From Paracoccus sp. S-4012 (GTDB taxonomy: Bacteria > Pseudomonadota > Alphaproteobacteria > Rhodobacterales > Rhodobacteraceae), in assembly GCF_009674885.1 (NCBI RefSeq), contig NZ_WKKA01000005.1:62001-126000 (forward strand): a DNA stretch of 64,000 nt, read 5' to 3'. Below the pieces are notes generated by a model. It was not told where the DNA came from. It ran no database searches and saw only the letters and a list, made by a program, of their open reading frames with translations. The translations under genes and the position numbers were made by a program. Shown piece after piece: positions 1-64,000 of this stretch (position 1 is the stretch's first letter; every line of letters starts with the position of its first letter).

Positions 1-259
1 GCAACTGGTAGGCCGAGAGGTCGAAATAGTCGCCGGGGATCTGCAGCGCGAGGAACTGCCGCCGTCCGCGCCGGTCGAGGTTGTAGCGCCCGACGAAGCC
101 GCGGGTGAGATAGAGGCTGCGGTCGAGAGGGACGAAGGAGCGCACCACTCGGGTCCGCGCACGGCAGAGCTCGGGTGGTCCCATCATGCCCGCGAGCCGG
201 GCCGCGTCCTCGGGCGAGAAGATGCCGGGATACGCCCGGTCGATGGGGAAGTCCTGCAA
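1..259 (-). CDS. Crp/Fnr family regulator, N-terminal part (truncated by window edge)
   Basis: This is the 5' end of a minus-strand gene running off the left edge; about 86 residues are visible. They read as the start of a cyclic-nucleotide-binding-fold domain: a short N-terminal helix, the strand RTRVVRSF, then GRRQFLALQIPGDYFDL, which matches the conserved 'GRRQ-x-(L)-x-(L/I)PGD' turn of Crp/Fnr regulators. No ATG is in frame. I chose the TTG at 259 because GGAG lies about nine bases upstream, but a start further upstream stays open. The DNA-binding domain is outside the window, so effector and targets cannot be told. It diverges from the glycan operon, which it might control; that is inference. 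Confidence 0.7.
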   Translation of the reverse strand, partial: MQDFPIDRAYPGIFSPEDAARLAGMMGPPELCRARTRVVRSFVPLDRSLYLTRGFVGRYNLDRRGRRQFLALQIPGDYFDLSAYQL

Positions 260-549
260 GGTGGCGGTCTCCGTCTTTACTTCATCCGACGGTTGAGGCG
301 TGCCATCGCGCCCGCGGTACGGGACGTGCCATCGTTTTCCAGAGGGTTTCGCGCATACCCGCGCAAGTTCCGGCGGCGCAGGCTGATTTAGTTGAGTCTG
401 GTTCCACAATGCGCCGTGCGGAAGCTCAAGTCTAGTTCACGGGAATGTCACACCGTGCCCCCCTCGCCCGGAACACGGCAAGGCGAGGATGCGTTCACGC
501 CACGACTGCCTCCTCGCGCCTTACGGCGCAGCGCCGAAAGGAAGCCTTC
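260..549. other. Divergent intergenic region upstream of the glycan operon
   Basis: About 290 bases lie between the truncated Crp/Fnr-type gene and the first glycosyltransferase gene. I see no convincing coding sequence. The reading frame of the downstream gene stays open into this region, but its upstream part lacks glycosyltransferase-like sequence and a good ribosome site. The stretch presumably carries the promoters of both divergent units; no confident -35/-10 pair or operator was identified by eye. Confidence 0.5.
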
Positions 550-2898
550 ATGAACGACGCCTCGCCGCTGCCGCTCTCCCTCTCCCGTACCGACGCGGCC
601 CACGCCGAACCGCTGATCTGCTTCTCGCATCTGCGCTGGGACTTCGTGCTGCAACGCCCGCAACACCTGATGCGCCGCTTCGCCAGGGACCGGCGCGTCC
701 TCTACTGGGAGGAGCCGATCCCGACCGAGCATCACCTCGCCTATCTCGAGTTTCACGGCTTCGAGGGCACCACCGTGCAGGCGATCCGCCCGCGCCTGCC
801 GATGCGCTGGTCGCCCGAGGAGCAACAGGCCGCGCTGCCGCGCCTCTACGACCAGATGCTGGCGCTGACGGGCATCCGGCGGCCGGTACTGTGGTTCTAC
901 ACGCCGATGATGTGGCCCATTGCGGCCCATGCCGAGGCCGCCGCCGTGGTCCACGACTGCATGGACGAGCTGAGCGGGTTCCGCTTCGCCCCGCCCGAGC
1001 TGCTGGAGCGCGAGGCCGAGCTTCTGGCCGCCGCCGACGTGGTCTTCACGGGCGGCTGGTCCATCTGGGAGGCCAAGCGCCACCGCCACGACAACATCCA
1101 CGCCTTCCCCTCGAGCGTGGACGCCGCCCATTTCGCCGCCGCCCGACGCGGGTTGCCGGAGCCGGCGGATCAGGCGGGAATACCCGGCCCGCGGCTCGGT
1201 TACTATGGCGTCATCGACGAGCGGCTGGACCTCGACCTGATCCGCGCGGTTGCATCGGCGCGGCCGGGCTGGTCCATCGTCATGGTCGGGCCGCTGGCGA
1301 AGATTTCACAAGCCGACCTGCCGCAGGCGCCGAACCTGCACTGGCTGGGGGGGAAGGATTATGCCGAGCTTCCAGCCTATCTCGCCGGCTGGGATGTGGC
1401 GCTGATGCCGTTTGCGATCAACGACGCCACCCGCTTCATCTCGCCGACCAAGACGCCCGAGTATCTGGCGGGCGGCCGGCCCGTGGTCTCGACGCCGATC
1501 CGCGACGTGCAGCGCCACTATGGCGATCTCGCCGCCGTCCATATCGCCGAGCGCGGCCAGCCCTTCCTCGCCGCCTGCGACGCGGCGATGGCTCAGGCGC
1601 GGCGCCCCGGGGCGTGGCGCGCGGCGGCCGACCGGGCGCTCGCCTCGCTCAGCTGGGACACGACCCATCGCCGCATGGCGGAGCTCGTCTCCGAGGCCGC
1701 CCATCGCCGCATGGAGGCCGCGCCCACGGACCGCTTCCCCGCGCCCGGCATCCGCCGCGGGATGCGCCGCTATGACGTCACCGTCTGCGGCGCCGGTTTC
1801 GCGGGCGCCGTGTTGGCCGAGCGGCTGGCCGAGGCATCTGGTCAGCGGGTGCTGATCGTGGACCGCCGTCCGCATGTGGCGGGCAACGCCTACGACCACC
1901 GCGACGCGGCGGGCATCCTCGTCCACCGCTACGGGCCGCACATCTTTCACACCAACAGCGACGATGTGGTGGCCTATCTCTCGCGCTTCACCTCATGGCG
2001 CCCCTATGAGCACCGGGTGCTGGCGCAGGTCGGCGAGCAGCGGGTGCCGATGCCGATCAACCGCACCACGCTGAATGCGCTCTACGGCCTTTCGATGACC
2101 ACCGACGAGGAGGCCGCTGGGTTCCTCGCCCAGCAGGCCGAGCCGGTGGCGCAGATCCGCACCTCGCGCGACGTGGTGGTGAATGCCGTTGGATCAGCCC
2201 TCTACGAGACCTTCTTCCAAGGCTACACGCGCAAGCAATGGGGCCTCGACCCGAGCGAGCTCGACAAGTCGGTCACGGCGCGGGTGCCGACGCGCACCAG
2301 TGACGACGACCGCTACTTTACCGACAGCTTCCAGGCCATGCCGGCCGAGGGCTTCACGCGCATGTTCGAGCGGATGCTGGACCACCCCCGCATCGACCTC
2401 GCGCTCGGCGTGGACTACCACGACCTGCCCGCCTCCGATCGCGGCCCGCTCACGGTCTACACCGGCCCGATCGACGCCTATTTCGGCCAATGCTTCGGCC
2501 GGTTGCCCTATCGCAGCCTGCATTTCCGCCACGAGACCCACGACTGCCGCCGCTTCCAGGAGGTCGCGGTGGTGAACTATCCGGCCGAGGAGGTGCCCTG
2601 GACGCGGGTGACCGAATACAAGCACCTGACCGGCCAGGTGCATCCCAGGACCTCGATCACCTACGAGTTTCCCGCCGCCGAGGGCGACCCCTATTACCCC
2701 ATCCCGCGGCCCGAGAACCAGGCGCTCTACCGCCGTTACGACGAGCTTGCCGCGCAGCAGAAGGACGTGATCTTCGCCGGGCGGCTGGGGAGTTATCGTT
2801 ACTACAACATGGACCAGGTGGTCGGTCAGGCCTTGGCCACCCACCGCCGCCTCGCGCCGCGCTTCGCTGCCCTTGGCGTGTCCGCCGCTGGGGCCTGA
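550..2898 (+). CDS. Fused glycosyltransferase / UDP-galactopyranose mutase
   Basis: The 782-residue product has two domains. Residues 1-395 are a GT-B-type glycosyltransferase (N-terminal HLRWDFVLQRPQHL, typical of UGM-linked transferases; C-terminal nucleotide-binding half with KTPEYLAGGRPVVSTPI). From residue 408 there is a complete UDP-galactopyranose mutase: the FAD-binding GAGFAGAVLAE, then GNAYDH, YGPHIFHT and the C-terminal GRLGSYRYYNMDQ. The mutase converts UDP-galactopyranose to UDP-galactofuranose, so the fused transferase may use UDP-Galf directly. I took the ATG at 550, preceded by GGAAG; the frame extends to 445 without obvious homology. The gene heads a tight operon. Mutase assignment is firm; acceptor and sugar specificity of the transferase are unknown. 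Confidence 0.85.
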   Translation: MNDASPLPLSLSRTDAAHAEPLICFSHLRWDFVLQRPQHLMRRFARDRRVLYWEEPIPTEHHLAYLEFHGFEGTTVQAIRPRLPMRWSPEEQQAALPRLYDQMLALTGIRRPVLWFYTPMMWPIAAHAEAAAVVHDCMDELSGFRFAPPELLEREAELLAAADVVFTGGWSIWEAKRHRHDNIHAFPSSVDAAHFAAARRGLPEPADQAGIPGPRLGYYGVIDERLDLDLIRAVASARPGWSIVMVGPLAKISQADLPQAPNLHWLGGKDYAELPAYLAGWDVALMPFAINDATRFISPTKTPEYLAGGRPVVSTPIRDVQRHYGDLAAVHIAERGQPFLAACDAAMAQARRPGAWRAAADRALASLSWDTTHRRMAELVSEAAHRRMEAAPTDRFPAPGIRRGMRRYDVTVCGAGFAGAVLAERLAEASGQRVLIVDRRPHVAGNAYDHRDAAGILVHRYGPHIFHTNSDDVVAYLSRFTSWRPYEHRVLAQVGEQRVPMPINRTTLNALYGLSMTTDEEAAGFLAQQAEPVAQIRTSRDVVVNAVGSALYETFFQGYTRKQWGLDPSELDKSVTARVPTRTSDDDRYFTDSFQAMPAEGFTRMFERMLDHPRIDLALGVDYHDLPASDRGPLTVYTGPIDAYFGQCFGRLPYRSLHFRHETHDCRRFQEVAVVNYPAEEVPWTRVTEYKHLTGQVHPRTSITYEFPAAEGDPYYPIPRPENQALYRRYDELAAQQKDVIFAGRLGSYRYYNMDQVVGQALATHRRLAPRFAALGVSAAGA

Positions 2899-2900
2899 CG

Positions 2901-4985
2901 GTGGCGCGACCGCTGCGCCTGCTGCTGGCGACCGACAGCCCCGAGCCGTCCGGGGTGGGCGAGCACATGCTGACGCTCGCGGCCGAACTCGCGCGTGGGG
3001 CGGTGGTCACGCTGGCCTTCTGCGACCACGACGCCGGGCGGCTGCTGGCGCGGCGCGCCGACGGGCTTGGACTGGTGGCGCGGATGGTCGCGGAAGACTG
3101 GTGCGAGGCGATTGCCGCCTGCGCGCCCGACCTCGTCCATGTCCATGCCGGGATCGGCTGGGAGGGGCATCCGCTCACCGCCGCCGCTTCGGCTGCGGGC
3201 GCGGCGGTGGTCAGGACCGAGCATCTGCCGTGGCTGCTGAATGACCCGGCTCAGGTGGCCGAGTATGCGGAGGCTTCCGCCGATGTGGACGCGGTGATCG
3301 CCGTCTCGCGGGCGGCGGGCCTTGGGTGGCGGCGGGCGCTCGCGCCGATGCCGGGGCCGCGCCTGCCGCTCGCCTGCGTGCCGAACGGCATCGCCGCGAC
3401 CCCTCGCCAGCGGCGGCCGGACGGCCCCACCATCCTCTGCGTCGCCCGCTTCACGCCGCAGAAGCTGCACGCGACGCTGCTCTCGGCCTTCGCCCGCCTG
3501 CTGCGGCAGCGTCCCGATGCGCGCCTCATGCTGGTCGGCAACGGCCCGCTCGAACCTGTCCTGCGCCGCCGCGCCGCCCGCCTCGGCATCGCCGATGCCG
3601 TCGCCTTCCTCGGCCGCCGCGACGATGTGCCCGACCTGATGGCGCGGGCCTCGGTCCTCGCCCTCCCCTCCGCCTTCGAGGGGCTGCCGCTGGTCGCGCT
3701 CGAGTCCATGTCGGCGGGCCTGCCCGTCGTCGCCACGCGCATCGGCGGCACGCTTGAGGCGCTCGGCCCCGATCACCCCTGGCTGGTGCCGCAGGGCGAC
3801 GCCCGCGCGCTTGCCGCCGCGCTGGCCGAGGCGCTTGCGGAACCGGATCGCGCAGCCGCCGTTGCGGCGTTGCAGCAGGCGCGGTGGCGGCAGCAATTCA
3901 CCGCCGCGCGCATGGCCGCGGACACCAGACGCATCTACGAGGCCGCCCTGAAGCGGCGCCGGAACGAGGGACCTATGCACCACGTCAGACTGGGCTTCAT
4001 CGGCGCGGGCGGCATCGCCCACCGCCATTTCGGGGTGCTGGAGACCATGCCCGATGTCGAGGTTGTGGCGATTGCCGACCCCGACATCGGCCGGGCCGAG
4101 GACGCCGCCCGCCGCATGAACGCGACACCCTATGCCGACCACGAGGCGATGCTCGCCCGCGAGGACCTCGACGCCGTCTATATCTGCGTCCCCCCCTTCG
4201 CACACGGCGCCCCCGAGCGCGCCTGCATCGCCAGCGGCCTGCCGTTCTTCGTGGAAAAGCCCATCTCGCTCGACCTCGACCTCGCCGAGGAGATCGCGGC
4301 CGAGGTCGAGACCGCGGGCCTTGTCACCGCCGTCGGCTATCACTGGCGCTATCTCGACACGATGGACGAGGCCCGCGCGCATCTGGCGCGCAACCCGGCG
4401 CATCTGATGCAGGGCTTCTGGATCGACCAGACGCCGCCGCCCGAATGGTGGTGGCGCGAGGACCGCTGCGGCGGGCAGGTGGTCGAGCAGGCGACGCATA
4501 TCATCGACGCCGCGCGCTTCCTCGCGGGCGACGTGACCGAGGTCTTCGGCCTCAGCGCCCGCCGCGACCGCGAGGATTTCACGGGCCTGACGGTGCCGAC
4601 CGCCACCGCCGCCACGCTGCGCTTCGCCTCGGGCGCGCTCGCGAACCTCGCCGCGACCTGCCTGCTGCGGTGGAACCACCGCGTCGGCCTGCATGTCTTC
4701 GCCGACGCGCTCGCGCTCGAGATCACCGATTTCGACCTGATGGTGGACACGGGCCAGGGCCGCCCGGTGCGCCGGGCCGAGGGCGATCCCGTCTGGCGCG
4801 AGGACCGCGACTTCGTCGAGGCGGTCATGGGCCGCGAGAACCGCATCCGCTGCCCCTATGCCGAGGCGCTCGAGACGCACCGCGTCGCCCTCGCCATCAG
4901 CCGCTCGGCGCGTGAGGGCGCCCTCGTGAAGATGGAGGGGCTGCGGGCTGACCCGCAGCCCATCTTTCGTGCGGCCCTTGCGTAA
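2901..4985 (+). CDS. Fused GT4 glycosyltransferase / Gfo-Idh-MocA oxidoreductase
   Basis: One open frame of 694 residues starts at GTG 2901, two bases after the preceding stop. Residues 1-350 are a GT4 transferase: HVHAGIGWEG, then VPNGIAATP, ILCVARFTPQK, and the donor-site EGLPLVALESMSAGLPVVAT. Residues 359-694 are a full-length Gfo/Idh/MocA NAD(P)-dependent sugar dehydrogenase with the Rossmann GFIGAGGIAHRHFG, the catalytic-site EKP (FFVEKPISLD) and GYHWRY. There is no stop between the domains. However, residue 359 is an ATG (3975) preceded by GAGGG four bases upstream, so a separate oxidoreductase could also be made by internal initiation. Probably oxidises a sugar, nucleotide sugar or inositol in the same glycan pathway; the substrate is unknown. 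Confidence 0.82.
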   Translation: MARPLRLLLATDSPEPSGVGEHMLTLAAELARGAVVTLAFCDHDAGRLLARRADGLGLVARMVAEDWCEAIAACAPDLVHVHAGIGWEGHPLTAAASAAGAAVVRTEHLPWLLNDPAQVAEYAEASADVDAVIAVSRAAGLGWRRALAPMPGPRLPLACVPNGIAATPRQRRPDGPTILCVARFTPQKLHATLLSAFARLLRQRPDARLMLVGNGPLEPVLRRRAARLGIADAVAFLGRRDDVPDLMARASVLALPSAFEGLPLVALESMSAGLPVVATRIGGTLEALGPDHPWLVPQGDARALAAALAEALAEPDRAAAVAALQQARWRQQFTAARMAADTRRIYEAALKRRRNEGPMHHVRLGFIGAGGIAHRHFGVLETMPDVEVVAIADPDIGRAEDAARRMNATPYADHEAMLAREDLDAVYICVPPFAHGAPERACIASGLPFFVEKPISLDLDLAEEIAAEVETAGLVTAVGYHWRYLDTMDEARAHLARNPAHLMQGFWIDQTPPPEWWWREDRCGGQVVEQATHIIDAARFLAGDVTEVFGLSARRDREDFTGLTVPTATAATLRFASGALANLAATCLLRWNHRVGLHVFADALALEITDFDLMVDTGQGRPVRRAEGDPVWREDRDFVEAVMGRENRIRCPYAEALETHRVALAISRSAREGALVKMEGLRADPQPIFRAALA

Positions 4986-4995
4986 GGCCCCGACA

Positions 4996-6096
4996 GTGCC
5001 GACCGAACACCGCCACATCCGCAGCCTCGGCATCGAGGTCGAGGGCCAGCCGTTCTTCTTCGGCTATGACGAGGGGCCCGCGGGCGACGGGCAGGTGCGC
5101 CTCGACCTGCTCTACACCGGCCTCAGCGCCGGAACGGAACTCACCTTCCTCAAGGGCACCAACCCCTATCTGCACAGCCGCTGGGACGGCGAGCGCGGCG
5201 TCTTCGTGCCGGGCGAGCCCTCGGCCCGCTTCCCGGTCAACTTCCTCGGCTACATGGAGGTCGGCCGCGTCTGCGACTCCCGCGCGGCGGGTTTCCGGCA
5301 GGGGGATGTCGTCGCCTCGACCTTCGGCCACAAGACCGGCCACACCGCGAACCCGGCGCATGACCTGCTGCTGAAGCTGCCCGAGGGAATGGACCCGATG
5401 CTCGGCATCTTCGTCGCGCAGATGGGCCCGATCGCGGCGAACGGCATCCTGCATGCCGATGCCGAGCAGTTCGGCGCCAACGTTCCGCATCTCGGCGCGG
5501 GCGTCGAGGGCCGGCCGGTGCTGGTCTGGGGCGGCGGCACCGTGGGTCTCTTCTGCGCGCTCTTCGCCCGGCGGGGCGGCGCGGCCGAGGTCGTCGTGGT
5601 GGACCCGTCGCCGTTCCGGCAGGACCTTGCGCGGCGCATGGGCTTTCTGGCGATGGGCGAGGAGGAGGCGGTGCATTACGCGAAATCGGCGTGGCACCAC
5701 CGGGTCGGCGGCAGGGGCGCGGAATACGTCTTCCAGACCCGCGCGCGCTCGGACAGCCTGAACCGCGCGCTGCGGGCGCTGAGGCCGCAGGGGACGGTGA
5801 TCGACCTCGCCTTCTATCAGGGGGGCCTCGGCGAGACGCGGCTGGGCGAGGAGTTCCACCACAACGGCCTCTCGATCCGCTGCGCCCAGATCAGCCGCAT
5901 GCCGCGGCCGCTCGCCCATGCCTGGGACCAGCGGCGGCTGGCGGCCGAGACGGTCCGGCTGCTGGAACGCGAGGGCGTGGCGATCCGGCAGCACATGATC
6001 ACCCATGTGGTGCCCTTCGACGAGGCCCCGGACTTCCTGCGCCACCTCGTCGCCGAACGGCCCGAGTTCCTCCAGATCGTGTTCGACGCGACATGA
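4996..6096 (+). CDS. Medium-chain dehydrogenase (MDR) lacking the catalytic zinc cysteine
   Basis: A 366-residue MDR-family protein. It shows the substrate-domain start LDLLYTGLSAGTELTF, the Rossmann segment LVWGGGTVGLFCALFARRG, and a C-terminal helix typical of zinc-binding-dehydrogenase-like proteins. In place of the usual Cys zinc ligand it has 'GLSAGTE', as in BchC-like zinc-independent members, and the structural zinc loop is absent, so it may act without zinc. GTG 4996 (AAGG eight bases upstream) was preferred over an earlier GTG at 4969 that lacks a ribosome site. The gene overlaps the next by ATGA. It is likely to work with the neighbouring Gfo/Idh domain on a sugar; the substrate is not predictable. 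Confidence 0.75.
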   Translation: MPTEHRHIRSLGIEVEGQPFFFGYDEGPAGDGQVRLDLLYTGLSAGTELTFLKGTNPYLHSRWDGERGVFVPGEPSARFPVNFLGYMEVGRVCDSRAAGFRQGDVVASTFGHKTGHTANPAHDLLLKLPEGMDPMLGIFVAQMGPIAANGILHADAEQFGANVPHLGAGVEGRPVLVWGGGTVGLFCALFARRGGAAEVVVVDPSPFRQDLARRMGFLAMGEEEAVHYAKSAWHHRVGGRGAEYVFQTRARSDSLNRALRALRPQGTVIDLAFYQGGLGETRLGEEFHHNGLSIRCAQISRMPRPLAHAWDQRRLAAETVRLLEREGVAIRQHMITHVVPFDEAPDFLRHLVAERPEFLQIVFDAT

Positions 6097-8459
6097 CCCT
6101 CGAACTGGAACAGAACGCGGCGATGCTGACCGAAGCGCCGGAAGCGGGCGCGGAGCCCGCGCATCACGGCGCGCAGGCGACCGAACACGTCTGGGGCACC
6201 ATCCCGCCCGACCACTTCCCGCAGCCGCATCCGGACGCCGGAAAAATCCGCATCCTCTTCGTCTTTGCGTGGCTGGTGGTCGGCGGCGAGGAGACCGAGG
6301 TGCGGCTGCTGGCCCCCAACCTGCCCCGCGAGCGCTACCGCATCGACGTGATCCCCTGCTTCCGCAAGGAGGGGATGCCGGACCAGTCGCACGACCAGCT
6401 GCGCGACCTCGGCATCCACGTGGATACCGCGGCCTACGAGATGAGCTTCGAGGACACGGTCGACTACCTGCGCCGCAGGCTGCCGGGCTATGACGTGGTT
6501 ATCTCCTGTCAGGACGTGGCCGACATCTACCCCGCGCTCGAGCGGCTGAAGCTGCGGCCGCCGCTGATCGAGCATGGCGGGCTCGTGCGCGAGGCGCTGT
6601 CCGGGCCGAAGCACTTCACCGCCCGCTATGTCGGCGTCTGCGACAACATCCGCGAGGCCGCGGCGTCGCGGATGCCCGACCGGCCGCAGCACGCGATCGA
6701 GATTCCGTCGATGGTGGACCTTACGGAGTTCCGGCCGGAAGCGCGCGGTCCGGCGCGGGCGACGCTCGGGGTGGCGCCGGGCGAGGTGCTGATCGGCTGG
6801 GTCGGGCGGCTGGACCGCAAGAAGCGGGTCGAGGATTTCATCGAGGCCGCGGCGGCGGTTGCGGCGAAGGAGGCGAAGGCGCGCTTCGTCGTCGTCGGCG
6901 GGCCGGATGCCTTCATGCCGGAATATGCCGAGGAGTTGCGCGGCCGCGCGGCGGCCCTCGGCCTTGCCGGGCGCCTGATCTTCACCGGCGACCGGCGCGA
7001 CGTGCCCGACCTCATGGCGGCGATGGACGGCTTCTGCTGGCTCAGCCGCGGCGAGGGGATGCCGCATGTCATTGCCGAGGCCGGGGCGGCCCGGCTGCCG
7101 GTGATCGCCACCCCCGACAACGGCGCGCTGCAGCAGATCGTGCACGGCGAGACAGGCCTCTTCGTCCCGCACGAGGACCCCGCCGCCGTCGCCGCCGCCA
7201 TGCTGCGCCTGATCCGCGAGCCGCGCCTGCGCGCCCGCCTCGGCAATGGCCTGCGCGCGCATGTCGAGGCCAGCTACTCGGCCGAGGTCGTCGTCCCGCG
7301 ATGGCAGGCGCTGATCCATGAGGTGCTGGCCGAGGTGCCGCCCGCGCCGCCGCCGAGCCTGTTCCGCAGTTTCGTCCTCGGCGGCTGGGAATGCTCGACC
7401 CACCGCGTCGGCTGGACCCACCACCGCGACCTGCTCGCCGCCACCGGCCACGATGCCCACGCGGCGCAGGACTATCGCCAGCTTGCCTCGCTCGGCATCC
7501 ACGCCTGCCGCGACGGCGCGCGGTGGCACCTGATCGACCGCGGCGGCAGCTACGACTTCTCCAGCCTTACGTCGATGGTCGAGGCCGCGCGGGATACCGG
7601 CACGCAGGTGATCTGGGACCTGCTGCATTACGGCTGGCCCGAGGACATCGACATCTACCGCCCCGACTTCGTCCACCGCTTCGCCCGCTACGCCCGCGCC
7701 GTGGCCGAGCACATCCGCGGCCTGACGGATGAAACCCCCTTCTGGTGCCCGGTCAACGAGATCAGCTTCTTCGCCTGGGCCGGCGGCGATGCGCGCTATC
7801 TCAACCCCTACGGCGCCGGACGCGGCTGGGAGCTGAAATGCCAGCTCGCCCGCGCCTCGATCGCCGCGATGATCGAGCTGCGCGCCGTGGACCCGCGCGC
7901 CCGCTTCGTCCATGCCGAGCCGCTGATCGCCATCCACCACGTCGACTGGACCGGCCGCCCCCGCTGGGAGGCGCAGGGCTGGCACGACGCCCAGTTCCAG
8001 GCCTTCGAGCTGCTGGGCGGCTGGATGTGGCCGCAGATCGGCGGCGATCCCTCGTTCCTCGATATCGTCGGCGTCAACTATTACTGGAACAACCAGTGGA
8101 TCCACGGCGGTCTTCCGGTGGACGTGGACGACGTGATCTACCGCCCGCTCTCGGACCTGCTGGTCGAGGTCGCGGCGCGCTACGGCCGGCCGATGATGAT
8201 CGCCGAGACCGGCACCGAAGGCCCGCGCCGCGGCCCGTGGTTCGACTATGTCGCCGCCGAGACCGTCCGCGCGCGCGCCCGCGGGGTGCCGGTCGAGGGC
8301 ATCTGCCTCTACCCCGTCGCCGACCATCCCGGCTGGGACGACGACCGCATGTGTCCGAACGGCCTCCTCGGTCCCGATCCGCGCGGCGGTGCCCGCGCCG
8401 TCGATCCGGGCCTCGCCGGCGCGCTGCGGCGCTCCGGGCTTGTCGCCACGGCGCGATGA
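6093..8459 (+). CDS. Fused GT4 glycosyltransferase / GH1-like (clan A) glycosidase
   Basis: The 788-residue product begins in an ATGA overlap with the dehydrogenase gene. Residues 50-410 are a GT4 transferase (GWVGRLDRKKRVEDFIEAA; donor motif SRGEGMPHVIAEAG; GETGLFVPHEDP). From about residue 422 a (beta/alpha)8 glycosidase of the GH1 type follows, with the acid/base-like Glu556 in FWCPVNEISFF and a nucleophile-like Glu705 in MMIAETGTEG, plus the loop VGVNYYWNNQWIHGG. Both carboxylates are present, so catalysis is plausible. A GH1-like domain in a biosynthetic operon might trim or transglycosylate the product rather than degrade food sugars. That role is inference. It is the last gene of the operon; GC-rich sequence of 80 bases separates it from the next gene. 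Confidence 0.83.
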   Translation: MTLELEQNAAMLTEAPEAGAEPAHHGAQATEHVWGTIPPDHFPQPHPDAGKIRILFVFAWLVVGGEETEVRLLAPNLPRERYRIDVIPCFRKEGMPDQSHDQLRDLGIHVDTAAYEMSFEDTVDYLRRRLPGYDVVISCQDVADIYPALERLKLRPPLIEHGGLVREALSGPKHFTARYVGVCDNIREAAASRMPDRPQHAIEIPSMVDLTEFRPEARGPARATLGVAPGEVLIGWVGRLDRKKRVEDFIEAAAAVAAKEAKARFVVVGGPDAFMPEYAEELRGRAAALGLAGRLIFTGDRRDVPDLMAAMDGFCWLSRGEGMPHVIAEAGAARLPVIATPDNGALQQIVHGETGLFVPHEDPAAVAAAMLRLIREPRLRARLGNGLRAHVEASYSAEVVVPRWQALIHEVLAEVPPAPPPSLFRSFVLGGWECSTHRVGWTHHRDLLAATGHDAHAAQDYRQLASLGIHACRDGARWHLIDRGGSYDFSSLTSMVEAARDTGTQVIWDLLHYGWPEDIDIYRPDFVHRFARYARAVAEHIRGLTDETPFWCPVNEISFFAWAGGDARYLNPYGAGRGWELKCQLARASIAAMIELRAVDPRARFVHAEPLIAIHHVDWTGRPRWEAQGWHDAQFQAFELLGGWMWPQIGGDPSFLDIVGVNYYWNNQWIHGGLPVDVDDVIYRPLSDLLVEVAARYGRPMMIAETGTEGPRRGPWFDYVAAETVRARARGVPVEGICLYPVADHPGWDDDRMCPNGLLGPDPRGGARAVDPGLAGALRRSGLVATAR

Positions 8460-8540
8460 CGGTTGCGGCGGGCGGCCCGGACCGCTACCCAAACGCTTGC
8501 TCTCCCGGCGCTCCGCCGCGCCCCAGCCGAGGTCTGACGC

Positions 8541-9239
8541 TTGGACCCTGCCATCGACGCCATCGTCCGGCGCGCCGCGATCCTCGAGACCGCGCCGCCC
8601 GCCCTGCAGGATCAGGTGCTGGCCGAAGCGAGCGTGCGGCGCATCGCGGCCGGCTCGACGATTTTCCTGCAGGGGGAGCCCGCGCAGGCGGTGTTCATCC
8701 TGGCCGAGGGCTGGGTCAAGCTCTACCGCGTGACGCCCAGCGGCAACGAGGCCGTGGTGTCGGTCCTGACGCGCGGCCGCAGCTTCGGCGAGGCGGTGGC
8801 GCTGCGCGAGCTGCCCTACCCGCTCTCGGCCGAGGCGATCACCGACGCGACCCTCGTGCGGATCGACGCCGCGCGGCTGCGCCAGAAGATGCAGGAGAAC
8901 CCGCAGATCGCCATCGCGCTGCTGTCGGCGACCTATGTCCACCTTCAGCACCTGCTGAACCAGGTCGAGCAGCTCAAGGCCCGCTCGGGGCTGCAGCGGG
9001 TGGCGATGTTCCTCGCCGACCTCGCCCGCTGCGAGGACGGCGCCTGCGAGGTGACGCTGCCCTACAACAAGGCGCTGATCGCCGGGCGGCTCGGCATGAA
9101 GCCCGAAAGCCTGTCGCGCGCCTTCGCCCGCCTGCGCGAACACGGGGTGCAGATCGACAGCAACACCGCGCGGATCGAGAGCCTCGAGGCGCTGCGCGAC
9201 CTCGCCTCGGACGACCCCGGAAAGGCATGGAGCCGATGA
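8541..9239 (+). CDS. Crp/Fnr family regulator, probably Dnr/NnrR-type
   Basis: A 232-residue protein with an N-terminal cyclic-nucleotide-binding fold (AGSTIFLQGEPAQAVFILAEGWVKLYR, SFGEAVALRE), a long dimer helix and a C-terminal winged helix (LPYNKALIAGRLGMKPESLSRAFARLREHGVQI). The recognition helix core, E-SLSR, is the one that reads TTGAC/TTGAT half-sites. No FNR-type cysteine cluster is visible, which agrees with the NO-sensing Dnr/NnrR branch. I used the TTG start at 8541 with GAGG eight bases upstream. It lies beside the nor and nir genes, whose promoters carry matching Crp/Fnr boxes, so it is the natural candidate activator. Effector assignment is inferred from context. Confidence 0.8.
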   Translation: MDPAIDAIVRRAAILETAPPALQDQVLAEASVRRIAAGSTIFLQGEPAQAVFILAEGWVKLYRVTPSGNEAVVSVLTRGRSFGEAVALRELPYPLSAEAITDATLVRIDAARLRQKMQENPQIAIALLSATYVHLQHLLNQVEQLKARSGLQRVAMFLADLARCEDGACEVTLPYNKALIAGRLGMKPESLSRAFARLREHGVQIDSNTARIESLEALRDLASDDPGKAWSR

Positions 9240-9811
9240 CCCGACTCGAGACCGCCTTCGCCGCCATCGACGCCGCCAACGCCGCCGATCCCCGGCGCGA
9301 GAACAGTGAGCCGGGCGAGTTGCTCTACGGCCGCCGCATGACGCAGGAGCAGGAGCGGATGCATCCCGGCGCCTCCGAGTCGCTCAGGATCGCCTGCCGC
9401 GGGCAGCATATCGAACGCTGGCTGCTGCCGCGGGCCGAGTTTCCGCCGGGCCGCGAGGGCTATCTCGCCTGGCGGCGCGAGCAGGGGCGGCGGCACGCGG
9501 ACCGCGTCATGGGTATCATGCGCGCGGCAGGCTACGGCGAGGCCGAGGCCGAGGCCGCCGGGCGGATGTTGCGCAAGGAGGGAATCAAGCGCGACCCCGA
9601 GGTGCAGGCGCTCGAGGACGTGGCCTGCTTCACCTTCATCCGCCATTATCTGGGCGATTTTGCCAGCACGCAGGACCCCGACGCGCTGCTGAAGATCATT
9701 GAGCGGACCGCGCGGAAGATGTCGCCTGAGGCGCGGGCACGCGCACTCGAGGAGTTCCCGATGCCGGATGCCTTCGCGGAGGCGTTCCGCGCGCTCGAGG
9801 GGGCGCGCTAG
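9236..9811 (+). CDS. DUF4202 domain protein
   Basis: A 191-residue protein covering essentially all of the DUF4202 family: LETAFAAIDAANAADP near the start, ELLYGRRMT, ACRGQHIERWLLPR, YLAWRREQGRRHA, and EVQALEDVACFTFIRHYLGDFA. Conserved His/Arg/Glu residues suggest an all-helical, possibly metal-binding HD-like protein, but no activity is established. Its ATG overlaps the stop of the Crp/Fnr regulator (ATGA), implying translational coupling. It is therefore probably connected to the denitrification regulator or to nitrosative stress, which is inference from neighbours only. It converges on norF with its stop a few bases from that gene's stop. Confidence 0.8.
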   Translation: MTRLETAFAAIDAANAADPRRENSEPGELLYGRRMTQEQERMHPGASESLRIACRGQHIERWLLPRAEFPPGREGYLAWRREQGRRHADRVMGIMRAAGYGEAEAEAAGRMLRKEGIKRDPEVQALEDVACFTFIRHYLGDFASTQDPDALLKIIERTARKMSPEARARALEEFPMPDAFAEAFRALEGAR

Positions 9812-10071
9812 GCGGCGAGATAGAGGCCGAAGGCCACCGCCATCACGAGGCCGAGCGCCAGACCGAAACCGCGCCCCACGGCCGGATAATCCGCGAGGCC
9901 GAGATAGGTGCCAAGGATCACCCGCGCCTTCATCCAGGCAAGGATCAGGATCGCTACCCCTGTCAGCCGCAGCGCGTCGGGCGCGAGGCCGGGCAGGAAG
10001 ATCGCAATGGCGGTGGAGGCGGCCGAGAGGACCAGCAGCCAGATCCAGGCGCGGGTGAGAGGATCGCGCAT
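9808..10071 (-). CDS. norF: NorF-like small membrane protein (cytochrome c oxidase subunit IV-like)
   Basis: An 87-residue integral membrane protein with three hydrophobic segments (about residues 10-27, 33-50 and 66-86), starting MRDPLTRAWIWLL. Size, hydropathy and position as the last nor gene fit NorF, an accessory factor for nitric oxide reductase that belongs to the prokaryotic COX4-like family. NorF is not part of the NorCB core enzyme and its exact role is unclear; loss lowers NO reductase activity in Paracoccus. It starts five bases downstream of the norE stop and its last bases overlap the convergent DUF4202 gene. Confidence 0.75.
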   Translation of the reverse strand: MRDPLTRAWIWLLVLSAASTAIAIFLPGLAPDALRLTGVAILILAWMKARVILGTYLGLADYPAVGRGFGLALGLVMAVAFGLYLAA

Positions 10072-10076
10072 CACCC

Positions 10077-10631
10077 TCACCGCAGCAGGTAGATGATCGG
10101 AAACAGGATCACCCAGACCAGGTCCACCATATGCCAGAACTGCGCCCCGGCCTCGACCTGATCGGGCTTCAGCCGGATCGCCACGAGGGCGAGGACGATC
10201 ACGCCCGCCACGACATGCGCGGCGTGAAAGCCGGTCAGCAGGTAGTAGAAGGTGAAGAAGGCGTGGGTCTCGGTGCCGAGACCCTTGGCGGCGGCGTCGG
10301 CGTATTCGACGCCCTTGAGGATCAGGAACACGATCCCCAGCAGACCCGCCGCAAGGAGGTTCCAACGGGCCGCGCGGTTGCGCCTGGCCTCGGTGTCGCT
10401 CACGGCGCGGGCGGCGAACCAGCCGGAGGTCACGAGGACGGCGGTGTTGATCCCGGCCGAGACGCGATGAAGCTGGTCCTGCGCCGCGGCGAAGCCCGCG
10501 GGGTCCGCGAGGCGCACGGCGAGGAAGGCCAGCAGCCCGGCGCTGAACACCGCGAGTTCGCTGACGATCAGCACCCACATCATCAGGTCGCCCGGCAGCG
10601 GTCGGCGGGCCGGGTCGGCCGCCCCGGTCAC
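10077..10631 (-). CDS. norE: NorE, cytochrome c oxidase subunit III-like protein
   Basis: A 184-residue polytopic membrane protein of the heme-copper oxidase subunit III family. It shows PGDLMMWVLIVSELAVFSAGLLAFL at the start and FYYLLTGFHAAHVVAG and FWHMVDLVWVILFPIIYLLR at the end, both characteristic of the family. It is shorter than true CoxC, as NorE proteins are. Start is the GTG at 10631, whose GTGA overlaps the norD stop; there is no other suitable start. It is an accessory protein of the NO reductase operon. Confidence 0.85.
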   Translation of the reverse strand: MTGAADPARRPLPGDLMMWVLIVSELAVFSAGLLAFLAVRLADPAGFAAAQDQLHRVSAGINTAVLVTSGWFAARAVSDTEARRNRAARWNLLAAGLLGIVFLILKGVEYADAAAKGLGTETHAFFTFYYLLTGFHAAHVVAGVIVLALVAIRLKPDQVEAGAQFWHMVDLVWVILFPIIYLLR

Positions 10632-12544
10632 GCCCCGACCAGCTGGCGGTAGATCTGCGGCAGCGCCTCGGGAAGGCGATCCGGGTCCGCGATCAGCGCA
10701 TGGCCTCCCTGCCCGAAGAGCCGCGGGAACCACGACTTGCCGTCACGATCCACGGCAATGCCGAAGACCGCTTGGCCCGCGCGCCGCGCCTCGCGCACCG
10801 CCATCGCGCTGTCCTCGATGCCGTGGCGGCCCTCGTAATGGTCGAGGTCGTTGGGCTTGCCGTCGGTGATGACGATGAGCAGCCGCCGCTTCTTCGCCTC
10901 CGCCGCGAGGCCCGCCGAGGCATGGCGGATGCCGGCGCCGAGGCGGGTGTAGAAGCAGGGGCGCAGGCCGGCGATGCGGCTCTCGATCGTGGCGCTCATG
11001 GGTTCGTCGAAGCGTTTGCAGGTGGTGACGAAGACCCGCTCGCGGCGCAGGCTGGAAAACGCCTGCACCATCACCCGGTCGCCGCAGGCGTCCAGCCCCC
11101 AGGCGAGGGCCGCAAGCGCCTCGCGCTCGACGTCAATCACCGGGCGGCCCGTCACCGCGCTCTCGGTCGAGCGCGAGATGTCGAGCAGGATCGCCACCGC
11201 GAGGTCGCGCGCCTGCGGGTCGGTGCGCTTCCAGATGCGGTCGCTGCCCTCGCCCGCAACCTTGAGGCCGACCTCGCGGCGGACGGTGGCGTCGAGGTCC
11301 AGCTCGTCGCCGTCGCGGTGGCCGGAGGTCGTCACCCGCCCCGGCCGCAGCGCCTCGAACTGGCGGCGGACGGCGCGGATGCGTCGGCGGGCGCGGGCGT
11401 CGAAGGTGAAATCGCCCAGGCGCTCGGGGTCGATGTCGTTTTCCAGCACGCGGACATGGGCGGGCAGGTACTTGCCCGAGCGCGCCTCCCATTCGGGATA
11501 GGTGAAGACGCCCGCAAGCGCCTCGCGGTCCACGTCCTCGGGCGCGAGGTCGAGATGGACCTTGAGCCGCGTGGCCGGGGCCTTGCTGATCTGGCCGAGA
11601 CCCAGCTCCTCCTGATCGTCGAGCGCCTTCCTCGCATCGTCGTGGTCGTCATCCTCGACCCGGCGGTTGAGGTTGAGGAACTCGGCCCAGCTCAGGATCG
11701 CCTCGAAGCGGCTGATGATGAGGCTGTCGCGCCGCTCGGCCTGATCGCTCTCGCGGCGCTTGGCGCGGACGGTCTTTTCGGGACCCTCGGAGACATCGGG
11801 CGCGCCTTCGGTCTCGCGGCTCTCGACGCGGGTGGCGGCGGAGTGGGTGGAGGTGCCGGTGTGCGGCCAGAGGACCACGGGGCGCATGGCGCGGTAGCCC
11901 TTGGGCGCCTCGCCCGGCGGGTCCGTGGCGAGCGGCGGCAGGGGCGCATCGTCGCCCAGCATGTGACGGACGAGCGCCTCGACCGCCGCCTCGGCCTCGG
12001 GCAGCTTGCCGACCGGCCGCGTCGCGAGGGTCAGGGCGCGCAACTCTTGGTAGAGCGGCGCGAGGCCGGGGGCGGCGTCCAGCGTCGCGTTGATGGTGGC
12101 CTCGACCGCGGCGAGGCGGGCGAGGTCGGCGCGCAGCGGGTCATCCTCGGCCGCCGCCGGCACCGCATGGGCGGCGGCGGCGGCGAGCCAGAGATAGAGC
12201 GCGCCATTCGCCTCGCGCGCGGGCATCACCGCGAGCGAGGCCGGCAGGCGCAGGATCTCGCCGTCGAACTCGGCCTGCGGGGTGACCTCGACCGCGTTGC
12301 CGAGCCGCCGCCGCCAGCTCAGGCGGTGGCGGCTGACGCGGTCGGCGGCGGCGCGGATCTCGACCGAATGGGCGCCGCCGAGGCCGCGGAAGAGGACCGC
12401 GAGGCGGCCCGCGACCTCGGGCAGGTGGACCCGCGCGGTGTCATGGCTTTCGGGCGCGTCGAGGCCCGAGGCCCAGCCGTGCCACAGCTTGCCGACCGAT
12501 TCCTCCGGCTCCCAGAACTCGATCTCGCGCCAGCCCGCCGCCAT
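10628..12544 (-). CDS. norD: NorD, von Willebrand factor A protein for NO reductase activation
   Basis: A 638-residue cytoplasmic protein with a C-terminal VWA domain. The MIDAS metal site appears as DISRS (AILLDISRSTESAV), with the later Thr/Asp positions in RLGAGIRHAS and ITDGKPNDLD. The middle region is Arg/Asp/Glu-rich. With the MoxR-type ATPase NorQ it forms a chaperone pair thought to insert or activate the non-heme iron of NorB. Length and domain order match NorD. It lies 10 bases downstream of norQ and overlaps norE by four bases. Confidence 0.9.
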   Translation of the reverse strand: MAAGWREIEFWEPEESVGKLWHGWASGLDAPESHDTARVHLPEVAGRLAVLFRGLGGAHSVEIRAAADRVSRHRLSWRRRLGNAVEVTPQAEFDGEILRLPASLAVMPAREANGALYLWLAAAAAHAVPAAAEDDPLRADLARLAAVEATINATLDAAPGLAPLYQELRALTLATRPVGKLPEAEAAVEALVRHMLGDDAPLPPLATDPPGEAPKGYRAMRPVVLWPHTGTSTHSAATRVESRETEGAPDVSEGPEKTVRAKRRESDQAERRDSLIISRFEAILSWAEFLNLNRRVEDDDHDDARKALDDQEELGLGQISKAPATRLKVHLDLAPEDVDREALAGVFTYPEWEARSGKYLPAHVRVLENDIDPERLGDFTFDARARRRIRAVRRQFEALRPGRVTTSGHRDGDELDLDATVRREVGLKVAGEGSDRIWKRTDPQARDLAVAILLDISRSTESAVTGRPVIDVEREALAALAWGLDACGDRVMVQAFSSLRRERVFVTTCKRFDEPMSATIESRIAGLRPCFYTRLGAGIRHASAGLAAEAKKRRLLIVITDGKPNDLDHYEGRHGIEDSAMAVREARRAGQAVFGIAVDRDGKSWFPRLFGQGGHALIADPDRLPEALPQIYRQLVGA

Positions 12545-12554
12545 CGCCCCAGCC

Positions 12555-13361
12555 TCAGCCGAAGACCGCGACCACGAGGTCCTGCAAGCCGCGCTTGACC
12601 TCGGCGTCGTCGGTCAGCGGTTCGATCATCGCCGCCTCGATGGCGCGGGGCAGCGCCATGCCGCCCGCGATGAGCGTCGCGGCATAGACCACGAGGCGGG
12701 TCGAAACCCCCTCTTCCAGGTCCTGCCCCTTCAGCGCCCGCAGCTTGCCCGCCAGCCGCACGAGCTGCGCGGCCCGGGCCTGATCCAGCCCGCTCTCCTG
12801 CACCACGATCGCGGTCTCGGCGGCGGGCGCGGGGAAGTCGAACTCCATCGCCAGGAAGCGCTGCCGGGTGGAGGGCTTCAGGGTCTTGAGGATGTTCTGG
12901 TAGCCGGGGTTGTAGCTCGCCACCAGCATGAAGCCAGGCGCGGCCTGCAACTCCTCGCCGGTGCGGTCGATCGGCAGGATGCGCCGGTCGTCGGTCAGCG
13001 GGTGCAGCACCACGGTCACGTCCTTGCGGGCCTCCACCACCTCGTCGAGATAGCAGATCGCCCCCTCGCGCACCGCGCGGGTCAGCGGCCCGTCCACCCA
13101 GACGGTCTCGCCGCCCTTGAGCAGGTAGCGCCCGATCAGGTCGGCGGCCGAGAGGTCGTCGTGGCAGGCGACGGTATAGAGCGGCCGCCCGAGGCGCGCG
13201 GCCATGTGGGTGACGAAGCGGGTCTTGCCGCAGCCGGTCGGGCCTTTCAGCAGAACCGGCAGGTCGTTGGCGGCGGCCGCCTCGAACAGCGCGACCTCGT
13301 CGCCCTGGGGAAGGTAGAAGGGGGCCGAGGCCCCCTCCGTGTCGTTGGTCATGACGTTCAC
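12555..13361 (-). CDS. norQ: NorQ, MoxR-type AAA+ ATPase
   Basis: A 268-residue AAA+ ATPase of the CbbQ/NirQ/NorQ group. Walker A is [11 protein letters not shown], Walker B is GAICYLDEV, sensor 1 is LVASYNPG and the arginine finger region is LKPSTRQRF. It powers NorD-dependent maturation of NO reductase. The frame is open back to a GTG at 13376 that overlaps the norB stop, but the GTG at 13361 has AGGAG seven bases upstream and is the better start; an ATG nine bases further in has no ribosome site. Confidence 0.9.
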
Positions 13362-13372
13362 GTCAGGGCTCC

Positions 13373-14776
13373 TCACTCGGCCGGGGTGGCGCGGGGATCA
13401 TGCGCCTCCTCTTCGATCCTGCGCTGCAGCGGGCCGGGATCGACCACCTCGCTGCGGACGACGAGCACCGAGTAGATGAAGAGCAGCGCGCCCACCACCA
13501 CGGCGACACCCGACCCGAACCGCATCCAGTAGAAAATGAGAAGCTGGTCCTGGACGTCCATGTAGGCCTCGCCGTTCACCCTTTGAAGGTGGGTCTGCAC
13601 GGTGCCGGCGAAGGTCAGCGTGAAGGTCATGAACAGCATGCCGCCCGAGAGCAGCCAGAAGCTGGCCATGTTCAGCACTTGGTTGTAGGGATCGCGGCCC
13701 CGCAGCAGCGGCATCGCATAGGTGACGATCGCCAGCACCAGGCAGACATAGGCGCCGTAGAAGGCCAGGTGGCCGTGCGCCGCCGTGATCTGGGTGCCGT
13801 GGGTGTAGTAGTTCACCCCGTGCAGCGTGTGCATGAAGCCCCAGACCCCGGCGCCGAAGAACGCCAGCACGGTGCAGCCGAGGCTCCACAGCATCGCGGC
13901 CTTGTTCGGGTGGTCGCGGCGGCCCTTCCAGACCATCACGAAGCCGAAGGACATCATGGCGAAGAAGGGCACGACCTCGAAGCTCGAGAAGATCGAGCCG
14001 ATCCACTGCCAGTAGGCCGGCAGGCCGATCCAGAAGTAGTGATGCCCGGTCCCGAGGATGCCCGAGAAGAGGGCCGTCGCGACGATGACATAGAGCCATT
14101 TCTCGACGATCTCGCGGTCCACGCCGGTGAGCTTGAGCATCAGGAACGCGAGGATCGCGGCCATGATGAGCTCCCACACGCCCTCGACCCACAGGTGGAC
14201 GACATACCACCAGTACATCTTGTCCAGCACGATGTTGTGCGGGTTGTAGAAGGCGAAGAGGAACAGCAGCGCCAGACCCCAGAGGCCCATCAGCAGGATG
14301 GTGCTGACCGCGGTCTTGCGGCCCTTGGCTACGGTCATGGTGACGTTCCACAGGAACAGCAGCGCCGCCACGACGATGCCGATCTTGACCCAGGTGGGCT
14401 GCTCGAGGAACTCGCGCCCCTGGGTGCCGAGGAAGTAGTTTCCGTGGAACCAGTTGAAGATGTAGGTCAGCACCGCGCCCAGCGTCCCCACGACGAGGAT
14501 GATGAGCTGCAGATAGGCGATCGCGGGCGAGTGGATCTCGCGCTCGGCCTCCTCGGGCACGAGGAAGTAGGCAGCGCCGAAGAAGCCCAGCAGCAGCCAG
14601 ACGATCAGCGCGTTGGTGTGCAGCATCCGCACGATGTTGAAGGGCGCGATTTCGGCCAGGAAGTTCGGGCGGACATACATGTAGCCCATGGTCAGGCCGA
14701 AGATGACCTGCAGCCCGAAGAGCGCCATCGCCGCAACGAAGTACCAGTAGGCGACGCTTTGGGTGGAGTATTTCAT
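13373..14776 (-). CDS. norB: NorB, cytochrome b subunit of cNOR nitric oxide reductase
   Basis: A 467-residue, 12-helix heme-copper-family protein that reduces 2 NO to N2O in the cytoplasmic membrane. Metal ligands are visible: HTNALIVW near the N-terminus for low-spin heme b, [10 protein letters not shown] for the FeB histidines, and [10 protein letters not shown] for heme b3 and b. The glutamate-rich stretch [14 protein letters not shown] supplies FeB and proton-channel acids. There is no quinol-oxidase N-terminal extension, so this is the cytochrome c-dependent form and partners NorC just upstream (16 bases). Confidence 0.96.
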
Positions 14777-14792
14777 GATGTTCTGTCCCCTC

Positions 14793-15245
14793 TCAGCCGG
14801 CGTCGTTCGGCGGCCAGCCCTGCGTGTCGACCGAGTTCACGAACAGCAGGAAGTCGGCCAGCGCGCGGTATTCGTCGTCCGACAGGTTGAACCCAGGCAT
14901 CTGCCGCCGCCCCTCGATCCCGGTCGGCATCGCGTCCATCCAGGCCTTCAGCGCCTCCATCGCCGCCTCGGGGTCGTCCCGCACGCCCCAGCGCGCCATG
15001 ACGTTGCCGAGTTCGGGGGCGAAGTAGGCGCCCTCGCCCAACAGCGTGTGGCAGTTGATGCAGGCCTTGTTCTCCCACACCAGCTTTCCGGCGGCGACGC
15101 TGTCGGTGAGCATGGCGGGATCGGTCGAGACGTTCCTGGCGTGGAGATGGCTGTGGACGGACAGCGCGCCGAAGATGGCTATGAAGAACAGTGACCCGCC
15201 GTAGAAGACGTTTCGGGCCATGCTCTTGGTCATGACGTCGCTCAT
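14793..15245 (-). CDS. norC: NorC, cytochrome c subunit of nitric oxide reductase
   Basis: A 150-residue membrane-anchored cytochrome c. One transmembrane helix near residues 11-30 (NVFYGGSLFFIAIFGAL) anchors a periplasmic domain with the heme motif CINCH (NKACINCHTLLGEGAYFAPEL) and the axial-Met region RRQMPGFNLS. It passes electrons from soluble cytochrome c or pseudoazurin to NorB. It is the first gene of norCBQDEF. The ATG at 15245 has AAGGA ten bases upstream; a second in-frame ATG four codons later has none. Confidence 0.95.
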   Translation of the reverse strand: MSDVMTKSMARNVFYGGSLFFIAIFGALSVHSHLHARNVSTDPAMLTDSVAAGKLVWENKACINCHTLLGEGAYFAPELGNVMARWGVRDDPEAAMEALKAWMDAMPTGIEGRRQMPGFNLSDDEYRALADFLLFVNSVDTQGWPPNDAG

Positions 15246-15308
15246 GGCGGCGGGTTCCTTCGAGCCGTTGCGTGGATCACGAAATCGCGCGGCGAGCGTG
15301 ACACAGCC

Positions 15309-15322
15309 TTAACGAAAGTCAA
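15309..15322. promoter_or_regulatory. Crp/Fnr-type (Dnr/NnrR) box upstream of norC
   Basis: TTAAC-GAAA-GTCAA on the plus strand (TTGAC-N4-GTTAA reading towards norC). The 5-4-5 dyad matches the Dnr/NnrR site format and is the same as the box upstream of nirS apart from the spacer. Its centre is about 70 bases upstream of the norC start codon. Assigned by pattern, not by an alignment search. Confidence 0.7.
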
Positions 15323-15364
15323 ACCCGGGGTTTTTCTCTCGCCGCGGACTGGGGCAGAGATGCA

Positions 15365-16234
15365 TCATGCGGGCGCCAGCAGCTCGAGCCGCGTGCCGGG
15401 GAAGGCCGCGAGGGCGCGGTCGATCGCGCGCCGGTCCATGACGCAGGCCGCCGTCGAGAGCGCGTCGGCGAGCGCGGCCGAGGGCGCGCTGACGGAGGCG
15501 AGCGACCATCGCGGCGCCCCGCCCCTGGGGTCGAGGATATGCGGCGCGTCGCCCTCGGGGCCGATGCGGGTGCCGAGCGGCGCCGAGGTCGCAAGGGCGC
15601 GGTCGCGCAGCGTGAGCCGGCGCAGCATCCTGCCGTCCGGCGCCGCAATGCCCGCGTCCCAGTCGCGCCCGGTGCCGACGATTTCGCCGGTGTCGATCAG
15701 CACCTCGCCCAGACCATGCCGCAGCGCCACCGCCGCCAGCCGGTCCGCGGCCCAGCCCTGCGCGATCCCGTTCAGCGTCAGCGCCATGCCTGGCCGCGGC
15801 AGCCGGACCTCGGCCTCCGAGACCGACACCGCGGCAAAGCCCAGCAGGGCGCGGTCGGGCGCCCTGCCCTCCCGCACCGCCTGCCAGAGCGGCTGCACCG
15901 TGGGATCGAAGGCGCCGCCGGTCGCATCGTGGACGGCACGGGCGAGGGTCAGCAGGTGCCGGAACTCCGCCGGGGGGCGCGAAAGCCTGCCGATGGCGTT
16001 GAGGCGGCGCAGGTCCGAGCCGCGATAGAGCGAGAAGCGGTCCTCGACCGAGCGCAGCGCGCGGGCCGCCTCCGCGAAGAAGGCGCGGGCGCGGCCCGCC
16101 TCCGCCCCCTCCACCCGCAGCACCACATCCGCGCCGAGGGCCAGGCCGCGCCACTCCCGCCGCGGCACCGCCGCCTGCGCGGGCAGCGCAAGGGCGCAGG
16201 CGCTGAGTGCGAGGAAACGGCGGCGCCCGATCAT
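15365..16234 (-). CDS. nirX: NirX, ApbE-family FAD:protein FMN transferase
   Basis: A 289-residue ApbE/NosX-family protein. It has an arginine-rich Tat-like signal (MIGRRRFLALSACALALPAQA) and the family motifs SVEDRFSLYRGSDLRRLN, GGAFDPTVQPLW, LNGIAQGWAADR, GEVLIDTGEIVGTG and HILDPRGG, with the Mg-binding SAPSAALADALSTA near the end. Such enzymes attach FMN to a threonine of periplasmic flavoproteins. Its likely client is NirI, encoded two genes upstream; a nirI-nirX pair next to nirS is known from Paracoccus. Its start overlaps the nnrS stop (ATGA). Confidence 0.87.
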   Translation of the reverse strand: MIGRRRFLALSACALALPAQAAVPRREWRGLALGADVVLRVEGAEAGRARAFFAEAARALRSVEDRFSLYRGSDLRRLNAIGRLSRPPAEFRHLLTLARAVHDATGGAFDPTVQPLWQAVREGRAPDRALLGFAAVSVSEAEVRLPRPGMALTLNGIAQGWAADRLAAVALRHGLGEVLIDTGEIVGTGRDWDAGIAAPDGRMLRRLTLRDRALATSAPLGTRIGPEGDAPHILDPRGGAPRWSLASVSAPSAALADALSTAACVMDRRAIDRALAAFPGTRLELLAPA

Positions 16235-17420
16235 GTCGCGCCCTCCGCCGGGCGGCGCGGGGTGGTCCAGATCGGCCAGAGCGCGATCAGGTAGAGCGTG
16301 AAGGCCAGACACCAGAGCAGCCCCGCGCCAAGGGTGCCGATGTAGTAGAAGCCTCCCGGCCAGGTCGAAGCCGCCCACCGCAGCGCCACCGCCGCGGGGA
16401 TCATCGCGTAGCCGAGCGCGACCGGGCCGGGCGCGACCAGCGGACGCCCCGAATGGCCGATCGAGGCGCGGCTCATGACGGCGAGCGTCATGCCGCCCAC
16501 GGCGCCGATGCCGAGGATGTGGAGCGCGGCGACCTCAAAGCCATAGCCCAGTTCCGCCAGCCCCCAGGCGATCAGCCCGAGCGCCAGCATCGCGTAGCCC
16601 AGATGCAGCGCCCAGACGATCGGGTCGCCCAGCGTCCGCGCCGTCCGCCATCCCGCCAGCCGCACCGCCGCCACGCTCCCGGCGGCGAGGGCGAGCGTGC
16701 CGGTGATCCCCGCGGACAGACCGGCGAGCGCGGCGAGCGCGGTCAGGATCGGCAGCGCGATCCCCGCCATCTCGGCCGGCCGGCGCGAGACCGGCAGCGC
16801 GCTCTCGTCCACGCCGGCGCGCAGCAGCGCGTTGCGGGTGAAGGCGGGGGTCACGCGACCGCCGAGGACCGCGATCATCGCGCAGACGCCCAGCAGCCCG
16901 GCGCGCAGCCCCTGATACTCGGTCGAGGCGATGCCCATCCAATCGAGATGCACCAGCAGGTTCGCCGTCCAGACCAACGACAGCAGCAGCAGAAACATCA
17001 TGTTCTGCGGCTTCGGCCGCTTGAGCAGCTGCGTCAGCACCTTCGCCGCCAGCACCGGCAGGAAGGCAAGATCCACCACCGCCACCAGCCACAGCGGCAG
17101 GTCGCCCGAGAACCACACCGCGATCCGTCCCGCGAGCCACAACCCGGCGACGATGCCGATGAAGCGCGCCGGCGCGGATTTCGCTCCGGTCCAGTTCGGC
17201 ACCGCGGTCAGGAAGAAGCCGCCGAGCGCCGCGGTGGCGAAGCCGAAGATCATCTCGTGCCCGTGCCACAGATGCGGTGCCGCGGCGAAGGGCAGGTCGG
17301 ACATCATGCCGCCCGCGGCATGGACGCCGAGATAGAGCAGCCAGACCAGCATCGCGAAGACGGCATAAAGGCCGGCGGCGACGAAGAACACGCGCCAGCC
17401 GTCGCGGAGAAGGAGGGGAC

Positions 17421-17424
<4 letters not shown>
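16231..17424 (-). CDS. nnrS: NnrS family heme/copper membrane protein
   Basis: A 397-residue, roughly 12-helix membrane protein of the NnrS family. The conserved start LWHGHEMIFGFATAALGGFFLTAVPNWTG carries the histidines attributed to metal or heme binding, and later landmarks are ALHILGIGAVGGMTLAVMSRASIGHSGR. NnrS is linked to nitrosative-stress relief and is co-expressed with nir/nor genes under NnrR; it is not an NO reductase. It overlaps nirI upstream and nirX downstream by ATGA at both ends, giving a three-gene operon. Confidence 0.92.
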
Positions 17425-21904
<4,480 letters not shown>

Positions 21905-21922
21905 TCGTTCCGGTTGAAACCC

Positions 21923-21946
21923 GCCGGGGGGCGCCAGCCCCCCGGC
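21923..21946 (+). terminator. GC-rich hairpin between nirS and nirE
   Basis: A perfect 10-bp stem (GCCGGGGGGC / GCCCCCCGGC) with a GCCA loop lies 19 bases after the nirS stop. No T-run follows, so it is more likely a partial terminator or mRNA 3' stabiliser that keeps nirS transcript more abundant than the downstream heme d1 genes than a full stop. Confidence 0.6.
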
Positions 21947-21970
21947 CCACCCCAGACACGGGAGTGACGG

Positions 21971-22756
21971 ATGACGGGCAAGGTCTTCCTCATCGGCGCA
22001 GGACCGGGCGACCCCGACCTGCTGACCGTCAAGGCGCTGCGGCTGATCGAGAGCGCCGATGTGGTGGTCTATGACCGTCTGGTCTCGCCCGAGATCATGG
22101 CGCTCGTCCCCGCCGGGACGCGCCGGATCTCCGTCGGCAAGGAGGCCGGCAACCATTCCGTGCCGCAGGAGCGGATCAACGCGCTGCTGGTCGAGCTCGC
22201 GCGTGAGGGGCTGACCGTTGCGCGCCTCAAGGGCGGCGACCCGCTGATCTTCGGCCGCGGCAGCGAGGAGGCCGAGGAACTGGCCGCCGCGCGCGTGTCC
22301 TACGCTTATGTCCCCGGCATCACCTCGGCCCAGGGCGCGGCCGCCTCGACCGGCGTGCCGCTGACGCATCGCGGGCTCGCAACCGGCGTGCGCTACGTCA
22401 CCGGCCACCGGGCCGAGGATGGCGCGCTCGACCTCGACTGGGCCTCGCTGGCGAACCCCGACACGACGCTCGTGGTCTACATGGGCGCCGGCAACATCGC
22501 CGAGATCGCGGCGCGGCTGATCGCCCACGGGTTGCCCTACGACACGCCGGTCCTCGCGGTGGCGAGCGCGACGACCCCGCGCGAGCGGCGCACGGCCTCG
22601 ACGCTGGCGCAGATCGCGGCCGACATCGCCGCGAGCCCGATGCCCGCCCCGGTGCTGTTCATGATCGGCCGCACCGCCGGCCTCTACGCGACGGCCGGGC
22701 TGCCCCTGCCCTCGGCCAAGGGGCCGCATCTGAGGATCGTGGCCGCCAATGGCTGA
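21971..22756 (+). CDS. nirE: NirE, uroporphyrinogen-III C-methyltransferase for heme d1
   Basis: A 261-residue S-adenosylmethionine-dependent methyltransferase (SUMT family) converting uroporphyrinogen III to precorrin-2, the first dedicated step of heme d1 synthesis. Motifs: VFLIGAGPGDPDLLTVKALR, VVVYDRLVS, LKGGDPLIFGRG, VPGITSAQGAAASTGVPLTHR and VVYMGAGN. It is stand-alone, without CysG oxidase/chelatase domains, as expected for NirE. It follows nirS by 66 bases and overlaps nirC by eight. Confidence 0.92.
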   Translation: MTGKVFLIGAGPGDPDLLTVKALRLIESADVVVYDRLVSPEIMALVPAGTRRISVGKEAGNHSVPQERINALLVELAREGLTVARLKGGDPLIFGRGSEEAEELAAARVSYAYVPGITSAQGAAASTGVPLTHRGLATGVRYVTGHRAEDGALDLDWASLANPDTTLVVYMGAGNIAEIAARLIAHGLPYDTPVLAVASATTPRERRTASTLAQIAADIAASPMPAPVLFMIGRTAGLYATAGLPLPSAKGPHLRIVAANG

Positions 22757-23081
22757 GCGGCGCCTTCGCGGCGCGGCCCTCGCGGTGGCGGCGACCCTCG
22801 CGGCGGGCGCGGCGCCCACCGGCGAGATCTCGGCGGAACGTGCGGCGCAGTTGCAGCACATGGTCGTGCAGGATTGCGGCTCCTGCCACGGGCTGACAAT
22901 GAAGGGCGGCCTCGGCACCGCGATCACGCCCGAGGCGCTCGCGGGCCGCGACCCGGAGGGGCTGGCCGAGATCGTGCTCGACGGCATCCCCGGCACCGCC
23001 ATGCCACCCTGGCGGCCGCTGATTACCGAGGCCGAGGCGCTGTGGATCGCCCGCTGGCTGCTGGAGGACAAGACCGAATGA
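22749..23081 (+). CDS. nirC: NirC, periplasmic monoheme cytochrome c
   Basis: A 110-residue protein with a short signal sequence and one heme c site, CGSCH (VVQDCGSCHGLTMKGG), followed by the axial-Met region GTAMPPWRPLIT. NirC is a small class I cytochrome that can give electrons to NirS or take part in d1 maturation. It overlaps nirE by eight bases and nirF by ATGA. Confidence 0.88.
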   Translation: MAERRLRGAALAVAATLAAGAAPTGEISAERAAQLQHMVVQDCGSCHGLTMKGGLGTAITPEALAGRDPEGLAEIVLDGIPGTAMPPWRPLITEAEALWIARWLLEDKTE

Positions 23082-24307
23082 CCCGACCCCTCGCCGCCCT
23101 CGCCGTCGCCCTGACGCTGCCGCTTGGCGCCGTCGCCCAGACGGTGCCCGGCACCCCGGCGGGCGTCGAGGTCCCGGCGGTGCCGGTCCCTGCCCCGCCG
23201 TCCGTCCCGCCCGAACTGCTGCGCGCGACCGGCGACCTAGGCGTGGTGATCGAGCGCGCGACCGGATCGGTCCTCGTCGTGGACCGCTCGGACCGCGCGG
23301 CGCTCTGCCGGGTCGAGGGGCTGGGCGACCTCTCGCACGCCAGCCTCACCTTCTCGCCCGACGAGCGTTACGCCTATGTCTTCGGCCGCGACGGCGGCTT
23401 GAGCAAGGTGGACATCCTCGCCTGCGCCATCGAGGCGAGGATCATCCAGGCCGGCAACGCCATCGGCGGCGCGATCAGCGACGACGGCCGGCTGGTCGCG
23501 GTGTCGAACTACGAGCCGGGCGGTGTGCGGGTATTCGACGCGGAAACGCTCGCGTCGGTGGCGGACATCCCGATGGGCGGCAAGACCGTGGGGCTGGCCG
23601 ACGCGCCCGGCTCGCGCTTCGTCGTGGCGGGCTGGGATTCGGGCGAGGTCTGGGTGCTGGACCATTCTGACGACCCGGCGAACCCCGAGATCACGCGGAT
23701 CGAGGACGTGGGCGCGAACCCCTACGACGCGCTGATGGCGGGGTCGCGGACGTATATCGTCGGCCTCTTCGGCGAGAAGGGGCTCAGCGCCATCGACCTC
23801 TGGGCCGACGAGCCGCTGGCCGAGCGTTTCCTGCCCGACTACGGCAAAAACGAGCCCGACCTGCCGGTCTACAAGATGCCGCATCTGCAAGGCTTTACGC
23901 TGACCGGCGAAAGCTGGGCGCTGCCGGCGGTCGGGCTGCATCAGGTGCTGTGGGTGGATGCCGCGACGCGCGAGGAGGCCGGGCGCACGGAGGTCGCGGG
24001 GCAGCCGGTATTCGTCGTGGCGCGGCCTGACGGGCGCGAGCTCTGGGTCAACTTCGCGCCGCCCGACAACGGCAAGGTGCAGGTGATCGACGCGGTGACG
24101 CATGAGGTGATCGAGACGCTCGAGCCCGGCGCAGGCGTGCTGCACATGGAGTTCGCGCCGCGTGGCCGCGAGGTCTGGCTCTCGGCGCGCGACGACAACA
24201 AGGTCGTGATCTATGACACCCGCACCTACGAGAAGCTGGGCGAGATCGGGGCGCAGGCGCCCTCGGGCATCTTCTTCACCCATCGCGCCCATAGGTCGGG
24301 GCTGTGA
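23078..24307 (+). CDS. nirF: NirF, heme d1 biosynthesis protein
   Basis: A 409-residue NirS-like beta-propeller lacking a heme c domain. It begins with a signal peptide (MTRPLAALAVALTLPLGAVAQ) and a Pro/Val-rich linker, then propeller repeats with SHASLTFSPDERYAYVFGRDGG and a d1-type His in LHMEFAPRGREVW. NirF acts late in heme d1 synthesis in the periplasm and binds d1 or its precursor. No lipobox cysteine is seen, so it appears soluble. Starts in an ATGA overlap with nirC. Confidence 0.92.
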   Translation: MTRPLAALAVALTLPLGAVAQTVPGTPAGVEVPAVPVPAPPSVPPELLRATGDLGVVIERATGSVLVVDRSDRAALCRVEGLGDLSHASLTFSPDERYAYVFGRDGGLSKVDILACAIEARIIQAGNAIGGAISDDGRLVAVSNYEPGGVRVFDAETLASVADIPMGGKTVGLADAPGSRFVVAGWDSGEVWVLDHSDDPANPEITRIEDVGANPYDALMAGSRTYIVGLFGEKGLSAIDLWADEPLAERFLPDYGKNEPDLPVYKMPHLQGFTLTGESWALPAVGLHQVLWVDAATREEAGRTEVAGQPVFVVARPDGRELWVNFAPPDNGKVQVIDAVTHEVIETLEPGAGVLHMEFAPRGREVWLSARDDNKVVIYDTRTYEKLGEIGAQAPSGIFFTHRAHRSGL

Positions 24308-25281
24308 GGATGGACGCGCTCGACACCCGCCTTCTCGACGAGTTCCAGCGGGACCTGCCGCTGGTCCCGCAGCCCTTCGCGGCGATGGCCCAGGCGCTCG
24401 GGAGCACGGAGGCCGAGGTGCTGGCGCGCCTGCGCCGGTTGCGCGAGACGGGCCGCATCGCCCGCGTCGGCGCGACCTGCCGGCCAAACACCGCCGGGGC
24501 CTCGACCCTGGCCGCGCTCGCCATTCCCGAAGACCGCATCGAGGAGGTCGCGGCGGTGGTCGGTCGGGAGCCGGGCGTCAACCACTCCTATCTGCGCGAG
24601 GACCGCTGGAACCTGTGGTTCGTGGCCACCGCCCCGGACAGCGCCGAACTCGGCCGCAGCCTCGCGCGGATCGGTGAGGGCGCGCGGCTGCCGGTCCTCT
24701 CCCTGCCCCTCCTGCGGCCCTTCAACATCGACCTCGGCTTCCGCCTCAGCGGCCCGCGCGAGGCGCTCGGGCTGGACCGGCCCGCCGACATGGACGTGCT
24801 GCGCGGCGATGACCGGCCGCTGATGCAGGCGCTCTCCGAGGGGCTGCCGCTGGTTGCGCGGCCCTTCGCCGCGCTCGCCACGCTTCTCGGGCGTGACGAG
24901 GCGGAAGTGATCGCGCGGATCGACACCCTCGCCCGTGCCCGCCTCCTCACCCGCGTCGGCGTCATCGTGCGCCACCGCGCGCTCGGCTGGAAGGCGAACG
25001 CCATGGTCGTCTGGCAGCTTCCCGAAGCGCGGATCGAACCCGCGGGCCGGGCGCTCGCCAGTGTGCCCGGCGTCACCCTCTGCTATCACCGCCGCACCGT
25101 GCCGGGGGTCTGGGACTGGCCGCTCTTCTGCATGATCCACGCCCGCGCGCGGCCCGAGGCCGAGGCCGTCCTCGCCCGCGCCGAGGCCCTGCCGGAGCTT
25201 CGGGGCGTGCCGCACAAGACCCTGTTCTCGACCCGCTGCTTCAAGCAGACGGGCGCCTTGATCGAAAGCCGCGCCGCATGA
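24304..25281 (+). CDS. nirDL: NirDL, fused siroheme decarboxylase subunit pair
   Basis: A 325-residue protein made of two AsnC/Lrp-like halves. Residues 1-160 correspond to NirD (LLDEFQRDLPLVPQPF, REPGVNHSYLREDRWNLWFVA) and residues 170-325 to NirL (LMQALSEGLPLVARPF, VPGVTLCYHRR, LFSTRCFKQTGAL). Together with NirG and NirH it decarboxylates siroheme to 12,18-didecarboxysiroheme. A fused NirDL is known in Paracoccus. The DNA-binding fold is reused for an enzyme, so it should not be taken for a regulator. Start is the GTG in the GTGA overlap with nirF; an ATG two codons later is possible. Confidence 0.88.
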   Translation: MRMDALDTRLLDEFQRDLPLVPQPFAAMAQALGSTEAEVLARLRRLRETGRIARVGATCRPNTAGASTLAALAIPEDRIEEVAAVVGREPGVNHSYLREDRWNLWFVATAPDSAELGRSLARIGEGARLPVLSLPLLRPFNIDLGFRLSGPREALGLDRPADMDVLRGDDRPLMQALSEGLPLVARPFAALATLLGRDEAEVIARIDTLARARLLTRVGVIVRHRALGWKANAMVVWQLPEARIEPAGRALASVPGVTLCYHRRTVPGVWDWPLFCMIHARARPEAEAVLARAEALPELRGVPHKTLFSTRCFKQTGALIESRAA

Positions 25282-25754
25282 ACCGCCGCACTGTCCTGCC
25301 CGAGGGCAGCCTCGACGCCACCGACCGCGCCATCCTCAACGCGCTACAGGACGGCTTCCCGCTCTCGCCTCGTCCCTTCGACGAGGCCGCCGAACCCCTC
25401 GGCCTCGCCGGGGCCGAGCTGATCGCCCGCCTCGCCCGGCTCCGCGAGGTCGGCGCCACCACCCGCTTCGGCCCGTTCTTCGACGCCGCCGCGATGGGCG
25501 GCGCCTTCTGCCTCTGCGCCATGGCGGTGCCGGAGGCGGATTTCGAGGCGGTCGTGACAAAGGTCAATGCGCATGACGAGGTCGCGCACAACTATGCCCG
25601 CGACCACGCGCTCAACATGTGGTTCGTGCTGGCGACCGATACCCCCGAGGGGATCGACCGGACCGCGGCCGAGATCGAGCGCGAGACCGGGCTGGAGGTG
25701 CTGATGTTTCCCAAGCTGGAAGAGTTCTTCATCGGCTTCCGGGTGCAGGCGTGA
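25278..25754 (+). CDS. nirG: NirG, siroheme decarboxylase subunit
   Basis: A 158-residue AsnC/Lrp-like protein of the siroheme decarboxylase family: LDATDRAILNALQDGFPLSPRPF (HTH remnant), VGATTRFGPFFDAAAMGG, and the conserved HDEVAHNYARDHALNMWFVLATD containing the His implicated in the active site. It is the third of four consecutive paralogous segments (D-L-G-H) and overlaps both neighbours by four bases. NirG versus NirH naming follows gene order and length. Confidence 0.85.
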   Translation: MNRRTVLPEGSLDATDRAILNALQDGFPLSPRPFDEAAEPLGLAGAELIARLARLREVGATTRFGPFFDAAAMGGAFCLCAMAVPEADFEAVVTKVNAHDEVAHNYARDHALNMWFVLATDTPEGIDRTAAEIERETGLEVLMFPKLEEFFIGFRVQA

Positions 25755-26263
25755 ACGAGGTCGCCGACCGGGTGCCCGAGACGCTCGACCCGGTGGACCG
25801 CCGGATCGTGACGGCGACGCAGGCCGGGCTGCCGCTGGTCCCCGCGCCCTATGCCGAGATCGGGCGCTGGCTGGGACTGACCGAGGCCGAGGTGATCGCG
25901 CGCATGGAGGCGATGCAGGCGCGCGGCGTGATCCGCCGCATCGCCGTGGCGCCGAACCACTACGCGCTCGGCATGACCGCGAATGGCATGAGCGTCTGGG
26001 ACGTGGACGACGCCCGCGCCTCGGCGCTCGGGCAGCGGGTGGGCGCCCTGCCCTACGTCACCCATTGCTATCTGCGACCGCGCGCCCGGCCGATGTGGCC
26101 CTACAACCTCTTTGCGATGCTGCACGGCTCGACCCGCGAGGAGGTCGAGGCGAAGCGGCAGGACGTCGCGGCGCTGCTGGGGGATGCCTGCGCGGCCAGT
26201 GACATCCTCTATTCCACCCGTATCCTGAAGAAGACCGGCCTGCGGCTGCGCGACGGCGACTGA
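25751..26263 (+). CDS. nirH: NirH, siroheme decarboxylase subunit
   Basis: A 170-residue paralogue of NirG, NirD and Nir[69 protein letters not shown] and the C-terminal [13 protein letters not shown]. It starts at the GTG inside the GTGA overlap with nirG. It completes the siroheme decarboxylase complex, followed after ten bases by nirJ. Confidence 0.86.
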
Positions 26264-26273
26264 AAGGCGAGCG

Positions 26274-27500
26274 ATGTTCCGACTGACCCAATACATGCAC
26301 CAGCTGGTCGAGCCGACCCCGCCGCGGCGACGGTCCCGTCCCGAGGCGGTGCGGCCGGTGGTGATCTGGAACCTGACCCGCACCTGCAACCTCAAGTGCC
26401 GCCACTGCTACACGGTGTCGTCCAACAACGTCTTTCCGGGCGAGCTGACGCATGAGCAGGCGATGGGCGTTCTCGACGACCTCTCCGCGTTCCGGATCCC
26501 GGCGCTGATCCTCTCGGGGGGCGAGCCGCTGTCGCGCTTCGATTTCTGGCAGCTGGCCGAGCGGGCGCGCGAGCTGGACTTCCGCCACCTGTCGCTCTCG
26601 ACCAACGGCACCAAGCTGGGGATCGAGGACAATGCCGACCGGGTCGCGGCCCTGGGTTTCGACTATGTCGGCATCTCGCTCGACGGGATCGGGGCCACGA
26701 ACGACTGGTTCCGCGGCGTGGACGGGGCCTTTGCCGATGCGCTGAAGGGGGTGCGGGCCTGCAAGGCGCGGGGCGTCAAGGTGGGGCTGCGCTTCACCAT
26801 CACGAAGGATAACGGCGACCAGCTGCCGCAGATGCTCGACCTCTGCGAGAGCGAGGGCGTGGACAAGTTCTACCTCAGCCACCTCGTCTATGCGGGTCGG
26901 GGCGACAAGCACCGGGGCGAGGATCAGGAGCACGCGCATACGCGGGGGGCGATGGACCTGCTGATCGAGCGCGGCTGGGAAGCGGTGGCCGGCAAGCGCC
27001 CGCCGCTGGAGATCGTGACCGGCAACAACGACGCCGACGCCGTGTGGTTCATGCGCTGGGTCGAGCAGCGGTTCGCGCCTGAGAAGATCGCCCACCTGCG
27101 CGGGCATCTGGAGGCCTGGGGCGGCAATTCCTCGGGCCTCGGCGTCGCCAATATCGACCCGCAGGGGAAGGTGCATCCCGACACCTACTGGTCGGACTAC
27201 ACCGTGGGCTCGGTCAAGGAGAAACCGTTCAGCGCGTGGTGGACCGGCGACGACCCGATGCTGGCAACGCTGCGGACCCGGCCGCGGCCGCTCAAGGGCC
27301 GCTGCGGCGCCTGCGCCTTCCAGTCGGTCTGCGGCGGCAACACCCGCATCCGGGCGCTGCAGCTGACCGGCGATCCCTGGGCCGAGGACCCCGCCTGCTA
27401 CCTTTCCAATGCCGAGATCGGGGTCGCGGATGACGCCGGCCGGCTGGCCGTCACACCCTTCCGCGGAAAGTCGCATGATCCGGTTCATCAGTTTTTCTAA
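26274..27500 (+). CDS. nirJ: NirJ, radical SAM heme d1 biosynthesis enzyme
   Basis: A 408-residue radical SAM protein. The [4Fe-4S] site is CNLKCRHC (residues 39-46 region: [16 protein letters not shown]), with the SAM-binding GGEPLSR. A C-terminal SPASM-like cluster domain shows [12 protein letters not shown] and a later cysteine in DPACYLSN. NirJ replaces the propionate side chains of didecarboxysiroheme with oxo groups. The N-terminal [11 protein letters not shown] is typical of the family. Confidence 0.93.
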
Positions 27501-27517
27501 GGGTTCGTCGGCTGACG

Positions 27518-27534
27518 CCGCCGGCCTCCGGCGG
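27518..27534 (+). terminator. Hairpin followed by GGATATTT, between nirJ and nirN
   Basis: A 7-bp stem (CCGCCGG / CCGGCGG) with CCT loop runs into GGGGATATTT. The same layout, GC hairpin then GGGATATTT, occurs at 53703-53739 in this window and looks like a recurrent family-specific intergenic element. Here the TATTTGGA tail supplies the probable TTG start of nirN. Whether it terminates transcription is unproven; nirN would need read-through or its own promoter. Confidence 0.5.
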
Positions 27535-27540
27535 GGATAT

Positions 27541-29079
27541 TTGGACAAGGCAAAGCTGGCAGCCGCGGCGCTGTTGCTGGCGGGGGGCGCTTGGGCGGAG
27601 CCTGCGGCCGATTACGCCGAGCATTGCGCCTCCTGCCACGGCGAGGAGCGACTGGGCGGCACCGGCCCGGCGCTGATCCCGGAGACGCTCGGCCGGGTGC
27701 GCGGGATCGAGGACGTGATCGCGCATGGCCGTCCCGCGACGCAGATGCTTGGGTTTTCGGACGTGCTGGACGAGGCGCAGATCGCAGGGCTGGTGGAGTT
27801 CATCAAGACGCCGCTGGAAGCGGTGCCGGAATGGACCGAGGCCGACATCGCCGCCTCGCGCGAGATGGCGCCCGACTACGCCCCCGCCCAGGCGCCGGTC
27901 TTCGACGCCGATCCGCTGAACATCACGCTCGTGGTGGAGACCGGCGATCACCACGTCAGCGTGCTCGACGGCGATACGTTCGACGTCCTCGACCGCTTCC
28001 CGACGCCCTACGCCGTGCATGGCGGGCCGAAGTTCTCGCCCGATGGCCGCTACGTCTTCATCATGTCGCGCGACGGCTGGGTGCAGAAATACGACATCTG
28101 GTCGCTCAAGGAGATCGGCCGCGTCCGCGCGGGGCTCAACAGCCGCAACATCGCCATGAGCGAGGACGGTCAGTGGCTCGCGGTCGCCAACTACCTGCCG
28201 CAGACGCTGACGATCCTCTCGACCGAGACGCTCGAGCCGGTGAAGGTGATGCCTGTGGTCGCCCGCGACGGCACCCCCTCGCGGGTGAGCGCGGTCTACC
28301 AGGCCCCGCAACGCAAGAGCTTCATCCTCGCGCTGAAGGACGCGCCGGAGATCTGGGAGGTCACGACGGATCCCGAGGGCGGGCCGTTCCATGACGGCTT
28401 CGTCCACAGCTACGAGAAGGGCATGGAGGAGAGCGTCGGCGCGCAGAAGGGCCTGTTTGCCCGACGCCGGATCGTGGTGGAGGAGCCGCTCGACGACTTC
28501 TTCTTCGACCCCGACTACCGTCATCTGATCGGCACCAACCGCGAGGGCACCAAGGGCGTCGTCGTCAACCTCATCGTCGGCCGCGAGATCGCCGAGCTGC
28601 CGCTGCCGGGGATGCCGCATCTGGGCTCCGGCATCTCGTGGGAGCGCAACGGCCACCGCGTCATGGCGACGCCGCATCTGAACGAGGGGGTGCTGTCGGT
28701 GATCGACACCGAGGACTGGAGCATCGTGAAGACGATCCAGACCCACGGCCCCGGCTTCTTCCTGCGCAGCCACGAGACCAGCCCGCATGTCTGGGCCGAC
28801 GTGTTCTTCGGCCCGCACAAGGACGAGGTCCACATCATCGACAAGCAGACGCTGGAGATCGTCGCAACCCTGAACCCCGCCCCCGGCAAGACCGTGGCCC
28901 ATACCGAGTTCACCCGCGACGGCCGTTACGCGCTCGTGTCGATCTGGGAGGACGACGGCGCGGTTGTGGTCTATGACGCGCAGACGCTGCAGGAAGTGCG
29001 GCGGCTGCCGATGCGCAAGCCCTCGGGCAAGTACAACGTCTGGAACAAGATCACCTTCTCGGATGGCACCAGTCACTGA
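27541..29079 (+). CDS. nirN: NirN, dihydro-heme d1 dehydrogenase
   Basis: A 512-residue NirS-like protein: signal peptide (residues 1-20, DKAKLAAAALLLAGGAWA), heme c motif CASCH, and a C-terminal d1-type propeller with GPKFSPDGRYVFIMSRDG, LVGTNREG-like DYRHLIGTNREG and HTEFTRDGRYALVSIWEDDG. NirN oxidises dihydro-heme d1 to d1 and passes it on to NirS. The frame is open upstream into nirJ, but only the TTG at 27541 places a normal signal peptide at the start (GGGG four bases upstream). It sits 40 bases after nirJ. Confidence 0.88.
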   Translation: MDKAKLAAAALLLAGGAWAEPAADYAEHCASCHGEERLGGTGPALIPETLGRVRGIEDVIAHGRPATQMLGFSDVLDEAQIAGLVEFIKTPLEAVPEWTEADIAASREMAPDYAPAQAPVFDADPLNITLVVETGDHHVSVLDGDTFDVLDRFPTPYAVHGGPKFSPDGRYVFIMSRDGWVQKYDIWSLKEIGRVRAGLNSRNIAMSEDGQWLAVANYLPQTLTILSTETLEPVKVMPVVARDGTPSRVSAVYQAPQRKSFILALKDAPEIWEVTTDPEGGPFHDGFVHSYEKGMEESVGAQKGLFARRRIVVEEPLDDFFFDPDYRHLIGTNREGTKGVVVNLIVGREIAELPLPGMPHLGSGISWERNGHRVMATPHLNEGVLSVIDTEDWSIVKTIQTHGPGFFLRSHETSPHVWADVFFGPHKDEVHIIDKQTLEIVATLNPAPGKTVAHTEFTRDGRYALVSIWEDDGAVVVYDAQTLQEVRRLPMRKPSGKYNVWNKITFSDGTSH

Positions 29080-29758
29080 AGCCGCGATCATCGCCCACGG
29101 CCAGCCGGGCAACCCGGCGCCGATGCAGGCCCAGATCGACGATCTCGCGGTGCGGGTCGCGGGCGAGCTCGGTGGCGGCTGGGTCGTCCACGGCGCGACG
29201 CTGGCCTGCGGCTGCTCGATTCGGCGCGCGGCGCGGGCCTCGGTGGTCTATCCGCTGTTCATGGCCGAGGGATGGTTCACGCAATCCGAGATGCCGAAGC
29301 GGCTGCAGATGGCAGGAGCCGACGGCTACGCGATGCTGCGGCCGCTGGGCCTCGACCCGGCGCTGCCCGCGATCGGCTTGCGGCTGGCGCGCGAGGCGGC
29401 GGAGGGCGCGGGGCTGGACCCGGCGGTGACGCGGCTGATCGTCGTCGGCCACGGCTCGGCCGGAAAGTCGCGCGGCTCGGCCGAGGCAACGCGGGCCTTC
29501 GCCGACGAGATCGCGGGCACGGGCGCCTTCGCCACCGTCGAATGCGCCTTCATCGAGGAACCGCCGTTCCTGCACGACCTCGACGGCAGCACGCCCGCCG
29601 TCTGCCTGCCCTTCTTCGCCACCCCCGCGGAACATACGACCGAGGACATCCCCGAAGGCTTGGCTGCGGCCGGCGCGCCCGGCCCGATCGCCCCGCCCGT
29701 GGGCGTGGCAGCCGAAATCCCGGCGCTGATCGCCGCCGCGCTGAGGGCCGCAAGATGA
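29063..29758 (+). CDS. CbiX-like sirohydrochlorin chelatase domain protein
   Basis: A 231-residue protein of the CbiX/SirB chelatase superfamily. It has AIIAHGQPGNP near the N-terminus, ARASVVYPLFMAEGWFT, and a second half with LIVVGHGSAGKSRGSAEATRAFADE and VCLPFFATPAEHTTEDIP. The histidines in both AHG/GHG segments are the usual metal-handling ones. It overlaps the end of nirN by 17 bases, so it most likely provides ferrochelation of sirohydrochlorin to siroheme for the heme d1 pathway, a step not encoded by any other nir gene here. That role is inferred from family and position. Confidence 0.75.
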   Translation: MAPVTEAAIIAHGQPGNPAPMQAQIDDLAVRVAGELGGGWVVHGATLACGCSIRRAARASVVYPLFMAEGWFTQSEMPKRLQMAGADGYAMLRPLGLDPALPAIGLRLAREAAEGAGLDPAVTRLIVVGHGSAGKSRGSAEATRAFADEIAGTGAFATVECAFIEEPPFLHDLDGSTPAVCLPFFATPAEHTTEDIPEGLAAAGAPGPIAPPVGVAAEIPALIAAALRAAR

Positions 29759-29976
29759 CCGACCACCGCAACCGCCGCCTCTGGCTGATCCTCTATCCTA
29801 CCGTGACCTTCGTGGTCTGGATCAACTTCTGGATGCTCGCCCTGATCGGTCCCGCGCTTGGCCTGCCGGTGCTGTCGCCGACGCTGTCGCTGATCCTCTC
29901 GCCGCTGCTCGGCCTGCCCGCGACGGCGCTCGCGGTCCGCTGGGTGCGCGGCCTGCTGGACGAAGCCGAGGAGTAA
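29755..29976 (+). CDS. Small two-helix membrane protein at the end of the nir operon
   Basis: A 73-residue protein, MTDHRNRRLWLILYPTVTF..., with two hydrophobic segments (about residues 8-32 and 36-60) joined by a Pro/Leu-rich turn and an acidic C-terminus (LLDEAEE). The ATG overlaps the upstream stop (ATGA), so it is translated with the nir genes. It resembles, in size and layout, the small NnrT-type proteins reported near denitrification genes in Rhodobacter, but I cannot confirm homology. Function unknown. Confidence 0.65.
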   Translation: MTDHRNRRLWLILYPTVTFVVWINFWMLALIGPALGLPVLSPTLSLILSPLLGLPATALAVRWVRGLLDEAEE

Positions 29977-30018
29977 GGCCGCCTTGCGCCCCTCCGCCAC
30001 GGGGGGCTACATCGGGCC

Positions 30019-30810
30019 ATGCATATCCTCGACCGCATCCGCGCCTACAAGCTCGACGAGATCGCCGCCGCCAGGGCCGCGCGCCCCCTCTCGGTCCTGG
30101 AGGCCGAGGCCCGCGCCGCCGGTCCCGTCCGCCCCTTCGCCGCGGCCCTCGATGCCGCCGCCGCGCAGGGCTACGGGCTGATTGCCGAGATCAAGAAGGC
30201 CAGCCCCTCGAAGGGCCTGATCCGCCCCGACTTCGACCCGCCAGCCCTCGCCCGCGCCTATGCCCATGGCGGCGCCGCCTGCCTGTCGGTCCTGACCGAC
30301 GCGCCCTCCTTCCAGGGCCGGCCGGAGTTCCTGACTGCCGCCCGCGCCGCCTGCGATCTGCCGGTGCTGCGGAAGGACTTCCTCTACGACCCCTATCAGG
30401 TGGTCGAGGCCCGTGTCTGGGGCGCCGACTGCATCCTCATCATCATGGCGAGCGTGGACGATCCGCTCGCGGCGGAACTGGAGTCCGCCGCGCGCGAGCA
30501 CGGGATGGACGCGCTGATCGAGGTCCATGACGAGGCGGAGCTGGAGCGCGCGCTGCAGCTCGCCTCGCCGCTGATCGGCGTGAACAACCGCGACCTGCGG
30601 ACATTCGAGGTGTCGCTCGACACCACCCGCCGCCTCGCGCCGCTGGTTCCCAAGGACCGCGTCGTGGTGGCCGAGAGCGGGCTGTCCGGCCCCGCCGAAC
30701 TGGCCGAACTCGCCGCGGGCGGCGTGCGCCGCTTCCTGATCGGCGAGAGCCTGATGCGCCAGCCCGACGTCACCGCCGCCACCCGCGCGCTTCTGGACAC
30801 ACCGACATGA
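30019..30810 (+). CDS. trpC: Indole-3-glycerol phosphate synthase
   Basis: A 263-residue TIM-barrel enzyme of tryptophan synthesis. Signature motifs: [14 protein letters not shown] with the catalytic lysine, [46 protein letters not shown], and [30 protein letters not shown]. It overlaps moaC by ATGA. In related genomes trpC is commonly preceded by trpG-trpD; here the gene just upstream is the last one of the nir cluster. Confidence 0.96.
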
Positions 30811-31280
30811 CGCTGACGCATTTCGACGCCGCCGGGCAGGCGCATATGGTCGATGTGTCGGAGAAGCCCGAGACCGCCCGCGAGGCCACAGCCGAGGGGG
30901 CGGTCGTCATGGCGCCCGAGACGCTGGTCCTTGCCCTCGGCGGGGCAGAGAAGGGCGACGTCCTCGGCGTCGCGCGCCTGGCCGGGATCATGGGCGCCAA
31001 GCGCACCGCCGAGCTGATCCCCCTCTGCCACCCGCTGCCGATCACCAAGGTGACGCTGGACCTCGCCGCCGACGAGGCGCTCCCCGGCATCCGCATCCGG
31101 GCCACGGTCCGCACCTCGGGCCGCACCGGCGTCGAGATGGAGGCGCTGACCGCCGTCAGCGTGGCGGCGCTGACCGTCTACGACATGCTCAAGGCCGCCG
31201 AGAAAGGCATGCGGATCGAGGGGATACGCCTGCTTTACAAGGCCGGCGGCAAGTCCGGCATCTGGGAGGCCGCGCCGTGA
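30807..31280 (+). CDS. moaC: Cyclic pyranopterin monophosphate synthase
   Basis: A 157-residue MoaC, which with MoaA makes cyclic pyranopterin monophosphate for molybdenum cofactor. Motifs: [74 protein letters not shown] and [13 protein letters not shown]. Coupled to trpC and moeA through four-base overlaps. Confidence 0.97.
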
Positions 31281-32461
31281 TCCCGGTTGCCGAAGCCCTC
31301 GCCCGCACCCTCGCGCTTGCCGGTCCCGTTGCGGTCGAGGAGATTCCGCTGGTCGAGGCCTTCGGCCGCATCCTCGCCGCCCCCGCCACGGCCCGCCTGA
31401 CGCAACCGCCCTTCGATACCGCCTCGATGGACGGCTACGCGCTGCGCCGCTCCGACGCCGATCGCGCCTTGCGCGTGGTGGGTGAGGCGGCGGCGGGACG
31501 ACCATGGACCGGTCGCTTGGAGCCCGGCGCGGCGCTCAGGATCTTCACCGGCGCCCCGGTCCCCGACGGCGCCGACTGGGTGGTGATGCAGGAGAACACG
31601 GTTCGCGCAGGCGACCGGGTCACGATCAACGAGCCCGGAACGCACTCGAACATCCGCCTGCAAGGCAATGATTTCAGGGAAGGGTCGATTCTCGAACCGG
31701 GCCGTCGCCTGAATGCCGCCGATATCGGCCTGCTGGCTGCGATGAACTGCCCCCGGGTCGGCGTCGCGAAGCGCCCGCTGGTCGCCATCCTCCCCGGCGG
31801 TGACGAGTTGGTGCCCCCGGGCCAGACGCCTGCCCCCGGTCAGATCGTCAGCTCCAACGACCTCGCCATTGCGGCGCTTGTTGCCGAGACCGGCGCCCTA
31901 CCCCGCATCCTGCCCATCGCCCGCGACACCGAGGCGAGCCTGCGCGAGAGCCTGGAGGCCGCTTCGGATGCCGACCTGATCGTGACCATCGGCGGCGCCT
32001 CGGTCGGCGATCACGACCTCATCGGCCGCGTGACCGAGGGCATGGGCATGGACCGCGCCTTCTACAAGGTCGCCATGCGCCCCGGAAAGCCGCTGGTCGC
32101 CGGGCGCCTGGGCCGCACGGCGATGCTGGGCCTGCCGGGGAATCCGGTGTCGGCCCTGGTCTGCGGCATGATCTTCCTGCAGCCGCTGCTGCGGCGGATG
32201 ATGGGGCTTGCCTCCGATCCGCCGGTGCTCAAGGCCCGCCTCGGCCGCGATCTGCCGCCGGAGGGGCCGCGCCAGCACTACCTGCGCGCGGCGCTCGCGC
32301 CCGGCGCCGACCTGCCGGTGATAACGCCGCACGAGGATCAGGACAGCGCCCGCCTCCGGCTGCTGGCCGATTCCGGCGCGCTGCTGATCCGTCCGCCGGG
32401 CGATCCGGGGCGGATGACGGGCGAAATCATGGACTATCTCGCACTGCGCCGCGCCGGTTAA
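31277..32461 (+). CDS. moeA: Molybdopterin molybdenumtransferase
   Basis: A 394-residue MoeA, inserting molybdate into adenylated molybdopterin. It shows [34 protein letters not shown], the GGDELV-type segment ([11 protein letters not shown]), [23 protein letters not shown] and [11 protein letters not shown]. Starts with the GTG in the overlap with moaC. Nitrate reductase, not in this window, would be one user of the cofactor. Confidence 0.96.
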
Positions 32462-32516
32462 CCCGCGATTTACCGCTTGCGCGCTATTCCGTTGACCGGG
32501 AGACGTGATTCGTCTA

Positions 32517-32531
32517 GAACGAACGCGGAAC
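32517..32531. promoter_or_regulatory. LexA (SOS) box upstream of lexA
   Basis: GAAC-GAACGCG-GAAC is an exact match to the alphaproteobacterial LexA operator GAAC-N7-GAAC. It ends 31 bases before the lexA start codon, in the only gap between moeA and lexA, so it indicates negative autoregulation. Confidence 0.88.
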
Positions 32532-32562
32532 ACTTTGCGGCGGGCAGCGCGGGGGCCACGAG

Positions 32563-33255
32563 ATGTTGACGAAGAAGCAGGTGCAATTGCTGGAGTTCAT
32601 CCAGAAGCGGATGGACCGTGACGGGGTGCCGCCCTCCTTCGACGAGATGAAGGACGCGCTCGACCTGCGCTCGAAGTCCGGCATCCACCGCCTCGTCACC
32701 GCGCTCGAGGAACGCGGCTTCATCCGCCGCCTGCCCCATCGGGCCCGCGCGCTCGAGATCGTCCGACTGCCGGACGCCATGGCCCGCGCACGCGCCCCCG
32801 GTTTCACGCCCGCGGTGATCGAGGGCGACCGGATCGATCCGCCGCGCGGCGCGATGGTGGTGGAGGCCGCGGCCATAGAATTGCCGGTCATGGGCCGCAT
32901 CGCCGCGGGCGTGCCGATCGAGGCGATCTCCGAGGTCTCGCACCATATCGCCGTGCCGGGCAGCATGCTCGCGGGACGGGCGCATCACTATGCGCTCGAG
33001 GTGAAGGGCGATTCGATGATCGAGGCGGGCATCAACGACGGCGATGTGGTCGTGATCCGCGAGCAGACGACCGCCGACAACGGCGACATCGTCGTGGCCC
33101 TGGTCGAGGGATACGAGGCGACGCTGAAACGCTTCCGCCGCCGCGGCGCGATGATCGCGCTCGAGGCCGCCAACCCGGCCTTCGAGACCCGGATCCTGCC
33201 GGAGGAAAAGGTGAAGGTTCAGGGGCGCTTGGTGGGGCTGATCCGCAGTTACTGA
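32563..33255 (+). CDS. lexA: LexA repressor
   Basis: A 230-residue SOS repressor. N-terminal winged helix ([48 protein letters not shown]), a linker, then the self-cleaving S24 domain: scissile Ala115-Gly116 ([11 protein letters not shown]), catalytic Ser151 ([10 protein letters not shown]) and Lys189 (GYEATLKRF). All are intact, so RecA-stimulated cleavage is expected. It carries its own operator directly upstream. Confidence 0.97.
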
Positions 33256-33409
33256 GATCGGTGCTTGGCAGCACCTGTTCCGGGGCGCACCGGCTCTCGC
33301 CTTCTGAGCGACGGGGCGGTGATCGGAGGCGATAATGGCGAGGCATGTTGTCGCAGCCGAACATCGCAGGCTGTCGCCATCGGCGCGAGCCGCTGGTCCG
33401 GCGCGAGCC

Positions 33410-34363
33410 TTACAGCGGTGGCAATGCCATGAAGTCCGGCCCGGCTCGCTCAAGCAGTTCCGCCGCAAGATCGTCGCCCATCGCCATCGCGTCCGACTGG
33501 CTCCCCCGCCGCTCGCCGGTGATCGCGTCCGAGCCGTCGGGCCGCAGGATCTCACCGCGCAGCCACAAGCCGCCATCGGCCTCGATCTCGCAGAGGCCCG
33601 CAATCGGGGTCTCGCAGGAGCCGTCGAGGCGGGCCAGATACGCCCGCTCGGCCGCAACCCGCACCGCGGACGGCGCGTGGTTGATGGGCGTCAGAAGCAT
33701 CGCGGTGAGGTCGTCATTCGCCCGGCGCTCGACCCCGATCGCGCCCTGCGCCACCGCGGGCAGCATCTCCGCCACCTCGACGGGGCCGCGGGCGACGTCG
33801 CGTTGGTCGAGGCGGCTCAGGCCGGCCATCGCGAGGAAGGTGGCGTCGGCCACGCCGTCCTCGAGTTTCTTCAGCCTCGTCTGCACGTTGCCCCGGAACT
33901 CGACCAGCTTCAGGTCGTGGCGGCGCAGCGCGACCTGCGCCCGCCGGCGCAGGCTGGAGCTGCCGACCACCATGCCCGCGGGCATGGAGGCGAGGCTCTC
34001 GAAGCGGTGGCTCACGAAGGCGTCGCGGGGGTCCTCGCGGGGCAGGATGCAGTCGATGACCAGGCCTTCGGGCTGCAGGACGGGCATATCCTTCATCGAA
34101 TGCACGGCGATGTCGATCTCGCCATCGCCGAGGGCCTGCTCGATCTCGCGGGTGAAGAGGCCCTTGCCGCCAATCTCCCGCAGCGACCGGTCGAGGATGC
34201 GGTCGCCGGTGGTGCGGATGATGACGATCTCGAAGGCTTCGGTCGGCAGGTCATGGGCTTCGGCCAGCCGGTCGCGGGTCTCGTTGGCCTGGGCGAGCGC
34301 GAGGGCCGAGCCGCGGGTGCCGATGCGGAGGGGCTTCAGGGGCGTGGGCATGTCCATGCGCAT
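33410..34363 (-). CDS. hemC: Hydroxymethylbilane synthase
   Basis: A 317-residue porphobilinogen deaminase, polymerising four porphobilinogens for tetrapyrrole synthesis. Motifs: [72 protein letters not shown] and the dipyrromethane cofactor cysteine in DGSCETPIA. It diverges from hemE, with about 70 bases between the start codons. Feeds both heme and the heme d1 branch. Confidence 0.96.
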
Positions 34364-34435
34364 CGGCTAGCGCGACCCGCGCGGCTTGACAACCATCCCC
34401 CTGCGGGGTGGAACCGGCCAAAGCCCGGAGGCCCC

Positions 34436-35467
34436 ATGACCAAGACCATCCTGCGCGCCCTCGCGGGCGAGCGGCTGCCCGTCCCGCCGATCTGGATGAT
34501 GCGCCAGGCCGGGCGCTACCTGCCCGAATACCGCGCCACGCGGGCGCAGGCGGGGGATTTCCTCAAGCTCTGCTACAACCCCGACCTCGCGGCCGAGGTG
34601 ACGCTGCAGCCGATCCGCCGCTTCGGCTTCGACGCGGCGATCCTGTTTGCCGACATCCTGCTGGTGCCGCAGGCGCTCGGGGCCGACCTGTGGTTCGTGA
34701 CCGGCGAGGGGCCGCGGCTCTCGACCGTGACCACCGGCGAGGGCGTGGCCGGGCTGCGGCCCGCGGGCGCGGTCCACGAGACGCTGTCGCCGGTCTACGA
34801 GACGGTTCGCATCCTCTCCCGCGAACTCCCGGCCGAGACGACGCTGATCGGCTTCGCCGGTGCGCCGTGGACCGTCGCGACCTACATGGTCGCCGGTCGC
34901 GGCACCAGGGACCAGGGCCCGGCGCATGATTTCATCGCCCGCGACCGGGCGGGTTTTCAGGCGCTGATCGACCTCATCACCGGGGCGACGGTGGAATATC
35001 TCTCGGCGCAGGTCGAGGCCGGGGCTGAGGTGATAAAGCTCTTCGACAGTTGGGCCGGCAGCCTGCGCGGTCGCGACTTCGACGACTTCGCCGTGGCGCC
35101 GACCCGCGCGATCATCGCGGCGCTCAAGGCGCGGCACCCGCACACACCCGTCATCGCCTTCCCGCGCGAGGCGGGGCCGCGCTACGAGGGCTTCCACAAA
35201 GCCGTTGGCGCCGATTGCGTGGCGCTCGACAACAGCGTGGACCCGGACTGGGCCGCGGCCCACGTCCAGCGCGACGGCTGCGTGCAGGGGAACCTCGCGC
35301 CGGGGCACATGGTCACCGGCGGGCAGGCGCTGATCGACGAGACCCGGCGGATCGTTCGCGCCTTCTCGGGCGGGCCGCACATCTTCAATCTCGGCCACGG
35401 CATCACCCCCGACGCCGATCCCGAGAACGTGCGCCTGATGATCGAGACGGTGCGCGAGGGCGCCTGA
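34436..35467 (+). CDS. hemE: Uroporphyrinogen decarboxylase
   Basis: A 343-residue UroD. Signature 1 [19 protein letters not shown] and signature 2 [16 protein letters not shown] are present, with the catalytic Asp in [12 protein letters not shown] and the C-terminal [16 protein letters not shown]. It converts uroporphyrinogen III to coproporphyrinogen III and therefore competes with NirE for the same substrate. The divergent hemC/hemE gap carries a TTGACA hexamer at 34386 but no clear -10. Confidence 0.96.
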
Positions 35468-35525
35468 GCTTCCCATCCGCGGGGCGGCGGCTTATCCGGG
35501 CGGCCGACCGGCGGCGCGAGGAATC

Positions 35526-36380
35526 ATGATCTATCAAGGCGGCGAGGACTGGCGGGCGGCCGAGGCCAAGCGCGTGATGCTGTTTGGCATGTCGGGCCTC
35601 GGCAAGACCTGGCTCTCGGCGCTGCTGCGCGGCTCGGGCGACTGGTTCCACTACTCGGTCGATTACCGCATCGGCACGCGCTACCTCGGCGAGGCGATCG
35701 CGGACGAGTTCAAGCGCGAGGCGATGCGGGTGCCCATGCTGCGCGAGCTGCTGATGAGCGATTCGGTCCGCATCACCTCCAACATCACCTTCGAGAACCT
35801 CGCCCCCCTCTCCTGCTGGGTCGGCAAGCCCGGCGATCCGGCCAGGGGCGGCCTGCCGATCGAGGAATACCGCCGCCGGCAGGCGCTGCACCGCGAGGCG
35901 GAGGTGGCGGCGCTGCTCGACACCGGGGCCTTCATCGACAAGGCGCGCGAGATCTACGGCTACCCGCATTTCGTCTGCGACACCTCGGGCTCGATCTGCG
36001 AGGTGGTGGACCCGGCGAACCCGGACGATCCGGTGCTGGACCGGCTCGGCGGCCTGATGCTGCCGGTCTGGATCAGGGGCAGCGAGGCGCATACGGAGGA
36101 GCTGATCCGCCGCTTCGACCGGGCACCGAAGCCGATGTATTACCGGCCCGAGTTCCTCGACGAGGCCTGGGCGGACTACACCGCCGCCCATCCCGGTCCG
36201 GTGGACCCCGACGCCTTCATCCGCTGGACCTATGCCCGCGCGCTGAAGGAGCGCCAGCCCCGCTATGCAGCCATGGCAAACCGGGGTGTCACCATCAGCG
36301 CCGAGGAGGTCGCTGCGCTGAAGACCCCGGACGACTATATCGACCTGATCGCCCGCGCGATCGACCGGAAGGAAGCCTGA
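35526..36380 (+). CDS. P-loop ATPase-like protein of unknown function, upstream of metA
   Basis: A 284-residue soluble protein with a Walker A motif close to the N-terminus (MLFGMSGLGKTWLS, residues 18-31) and then SVDYRIGTRYLGEAI. Later features include FVCDTSGSICEVVD, a Walker-B-like acidic strand without a firm match, and aromatic-rich YYRPEFLDEAWADY. It looks like a small nucleotide-binding kinase- or GTPase-like fold. I do not recognise a named family. It sits three bases before metA and so is probably co-transcribed with it, but no link to methionine synthesis can be shown. Confidence 0.7.
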   Translation: MIYQGGEDWRAAEAKRVMLFGMSGLGKTWLSALLRGSGDWFHYSVDYRIGTRYLGEAIADEFKREAMRVPMLRELLMSDSVRITSNITFENLAPLSCWVGKPGDPARGGLPIEEYRRRQALHREAEVAALLDTGAFIDKAREIYGYPHFVCDTSGSICEVVDPANPDDPVLDRLGGLMLPVWIRGSEAHTEELIRRFDRAPKPMYYRPEFLDEAWADYTAAHPGPVDPDAFIRWTYARALKERQPRYAAMANRGVTISAEEVAALKTPDDYIDLIARAIDRKEA

Positions 36381-36383
36381 GAG

Positions 36384-37310
36384 ATGCCGATCACCCTGCC
36401 CGAGGACCTGCCCGCCTACGACATCCTGAAGTCGGAAGGCGTGATGGTCATGTCGCCGGGCCGGGCCGCCATGCAGGACATCCGGCCGCTCAGGATCGGG
36501 CTGCTGAACCTGATGCCGAAGAAGATCCAGACCGAGAACCAGTTTGCCCGGCTGATCGGCGCGACGCCCTTGCAGATCGACCTGTCGCTGATCCGCATGT
36601 CCGACCACGAGAGCAAGAACACCGCCGCCGACCACATGGCCTCGTTCTACCGGCCCTTCTCGGAGGTCGAGGCCTCGGGCGAGCGCTTCGACGGGCTGAT
36701 CGTGACCGGCGCGCCCATCGAGCACCTGCCCTTCGAGGAGGTGACGTATTGGGACGAGCTGACCCGGGTCTTCGACTGGACCCAGAGCCATGTCCATTCG
36801 ACCTTCGGCGTCTGCTGGGGCGGCATGGCGATGGCGTGGCATTTCCACGGGCTGCCCAAGCACCTGCTGGGGGGCAAGGCCTTCGGCTGCTTCCGGCACC
36901 AGAACCTCGCGCCCGCCTCGCCCTTCCTGCGCGGCTTTTCGGACGACGTGCTGATCCCCGTCAGCCGCTGGACCGAGGTGCGGCAGGAGGACATCGACGC
37001 CCGGCCCGGCCTGACGACGCTGCTCGCCTCGGACGAGGTGGGGCCGTGCCTGGTCGAAGACCCGGGCCACCGCGCGCTCTACATCTACAACCACCTCGAA
37101 TACGACAGCGACACGCTGAAGCAGGAATATGACCGCGACGCGGCCCTGGGCGCCGCCATCGGGGTGCCGGTGAACTACTACCCCGACGACGACCCGTCCT
37201 GCCTGCCGACAAACCGCTGGCGCAGCCACGCGCATCTGCTCTACGGCAACTGGATCAACGAGATCTACCAGACGACGCCGTTCGATCTGGCCGACCTGCG
37301 CCTGCCCTGA
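36384..37310 (+). CDS. metA: Homoserine O-acyltransferase (MetA family), probably acetyl-CoA-specific
   Basis: A 308-residue MetA. The catalytic Cys is in [12 protein letters not shown], and the C-terminal Glu/His regions ([28 protein letters not shown]) are present. At the position that sets acyl-CoA choice (Gly111 in the E. coli enzyme, Glu in the acetyltransferases) this protein has Glu113 ([11 protein letters not shown]), so it should make O-acetylhomoserine rather than O-succinylhomoserine. That is a residue-based prediction. Confidence 0.93.
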
Positions 37311-37387
37311 CCCCGCGCAGCCGCATTGCATTCGCGCGGCGCGGAGGGCTACGCCTGTGCAGGACGGGGGCACAGGGGGACGGCGTC

Positions 37388-38275
37388 GTGAGCAAGAAGT
37401 CCGGGCTGAAGATTCCCTTCGTCGGCGACATCACCCGCTACCTCAAGGAGGACGCCCCGAAGGAGGTCCGCCGCGCCATCGAGAAGGCCGACGAGGACGA
37501 CATCCTCGACCCGAGCTATCCCTATCGCGACGAGATGAAGAAGGACGACTACAACGACGGCATCGACGCGCTGCAGGTCGAGCTGGTCAAGATGCTGCGC
37601 GACGTGATCAGCACCGGCAAGCGGCTGGCTGTGATCTTCGAGGGGCGTGACGCCGCCGGCAAGGGCGGCGCCATCGAGACCCTGCGCGAACACCTCAATC
37701 CGCGCAGCGCCTATATCGTGGCCCTGCCGACCCCGACCGAGCGCGAATCCGGTCAGTGGTATTTCCAGCGATACGTGGCCCAGCTTCCCGCCGCAGCCGA
37801 GTTCGCCCTCTTCGACCGCAGCTGGTACAACCGCGGCGTGGTCGAGACGGTGTTCGGCTTCACCACCGACGAGGACCGGCAGCGGTTCTTCCGCCAGCTT
37901 CCCGAGTTCGAGCGGATGCTGGTGGATGACGGCATCATCCTCGTGAAACTGTGGCTCAGCGTCGGCCGGGCCGAGCAGCTCAAGCGGTTCCTCAAGCGCG
38001 AGCGCGATCCCCTGAAGCAGTGGAAGCTGAGCCGGATCGACGTCGAGGGGCTGGCGAAATGGGAGGACTACACCCGCGCCATTTCGGAGACGCTGACGCT
38101 CAGCCATACGATCGACGCCCCCTGGACGGTGATCCGCAGCGACGACAAGCGCCGGGCCCGGATCGCCGCGGTGCAGACGGTGCTGGGCCGCGTGGACTAT
38201 GCGGGCAAGGATGAGGGCGTCATCGGCGAGGTGGACGCCGGCATCTGCGGCGGCCTCGACCTGCTGGCGCCCTGA
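37388..38275 (+). CDS. ppk2: Polyphosphate kinase 2
   Basis: A 295-residue PPK2-family enzyme using polyphosphate to phosphorylate nucleoside diphosphates. Walker A is [18 protein letters not shown], the lid/Walker B region is [13 protein letters not shown], and [18 protein letters not shown] and KLWLSVG follow. Length and single domain fit class I. Start is the GTG at 37388, with a G-rich ribosome site eight bases upstream. Confidence 0.93.
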
Positions 38276-38290
38276 GGAAAGGAGAGACGG

Positions 38291-39034
38291 ATGGAACTTG
38301 CTGAGCATCGGGTGGTGGTGACGGGCGCGGCCTCGGGCCTTGGCGCCGCGACGGCGGCGCATCTGGCGGCCGAGGGCAGCCGGGTGTTCCTGCTCGACCG
38401 CGAGGCCTCGGTGGCCGAGACGGCGGAGGGGATCGGCGGCGGCCATGCGCTCTGTGATGTCACCGACGAGGGCTCGGCCCAGGCCGCAATCGCGGCGGCG
38501 GTGGAGCACATGGGCGGCATCACCGCGGCCGTGAACTGCGCCGGGATCGCGCCCGCGGCGCGCGTGGTCGGCCGCGAGGGTCCGCATCCGCTCGACCTCT
38601 TCCGCCGGGTGATCGAGGTGAACCTGATCGGCAGCTTCAACATCGCCCGCCTCGCCGCCGCCGAGATGGCGAAGAACGCGGGCGAGGAGAAGGGCGTGAT
38701 CGTCAACACCGCCTCGGTCGCCGCCTTCGAGGGGCAGAAGGGCCAGGCCGCCTATGCCGCCTCCAAGGCCGGGATCGCCGGGCTGACGCTGCCGATGGCA
38801 CGCGACCTCGCAGGCTTGGGCATCCGCGTCTGCGCCATCGCGCCGGGCATCTTCGGCACGCCGATGCTGCGGGGGCTGCCGCAGGAGGTGCAGGACAGCC
38901 TCGCCGCCGAGGTGACCTTCCCGCGAAGGCTGGGAGAGCCGGAGGAGTTCGCGCGCACGGTCGCGTTCATCCTGCGCACGGGCTATCTCAACGGCGAGGT
39001 GATCCGGCTCGACGGCGCGCTCAGGATGCGCTGA
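38291..39034 (+). CDS. Short-chain dehydrogenase, 3-hydroxyacyl-CoA dehydrogenase type II-like
   Basis: A 247-residue classical SDR: Rossmann TGAASGLGAATA, NCAGIA, active-site Ser in NTASVAAFEGQ and the catalytic YAASK. The segment APGIFGTPMLRGLPQEVQ and overall length match the HSD17B10/3-hydroxy-2-methylbutyryl-CoA dehydrogenase group, suggesting acyl-CoA or steroid-type substrates. It starts 15 bases after ppk2 and ends in front of a hairpin terminator. Confidence 0.85.
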   Translation: MELAEHRVVVTGAASGLGAATAAHLAAEGSRVFLLDREASVAETAEGIGGGHALCDVTDEGSAQAAIAAAVEHMGGITAAVNCAGIAPAARVVGREGPHPLDLFRRVIEVNLIGSFNIARLAAAEMAKNAGEEKGVIVNTASVAAFEGQKGQAAYAASKAGIAGLTLPMARDLAGLGIRVCAIAPGIFGTPMLRGLPQEVQDSLAAEVTFPRRLGEPEEFARTVAFILRTGYLNGEVIRLDGALRMR

Positions 39035-39039
39035 GGCCC

Positions 39040-39079
39040 GATCCTTCGCCAGAAGGATCGTTTCTTCTGCGAGGAAACG
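39040..39079. terminator. Double hairpin between convergent genes
   Basis: GATCCTTC-GCCA-GAAGGATC (39040-39059) is immediately followed by, and shares two bases with, a second inverted repeat CGTTTC...GAAACG (39059-39079). It lies between the stops of the convergent SDR and nucleosidase genes, so it can terminate in both directions. Confidence 0.75.
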
Positions 39080-39083
39080 GCTT

Positions 39084-39701
39084 TCAATCGAGCAGGCCCT
39101 CGCGCAGCGCCGCCTCCAACTCGTCCACCACTTCGGCCAGCCGCGCGTCGATGACCGGCAGCGCGTCGGACCAGTCGCCGATATGGCCGAGCTCGTCCGC
39201 CCCGTCCGAGATGCCGCGCAGCCCGATCATCGGCACGCCGAAATGCTGGCAGGCGCGGAGGTGGGCGTAGGTCTCCATGTCCACCATGTCCTCGGCGATG
39301 GCCGCGTAGGCGCCGCCGCTGACGACGTTCGCGCCGGTCGAGAGGCTGGCAGCGGGCAGGCCCGGCAGGCGCAGCGGCAGTTCGACCAGCACCGGCAGGT
39401 CGAGGAACGGCACCTGCCCGCGCGGGAATCCGAGGGGCGAGCCGTCGATGTCGCGCCAGGCGACGTGGCTGACCTGATAGACCTCGCCCTGCTTCAGCCG
39501 CCGCGAACCGGCCGAGCCGAGCGAGACCACGAGGTCGGGGCGCTCGGCGGCCAGCATCGCGGTCAGCCGGACGGCGGCCTCGACCGGGCCGATGCCGGTT
39601 ATCAGCGGCGCGATCCGCGCGCGCAGGGCGGGCCCGTATTCCAGCTCCGCCGCCATGACGAACAGCACCCGCCTGCCGCCCATGCCTGCGATTTCCGTCA
39701 T
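39084..39701 (-). CDS. 5'-methylthioadenosine/S-adenosylhomocysteine nucleosidase-like protein
   Basis: A 205-residue protein of the PNP/UDP phosphorylase fold. It has MAAELEYGPALRARI and ITGIGPVEAAVRL near the start, VVSLGSAGSRRLKQGEVYQVSHV, the base/ribose-binding DMVDMETYAHLRA (Met-Glu) and the catalytic Asp in RGISDGADELGHIGDW. It should cleave the glycosidic bond of MTA or SAH in methionine salvage. It is slightly shorter than the E. coli enzyme. Confidence 0.85.
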   Translation of the reverse strand: MTEIAGMGGRRVLFVMAAELEYGPALRARIAPLITGIGPVEAAVRLTAMLAAERPDLVVSLGSAGSRRLKQGEVYQVSHVAWRDIDGSPLGFPRGQVPFLDLPVLVELPLRLPGLPAASLSTGANVVSGGAYAAIAEDMVDMETYAHLRACQHFGVPMIGLRGISDGADELGHIGDWSDALPVIDARLAEVVDELEAALREGLLD

Positions 39702-39820
39702 CCGTTCACCCGTCCTTAACCCCTGACCCCCACAATCGCGTCAACACCCGCGCGCCGCTTGCACGGGGCCAAGGGCGCCTCTAGCTTTCTGCCGCGAACT
39801 CCACCCGAAAGGCCACCTGC

Positions 39821-40873
39821 ATGACCTTCCTCCGCCCCGCCCTGCTCGCCAGCACCGCCGTCCTGGCGCTCGGCGTGCCGGCGCTCGCCGCCGATCCCGA
39901 ACTCACGGTCTTCGACTGGGCTGGCTTCGAAGAGCCGGCCATCTTCCAGGGCTACATCGACCAGCACGGCGACAGCCCGACCTTCTCCTTCTACGGCGAC
40001 GACGACGAGGCGTTCCAGAAGCTCGCCTCGGGCTTCCGCGCGGACGTGGCGCATCCCTGCAGCCAGATGGTTTCGAAATACCGCGACGCCGACCTGATCG
40101 AGCCCTGGGACGTGAGCCGCATCCCGGCCTTCGGGACCATCGACCCCGAGATCATGGCCTCGCCGGTGTTCCAGGACGAGGGCGGCGTCTGGTACATCCC
40201 GGCCGACTGGGGCGCGACCGCGATCGCCTACAACACCGAGACGGTGCCGGAGGAGGACGTCTCGACGCTGCAGGTGTTCGTGAACCCGGACTACGCGGGC
40301 CGCACCTCGCTGCCCGACAGCGCGGATGACGTCTGGGCGCTGGCCTATCTGGCGACCGGCGTTACCGACTGGACCGACGTGACCGACGAGCAGTTCCAGG
40401 CCGCCGCCGATTGGCTGCGCGAGGCGCATCAGAACGTCTCGGCCTACTGGTCCGATCCCAATCAGATGGCGCAGATGATGGCCTCGGGCGCGGTGGACGT
40501 GGCCTGGTCGTGGAACGACGGGCCGACCTATCTCAAGGAAGACGGTTTCCCGGTGGGCTTCCAGCGCGAGGCGAAGGAGGGTTCCTCGACCTTCATCTGC
40601 GGCTTCGTGAACCTCAAGAACGGGCCCGGCAGCGAGGACAAGGCCTATGACTTCATCAATGCCTGGCTGGCCCCTTCGGCCGGGCCGGCGCTGCTCGACG
40701 TGATCGGCTACGGGCACAGCTCCTCGGCAGCGATGGCCGAGATCAGCGAGGAGGACAAGGTCGCGGCCGGGATCAGCGCGATCGACGCCCCGGTGCTGGA
40801 GCAGACCCCGAACGACCCCGCGCAGCGCGAGCGGCAGCTGGCCGAGTTCGAGAAGATCAAGGCCGGGTTCTGA
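39821..40873 (+). CDS. PotD-like periplasmic polyamine-type solute-binding protein (orphan)
   Basis: A 350-residue secreted protein: signal peptide ending VPALAA, then LTVFDWAGFEEPAIFQGYIDQHG, FRADVAHPCSQMVSKYRDADLIEPWD and WYIPADWGATAIAYNTE, typical of spermidine/putrescine-type ABC substrate-binding proteins. No permease or ATPase genes adjoin it, so it probably works with a transporter encoded elsewhere. The ligand cannot be fixed from sequence. Confidence 0.85.
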   Translation: MTFLRPALLASTAVLALGVPALAADPELTVFDWAGFEEPAIFQGYIDQHGDSPTFSFYGDDDEAFQKLASGFRADVAHPCSQMVSKYRDADLIEPWDVSRIPAFGTIDPEIMASPVFQDEGGVWYIPADWGATAIAYNTETVPEEDVSTLQVFVNPDYAGRTSLPDSADDVWALAYLATGVTDWTDVTDEQFQAAADWLREAHQNVSAYWSDPNQMAQMMASGAVDVAWSWNDGPTYLKEDGFPVGFQREAKEGSSTFICGFVNLKNGPGSEDKAYDFINAWLAPSAGPALLDVIGYGHSSSAAMAEISEEDKVAAGISAIDAPVLEQTPNDPAQRERQLAEFEKIKAGF

Positions 40874-40909
40874 GGGGATGCCGGGGTCCGGCGCCATGCC
40901 GGGCCCCGG

Positions 40910-41533
40910 TCAGAAGGCGATCTCGGCGCCGGTGTCGTCCACTTCCCAGGTCAGCGCGCGGCCGCGCGCGCGGCACTCGGCTGCGAGCAGCGGAAACTGC
41001 ACCTCGGCGGGCAGCGGCTGCGGCCGGTCGAGGTCATGCGCGGCCCCGTCCAGCCAGCCCCAGAGGCCGTCGTCCCGCCGGGTCCGGGTGGCCTCCGCGA
41101 CCAGTCGCCAGCCGGGACCGCCGCGGCAGACCAGCACCCGCCCGCCCCAGGGCAGCGCCGATTCGAGGCACATGACGCCGAGCAGGATCATCTTCGCCTC
41201 GCCGCGCGAGAGGTCGCCCTCGGCCTCGAGGTCCACGCGCAGCCGCGCGCTTGCGCCCGCGAGAAGCTGGCGCAGGTCGCCCCGCGCCATCCGCTGCTCG
41301 CCCCGGGCCAGCCCGAAGGCGAGACGGAAGGTCGAGATGCGGGCCTGCATCGCCCCGAGGCTGTCGGTGATGAGCGCCAGCTCGCCGCTCTGCCCCTGGG
41401 CGGGCATCGCCATCTCCAGCAGCTCGATCCCGTTGCCGATGGCGCCGAGGGGCGAGACGATGTCGTGGCACATCCGCGCCACCACGAGGCCGGCGAGCGT
41501 CGCGGGCTCGATCATTGTCCGGGGGGCGTTCAT
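40910..41533 (-). CDS. ChpT-like histidine phosphotransferase
   Basis: A 207-residue protein matching the ChpT family, a pseudo-histidine-kinase phosphotransferase. The phosphorylated histidine is in ARMCHDIVSPLGAIGNGIELLEM; the remainder is a degenerate ATPase-like domain ending LTWEVDDTGAEIAF. In alphaproteobacteria ChpT passes phosphate from CckA to CtrA and CpdR. Start at 41533 has GGGG upstream; an ATG six codons later is possible. It diverges from a small DUF3553 gene. Confidence 0.8.
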   Translation of the reverse strand: MNAPRTMIEPATLAGLVVARMCHDIVSPLGAIGNGIELLEMAMPAQGQSGELALITDSLGAMQARISTFRLAFGLARGEQRMARGDLRQLLAGASARLRVDLEAEGDLSRGEAKMILLGVMCLESALPWGGRVLVCRGGPGWRLVAEATRTRRDDGLWGWLDGAAHDLDRPQPLPAEVQFPLLAAECRARGRALTWEVDDTGAEIAF

Positions 41534-41569
41534 CGGCCCCGAGGCACCCCTTTGCAGGCGGCTCCCCCG

Positions 41570-41743
41570 ATGAACGAGATGCTGGAACCGGGGATGCTCG
41601 TCCGCCATCCGGGCGCGCCGGAATGGGGCACCGGCCAGGTGCAGTCGCGCATCGGCGACCGGGTGACTGTGAACTTCGAGGAGGCGGGCAAGCAGGTGAT
41701 CGACGGGCGCAGGGTCATGCTGATCGTGGTCTCCGGCACGTGA
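41570..41743 (+). CDS. DUF3553 small protein
   Basis: A 57-residue protein, MNEMLEPGMLVRHPGAPEWGTG..., with the conserved pattern 'G-x-x-V-x-HP-x-x-x-WG-x-G-x-V-x-S...VxFE-x-AGK' of DUF3553. The sequence suggests a small beta-barrel (SH3-like or KOW-like). Function is unknown. Divergent from the ChpT-like gene with 36 bases between starts. Confidence 0.75.
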   Translation: MNEMLEPGMLVRHPGAPEWGTGQVQSRIGDRVTVNFEEAGKQVIDGRRVMLIVVSGT

Positions 41744-41847
41744 AGGGCCGGCGCACTGTGGGATACAACCAGAACGTGCGTCAAGTTTTAGGCAGACAAC
41801 CGCCGACGCGATGAATGCTGTATTGACACATCTTTGTCACAGCCCGG

Positions 41848-42600
41848 TCAGACGAATTGCTCGCGGATCAGGCGCTCCTCCAGCCCGTGGCCGGGATCGT
41901 GCAGCAGGACATGCGACATCTGGGGAAAGGTGGTGATTTCGACCCAGACGACCGATTCGACCCCGCGCGAATCGGCGTGGGCCATGACCGGGCGCTTCTC
42001 GGGCTCGAGGATGTCGAAGCGCACCCTGGCGGTGTCGGGCAGGATCGCGCCACGCCACCGCCGCGGCCGGAACGGCGCGATCGCCGTCAGCGCCAGCACG
42101 TTCGAGCCGAGCGGCACGATCGGCCCATGGGCCGAGTAGTTGTAGGCGGTCGAGCCCGCGGGCGTGGAGAGCAGCGCGCCGTCGCAGACCAGCTCCTCCA
42201 TCCGCACCCGGCCATTGACGCTGATCCTCAGCCGCGCCGCCTGCATGCCGACCCGCAGCAGGCTGACCTCGTTGATCGCAAGGGCCTGATGGCGGCCGCC
42301 GTCGGTCGCCTCGGCGATCATCTTCAGGGGATGGATCACGGTATGCTCGGCCGCGGCGATGCGCTCGGGCAGACCATCCTCGTGGTAGTCGTTCATCAGG
42401 AAGCCGACCGTGCCGCGGTTCATGCCATAGACCGGCAGGCCGAGATCGCGGTGCAGGGTCGAGAGCATCAGCCCGTCGCCGCCGAGCGCGACGATCACTG
42501 CCGCCTCCTCGACCGGCGTCTGGCCATAGCGGGCCACAAGACTTCCATGGGCGAGCCGGGCCGTGTCGGTGTCGCTCGCGACGAAATGCATCCGCTCCAT
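41848..42600 (-). CDS. nadK: NAD kinase
   Basis: A 250-residue NAD kinase making NADP. It has the nucleotide-binding GGDG ([16 protein letters not shown]), [11 protein letters not shown], the NE/D motif region [10 protein letters not shown], and the Gly-rich [22 protein letters not shown]. Length is at the short end, as in alphaproteobacteria. It diverges from glyA. Confidence 0.95.
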
Positions 42601-42704
42601 GCGGGAGAGTGTTGGGAGCCCGCGCCCGGATTGGCAAGCCGGGCTTTGAAGCGGCGGCGGAACCGGCTATGCGGTTTTCCATCACGCCCGAGGGGAGACC
42701 GCCG

Positions 42705-43997
42705 ATGTCCAGTGCCGCCACGACTGCCTTCTTCACCGAGGACCTCGCCACGCGCGACCCGGAGATCGCCGAGGCGGTCCGGCTGGAGCTGGGCCGGCAG
42801 CGCGAGGAAATCGAGCTGATCGCGTCGGAGAACATCGTCAGCCGCGCGGTGCTCGAGGCGCAGGGCTCGGTCCTGACGAACAAATATGCCGAGGGCTATC
42901 CCGGCAGGCGCTACTACGGCGGCTGCCAGTTCGTGGACATCGCCGAGGAGCTGGCAATCGAGCGGGCGAAGAAGCTCTTCGACTGCGGCTTTGCCAACGT
43001 GCAGCCGAACTCGGGCTCCCAGATGAACCAGGCCGTGTTCCTCGCGCTGTTGAAGCCGGGCGACACCTTCATGGGGCTGGACCTGAACGGCGGCGGGCAC
43101 TTGACGCATGGCTCGCCCGTCAACATGTCGGGCAAGTGGTTCGACGTGGTCAGCTACGGCGTGCGCCAGCAGGACCAGCTGCTCGACATGGACCAGGTCC
43201 GCGACCGCGCGAGGGAGAGCCGGCCGAAGCTCATCATCGCCGGCGGCACCGCCTACAGCCGCATCTGGGACTGGGCCGCCTTCCGCGAGATCGCGGACGA
43301 GGTGGGGGCGTATCTGATGGTCGACATGGCGCATATCGCGGGGCTGGTCGCAGGCGGCCAGCACCCCTCGCCCCTGCCCCATGCCCATGTCGTGACCACG
43401 ACCACGCACAAGTCGCTGCGCGGCCCGCGCGGTGGCATGATCCTGACGAACGACGCCGAGATCGCCAAGAAGATCAACAGCGCCGTGTTCCCCGGCCTGC
43501 AGGGCGGCCCGCTGATGCATGTGATCGCCGCCAAGGCCGTGGCCTTCGCCGAGGCGCTGCGGCCGGAGTTCCGCGACTATGCCGCGCAGGTGGTGGGCAA
43601 CGCCCGTGCGATGGCCGACGAGCTGATGAAGGGCGGCATCGACATCGTCTCGGGCGGGACGGACAACCACCTGATGCTGGCCGACCTGCGCCCGAAGGGC
43701 GTGACGGGCAAGGCGACCGAGGCGGCGCTCGGCCGCGCGCATGTCACCGCGAACAAGAACGGGGTGCCGTTCGACCCGGAGAAGCCGTTCGTGACCTCCG
43801 GTGTGCGCCTGGGGACGCCGGCGGGGACGACGCGCGGCTTCCGCGACGAGGAGTTCCGCCAGATCGCCCGCTGGATCGTGCGGGTGGTGGACGGGCTCGC
43901 CTCGGGCGGTGAGGCGGGGAATGCGGCGGCGGAGGCGGCGGTGGCCGAAGAGGTGAAGGCGCTCTGCGCGCGCTTCCCGCTCTATCCGGAGCTGTAG
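42705..43997 (+). CDS. glyA: Serine hydroxymethyltransferase
   Basis: A 430-residue PLP enzyme interconverting serine and glycine with tetrahydrofolate. Motifs: [47 protein letters not shown], and the PLP lysine in [15 protein letters not shown]. The ATG at 42705 follows AGGGGAGA; the frame is open for 32 codons upstream but without homology. Confidence 0.97.
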
Positions 43998-44001
43998 GCG
44001 G

Positions 44002-44385
44002 TCAGACGAGGCCCCGCCGCACCATCATCCACAGCACGAAGGCGCCGAGCAGCAGCAATCCGAACAGCACCGTGGCGGCGATATTCGTCGCCCGGTGCTG
44101 CGCCCGGCTCATCTTCCCGAGGGGTCGCAGATGCCGCACGAGCGCCGCATGCGCGCGCTCGGCCGCGCCCTGGTCGATCTGCCTTGCGATCCGGGCCGAG
44201 CCGGCCAGCCGCTGCGTCTCGGCCAGCCGCTTCGCCTCGCGCCGGAGCGGGCGCGGCAACGCCCCGCCCCTGCGGCGCAGCATCAGATCGAGGTCCGCAT
44301 GCGCCCCGCGCTTCAGGCCGCCGAACCGCTCGGCCATCAGCACCGCGATCTCGTCGGCCATCTGCCCGACCCGTTCGGCATCCAT
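44002..44385 (-). CDS. Unknown C-terminally anchored membrane protein
   Basis: A 127-residue protein. Residues 1-95 are hydrophilic, Arg-rich and predicted helical (MAERFGGLKRGAHADLDLMLRRRGGALPR..., HAALVRHLRPLGKM), followed by one transmembrane helix (about 101-122, NIAATVLFGLLLLGAFVLWMMV) and RRGLV. This is a tail-anchored layout with the bulk in the cytoplasm. No family recognised. It converges on glyA with four bases between stops. Confidence 0.65.
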   Translation of the reverse strand: MDAERVGQMADEIAVLMAERFGGLKRGAHADLDLMLRRRGGALPRPLRREAKRLAETQRLAGSARIARQIDQGAAERAHAALVRHLRPLGKMSRAQHRATNIAATVLFGLLLLGAFVLWMMVRRGLV

Positions 44386-44460
44386 CCTGCGCGTCTCCCT
44401 GCCCTGGAGCCAAGCCTAATCCCCGTGGCGAACCCGCACCAGACCGGCTAGACCCGGCGC

Positions 44461-45237
44461 ATGGAGCTGAACCGCATCACCACCGGCGAACCCGGTGCCG
44501 ATCCGCCCGTGATCCTCGCCCACGGCCTCTTCGGCGCCGCCCGCAATCTCGGCGGCCTCGCCCGGCGGCTCGAGGGCCGGCGGCGGGTGCAGGTGGACAT
44601 GCGCAACCATGGGGACAGTCCGTGGAGCGACGATCACTCCTATCCGGCGCTCGCCGATGACCTCGCGCGGGTGATCGAGGCCGAGGGCGGGGTCGCGGAT
44701 GTCGTGGGGCATTCGATGGGCGGCAAGGCGGCGATGGCGCTCTCCCTCATGCACCCCGAGAAGGTCCGGCGGCTGGTCGTGCTCGACATCGCGCCGGTCG
44801 CTTACAACCACAGCCAGGCCGACATCGCCGCCGCCGCGCAGAGCGTCGACCTCGCCGCGGTTGAGCGCCGCTCGGATGCCGACCGGCTGCTGGCCGCGGC
44901 GGGCGTCGAGGACCCCGGCACCCGCGCCTTCCTGCTTCAATCGCTGGAGGTGCGGCCCGATGCACGGGCCCGGTGGCGGATGAACCTTGACGTGCTGGAG
45001 GGCGCGATGGACGGCCTCACCGGCTGGCCCGAGGAGGCGTTGACGCCGGGCGCCTTCGACGGACCCGTTCTCGCCCTGCACGGCGCGAACTCCAGCTATG
45101 TCAGCGACAAGGGCCGCGCCGGGTTCGGCCGCTGGTTCCCGCAGGCCGAGCTTCGCCGCGTCGAGGGCTGCGGCCACTGGCTGCATGCCGAGCGGCCGGA
45201 GGCAGTGGGCGACGCCGTGGCGGGCTTCCTCGCCTGA
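44461..45237 (+). CDS. Alpha/beta hydrolase (YbfF-like esterase)
   Basis: A 258-residue alpha/beta hydrolase: oxyanion region LAHGLFGAARNLGGLA, RNHGDSPW, nucleophile elbow GHSMGGKAAMAL (Ser), and the C-terminal His in VEGCGHWLHAERPEAV. The 'HG-FG' and DMRNHG pattern fits the YbfF/ABHD11-like esterases that hydrolyse acyl-CoA or short esters. Substrate unknown. Confidence 0.85.
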   Translation: MELNRITTGEPGADPPVILAHGLFGAARNLGGLARRLEGRRRVQVDMRNHGDSPWSDDHSYPALADDLARVIEAEGGVADVVGHSMGGKAAMALSLMHPEKVRRLVVLDIAPVAYNHSQADIAAAAQSVDLAAVERRSDADRLLAAAGVEDPGTRAFLLQSLEVRPDARARWRMNLDVLEGAMDGLTGWPEEALTPGAFDGPVLALHGANSSYVSDKGRAGFGRWFPQAELRRVEGCGHWLHAERPEAVGDAVAGFLA

Positions 45238-45239
45238 GC

Positions 45240-45509
45240 TCACTCCGGCGGGCGGTTGGGCTTCGTCACCACGCCATAGGGGTTGTCGGCATGCAGCCCC
45301 TCGGGGTCCTCGGGGTGATGCTCGATCTCGCGCCGGAGCAGCATCCGGGCGATGATCCAAGCCGCGGCGATGCCGATCACCGCGCCAATCCCGCCCCAGA
45401 TCAGGATCGAGGCCGCGTTCACGTGGCCGAGCGACAGCGCCGCGATGACGCCGATCCCGGCGCAGCTGCCCATCGCGATGATGAGGATCAGGGGGAACAA
45501 CCGTGTCAT
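45240..45509 (-). CDS. Small membrane protein of unknown function
   Basis: An 89-residue protein with two transmembrane segments (about residues 4-25 and 32-55; LFPLILIIAMGSCAGIGVIAAL, then WGGIGAVIGIAAAWIIARML) and a polar C-terminal tail ending NPYGVVTKPNRPPE. It is eight bases downstream of the cytochrome b561 gene and on the same strand, so probably co-transcribed. No family recognised. Confidence 0.65.
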   Translation of the reverse strand: MTRLFPLILIIAMGSCAGIGVIAALSLGHVNAASILIWGGIGAVIGIAAAWIIARMLLRREIEHHPEDPEGLHADNPYGVVTKPNRPPE

Positions 45510-45517
45510 GCGGCCTC

Positions 45518-46015
45518 CTAGCGCGTGTCGGAGCGCAACATGCGCGCGATCAGGTTGTCGCGCAGCCAGAACTGGTGGAACAGCGCCCCCGCGATGTGCA
45601 GCAGCACGACCGCGACCAGCAGCGACTTCAGCGTGGCGTGCAGCTCGCCCACCGCCTCGGATTTGCTGAGCCAGGCGCTGAGCCCTGCCAGCGGGACGGC
45701 GTAGAGCAGCACATACATCGCGGTATGCGAGGCCCGCGACAGGAGCACGTCCCAGCGGGGCGAGGCTGGGGACGCGGGCGGCACCCCCTGCAGGGCGCGG
45801 GCCAGCGTGCGGAGGACGACGAGGACCAGGATCGTCGCGCCGATGCCCATGTGCAGCCGGGCCGTGGCGGGGGCCTCGCCCTCGGAACTGGTCTCGCGCA
45901 CCCGCTCGAAGGCGTCGGCCATGTCGCCGCCGGTGAGGAGCTGCGCCACAACCAGCGCGGCGATGGTCCAGTGGATGAGGATCTGCAGGGTCGAGTAGCC
46001 GGTCGAGAGGCGCAT
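45518..46015 (-). CDS. Cytochrome b561
   Basis: A 165-residue four-helix cytochrome b561 of the bacterial CybB type. Heme-ligand histidines are in ILIHWTIAALVV, ARLHMGIGATILVL, SRASHTAMYVLLYAVPL and VVLLHIAGALFHQF. It probably transfers electrons between quinol and a periplasmic acceptor such as superoxide; partner unknown. Confidence 0.9.
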   Translation of the reverse strand: MRLSTGYSTLQILIHWTIAALVVAQLLTGGDMADAFERVRETSSEGEAPATARLHMGIGATILVLVVLRTLARALQGVPPASPASPRWDVLLSRASHTAMYVLLYAVPLAGLSAWLSKSEAVGELHATLKSLLVAVVLLHIAGALFHQFWLRDNLIARMLRSDTR

Positions 46016-46087
46016 GGCGGCGGTCCTTGATGCGTGGCTGCAAAGGCAACACCGGTCGCGTCAAGTCGTTCCCACGGCGCGGAAATC

Positions 46088-46399
46088 TCAGGCGCAGTTG
46101 ACGCAATGGGGCGTGTCGGGCAGCGCCCTCAGCCGCGCCGGCGCGATCTCGTCGCCACATTTGACGCAGGTGCCGTAGCTGCCCTCCTCGATCCGCCCAA
46201 GCGCCGCGTCGATCCGCCGAACCTCGGCCCGTTCGGCCTGGCCCAATGCCGAGAGCACCTCGTCCCCCTGCCGCTCGCTCGCCGCATCCTCCCAGTCGCG
46301 CGGCATCGGGTCGTCGAGCTGGTCGGCGATGACGGCGAGGTTGCCGATGAGCTCGGCCCGGCGGGCGAGGAGACGGTCGCGGGCGGTGGCGGGGGTCAT
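46088..46399 (-). CDS. TraR/DksA C4-type zinc finger protein
   Basis: A 103-residue protein of the DksA/TraR family with an intact four-cysteine zinc site, CVKCGDEI ... CVNC, at the C-terminus and an acidic coiled-coil region (RRAELIGNLAVIADQLDD...). Much shorter than DksA. The frame extends 20 codons upstream, but the ATG at 46399 fits the family's start. It may bind the RNA polymerase secondary channel. A second DksA-type gene at 53263 lacks the zinc cysteines. Confidence 0.8.
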   Translation of the reverse strand: MTPATARDRLLARRAELIGNLAVIADQLDDPMPRDWEDAASERQGDEVLSALGQAERAEVRRIDAALGRIEEGSYGTCVKCGDEIAPARLRALPDTPHCVNCA

Positions 46400-46508
46400 G
46401 GCGGGCTCATGGGTTGGGCATTGGGGGTGAGGATGGGACAGCGGCGGGGCTCCGGTCAATGATTGCGTGCGTGGAGGTTTGTTAAGGGATCTCGGGCAGG
46501 ATGCAGGG

Positions 46509-47024
46509 ATGTCGCGCTACAGCCGCCCTCACCTGCCCGGTGCCACGGTGTTCTTCACGGTCGCTCTGGCGGATCGGGGATCGGGGCTGCTGACGGCGGA
46601 CGTGGCACGGCTGCGCGAGGCGGTGCGGCGGACGCGGGCGGAACGGGCCTTCGGAATCGAGGCCTTCGTGGTCCTGCCCGACCACCTGCATTGCATCTGG
46701 ACGCTGCCGGAGGGCGATGCGGACTACGCGACCCGGTGGCGGATCATGAAGGCGCGTTTCTCGCGCGGGGTGGAGGTGGGGGAGCGGCGGGCGAGCCATG
46801 TGGCGCGGGGCGAGCGCGCGGTGTGGCAGCGGCGGTATTGGGAGCACCACATCCGCGACGAGGCGGATTTCGCCGCGCACCTGCGCTATTGCTGGTTCAA
46901 CCCGGTGAACCACGGATTAGTAGCGCGGCCGGAGGATTGGCCGTATTCCTCGGTCCACCGCGAGATCGGCGGCCCGCGATGGGAATGGGCGTGGGGCGTT
47001 ACGATCGACGTCCCCGAACCGTAG
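46509..47024 (+). CDS. REP-associated tyrosine transposase (RAYT)
   Basis: A 171-residue Y1-type HUH single-strand transposase of the TnpA-REP family. The HUH pair is in VVLPDHLHCIWTLPEGD, the catalytic Tyr in HLRYCWFNPVNHGLV, with YWEHHIRDEADF before and DWPYSSVH after it. These proteins process GTAG/GGAG-marked REP hairpins and are usually domesticated, single-copy genes. A GTAG-type REP pair begins directly at its stop codon, fitting a RAYT with its own repeats. Seems full-length and intact. Confidence 0.88.
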   Translation: MSRYSRPHLPGATVFFTVALADRGSGLLTADVARLREAVRRTRAERAFGIEAFVVLPDHLHCIWTLPEGDADYATRWRIMKARFSRGVEVGERRASHVARGERAVWQRRYWEHHIRDEADFAAHLRYCWFNPVNHGLVARPEDWPYSSVHREIGGPRWEWAWGVTIDVPEP

Positions 47025-47085
47025 GGTGCGTGGTTTCCACGCACCGTGTTGCGGCGGGATGGTGCGTGCAGAGCACGCACCCTAC
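47021..47085. repeat. REP pair (GTAG-type inverted hairpins) downstream of the RAYT
   Basis: Two inverted REP units. The first is GTAG followed by GGTGCGTGG-TTT-CCACGCACC (stem 47025-47045, perfect 9 bp). The second, in opposite orientation, is GGTGCGTGC-AGA-GCACGCACC followed by CTAC (47061-47085), i.e. GTAG plus hairpin on the minus strand. The GTAG tetranucleotide 5' of the hairpin is the known hallmark of RAYT-recognised REPs. The first GTAG overlaps the transposase stop. Confidence 0.87.
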
Positions 47086-48014
47086 AGGTTGTTATTGTTC
47101 GCTCAAAATGGAATACGATCAGGGTCCAATTCGTCCAATCGAGAAATTAGCTCATCAAGGGTTTCTTCGGCACCCGTCGCCTTCCGCTCAATGACCCTAA
47201 TCATGTCCCTTATCCGAGAGAAGTAGGGCATTCCGCCTATATCGTCATCGGTAAAAGAGTCAACCTCTTCATCGATGAAATTATGAATGCTGATCTTGAA
47301 GAATGGGTGCGGATTGCCGCGCTCATCGACAGCCTCCATCTCTTGCAAAACAATCGTTTCACTCCCCATACTGGTTAGATACTTGCCCTCTTGAGCCGTC
47401 TTCTCCCAAGATATTTTTCCTATCTCAGTGAGCTTTAGCAAAAGATCGGTCAAGCGCCGCCATTTAGCTACCGTAGCAGTAGGAGCATCAGCCATTATTC
47501 GCCCTCGCGATACCTCGTAGCAACTCAACCACTTTCGTGATTTGATCCTTCTGCGCGGTGGCGACGCTCCTCAAGCGCTTTGCGTCTGAAGCGGCATTCG
47601 CCCGCCCGTCTCCCCGATCTGCCGACGCCGCGATGGTGCGAAACTGGTGCCCAGCCCTTGCCAATCCGGCGCGCGCATCCCCGTCCAACATTCCCTCTGT
47701 CTGTGCAACTACCGAATTGATGGCATCCGCTATCCGGTTGGCACGATCAGCTACAAGTATCCAAGTGTGCGAAGCGATCGCGGTATGCAGTTCGTCCACC
47801 ATCCCGGCTATCCTTGTCGCCTCATATAGCAGGTCAACGTTAAGGACGCGCGCTCTTGCAGCCTCCGAGGCGCGTTGGGCAGCTCGTGCTGCGTGCTCAG
47901 CGTCCCTTGCGGCAGACCCTGCCTTTCTTGCGAAGTGAACAGTGAGAATGGTACCCACTAGGGAAATCAGTATCCCGAGAGCGCCGTATGTGTGAGCAAG
48001 CCAATTTGGCACCC

Positions 48015-48017
<3 letters not shown>
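47086..48017. other. Lower-GC insertion between the REP pair and lepA
   Basis: The composition changes abruptly: A/T-rich words such as AAAATGGAATACGATCAG, ATTATGAATGCTGATC and CAAAACAATCG replace the G+C-rich neighbourhood, and codon use shifts with it. The stretch starts at the REP pair and ends at the lepA stop codon. It carries two overlapping unknown genes on the minus strand. No integrase, att-like repeat or IS was seen, so the route of entry is unknown. Confidence 0.65.
47103..47495 (-). CDS. Small soluble protein of unknown function, second gene of the insertion
   Basis: A 130-residue acidic protein: VAKWRRLTDLLLKLTEIGKISWEKTAQEGKYLTSMGSETIV, then HPFFKISIHNFIDEEVDSFTDDDI and an alpha-helical acidic tail (EETLDELISRLDELDPDRIPF). 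The layout of an N-terminal helix with 'T-x-x-GKI-x-W', a beta-sheet core and a 'D-x-FTDDD' segment recalls small uncharacterised proteins of variable loci, but I cannot name a family. It overlaps the upstream membrane gene by eight bases, so both proteins are likely to work together. Codon use is less G+C-rich than in neighbours. Confidence 0.65.
   Translation of the reverse strand: MADAPTATVAKWRRLTDLLLKLTEIGKISWEKTAQEGKYLTSMGSETIVLQEMEAVDERGNPHPFFKISIHNFIDEEVDSFTDDDIGGMPYFSRIRDMIRVIERKATGAEETLDELISRLDELDPDRIPF

Positions 48018-48018
<1 letters not shown>
47488..48018 (-). CDS. Membrane-anchored coiled-coil protein, first gene of the insertion
   Basis: A 176-residue protein: short N-terminus, one transmembrane helix (about residues 11-29, [19 protein letters not shown]), then a long helical Ala/Arg-rich cytoplasmic part ([23 protein letters not shown]..., ending [18 protein letters not shown]). 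GTG 48018 overlaps the lepA stop as GTGA; a second GTG two codons later is also possible. The open frame continues antisense through lepA, which is coincidental. Probably co-transcribed with the following gene. No family recognised. Confidence 0.62.
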
Positions 48019-49814
<1,796 letters not shown>

Positions 49815-49855
49815 GGCGCGGCTATAGTGGCAGGCGGGGGGGCTGGAAAGGGGCG

Positions 49856-50176
49856 TCAGCGGGCGATGCAGTCGGTCAGCAGCGGCGTTTCGTCCGGGCC
49901 TTCGTAGAGGCTGGCTTGGTCGCCCTTGGTCCAGAAGGTGAAGGGCGGCTCGCCTTCCACGGAGGTATAGCGCGCGCCCGAGCCGCTGATGGCTTGGGAC
50001 ATGGGCATCAGGCCCTCGCCGCGGGTGACGACGGCGTGGCTGTCGCCGGCCGTGGTGTTGATGAACACGGCCTCCAGCACCGCGCCGCTTGGGCAGTGAT
50101 AGGTGACGTGGAGGAACTGGTCGCCCTCGGCATGGGCGGTAGTGGCGGCGAGGGCGGCGAAAGCGAGGCGGGTCAT
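49856..50176 (-). CDS. MliC-like lysozyme inhibitor domain protein
   Basis: A 106-residue secreted protein: signal sequence [16 protein letters not shown], then [22 protein letters not shown] and the C-terminal [41 protein letters not shown]. The paired cysteines and 'SGSGARY ... FWTKGD-A-L' are the MliC/PliC fold signature, in which Ser and Lys block the C-type lysozyme active site. No lipobox, so it would be periplasmic (PliC-like). Activity is inferred. Confidence 0.78.
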
Positions 50177-50362
50177 CGGCGGGCTCCTGGCTGGCGACGG
50201 CCAGCATAGCCGCCGATTCGCGCGCGCGGCACAAGATTTCGCGCGCGGGGAACCTTTCCCGCACCACCCCTGCGTGTTGAGCGGAAGGCCCGGTTTTGCT
50301 ACCCTCGCCGGATCAAGAGGGGCGGCCAAGCGTCCCCGCGAAACATGAGGGACGACAAAGCC

Positions 50363-50665
50363 ATGAACCGCGCACTCCTCGCCGCCGCCACCGTGGTCCT
50401 GACCACGCCCTTCGCCGTGGCCGGCCCCATCGACAACGCCTGCGTCCGGTCCGAGCGGGCCGCGCGCGCGGGCCAACTCTGCGGTTGCATCCAGCAGGTC
50501 GCGAACATGACGCTCTCGACCCAAGACCAGCGGCGTGCGGCGGCGTTCTTCCGCGATCCCGATCAGGCGCAGCAGGTTCGCATGTCGAAGAGCGGCGCCG
50601 ACAACGCCTTCTGGGGCCGCTACAAGAACTTCGCCGCCACGGCCGAGGCCTACTGCGCCCGCTGA
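50363..50665 (+). CDS. Small secreted cysteine-containing protein, unknown function
   Basis: A 100-residue protein with signal peptide (MNRALLAAATVVLTTPFAVA) and a mature part with four cysteines (NACVRSERAARAGQLCGCIQQVA ... EAYCAR) and a conserved-looking FFRDPDQAQQVRMSKSGADNAFWGRY. Two disulfides are plausible. I chose the ATG at 50363 (AGGGA upstream, clean signal peptide) over one 18 bases earlier. Similar small proteins occur in related bacteria; no function is known. It is followed after four bases by the sirtuin gene. Confidence 0.68.
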   Translation: MNRALLAAATVVLTTPFAVAGPIDNACVRSERAARAGQLCGCIQQVANMTLSTQDQRRAAAFFRDPDQAQQVRMSKSGADNAFWGRYKNFAATAEAYCAR

Positions 50666-50669
50666 ACCG

Positions 50670-51353
50670 ATGCGGGTCGTGGTCCTGACCGGCGCCGGCA
50701 TCTCGGCCGAGAGCGGGCTTGCGACCTTCCGCGGGGCCGGTGGGTTGTGGGAAGGGCATGCGGTCGAGGACGTGGCGACGCCCGAGGCCTTCGCCCGCGA
50801 CCCGGCCCTCGTCCACCGCTTCTACGACATGCGCCGCCCGCGAGCGAAATCGGCGCAGCCGAACGCCGTGCATCGGGCGCTCGCCCGGCTGCGCGAGGTT
50901 CACGACCTGACCCTCGTCACGCAGAACGTGGACGACCTGCACGATCGCGGCGGCGCGAACGACGTGATCCACATGCACGGCCGCCTCGACGGCGCTCTCT
51001 GCGCCGGCTGCGGCCATCGCTGGCCGGCGCCGGAGAGCCTCGCCGGCCTCCTCTGCCCCGCCCGCGGCGCGAAGGAAGCGCGCCCCGACATCGTCTGGTT
51101 CGGCGAGATGCCCTACGAGATGGACCGCATCCTCGCCGCGCTCGAGGCCTGCGACGTCTTCGCCGCCATCGGCACCTCGGGCCAGGTCTACCCCGCCGCG
51201 GGCTTCGGCCGGATCGCGGCGCAGGCCGGCGCGCATACGGTCGAGCTGAACCTCGACCGCTCGGCCATCAGCCGCGACTTCCATGAGCACCGCATCGGCC
51301 CGGCGACCGAGACCGTGCCCGCCTGGGTCGAGGAACTCTCGGCCCGTGCCTGA
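50670..51353 (+). CDS. cobB: Sirtuin (NAD-dependent protein deacylase) with a broken zinc site
   Basis: A 227-residue class III sirtuin: GAGISAESGLATFRG, HRFYDMRRP, TQNVDDLHDRGG, catalytic MHGRLDG and WFGEMPYEMD, GTSGQVYPAAGF. It contains the Ala/Tyr/Arg-type residues of the deacylase class III subgroup (YDMRR). The zinc module should have four cysteines; here it reads CAGC ... CPAR, with Arg (codon CGC) in place of the fourth Cys (TGC). Zinc binding may be weakened, or this may be a real relaxed variant. Lies 4 bases after the small secreted-protein gene. Confidence 0.87.
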   Translation: MRVVVLTGAGISAESGLATFRGAGGLWEGHAVEDVATPEAFARDPALVHRFYDMRRPRAKSAQPNAVHRALARLREVHDLTLVTQNVDDLHDRGGANDVIHMHGRLDGALCAGCGHRWPAPESLAGLLCPARGAKEARPDIVWFGEMPYEMDRILAALEACDVFAAIGTSGQVYPAAGFGRIAAQAGAHTVELNLDRSAISRDFHEHRIGPATETVPAWVEELSARA

Positions 51354-51356
51354 GCG

Positions 51357-51806
51357 TCAGGGCGCCCGGTTGTAGCGGATGAAGGGCGACTTCACCGCCA
51401 CCCGGTCGTAGAGCATCCGCCCGGCATAGTTGAACTCCTGCGTGAGCCAGTAGACCGCGGGCACAGCCGCCGCGTCGGCGGCGGCATAGACCGCCTCGAT
51501 CAGCGCCCGCCCCACCCCGCGCCCGCGCGCCTCGGGGATCGTGTAGAGGTCCTGGAGGTAGCACACGCCCTCGGGCCGCCAGAGGTTCGGGTGGAAGACG
51601 TAATGCGTCAGCCCCAGCAGCCGGCTGTCCTCCTCGGCCACCAACCCGTGGAAGTCCCGCGGATCGCCCGAGAGAAGCCGCGCGAAGGCCTGGTCGAAGA
51701 ACGCCTGCGGCTGGTCCGGCCGCTCGTAATAGAGCTGGTAGCCGTCATAGAGGACCTGCCACTGCTGCCTGTCGCCGGCCTCGACCGGCCTGATCCTGAC
51801 GCTCAT
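51357..51806 (-). CDS. GNAT family N-acetyltransferase
   Basis: A 149-residue GNAT: MSVRIRPVEAGDRQQW, the beta4 strand LLGLTHYVFHPN, VCYLQDLYTIPEARGRGVGRALIEAVYAAA (acetyl-CoA-binding R-G-x-G-x-A) and YWLTQEFNYAGRMLYDRVAVKSPFIRYNR. Overall it resembles small-molecule polyamine/amine acetyltransferases of the diamine acetyltransferase-like group. Substrate unknown. Convergent with the sirtuin gene. Confidence 0.85.
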   Translation of the reverse strand: MSVRIRPVEAGDRQQWQVLYDGYQLYYERPDQPQAFFDQAFARLLSGDPRDFHGLVAEEDSRLLGLTHYVFHPNLWRPEGVCYLQDLYTIPEARGRGVGRALIEAVYAAADAAAVPAVYWLTQEFNYAGRMLYDRVAVKSPFIRYNRAP

Positions 51807-51872
51807 GCCATTCCCCCTCAGCCGCGCACAGTCTGGCCGAACCCCCGCGCCTGCGCCAGCCAAGCGCTAATT

Positions 51873-51916
51873 TTTTCGTACGAAAATCGTGGACGTTTCT
51901 TCGTACGAAGAAACGT
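51873..51916. promoter_or_regulatory. Two CGTACG-centred palindromes upstream of the DUF2171 gene
   Basis: A 14-bp perfect palindrome TTTTCGTACGAAAA (51873-51886) and a 24-bp perfect palindrome (51893-51916) with core TTCTTCGTACGAAGAA flanked by ACGTTT/AAACGT. Centres are 25 bases apart. Both share TTCGTACGAA and are the only A/T-rich DNA in the GNAT/DUF2171 intergenic region. They look like paired dimer operator sites for an unidentified regulator. Function inferred from symmetry and position only. Confidence 0.55.
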
Positions 51917-51985
51917 GGCGCGCGGGGCGGCTGAACCGCGCGGCACCCCGGCGCGTTGCCGGCACACGAAACCGGAGGACCGATC

Positions 51986-52252
51986 ATGGCAGAGGCCAGC
52001 GAGATCCAGAAGGACATGGAGGTCATCGGCGCCGATGGCGTGCATGTCGGCATCGTCGACCACATGGAGGGCGACCGCATCAAGCTCAAGCGCAAGGACG
52101 AGGCGCACGGGATGGAGCGGGACCACCACCACTACGTCCCGCTCGCCAATGTCGCGTCGGTCGATGGTGGCCGGGTGCGGCTGTCGGCCAAGGCGGCCGA
52201 GGCGAAGATCCTGATGGAGGAGAAGGACGGCTCGGGCGTCGAGGGCGCCTGA
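51986..52252 (+). CDS. DUF2171 protein
   Basis: An 88-residue protein: EIQKDMEVIGADGVHVGIVDHMEGDRIKLKRKDEAHG, then HHHYVPLANVASVDGGRVRLS. This is the PRC-barrel-like DUF2171 fold, a small beta-barrel seen as stress-related proteins in alphaproteobacteria. GGAGG lies upstream of the ATG at 51986. The double palindrome 70-110 bases upstream suggests strong regulation. Function unknown. Confidence 0.82.
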   Translation: MAEASEIQKDMEVIGADGVHVGIVDHMEGDRIKLKRKDEAHGMERDHHHYVPLANVASVDGGRVRLSAKAAEAKILMEEKDGSGVEGA

Positions 52253-52273
52253 ACGGCCGGGCGGCAGGCGGGT

Positions 52274-53116
52274 TCAGCGCCCCTGCCGCCGCGCCATGAA
52301 GGCCAGCCGCTCGAACAGCGCCACGTCCTGCTCGTTCTTCAGCAGCGCCCCGTGCAGCTTCGGCAGCATGCTGGCCGGATCGCGCTTCAGGTCCTCGGGC
52401 GAGAGGTCCTCGGCCAGGATCAGCTTCAGCCAGTCCAGCAATTCGCTGGTCGAGGGCTTCTTTTTCAGGCCCGGCGCCTCGCGCAACTCGAAGAACTGGT
52501 GCAGCGCCTCGTCCAGCAGCCGCGGCTTCAGGCCGGGATGGTGGACGTCCACGATCCGCTTCAGCGTCTCGGCATCGGGGAAGCGGATGTAGTGGAAGAA
52601 GCAGCGGCGCAGGAAGGCGTCGGGCAGCTCCTTCTCGTTGTTGGAGGTGATGATGACCACCGGGCGGTGCGCGGCGCGGATGGTCTCGCCCGTCTCGTAG
52701 ACGTGGAATTCCATCCGGTCGAGTTCCTGCAGCAGGTCGTTCGGGAACTCGATATCCGCCTTGTCGATCTCGTCGATCAGCAGCACGACCTTGGCCTCCG
52801 CCTCGAAGGCCTGCCACAGCTTGCCCTTGCGGATGTAGTTCTTCACGTCATTGACGCGCGCGTCGCCCAGCTGGCTGTCGCGCAGCCGGCTGACGGCGTC
52901 GTACTCATAGAGGCCCTGCTGGGCCTTGGTCGTGGACTTGATGTGCCATTCGACGATCGGCAGGCCAAGGCTTTCCGCCACCTGCCGCGCCAGTTCGGTC
53001 TTGCCGGTCCCCGGCTCGCCCTTGACCAGCAGCGGCCGCTCCAGCGTCACCGCGGCGTTCACCGCCATCTCGAGATCGGGCGGGGCGACGTAGCTCGGGG
53101 TCGAGCGGAACTGCAT
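52274..53116 (-). CDS. MoxR-type AAA+ ATPase
   Basis: A 280-residue AAA+ ATPase: Walker A VKGEPGTGKTELARQVA, Walker B VVLLIDEIDKADIEFPNDLLQELD, sensor 1 VVIITSNNEKELPDAFLRRC and a C-terminal lid with LKRDPASMLPKL. It is a MoxR-type remodelling ATPase; such proteins normally pair with a VWA protein, and one may be encoded on the other side of this gene outside the recognised neighbours. AGGAGG precedes the ATG at 53116. Confidence 0.87.
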   Translation of the reverse strand: MQFRSTPSYVAPPDLEMAVNAAVTLERPLLVKGEPGTGKTELARQVAESLGLPIVEWHIKSTTKAQQGLYEYDAVSRLRDSQLGDARVNDVKNYIRKGKLWQAFEAEAKVVLLIDEIDKADIEFPNDLLQELDRMEFHVYETGETIRAAHRPVVIITSNNEKELPDAFLRRCFFHYIRFPDAETLKRIVDVHHPGLKPRLLDEALHQFFELREAPGLKKKPSTSELLDWLKLILAEDLSPEDLKRDPASMLPKLHGALLKNEQDVALFERLAFMARRQGR

Positions 53117-53262
53117 GGCGTGACCTCCTGCGGCGGCGCGCAGGCGGGATAGCCCCGCCATGCGCCAGCCGCAAGGCGCGAGGGGCGTGACAAGGCGGCA
53201 GCCATACCTTAAGGGGACGCGCGGGAGGCCGGGTGCCCTCACCCCCGGCCGAGGGAGAGACT

Positions 53263-53685
53263 ATGAAGCCGCAGAATTTCCTGCCTGAAGATTATCGCCC
53301 GGCCGAAGACGAGCCTTTCATGAACGAGCGGCAACTCGAGTATTTCCGCCGCAAGCTGAGAGCCTGGAAGCACGAGTTGCAGGAGCAGTCGGCCGAGACG
53401 CTGGAAGGGCTGCAGGACAGCGCCCGCAACGTTCCCGACATCGCCGACCGCGCCTCCGAGGAGACCGACCGCGCGCTCGAACTCAGGACCCGCGACCGGC
53501 AGCGCAAGCTGGTCAGCAAGATCGACGCGGCGCTGCGCCGGATCGAGTCCGGCGAATACGGCTATTGCGAGATGACCGGCGAGCCGATCAGCCTCAAGCG
53601 CCTCGACGCGCGGCCGATCGCCACCATGACGCTGGAGGCGCAGGAGCGTCACGAGCGGCGCGAGCGGGTGCATCGCGACGACTGA
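53263..53685 (+). CDS. dksA: RNA polymerase-binding transcription factor DksA (single-cysteine type)
   Basis: A 140-residue DksA: NERQLEYFRRKLRAWKHELQEQSAETLEGL forms the start of the coiled coil, ASEETDRALELRTRDRQRKLVSKIDAALRRIESGEYGYCEMTGEPI the rest, ending TLEAQERHERRERVHRDD. The coiled-coil tip acids are present (ADRASEETD). The zinc ribbon is reduced to one Cys (CEMT), as known for Rhodobacter DksA, which still works with ppGpp. Complements the C4-type paralogue at 46088. Confidence 0.93.
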   Translation: MKPQNFLPEDYRPAEDEPFMNERQLEYFRRKLRAWKHELQEQSAETLEGLQDSARNVPDIADRASEETDRALELRTRDRQRKLVSKIDAALRRIESGEYGYCEMTGEPISLKRLDARPIATMTLEAQERHERRERVHRDD

Positions 53686-53702
53686 CGGCGCGGGCAGCGA
53701 CG

Positions 53703-53739
53703 CCGGGGGCTGCGCGCCCCCGGACCCCTGCGGGATATT
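53703..53739 (+). terminator. Hairpin plus GGGATATTT element after dksA
   Basis: An 8-bp stem CCGGGGGC / GCCCCCGG with loop TGCGC (53703-53723), then ACCCCTGC and GGGATATTT. The same hairpin-GATATTT layout is found at 27518. Sits 18 bases after the dksA stop and is the likely transcription end. Confidence 0.65.
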
Positions 53740-53826
53740 TCCAGACAGAAGAACAGGGTGCGGCCATCGGTCCCACCCGGTTGGCGGGTGTGGCGCGATC
53801 CGCGAGGCTGCGTTAGCATCGCGGTC

Positions 53827-54954
53827 ATGACCGAACCCGCTCGCCTCCACGAACGCCCTGTCGCCGTGATCGGCGGCGGCATCGCCGGGCTGACCGTGGC
53901 CGCGGCCCTCGCCCGCCGGGGCGCCAGCGTCACGGTCCATGAGCGCGCCGAGGCACTGCGCGAGGTCGGCGCAGGCATCCAGATCTCGCCCAATGCGCGC
54001 CGCGTCCTCGACGCACTCGGGCTCGCCGACCGGCTCGAGGCGATCTCGGCTCGCGCCGAAGCGGTGGAGTTGCGCGATGCCTCGGGGCGCAGGGTCACGC
54101 GGCTGGACCTGCAATCGCAGCGCCCCGGCGAGACCTTCCACTTCGTGCATCGCGCGCGGCTGCTGGCGCTGCTCGAGGAGGCGGCGCGGTCATCGGGCGT
54201 GACGATCCGCCTCGGCGAGGCCGTGGAGGATGTGCCCGACGCGGCGCTGATCGTCGGCGCCGACGGGCTGCACTCGCAGCAGCGCGAGCGGCTGAATGGC
54301 TCCGGCCGACCGTTCTTCACCGGCCAGGCCGCCTGGCGCGCGCTGATCCCGGCCGAGGCCAACCCCGCCCCCGTGGCGCAGGTCTTCATGGGCCCCGGCC
54401 GCCATCTGGTCAGCTACCCGCTGGGCGAGGGCTTGCGCAACATCGTGGGCGTGCGCGAGACCGACGACTGGACGGCCGAGGGCTGGTCGCGCGAGGACGA
54501 CCCGGCGGCCATGCGGGCCGCCTTCCAAGGGTTCGGCGGCCCGGTGCACGACTGGCTGGCGAAAGTCGAGCGCTGCGGCTGGTGGGGCCTCTTCCGCCAC
54601 GAGGTCGCGCGGCACTGGCATGACGGCCGCCGCGTCCTGATCGGCGACGCCGCCCACCCGACGCTGCCCTTCCTCGCGCAGGGCGCCTGCATGGCGATCG
54701 AGGACGCCTGGCGCCTGGCCGTGCATCTGGACCGCACGCCGCAGGCCGAGGCGCTCGCCGCCTTCGAGGCCGAGCGGCGGCCGAGGGTCACGCGGATCGT
54801 GGACGCGGCGACCGCGAATGCGCGGAACTATCACCTGACCGGGCTGCCGAAGGTCGCCGCGCATACGTTCCTGCGGGTGGGAGCATGGGTGGCACCGGGC
54901 GCGGTATTCGGGCGTTATGCGTGGGTCTACGACTACGATCCGACGGTGGAGTAG
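53827..54954 (+). CDS. FAD-dependent monooxygenase (salicylate hydroxylase-like)
   Basis: A 375-residue class A flavoprotein monooxygenase. FAD-binding GGGIAGLTVAAALARRGASVTVHERAE, then GAGIQISPNARRVLDALGL, the DG motif GADGLHSQQRE and GDAAHPTLPFLAQGACMAIEDAWRLA (the GD motif). NAD(P)H-dependent hydroxylation of an aromatic substrate is expected; the substrate is not predictable. The ATG at 53827 gives the family's usual start. A REP pair follows within seven bases of the stop. Confidence 0.87.
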   Translation: MTEPARLHERPVAVIGGGIAGLTVAAALARRGASVTVHERAEALREVGAGIQISPNARRVLDALGLADRLEAISARAEAVELRDASGRRVTRLDLQSQRPGETFHFVHRARLLALLEEAARSSGVTIRLGEAVEDVPDAALIVGADGLHSQQRERLNGSGRPFFTGQAAWRALIPAEANPAPVAQVFMGPGRHLVSYPLGEGLRNIVGVRETDDWTAEGWSREDDPAAMRAAFQGFGGPVHDWLAKVERCGWWGLFRHEVARHWHDGRRVLIGDAAHPTLPFLAQGACMAIEDAWRLAVHLDRTPQAEALAAFEAERRPRVTRIVDAATANARNYHLTGLPKVAAHTFLRVGAWVAPGAVFGRYAWVYDYDPTVE

Positions 54955-54960
54955 CGGCGC

Positions 54961-55018
54961 GGTGCGTGCAGAGCACGCACCCTACAGGAGCCGTAGGGTG
55001 CTTGCTCTGCACGCAGCC
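54961..55018. repeat. Second REP pair, 8 kb from the RAYT
   Basis: GGTGCGTGC-AGA-GCACGCACC-CTAC (54961-54985) is identical, base for base, to the second unit downstream of the RAYT (47061-47085). It is followed by GTAG-GGTGCTTGC-TCT-GCACGCAGCC (54993-55018), a degenerate GTAG-hairpin in the opposite sense. It lies between the monooxygenase and glmM stops. This shows the RAYT-type repeat is dispersed. Confidence 0.87.
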
Positions 55019-55022
55019 CCCC

Positions 55023-56366
55023 TCACGCCGCCCGCTCCACCGCCGCGACGATCCCCTCGACCACCTCGCGCAGCACCGCCTCGTCCTCGGCCTCGGCCAT
55101 GACGCGGATCAGCGGCTCGGTGCCGGAGCGACGGATCAGCACGCGGCCCTCGCCGTTCAGCCGCCCCTCGGCCGCCTCGATCACGCGGCGGACCTCGTCG
55201 CGGGTCAGAGGGTCGTCGCCCTCGCGGTAGCGCACGTTCTTGAGCATCTGCGGCACCGGCTCGAACTGCTCGACGAGGCGGCTGGCCTTCTCGCCGGTCT
55301 CGGCCATGGCGGCCAGCACCTGCAGGCCGGCGATCAGGCCGTCGCCGGTCGTGGCGTAGTCGGTCATCACGATATGACCCGACTGCTCGCCGCCGAGGTT
55401 GAAGCCGCCGGCGCGCATCCGCTCGACCACGTAGCGGTCGCCGACCGCCGTGCGCTCAAGGGCAAGGCCGCGCGCGGCCATGAACCGCTCGAGCCCGAGA
55501 TTCGACATCACCGTCGCCACGAGCGCGCCGCCCTTTAGCCGCCCCTGCTCGGCCCAGCGGCCGGCGAGCAGCGCCATGATCTGGTCGCCATCCGCCACCC
55601 GGCCCTTCTCGTCCACGATCATCACCCGGTCGGCATCGCCGTCGAGGCTGATGCCGAGGTCGGCGCGGTGGCGCAGCACCGCATCGCGGCAGGCCTCGAC
55701 ATGGGTGGAGCCGACGCCGTCGTTGATGTTGAGGCCGTCCGGCTCGACCCCGATCGGCACCACCTCGGCGCCGAGCTCCCAAAGCACCTCCGGCGCGACC
55801 CGGTAGGCGGCGCCATTGGCACAGTCCACGACCACGCGCAGCCCGTCGAGCCGCAGCCCCGCGGGGAAGGTGGTCTTGGCGTATTCGACATAGCGCCCGC
55901 GCCCGTCCTCGATCCGGCGCGCGCGGCCGATCTGGCGCGGCTCGGCCAGCGGGATCTCGCCGGCGACAATGGATTCGATCTCCGTCTCGGCCTCGTCGGA
56001 GAGCTTGAAGCCGTCGGGGCCGAAGAACTTGATCCCGTTGTCAGCCGCCGGGTTGTGGCTGGCCGAGATCATGATGCCGAGATCGGCGCGCATCGACCGC
56101 GTCAGGAACCCGACCGCGGGCGTCGGCACCGGGCCGAGCAGCAGCACGTTCATGCCGGTCGAGGTCAGCCCGGCCGTTAGCGCGTTCTCCAGCATGTAGC
56201 AGCTGAGCCGCGTGTCCTTGCCGATCACCACGCGATGCGCCGAGGTGCCGTCGCGGCGGAAGAAGCGGCCGGCGGCGGCGCCGAGGCGCAGCGCCATCTC
56301 GGCCGTCATCGGGTGGCTGTTGGCGCGGCCGCGGACCCCGTCCGTGCCGAAGAGCGTCCTGCCCAT
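55023..56366 (-). CDS. glmM: Phosphoglucosamine mutase
   Basis: A 447-residue phosphohexomutase making glucosamine-1-phosphate for peptidoglycan and LPS. Motifs: [13 protein letters not shown], active-site Ser in [20 protein letters not shown], the Mg-binding DGDADR ([10 protein letters not shown]) and GGEQSGHI, and the C-terminal [12 protein letters not shown]. Start ATG at 56366; the preceding folP stop lies 14 bases upstream. Confidence 0.97.
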
Positions 56367-56380
56367 GCGTCCCCCGTCTT

Positions 56381-57376
56381 CTAGCGCGTGACCGCCTGCC
56401 ACAGGGCCAGCCCCTGCGCCGCGTCCGCGACATTGTGGACGCGATGTATCTGCACCCCCTGCGCCACGGCGGCAAGCGTCACGGCCAGCGATCCGGGATC
56501 GCGCGCGGGCGCCGGCAGGTCGCCGCCTGCCGGGGCGCCGACGGTTCCGATGAAGCGCTTGCGCGAAACGCCGAGGAGGACCGCGCAGCCAAGACCGTGA
56601 AAGACCGAGATGCGGCGCAGGAGCGCGAGGTTGTGCGCGGCGGTCTTGCCGAAGCCGATGCCGGGATCGACGGCGATGCGCGCGCGCGGAATGCCTGCGG
56701 CCTCGGCCCGGGCGACGCGGGCCTCGAGCGCCTCGTAGACCTCGAACACCACGTCGCCGTAGCGCGGGTCCGCCTGCATCGTCGCGGGCAGGCCTTGCGC
56801 GTGCATCAGCACAAGATGCGCGCCGGTGGCCGCCACGGCGGCGGCCATGCCGGGATCGAAGTCGAGACCGGAGACGTCGTTGACCACCGCCGCGCCCGCC
56901 GCCACAGCCTCGCGCGCGACCGCGGCCTTTCGGGTGTCGGCGGAGAGGACCGCTTGACCCGAAAGCGCCTCAAGCACGGGCAGGATGCGGGCAGCCTCGG
57001 TCTCGGTGGGCAGTTCCTCGGCGCCGGGACGGGTCGACTCGCCGCCGATGTCGAGGATCGTGGCGCCCTGAGCGCCCAGATTGCGGCCATGCGCGACGGC
57101 GTCCGCGGGGTCGGCCCACAGCCCGCCATCCGAGAAGCTGTCAGGGGTGACGTTGACGATGCCCATAAGCTGCGGCCGGTCCAAGGCCAGGTCCGCGAAA
57201 TCCGGCCGCGGTGCGGTGAGCGTCTCCAGCACCTCGGGCGGCGCGTCCTCTGCCGCGAGTTCCTCGGGGGCGCGCCCGGCGCGCAGCGTCTCGATGCGCG
57301 AGAAGCGGACCCAGCCCCCGGCGAGCGGCAAGCCGGATTCGGCGGGCACGGGACGATAGAGGCGGCGGTCGGTCAT
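56381..57376 (-). CDS. folP: Dihydropteroate synthase
   Basis: A 331-residue DHPS, the folate-pathway enzyme inhibited by sulfonamides. Signature 1 [15 protein letters not shown] and signature 2 [12 protein letters not shown] are clear; catalytic [24 protein letters not shown] and SRKRFIG follow. It has about 65 residues before the barrel, an N-terminal extension common in alphaproteobacteria. Followed by glmM, an arrangement common in this group. Confidence 0.96.
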
Positions 57377-57522
57377 CGGGCGTCCGGCTTTGCGTGAAAG
57401 GCCGGAGGACGGGGGCCCCTCAACCCCTGCCCTCCGGCCGCGCCGGGCGACGCCGCTCCGCCAGGGAGGGCGTCAGCGCCGGCGCCCGTCACTCTAGGCA
57501 GGGCGCCGCGCGTTAAACAAGA

Positions 57523-58605
57523 TCAAGCTGCGGAGGCTTGCGGCGGGCTCTCGACGGCGCCCAGCCCCAGCTTCAGCCGCAGCGCCGCGGGCAGTTGCCG
57601 CGCCGAGGTGACGCGGGGCAGAGGCGACTCGACGATGCGGCGGTCCGCGCCCCAGAGGCGCAGGTACTCATCGTAATTGTCGAAACGCGCGCGCTCGGCG
57701 TGATCGACCCAGGTCTCGGCCGGCGCGCCTTCCGCGAGGACGACGTCATGCGCCTCGGTCTCGATATGGTAGAAGGTCGCGCGCTCCGGCATTTCCTCGG
57801 CCGCAAGCCGCCGGATGCCGCGCCCGTCGACGAGCGCCGCGGCCGTGATCGCGAGCCCGCCGAGGATCAGCGCATGATCCGCCGTCACCACCAGATCGCG
57901 CCGCGGCAGCGCCGCCAGGTCCGGCCCGGCCCCGAGCGCCCCCGCCGCGATCCGCACCGGCGCCAGGCGCCCCGAGGCCGCGGCGCGGCGCACCGTCTGC
58001 CGTCCGACCCAGCGGACCGGAACCGCCCGGCCGTCGGCGGTCGCGACCTCGTCGCCGGGGGCCAGCGTCTCCACCGCGCGTTCGCCCGCAGGGGTGGCGA
58101 TCAGCGTGCCCGCGGCGAAGCAGAAGAGCTGCGAGGGATCGAGGATATCGGCTGCCGCATTATCCCCACCGTCAAAGACCTTGAACGTGGAGTTCGGCAG
58201 CAGAGGCTTGTTCGAGGCGACGCCAACCGTGGTATAGCTGCCCCCGCCCCTGTCGACGTTGATGGTCCAGACCGTCTGCTCCGACCCGTCCGGGTTCCTG
58301 ACCTCCATGCGAAAGCCGACATGGATCCCGGTGCCGGTGGGATAGGTCTTGCCGCCCATCGTCAGGGGCTCGAGCAGCCGCTGGAACATGCCCTCCACAA
58401 TCTGGTCGTTGAAGGTCGTGTCGTTGTCCTCGACCCGAACGGTGAGGTAGTCGCTCGGCGTGAAGGAACCCGTGGGAATCAGATCGTTGATGCGGGACGT
58501 GAAACCCTCGGTGCCCGGATTGCTCCGATCCTCCCCGTTGAGCAATCTGATCCCGGTCCCGAAGGCGTCCGCGGCGAGGAACGAGATCGTGTACGTGTTG
58601 GCCAC
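57523..58605 (-). CDS. Hint-domain protein (autoprocessing), unknown function
   Basis: A 360-residue protein. Residues 1-155 are a novel-looking beta-rich domain (MANTYTISFLAADAFGTGIRLL, VGFRMEVRNPDGSEQTVWTINVD). At Cys162 a Hint (Hint_2 / intein-like) module begins: CFAAGTLIATPAGERAVETLAPGDEVATADG, RWVGRQTVRRAAASGR, LVVTADHALILGGLAITAAALVDG and a later HIETEAHDVVLAEGAPAETW. Such modules cleave themselves at the Cys, releasing the N-terminal domain. No signal peptide. The frame reaches 58650, but the GTG at 58605 has GAGG six bases upstream. Confidence 0.8.
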   Translation of the reverse strand: MANTYTISFLAADAFGTGIRLLNGEDRSNPGTEGFTSRINDLIPTGSFTPSDYLTVRVEDNDTTFNDQIVEGMFQRLLEPLTMGGKTYPTGTGIHVGFRMEVRNPDGSEQTVWTINVDRGGGSYTTVGVASNKPLLPNSTFKVFDGGDNAAADILDPSQLFCFAAGTLIATPAGERAVETLAPGDEVATADGRAVPVRWVGRQTVRRAAASGRLAPVRIAAGALGAGPDLAALPRRDLVVTADHALILGGLAITAAALVDGRGIRRLAAEEMPERATFYHIETEAHDVVLAEGAPAETWVDHAERARFDNYDEYLRLWGADRRIVESPLPRVTSARQLPAALRLKLGLGAVESPPQASAA

Positions 58606-58809
58606 GGCATGCCTCGGTGATAATCCGGTCGCCTTCCCGCATACAGGCAACCCCGAACAATCTCCAAGAGAAATCTGCTGTGTTATTCAACCTTTGCATG
58701 TGATACGTGCAACGGCGCCACCCCGGCCGCCGCGCATGGCTTGACAGCCCCCGCCCCGCCCCGCACGGCTGGCCGACACCGCGATGGAAACGGGAGAGGC
58801 GGGACAAGC

Positions 58810-59916
58810 ATGGCTGAGGCAGGCGCTGCCCAACCGCCCGAGCGGGTGATGCTCGAGGGCAGTCTTGGCATCGCCACGCTCGCCGCGCTCGCGCGCAACC
58901 TCGCCGACCTGCCGGCCGACCGGCCGCTGATCCTCGATCTGACGGCGGCGAGTTCGGTGGATACCGCCGCCGTCATGGCGCTGCTGGAGGAGCGCGACCG
59001 GCGCCTGGCCGCCGGCCAGCCGGTCGAGATCGCCCCCGGCCCTGCGCGCGAGCGGCTGCTGGCGCTGATCGACGAGACCGTGCCGCTTGCCCCCGACCCG
59101 GCCCCGCGACGCCGGACGCTCGCCGACGATCTGGAGCGGATCGGCCGCGGGACCGCGGGCTTCGTTGTCACCGGGGCCGAGCTTCTGGGCTATCTCGGCC
59201 TCTTCCTCGACCGCCTCGCCCGCGCCATCGTGCAGCCCCGGCGCTTCCGCCTGACGGCCTTCGTGGCGCAGGCCGACGCCGCCGGGCTGCAGGCGGTGCC
59301 GATCGTGCTGCTGATCTCGTTCCTGATCGGCGTCGTCATCGGCTTTCAGGGGGCGCTGCAGCTGCGCCAGTTCGGGGCCGAAATCTTCGCCGTGGACCTG
59401 ATCGCAATCTCGGTGCTGCGCGAACTGGCGGTGCTGCTGACCTCGATCATCGTCGCCGGCCGCACCGCCTCGGCCTACACCGCCACCATCGGCAGCATGA
59501 AGATGAACGAGGAGATCGACGCCATGCGGACCCTCGGCATCGACCCGGTCGAGGCGCTGATCGTGCCGCGCATCCTGGCGCTGATCGTCACCCTGCCGAT
59601 CCTCGTGCTGCTGGCGGACATCGCGGGCCTGATCGGCGGCGCGGCGATGAGCTGGGCCACGCTCAACATCTCGCCCAGCATGTTCGCCACCCGGCTGATC
59701 GAGGGCGTGGACTGGATCCACGCCGTCGTCGGTCTGGTGAAGGCGCCGGTCTTCGCGCTGCTGATCGGGCTCATCGGCTGCCATGCGGGGATGCGGGTCA
59801 AGGGCGACGCGGCCTCGCTGGGGATGATGACCTCGCGCGCGGTGGTGGCGGCGATCTTCGCGGTGATCGTGGCGGATGCCGGCTTCTCGATCGTCTTCGC
59901 GGAGGTGGGGTTGTGA
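58810..59916 (+). CDS. MlaE-type ABC lipid transport permease with N-terminal STAS domain
   Basis: A 368-residue protein. Residues 1-100 are a STAS-like domain (VMLEGSLGIATLAALARNLADLPADRPLILDLTAASSVDT, ALLEERDRRLAAGQPVEI), and the rest is a YrbE/MlaE permease with five membrane helices and the conserved DLIAISVLRELAVLLTSIIVAGRTASAYTATIGSMKMNEEIDA. The STAS domain (MlaB role) is fused here. It moves phospholipid between the membranes with the downstream ATPase and MCE protein. Start at the ATG 58810, in a region lacking homology upstream. Confidence 0.9.
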   Translation: MAEAGAAQPPERVMLEGSLGIATLAALARNLADLPADRPLILDLTAASSVDTAAVMALLEERDRRLAAGQPVEIAPGPARERLLALIDETVPLAPDPAPRRRTLADDLERIGRGTAGFVVTGAELLGYLGLFLDRLARAIVQPRRFRLTAFVAQADAAGLQAVPIVLLISFLIGVVIGFQGALQLRQFGAEIFAVDLIAISVLRELAVLLTSIIVAGRTASAYTATIGSMKMNEEIDAMRTLGIDPVEALIVPRILALIVTLPILVLLADIAGLIGGAAMSWATLNISPSMFATRLIEGVDWIHAVVGLVKAPVFALLIGLIGCHAGMRVKGDAASLGMMTSRAVVAAIFAVIVADAGFSIVFAEVGL

Positions 59917-60689
59917 TGGCGGAACGCGACGCCGTCATCCGAGTCCGAGGCCTCAGGAACGCCTTCGGCGATCATGTCGTCCACGAGGACCTCGACCTCG
60001 ACCTCTGGCGCGGCGAGATCCTCGGCATTGTCGGCGGTTCGGGCACCGGCAAGTCGGTGCTGCTGCGGTCGATCGTGGGGCTGCAGAAGCCGCAGGCGGG
60101 CACCATCGAGATGCTGGGAAGCGAGGTCACCGGCCCCTCGGACGCCGAACTCGAGGCTTTGCGCGGGCGCTTTGGCGTCATGTTCCAGGATGGGGCGCTG
60201 TTCTCGTCGCTGACCGTGCGCGAGAACGTCGAGGTGCCGCTGCGCGCCGTCGAGGGCCTTTCGCCCGAGGCGCGGACTGCGCTGGCCGATCTCAAGATCG
60301 CCCTCGTGGGCCTGCCCGACAAGGCGCGCCACGACTATCCCGCCGAGCTTTCGGGCGGCATGAGGAAGCGCGCCGGGATCGCCCGGGCGCTCGCGCTCGA
60401 CCCGGACATCCTGTTCCTCGACGAGCCGACCGCCGGCCTCGACCCGATCGGCGCCTCGGGTTTCGACCGACTGGTGGTGGAACTCGCCCGCGGCCTCGGC
60501 CTCAGCGTGTTCCTCGTCACCCACGACCTCGACACGCTCTACGCCTGTTGCGACAGGGTCGCGGTGCTGGCGAACCGCAAGGTGCTGGCCGAGGGGACGC
60601 TGGACGACATGCTCAAGGTGGATCATCCGTGGGTGCAGGAGTATTTCCACGGGCCACGGGCGCGCGCGGCCTTCTCGGCGGGCGGATAA
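59916..60689 (+). CDS. MlaF-type ABC transporter ATPase
   Basis: A 257-residue ABC ATPase: Walker A GIVGGSGTGKSVLLRS, Q-loop VMFQDGALFSSLTVRENV, signature LSGGMRKRAGIARALALDPD, Walker B ILFLDEPTAGLDPI and H-loop VTHDLDT. MlaF-type, powering phospholipid transport with the upstream permease. The ATG at 59916 overlaps the permease stop by one base; a GTG three bases earlier (GTGA) is also possible. Confidence 0.92.
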   Translation: MAERDAVIRVRGLRNAFGDHVVHEDLDLDLWRGEILGIVGGSGTGKSVLLRSIVGLQKPQAGTIEMLGSEVTGPSDAELEALRGRFGVMFQDGALFSSLTVRENVEVPLRAVEGLSPEARTALADLKIALVGLPDKARHDYPAELSGGMRKRAGIARALALDPDILFLDEPTAGLDPIGASGFDRLVVELARGLGLSVFLVTHDLDTLYACCDRVAVLANRKVLAEGTLDDMLKVDHPWVQEYFHGPRARAAFSAGG

Positions 60690-60699
60690 GGGAGAGACG

Positions 60700-62625
60700 A
60701 TGGAGACCCGCGGCCGCTACGTCCTGATCGGCGCCTTCACCGTCTTCGGCTTCCTCGGGATCGTCGGTTTCCTGATGTGGTTCGGCGCGGCGCAATCGAA
60801 CCGTCAGTTCGCCTATTACGACGTGCTCTTCGACACCGTCTCGGGCATCACCCGCAGCTCCGAGGTCCGTTTCGCGGGCCTGCCGGTGGGACAGGTGCAG
60901 GAGCTCGACCTCGACCCGCTTGGTTCGGGCATGGTCCGTGTGCGGCTCGAGATTGCGGCGCTGACGCCGGTGCGGACCGGCTCGGTCGCCACGCTCGAGG
61001 GGCAGGGCGTGACCGGCACCTCGATCGTCGCCATCACGCCCGGCGATCCCTCGCAGCCGCTGCTGCGCGACACCGTCGAGGGCGTGCCGATCATCCCTTC
61101 CGGCCTCTCGCCGCTGCAGAGCCTCACCGTCAGCGGGCCGGCCCTGCTCGAGCAGGCGCTGCAGGCGGCGGAGCGGATCAACACGGTGCTCTCGGCCGAG
61201 AACATCGAACACGTGGAGTCGATCATCGCCAATGTGGACGAGGCCTCGGCGCGGCTCGCGAACACGCTGGCCAATGCCGACGAGGCGATGGCGGGCATTG
61301 GTGGCGCGGTGGAGGCGATCTCGGGCCTCTCCGACGCCGCCAACGTCATCGCCGAGCGGGCCGGGCCGCTGATCGACACCGCCGGCGCCGCGATCCGCGA
61401 TTTCGCCGGGCTGCGGGATCAGGCCGCGAGCGCGCTCGACGCCGGGACAAGGGCGCTGACGGCGGCCGAGGAGGCCATCGCCACCGACCTGCGGCCCGCG
61501 CTCGCCGATCTCGCGCAGACCTCGGGCCAGCTGCGCGAGACGGTGGCGACGCTTGCACCGGAAGCCGAGGGGCTGGTCAGCTCGTGGAACGCCACCGGGC
61601 AGGCCGCCGCCGCGCGACTGGCCGAGGCCGAGCCGCTGATCGCGAGCCTGACCGCCACCGCGCAGGCCATCGACGCCGAGACCATCGGCCGGCTGAACGC
61701 CACGCTCGACACCCTCTCGACCGAGCTGCCGCAGATCGCCGCGCAGCTGCGCGAGACCGCCGACGCCCTCGGACCCGGCGTGCAGGACCTGGTGGCGACC
61801 TGGGGCGAGACCGGGACGCAGGCCACCGCGCGGCTGGCCGAGGCCCAGACGCTGATCGCCTCGCTCGACGCCGCTGCCACGCGGGTCACGGCGCTGACCG
61901 ATACATGGACCGCGGCCGGGTCCGCCGCCACCGCCCGCCTGAACGAGGCCGAGCCCCTGATCGCCAGCCTCCGCGCCTCGGCCTCGGCCATCGAGGCCGA
62001 GACCCTCGAGCGGCTGAACGCCACACTCGACACGCTCTCGACCGAACTGCCGCAGATCGCCACGCAGCTGCGGCAGACGGTGGACCGCCTCGCCCCGGGC
62101 GCCGAGCAGCTGCTGGCAACCTGGGACGAGACCGGCACGGCCGCCGCCGCGCGGCTGGCCGAGGCCGAGACGCTGATCGCCACGCTCGACACCGCCGCCG
62201 CCGCGGTGACCGCGGTGAGCCAGACCTGGAACAGCACCGGCACCGAAGCGACCGCCCGTCTCGACGAGGCCGAGGCGCTGATCGCGAGCCTGCGCGCCTC
62301 GGCCGATGCGCTCGACGCCGAGACCATCGGCCGGGTCAACGCCGCCCTCGACCAGATGGCCACCGACCTGCCGGCGCTCACCGGCGACCTGCGGCAGGCC
62401 GGGGCCAGCGCGGCCGAGGCCTTCACCGCGATCTCGGACATGGTCGGCCGCATCCGGGGCCCGCTCGACAGTTTCCTCAGCGCCGGGCTGCCCGAATACA
62501 CGCGCCTCGGCGGCGACCTGCGCGGCCTGACCAGCAACCTCAGCAGCCTCGTCGCGGGCCTGCGCTCCGGCCCGGCCGGGGGGCTCATCAGCAATGACCG
62601 CAACGTCCCGGAGTTCCGCCGATGA
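60700..62625 (+). CDS. MlaD-like MCE protein with tandem helical repeats
   Basis: A 641-residue protein, far longer than MlaD (about 180). One N-terminal helix (residues 7-29), then an MCE domain (YYDVLFDTVSGITRSSEVRFAGLPVGQVQELDL, GVTGTSIVAITPGDP), followed by about 480 residues of Ala-rich alpha-helix. This contains tandem 107-residue repeats from residue 332, each with LNATLDTLSTELPQIA and two WxxTG...ARLxEAExLIASL segments (the latter core occurs five times). The long helical part may span the periplasm like other tunnel-forming MCE proteins. Binds or channels lipids for the Mla-type ABC system. Confidence 0.88.
   Translation: METRGRYVLIGAFTVFGFLGIVGFLMWFGAAQSNRQFAYYDVLFDTVSGITRSSEVRFAGLPVGQVQELDLDPLGSGMVRVRLEIAALTPVRTGSVATLEGQGVTGTSIVAITPGDPSQPLLRDTVEGVPIIPSGLSPLQSLTVSGPALLEQALQAAERINTVLSAENIEHVESIIANVDEASARLANTLANADEAMAGIGGAVEAISGLSDAANVIAERAGPLIDTAGAAIRDFAGLRDQAASALDAGTRALTAAEEAIATDLRPALADLAQTSGQLRETVATLAPEAEGLVSSWNATGQAAAARLAEAEPLIASLTATAQAIDAETIGRLNATLDTLSTELPQIAAQLRETADALGPGVQDLVATWGETGTQATARLAEAQTLIASLDAAATRVTALTDTWTAAGSAATARLNEAEPLIASLRASASAIEAETLERLNATLDTLSTELPQIATQLRQTVDRLAPGAEQLLATWDETGTAAAARLAEAETLIATLDTAAAAVTAVSQTWNSTGTEATARLDEAEALIASLRASADALDAETIGRVNAALDQMATDLPALTGDLRQAGASAAEAFTAISDMVGRIRGPLDSFLSAGLPEYTRLGGDLRGLTSNLSSLVAGLRSGPAGGLISNDRNVPEFRR
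61693..62334 (+). repeat. Two tandem 321-bp repeats inside the MCE gene
   Basis: Copy 1 is 61693-62013 and copy 2 is 62014-62334, each coding for 107 residues that begin LNATLDTLSTELPQIA. A degenerate third copy starts at 62335 (VNAALDQMATDLPAL) and a partial one precedes copy 1. In-frame length (321 = 3 x 107) keeps the helix heptads in phase. Confidence 0.8.
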
Positions 62626-63239
62626 CCCGCCCCGCCCGCCTCGCGCTCGCGCTCGCCGCCGTCTCGCTCATGCCCGGCTGCGCCGCCCTCGGCGCGCTCG
62701 GCGGCGGCGGCCCGCCGCGCGACGCCTACGAGCTGCGCGGCCCTCTGCCGGGCGAGCGGCCCCCCGCGCGCACGAGCCTGCATGTGATCGTCGAGCCGCC
62801 CATCGTCACCGGCGCGCTCGACACCGACCGCATCCTGATCCGCCCCAACCGCCTGCAGGCGCAGTACCTGCCCGACGGCAACTGGACCGACAAGCCGGCC
62901 GAAATGCTGCAGGCGGCGCTCGTCCGCGCGATCGACGGCAGCGGCGCCTTCCGCTATGTCGGCCGCGAGCCGCTGGGCCTCGGCGGCGACTACGCGCTCG
63001 TGACCGAGATCACCGATTTCCAGGCCGAGGTGGGCTCGGACGGCAGGGTGACGGACCGGCTGCGGGTCTCGGCCAAGCTGGTGCGCGAGAGCGACGTGGA
63101 CGTGATCGCGCAGCGGATCTTCGACGTGGCGGTGCCGGTGGCCTCCAGCGGCACCCTCGACATCGTGGCCGCGCTCGACGGGGCGATGACCGCCATCGTG
63201 GCGCAAATGACCGAATGGACCGTGGCCACGCTGACCTGA
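62622..63239 (+). CDS. ABC-type transport auxiliary lipoprotein (PqiC/ABC_trans_aux-like)
   Basis: A 205-residue outer-membrane lipoprotein: lipobox LMPGC at the end of the signal peptide, then YELRGPLPGE, LHVIVEPPIVTGALDTDRILIRPNRLQAQYLPDGNWTDKP, and a beta-strand-rich domain ending TAIVAQMTEWTVATL. The PqiC/ABC_trans_aux family works with MCE proteins to hand lipids to the outer membrane. It overlaps the MCE gene by ATGA, the fourth gene of the operon. Confidence 0.85.
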   Translation: MTRPARLALALAAVSLMPGCAALGALGGGGPPRDAYELRGPLPGERPPARTSLHVIVEPPIVTGALDTDRILIRPNRLQAQYLPDGNWTDKPAEMLQAALVRAIDGSGAFRYVGREPLGLGGDYALVTEITDFQAEVGSDGRVTDRLRVSAKLVRESDVDVIAQRIFDVAVPVASSGTLDIVAALDGAMTAIVAQMTEWTVATLT

Positions 63240-63317
63240 TCTTTTCGGGGGCCAAGGATCGGCTTGCATATCCGGCCGCCGACCGCGACTGTTGCGCCCG
63301 GAATGAAGGAGCCCCCC

Positions 63318-64000
63318 ATGACCAGACGCATCGCACTCGCCGGTTTCGTGCATGAAAGCAACAGCTTCGCGCCGACACCTGCGGGGATCGAGGCGTTCCG
63401 GCACGGCGGCGGCTACCTGCCGATGGCGCGCGGCGCGGCGATCTTGGAGGCGCCGCGCGGGGTCAACCTGCCCATCGTCGGCGCGATCCTGCATGGCGAG
63501 GCGCAGGGCTGGGACATGGTGCCGATCCTCTACGCGGGCGCCCTGCCCTCGGCCCCCGTGACGCGCGACGCCTATGACCGGATCGCCGGCGAGATCGTTG
63601 AGGGCATCGCCGGGGCGGGCAAGCTCGACGGCGTGTTCCTCGACCTCCACGGCGCCATGGTGGCCGAGCATCTCGAGGACGGCGAGGGGGAGTTGCTTGC
63701 GCGTATCCGCCAGGCGGTCGGCCCGGCCGTGCCGGTGGTCGCCGCCCTCGACCTGCACGGCAACATCAGCCGCGAGATGGTCGAGGCGGCGGACCTGCTG
63801 GTGGGCTTCCGCACCTATCCGCATGTGGACATGGCCGAGACCGGCCGCCGCGCGGCGAAGCAGCTCGACCGGCTGATCGCGCAGGGGAAGCCCGACGCCA
63901 AGGCCTTCCGGCAGCTCGACTTCCTCATCCCGATCGCGTGGCAGTCCACCTCCATGCAGCCGGGCGCGGGCCTCTATGAACTGGCCGCCGAAGCCGAGGG
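63318..64000 (+). CDS. M81 family (MlrC-like) metallopeptidase, N-terminal part
   Basis: The first 227 residues of a gene cut by the right edge. MTRRIALAGFVHESNSFAPTPAG has the conserved M81 opening; FLDLHGAMVAEHLEDGEGELLARIR, VAALDLHGNISREMV and LVGFRTYPHVDMAETGRRAA carry the likely metal-binding Asp and His residues. This family includes the microcystin-degrading MlrC, but most members act on other substrates. GGAGCCCCCC precedes the ATG. The 78 bases between the lipoprotein gene and this start hold no other gene. Confidence 0.87.
   Translation, partial: MTRRIALAGFVHESNSFAPTPAGIEAFRHGGGYLPMARGAAILEAPRGVNLPIVGAILHGEAQGWDMVPILYAGALPSAPVTRDAYDRIAGEIVEGIAGAGKLDGVFLDLHGAMVAEHLEDGEGELLARIRQAVGPAVPVVAALDLHGNISREMVEAADLLVGFRTYPHVDMAETGRRAAKQLDRLIAQGKPDAKAFRQLDFLIPIAWQSTSMQPGAGLYELAAEAE

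Follow-up and report, generated by a model that had tools for sequence, protein, structure and literature searches.

The window analysed here, a 64,000-nucleotide stretch of the Paracoccus sp. S-4012 genome, carries four tightly packed genes at positions 550-8459, all on the forward strand, which we refer to as genes A to D. Gene A (550-2898; 782 aa) runs from an ATG at 550 to a stop codon at 2896-2898, gene B (2901-4985; 694 aa) follows after a gap of 2 nt with a GTG start, gene C (4969-6096; 375 aa) overlaps gene B by 17 nt, and the ATGA at the start of gene D (6093-8459; 788 aa) overlaps the stop codon of gene C. The initial annotation, made from the sequence alone, had described these genes as adjacent with overlapping or abutting ends, and this description was confirmed. 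All four proteins look soluble, as no 19-residue window exceeds a mean hydropathy of 1.6. A sigma-EcfG-type promoter motif, GGAAC-N17-CGTT, is present on the same strand at 470-495, about 55 nt 5' of the ATG of gene A. A divergent gene for a Crp-family regulator on the reverse strand (2-409) extends upstream beyond the window (L109:17468-18409); it occupies the position where many relatives have a fifth glycosyltransferase (GT) gene, gene Z. Flanking genes were called with a GC3-based gene caller, which makes mistakes. Seven neighbours were scanned against Pfam and the rest listed as frames, and none of the genes beside the block was recognisable as a glycan exporter or polymerase, in agreement with the initial annotation. 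The downstream nor/nir cluster was rejected as part of the unit, since its first gene, of Crp type, was found beside only one locus (L140) among the 70 searched, many of which are too short to reach the cluster.

The N-terminal part of gene A (about 595-1734) gave a borderline match (26.8-27.5 bits, cut-off 27) to the GT family PF13692. Its C-terminal part (about 1750-2895) matched PF03275 (GLF) with 261 bits and TIGR00031 with 370 bits, exceeding the equivalog cut-off of 303.75, and its best solved relative was a UDP-galactopyranose mutase (UGM; PDB 3hdq, E 1.6e-152), the Deinococcus radiodurans enzyme. These strong matches support the UGM identity proposed earlier. Junctions were counted after removal of near-duplicates, leaving 39, 40 and 36 loci for genes A, B and D (55, 57 and 36 before), with the broken frames of L056 and L048 left as they are. 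The GT and mutase domains were fused in 36 of the 39 non-redundant loci having both on one strand, and the GLF domain had its own start in two (control 2.2); the gene A fusion is robust. Three loci (L042, L047 and L055) drop out of this count, as they keep the gene A GT with the best GLF match on the opposite strand, and GLF was not found in the stretches L049, L059, L112 and L182, indicating that UGM is not always coupled to the GT.

Gene B combines a GT4 glycosyltransferase (2901-3950; 121 bits) with a Gfo/Idh/MocA dehydrogenase (3966-4985), whose membership of this family is supported by 87.3 bits to PF01408 and 49.6 bits to the C-terminal domain. In the window, the Gfo/Idh part is in frame with the GT and is preceded by a Shine-Dalgarno-like sequence with an ATG at 3975. 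Of 40 non-redundant loci, 35 gave the Gfo/Idh part a Shine-Dalgarno sequence and start codon of its own (control 2.2); in the same set this part lay in another frame in four loci and in a separate gene in one. The own start signal in most loci weakens the case for a fusion; gene B may largely represent two overlapping cistrons, with Gfo/Idh possibly also translated separately.

Gene C belongs to the MDR dehydrogenases by its match to PF00107 (49.6 bits, cut-off 31.8), and its structural model, of moderate quality (pLDDT 82.4), matched the MDR fold in Foldseek with E 1.1e-20. The best of these matches were mostly zinc-type alcohol or polyol dehydrogenases, which do not tell the substrate. With zinc-ligand positions assigned by motif, gene C has Ala54 in place of the catalytic Cys and Tyr95 in place of the His, both invariant in 13 of 13 sequences, and the signature of zinc-dependent alcohol dehydrogenases was absent from the protein, which has three Cys in total. 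Gene C is thus not a zinc-dependent MDR alcohol dehydrogenase by its catalytic residues; the Cys had already been noted as missing, and the His is missing as well. A BchC-type dehydrogenase did not fit either, with 33.9 bits to TIGR01202 against a cut-off of 291.25. Inositol and scyllo-inosose dehydrogenases are among the named relatives of the Gfo/Idh and MDR proteins, with scores far short of the cut-off. Among 57 plasmid records with gene C, 55 are from Rhizobiaceae.

Gene D begins with a second GT4 glycosyltransferase (6093-7337; 107 bits). Its C-terminal domain (7362-8459), for which a GH1-like glycosidase had been suggested, gave no Pfam match at E<=1, including PF00232, and a Comamonas homologue reached 21.0 bits to PF00232 against a cut-off of 22.6. 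A profile of 44 sequences of this domain nevertheless matched a GH1 glycosidase with E 1e-15, and its AlphaFold2 model (pLDDT 93.1) has a GH1-type (beta/alpha)8 fold; to judge from their titles, the listed Foldseek matches are glycosidases of the GH1 type. Asn132, Glu133 and Glu282 were invariant in 44 of 44 sequences, and they match the GH1 motifs of an acid/base Glu following an Asn and a nucleophile Glu. The suggestion is therefore borne out by profile, fold and both catalytic Glu, and the domain is a divergent member of the GH1 type (hereafter the GH domain). It was fused to GT4 in 34 of 36 loci and had its own start in three (control 0.8), so the gene D fusion is robust. Hence, of the three fusions originally reported, those of genes A and D stand and that of gene B is doubtful.

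Thirty loci match gene D in both halves, and in 26 of them gene C lies beside it. This set comprises L031-L059 and L086 out of 78 loci; L060, in which the halves of gene D are in different genes and gene C is beside the GT half, was left out. Neither misassembly nor chance fits well with a block that is conserved in different species, and we rejected both a misassembly or frameshift as the origin of the A and D fusions and the view of the four genes as chance neighbours. The block is accessory, since gene A was found in 30 of 121 Paracoccus. Related domains are joined otherwise elsewhere: GH, GT and an FAD oxidoreductase in Pantoea; GH and GT in Comamonas, with GLF next to them; GH and the gene B-type GT in Caldilineaceae; GH1 and an RmlD-like domain in Sphingomonas, divergent from GT-GLF; and GT, Gfo/Idh and MDR in one frame in six loci, an arrangement seen in rhizobia, Aureimonas and a Pseudorhodobacter MAG. 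Other lineages have a minimal module of GT-GLF and GH. These alternative combinations, together with the conserved block, argue that the genes form one pathway using UDP-galactofuranose (UDP-Galf), as first proposed, which we consider likely. Less in keeping with it are the accessory nature of the block, the loci in which UGM is not coupled, the match to Amino_oxidase and not GLF of the FAD protein that accompanies or forms part of the Pantoea and Caldilineaceae fusions, and a Deinococcus GH domain joined to an acyl-CoA-dehydrogenase-like domain. Oxidised or glycosidase-edited products and substrate channelling, also suggested in the initial annotation, are more conjectural.

The motif upstream of gene A was first noticed in the window itself, where it has two matches (0.67 expected), the second inside gene B. 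It conforms to the EcfG regulon form GGAAC-N16-18-(C)GTT, and the same form and spacing was present about 100 nt before the NepR match of this genome. NepR was found in 119 of 121 Paracoccus, and GGAAC-N17-18-GTT lies about 100 nt before it in all four Paracoccus genomes examined. For promoter counts, similar rows among an initial 65 were collapsed, leaving 47. Locus numbers defined the Paracoccus group, which also takes in L042 (Falsirhodobacter), L046 (a MAG) and L047 (Rhodobacter xinxiangensis); the group of others includes L060, which is not alphaproteobacterial. Of 13 non-Paracoccus loci, 10 had GGAAC-N16-18-GTT upstream of gene A (0.24 expected), and it was absent there in 30 of 32 Paracoccus-group loci, in which gene Z is often first. 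Upstream of gene Z, five of the 23 loci of the Paracoccus group had it (0.17 expected), as did two of the four others (0.07 expected). In Acetobacteraceae-type loci it was found in 0 of 10 cases at gene A and 1 of 37 at GH. A universal EcfG link was therefore rejected. An Fnr/Nnr-type box, a pattern picked after seeing the sequences, was present instead upstream of gene Z in 7 of 23 Paracoccus-group loci (0.35 expected). Stress genes, namely those for Mn catalase, DUF892, ferritin-like, CsbD, Ku/LigD and OsmC proteins, are neighbours of the block at several loci. These neighbourhoods, the promoter motif and gene Z go beyond the initial annotation. The promoter form has been reported as GGAAC-N17-20-GTT or GGAAC-N16-CGTT in Sphingomonas melonis Fr1 (PMC6599016) and Rhizobium etli (PMC3892343), and two S. 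melonis genes, #1750 ('Glycosyltransferase') and #1751 ('Glycosidases'), are listed as EcfG-dependent; they are a lead, as possible orthologues of gene A and GH.

On balance, we favour reading the operon as the genes of a cytosolic pathway, expressed under stress, whose product is a glycoconjugate containing galactofuranose. From the gene order, domains, conservation, promoter motif and catalytic residues described above, we infer the following reactions, their order and their induction. UDP-Galf would be formed from UDP-Galp by the mutase domain of gene A, and the GT fused to this domain would use UDP-Galf or act beside an enzyme that does. The GT4 domains of genes B and D, with gene Z in many relatives, would add further sugars, and Gfo/Idh and the zinc-less MDR could as a pair oxidise and re-reduce one sugar or cyclitol position. 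The GH domain would trim the product or, more likely, transfer a glycosyl residue. A sigma-EcfG promoter of the general stress response would drive transcription in this Paracoccus, in rhizobia, in Sphingomonas and in some Rhodobacterales. A glycolipid or surface glycan is the product that we favour. A wider and tentative proposal, possible at most, is that GT, UGM and the GH1-type domain form a widespread core module, repeatedly re-fused, making a glycoconjugate, usually with Galf, for general stress tolerance, in which GH1 would act as a cytosolic biosynthetic transglycosidase and the MDR/Gfo-Idh pair would epimerise or oxidise a sugar on the growing conjugate. The core module was seen in Alpha-, Beta- and Gammaproteobacteria, Acidobacteriota, Verrucomicrobiota and Bacteroidota, and another FAD protein replaces the mutase in Chloroflexota and Pantoea.

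Other explanations were weighed against this one. Galf is common in O-antigens and galactans, and the GH gene of Azospirillum shares 4 nt with an ABC gene that has a membrane domain; the block could make a surface polysaccharide or an LPS or capsule side chain, with the genes for its polymerase and exporter lying elsewhere. We consider this rather improbable, because neither the annotated features of four plasmid loci, whose tables are incomplete, nor the window neighbours examined included a recognisable Wzx/Wzy protein, ABC glycan exporter or initiating phosphoglycosyltransferase beside the block, and several loci lie among stress genes, not in a polysaccharide cluster. Somewhat less probable still is a small soluble cytosolic glycoside, a compatible solute or redox buffer mobilised by the GH domain. 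The solubility of all four proteins, the EcfG-type motif with its stress neighbours, the lack of a recognised exporter nearby and the inositol and scyllo-inosose dehydrogenases among the distant relatives fit such a product, as does the EcfG-controlled synthesis of trehalose reported in S. melonis (PMC6599016), but a set of three or four GTs is large for such a small molecule, and none of the genes in the block was recognised as belonging to a known osmolyte pathway. It seems unlikely that Gfo/Idh and MDR serve sugar scavenging or catabolism and are merely located inside a glycan operon: a Nonomuraea pair (48% and 53% identity) does lie near ABC-importer genes (SBP_bac_1 and BPD_transp_1), a ROK protein and an MGH1-like glycoside hydrolase, whereas gene C is inside the GT block in 26 of 30 loci and the one-frame arrangement of rhizobia, Aureimonas and the Pseudorhodobacter MAG joins both dehydrogenases to a GT. 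Finally, accidental read-through without functional meaning, to which the start signals and frames of gene B lend some support, is very improbable given the junction counts of genes A and D and the recurrence of fusions in other combinations.

A literature search retrieved no paper whose title or abstract describes the block, and the conserved gene set is apparently unstudied. Behind annotation names like 'glycosyltransferase' or 'family 1 glycosylhydrolase' there is probably a glycan pathway, which is present on many rhizobial plasmids and whose holders include soil and plant-associated bacteria. If it is a general-stress output, the block would be a defined gene set for a protective surface, lipid or soluble glycan in soil, plants and nodules, and it offers biochemistry a dehydrogenase that lacks the catalytic zinc ligands and a GH1-type enzyme of an unusual kind.

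Among known systems, Kingella pamABCDE is a locus for a Galf-containing glycan (PMC12269835), and the available part of its description mentions no GH1, Gfo/Idh or MDR partner. A Sphingomonas protein named 'family 1 glycosylhydrolase' is encoded divergently from the same GT-GLF fusion, which has an EcfG-type motif upstream, and a relative of it is also near a gene A match in two further genomes; unlike gene D, it joins GH1 to an RmlD-like reductase, and a BLAST search (E<=1e-6) using the gene D GH domain did not retrieve it, although other plasmid proteins of that name match this domain at 24-31%. The mutase domain of gene A matches UGM (3hdq) over nearly its whole length and differs in being fused behind a glycosyltransferase. 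The GH domain shares with GH1 beta-glucosidases (PF00232) the fold (best Foldseek E 2.4e-18) and the two catalytic Glu, with TM 0.69-0.80 and 14-20% identity among the 50 matches listed; at 365 residues it is shorter than the listed GH1 chains and, in contrast to those enzymes, it is fused to a GT and has no recognised signal or membrane segment. The sigma-EcfG regulon of S. melonis and R. etli and the window have the promoter form in common; the block of the window is a putative EcfG-dependent unit.

The four adjacent genes at 550-8459 of the window most likely encode a stress-inducible cytosolic pathway for a galactofuranose (Galf)-containing glycoconjugate. The genes are all on the + strand of this 3.8-Mb genome: A (550-2898) encodes a glycosyltransferase (GT) and a UDP-galactopyranose mutase (GLF), B (2901-4985) a GT4 and a Gfo/Idh/MocA domain, C (4969-6096) an MDR dehydrogenase, and D (6093-8459) a GT4 and a C-terminal domain for which a Pfam search gave no match at E ≤ 1. 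A and B are separated by a 2-nt gap, B and C overlap by 17 nt, and C and D share an ATGA overlap. The domain assignments of the initial annotation were borne out by domain searches and the four-gene block as a whole was confirmed. Both halves of D are matched at 30 genome loci (L031-L059 and L086 of the related loci), of which 26 have C directly upstream of D and four (L052, L057, L058, and L059) do not. The closest named loci for D belong to Paracoccus salipaludis (86%) and Paracoccus chinensis (85%). The locus is real, conserved, and built from known enzyme families, and a literature search found no description of it.

The block is accessory, since few genomes match: A was found in 30/121 Paracoccus genomes (E ≤ 1e-150) and, whole or as one half, in 10/289 genomes class-wide (E ≤ 1e-100), and full-length D in 3/149 genomes drawn from the family. 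In a plasmid collection, 57 records had a match to C at E ≤ 1e-30, 55 from Rhizobiaceae and one each from Aureimonas and Nonomuraea; 39 of the records are predicted to be conjugative. An additional GT gene, Z, immediately precedes A in 42 of 72 stretches, a total that includes short and duplicate stretches; at L086 it follows GLF. Its place is taken by a divergent Crp-family gene in the window as well as at five related loci (L031, L032, L133, L136, and L137). Starting 82 nt downstream of D, an apparent denitrification island (8541-27500) encodes a Crp-type regulator, a NorD-like VWA protein, a NorB-like COX1-family protein, cytochrome c, a cytochrome d1 protein, a tetrapyrrole methylase, and a radical SAM protein; the regulator gene was seen only beside L140 among 70 loci searched.

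Three of the four genes had initially been described as fusions. Frame and start signals were scored at each junction after removal of near-duplicate loci, and the identical start-signal test placed further inside the domain served as control. The description holds for A, an in-frame fusion in 36/39 loci with a Shine-Dalgarno sequence and start at the second domain in 2/39 (control 2.2), and for D, fused in 34/36 with such signals in 3/36 (control 0.8), but not for B, whose junction is in frame in 35/40 loci and whose Gfo/Idh part has its own Shine-Dalgarno sequence and start in 35/40 (control 2.2). The exceptions at the B junction are the four loci L034, L036, L142, and L146, where the frame differs, and L060, where the genes are separate. 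Because of the own start, the other frame, and the separate genes, the Gfo/Idh part is probably made as a separate protein, additionally or exclusively; since the open in-frame junction of B itself is common, a fused product may exist too. Substrate channelling, as initially proposed, would be possible in A and D.

Pfam alone did not place the C-terminal domain of D in GH1. A profile from 44 sequences of this domain matched PDB GH1 glycosidases at E 1e-15, and the best Foldseek matches of its AlphaFold2 model (pLDDT 93.1) were GH1-type glycosidases (best E 2.4e-18; TM 0.69-0.80 and identity 14-20% among the 50 matches listed). Since H89, N132, E133, N239, Y240, and E282 are invariant in 44/44 sequences, the GH1-like (GH) domain is probably an active retaining enzyme. 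A 790-aa protein of Deinococcus wulumuqiensis (L177:8911-11283) combines a GH1-like domain with an acyl-CoA-dehydrogenase-like one, and the GH match on several other Deinococcus plasmids bears the identical annotation; the pathway idea leaves this fusion unexplained.

The product of C has an MDR fold, according to a predicted model and Foldseek. At the positions that we take, from the zinc-dependent MDR motif, to be those of the catalytic Cys and His-Glu, it carries Ala and Tyr-Met (invariant in 13/13 sequences), and the window protein has only three Cys in total, so the usual structural zinc site is also missing. At six loci, Gfo/Idh, GT, and C share one reading frame. Nonomuraea gerenzanensis has a Gfo/Idh-MDR pair that is related to that of B and C and accompanied by another MDR (L181:7566-13019); close by are genes for an ABC importer, a ROK protein, and an MGH1-like glycoside hydrolase. 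The position of this pair near importer genes suggests that Gfo/Idh and MDR work jointly on a sugar or cyclitol.

Related domains recur in other combinations in other bacteria. GT, Gfo/Idh, and MDR are fused in rhizobia, Aureimonas, and a Pseudorhodobacter MAG; GH is fused with the GT of B in Caldilineaceae, with GT in Comamonas, where a GLF gene is next, and with GT and an FAD oxidoreductase in a 1242-aa Pantoea protein, the FAD protein of Pantoea and Caldilineaceae matching Amino_oxidase, not GLF. A Sphingomonas GH1-RmlD protein is divergent from GT-GLF. A similar protein lies near the A match in two genomes (G393:C108 and G219:C263), as if standing in for the GH domain of D. GT-GLF plus GH is the minimal unit that recurs, for example in Azospirillum, two genomes of group f39, some Roseomonas-type bacteria, a Bryobacterales MAG, and Flavobacterium. 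At many Roseomonas-type loci, the stretch examined contains the GH gene but neither GT nor GLF. In nine Roseomonas-type loci, a GT-like gene precedes the GH gene, as does a second GH1 gene on the opposite strand; in the one scanned against Pfam (Roseomonas populi, L061:7167-8477 and L061:8773-9879), the GT-like gene gave a weak Glyco_tran_28_C match. In an Acidobacteriaceae MAG (L071:5853-8015), a PIG-L deacetylase and a GT2 adjoin GT-GLF; genes assigned to the same clusters as these two lie close to the block at L080 and L089, and at L089 and L099.

The initial interpretation of one UDP-Galf pathway is partly supported; we infer the enzyme order, the acceptor, and the sugars other than Galf. 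A lipid-linked or surface product is favoured over a soluble one. A Pfam scan of seven further genes of the window revealed no recognisable glycan exporter next to the block. In Azospirillum, the GH gene shares 4 nt with the gene for an ABC transporter (L179:10128-11894) that has a membrane domain and may export the product.

The window contains GGAAC-N17-CGTT at 470-495. As 0.67 matches are expected by chance in 64 kb, a single one is by itself unremarkable; what gives it weight is that it stands about 55 nt ahead of the operon. GGAAC-N17-CGTT is found again some 100 nt ahead of this genome's NepR match, and GGAAC-N17-GTT ahead of the NepR match in each of three further Paracoccus genomes; NepR is present in 119/121 Paracoccus. 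A motif of this type precedes A in 10/13 non-redundant non-Paracoccus loci (0.24 expected) and in only 2/32 Paracoccus-group loci, the window and L042 (Falsirhodobacter). Upstream of Z, it occurs in 5/23 Paracoccus-group loci (0.17 expected), two of them, L042 and L047, not Paracoccus, and in 2/4 other loci (0.07 expected). It is rare in Acetobacteraceae-type loci (0/10 at A; 1/37 at GH, 0.19 expected) and absent from non-alphaproteobacterial loci (0/10 and 0/12). An Fnr/Nnr-like box, a pattern chosen post hoc, lies upstream of Z in 7/23 Paracoccus-group loci (0.35 expected). Control thus differs between lineages; what it has in common may be stress or low oxygen. At several loci, the genes close to the block include stress genes, among them those for Mn catalase, DUF892, CsbD, ferritin-like, Ku/LigD, and OsmC proteins. 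In a study of Sphingomonas melonis, #1750 'Glycosyltransferase' and #1751 'Glycosidases', consecutively numbered, are listed as EcfG-dependent (PMC6599016); they are candidate counterparts of block genes. The reported sigma-EcfG motif is GGAAC-N16-CGTT in Rhizobium etli (PMC3892343) and GGAAC-N17-20-GTT in S. melonis (PMC6599016), and the window motif resembles both.
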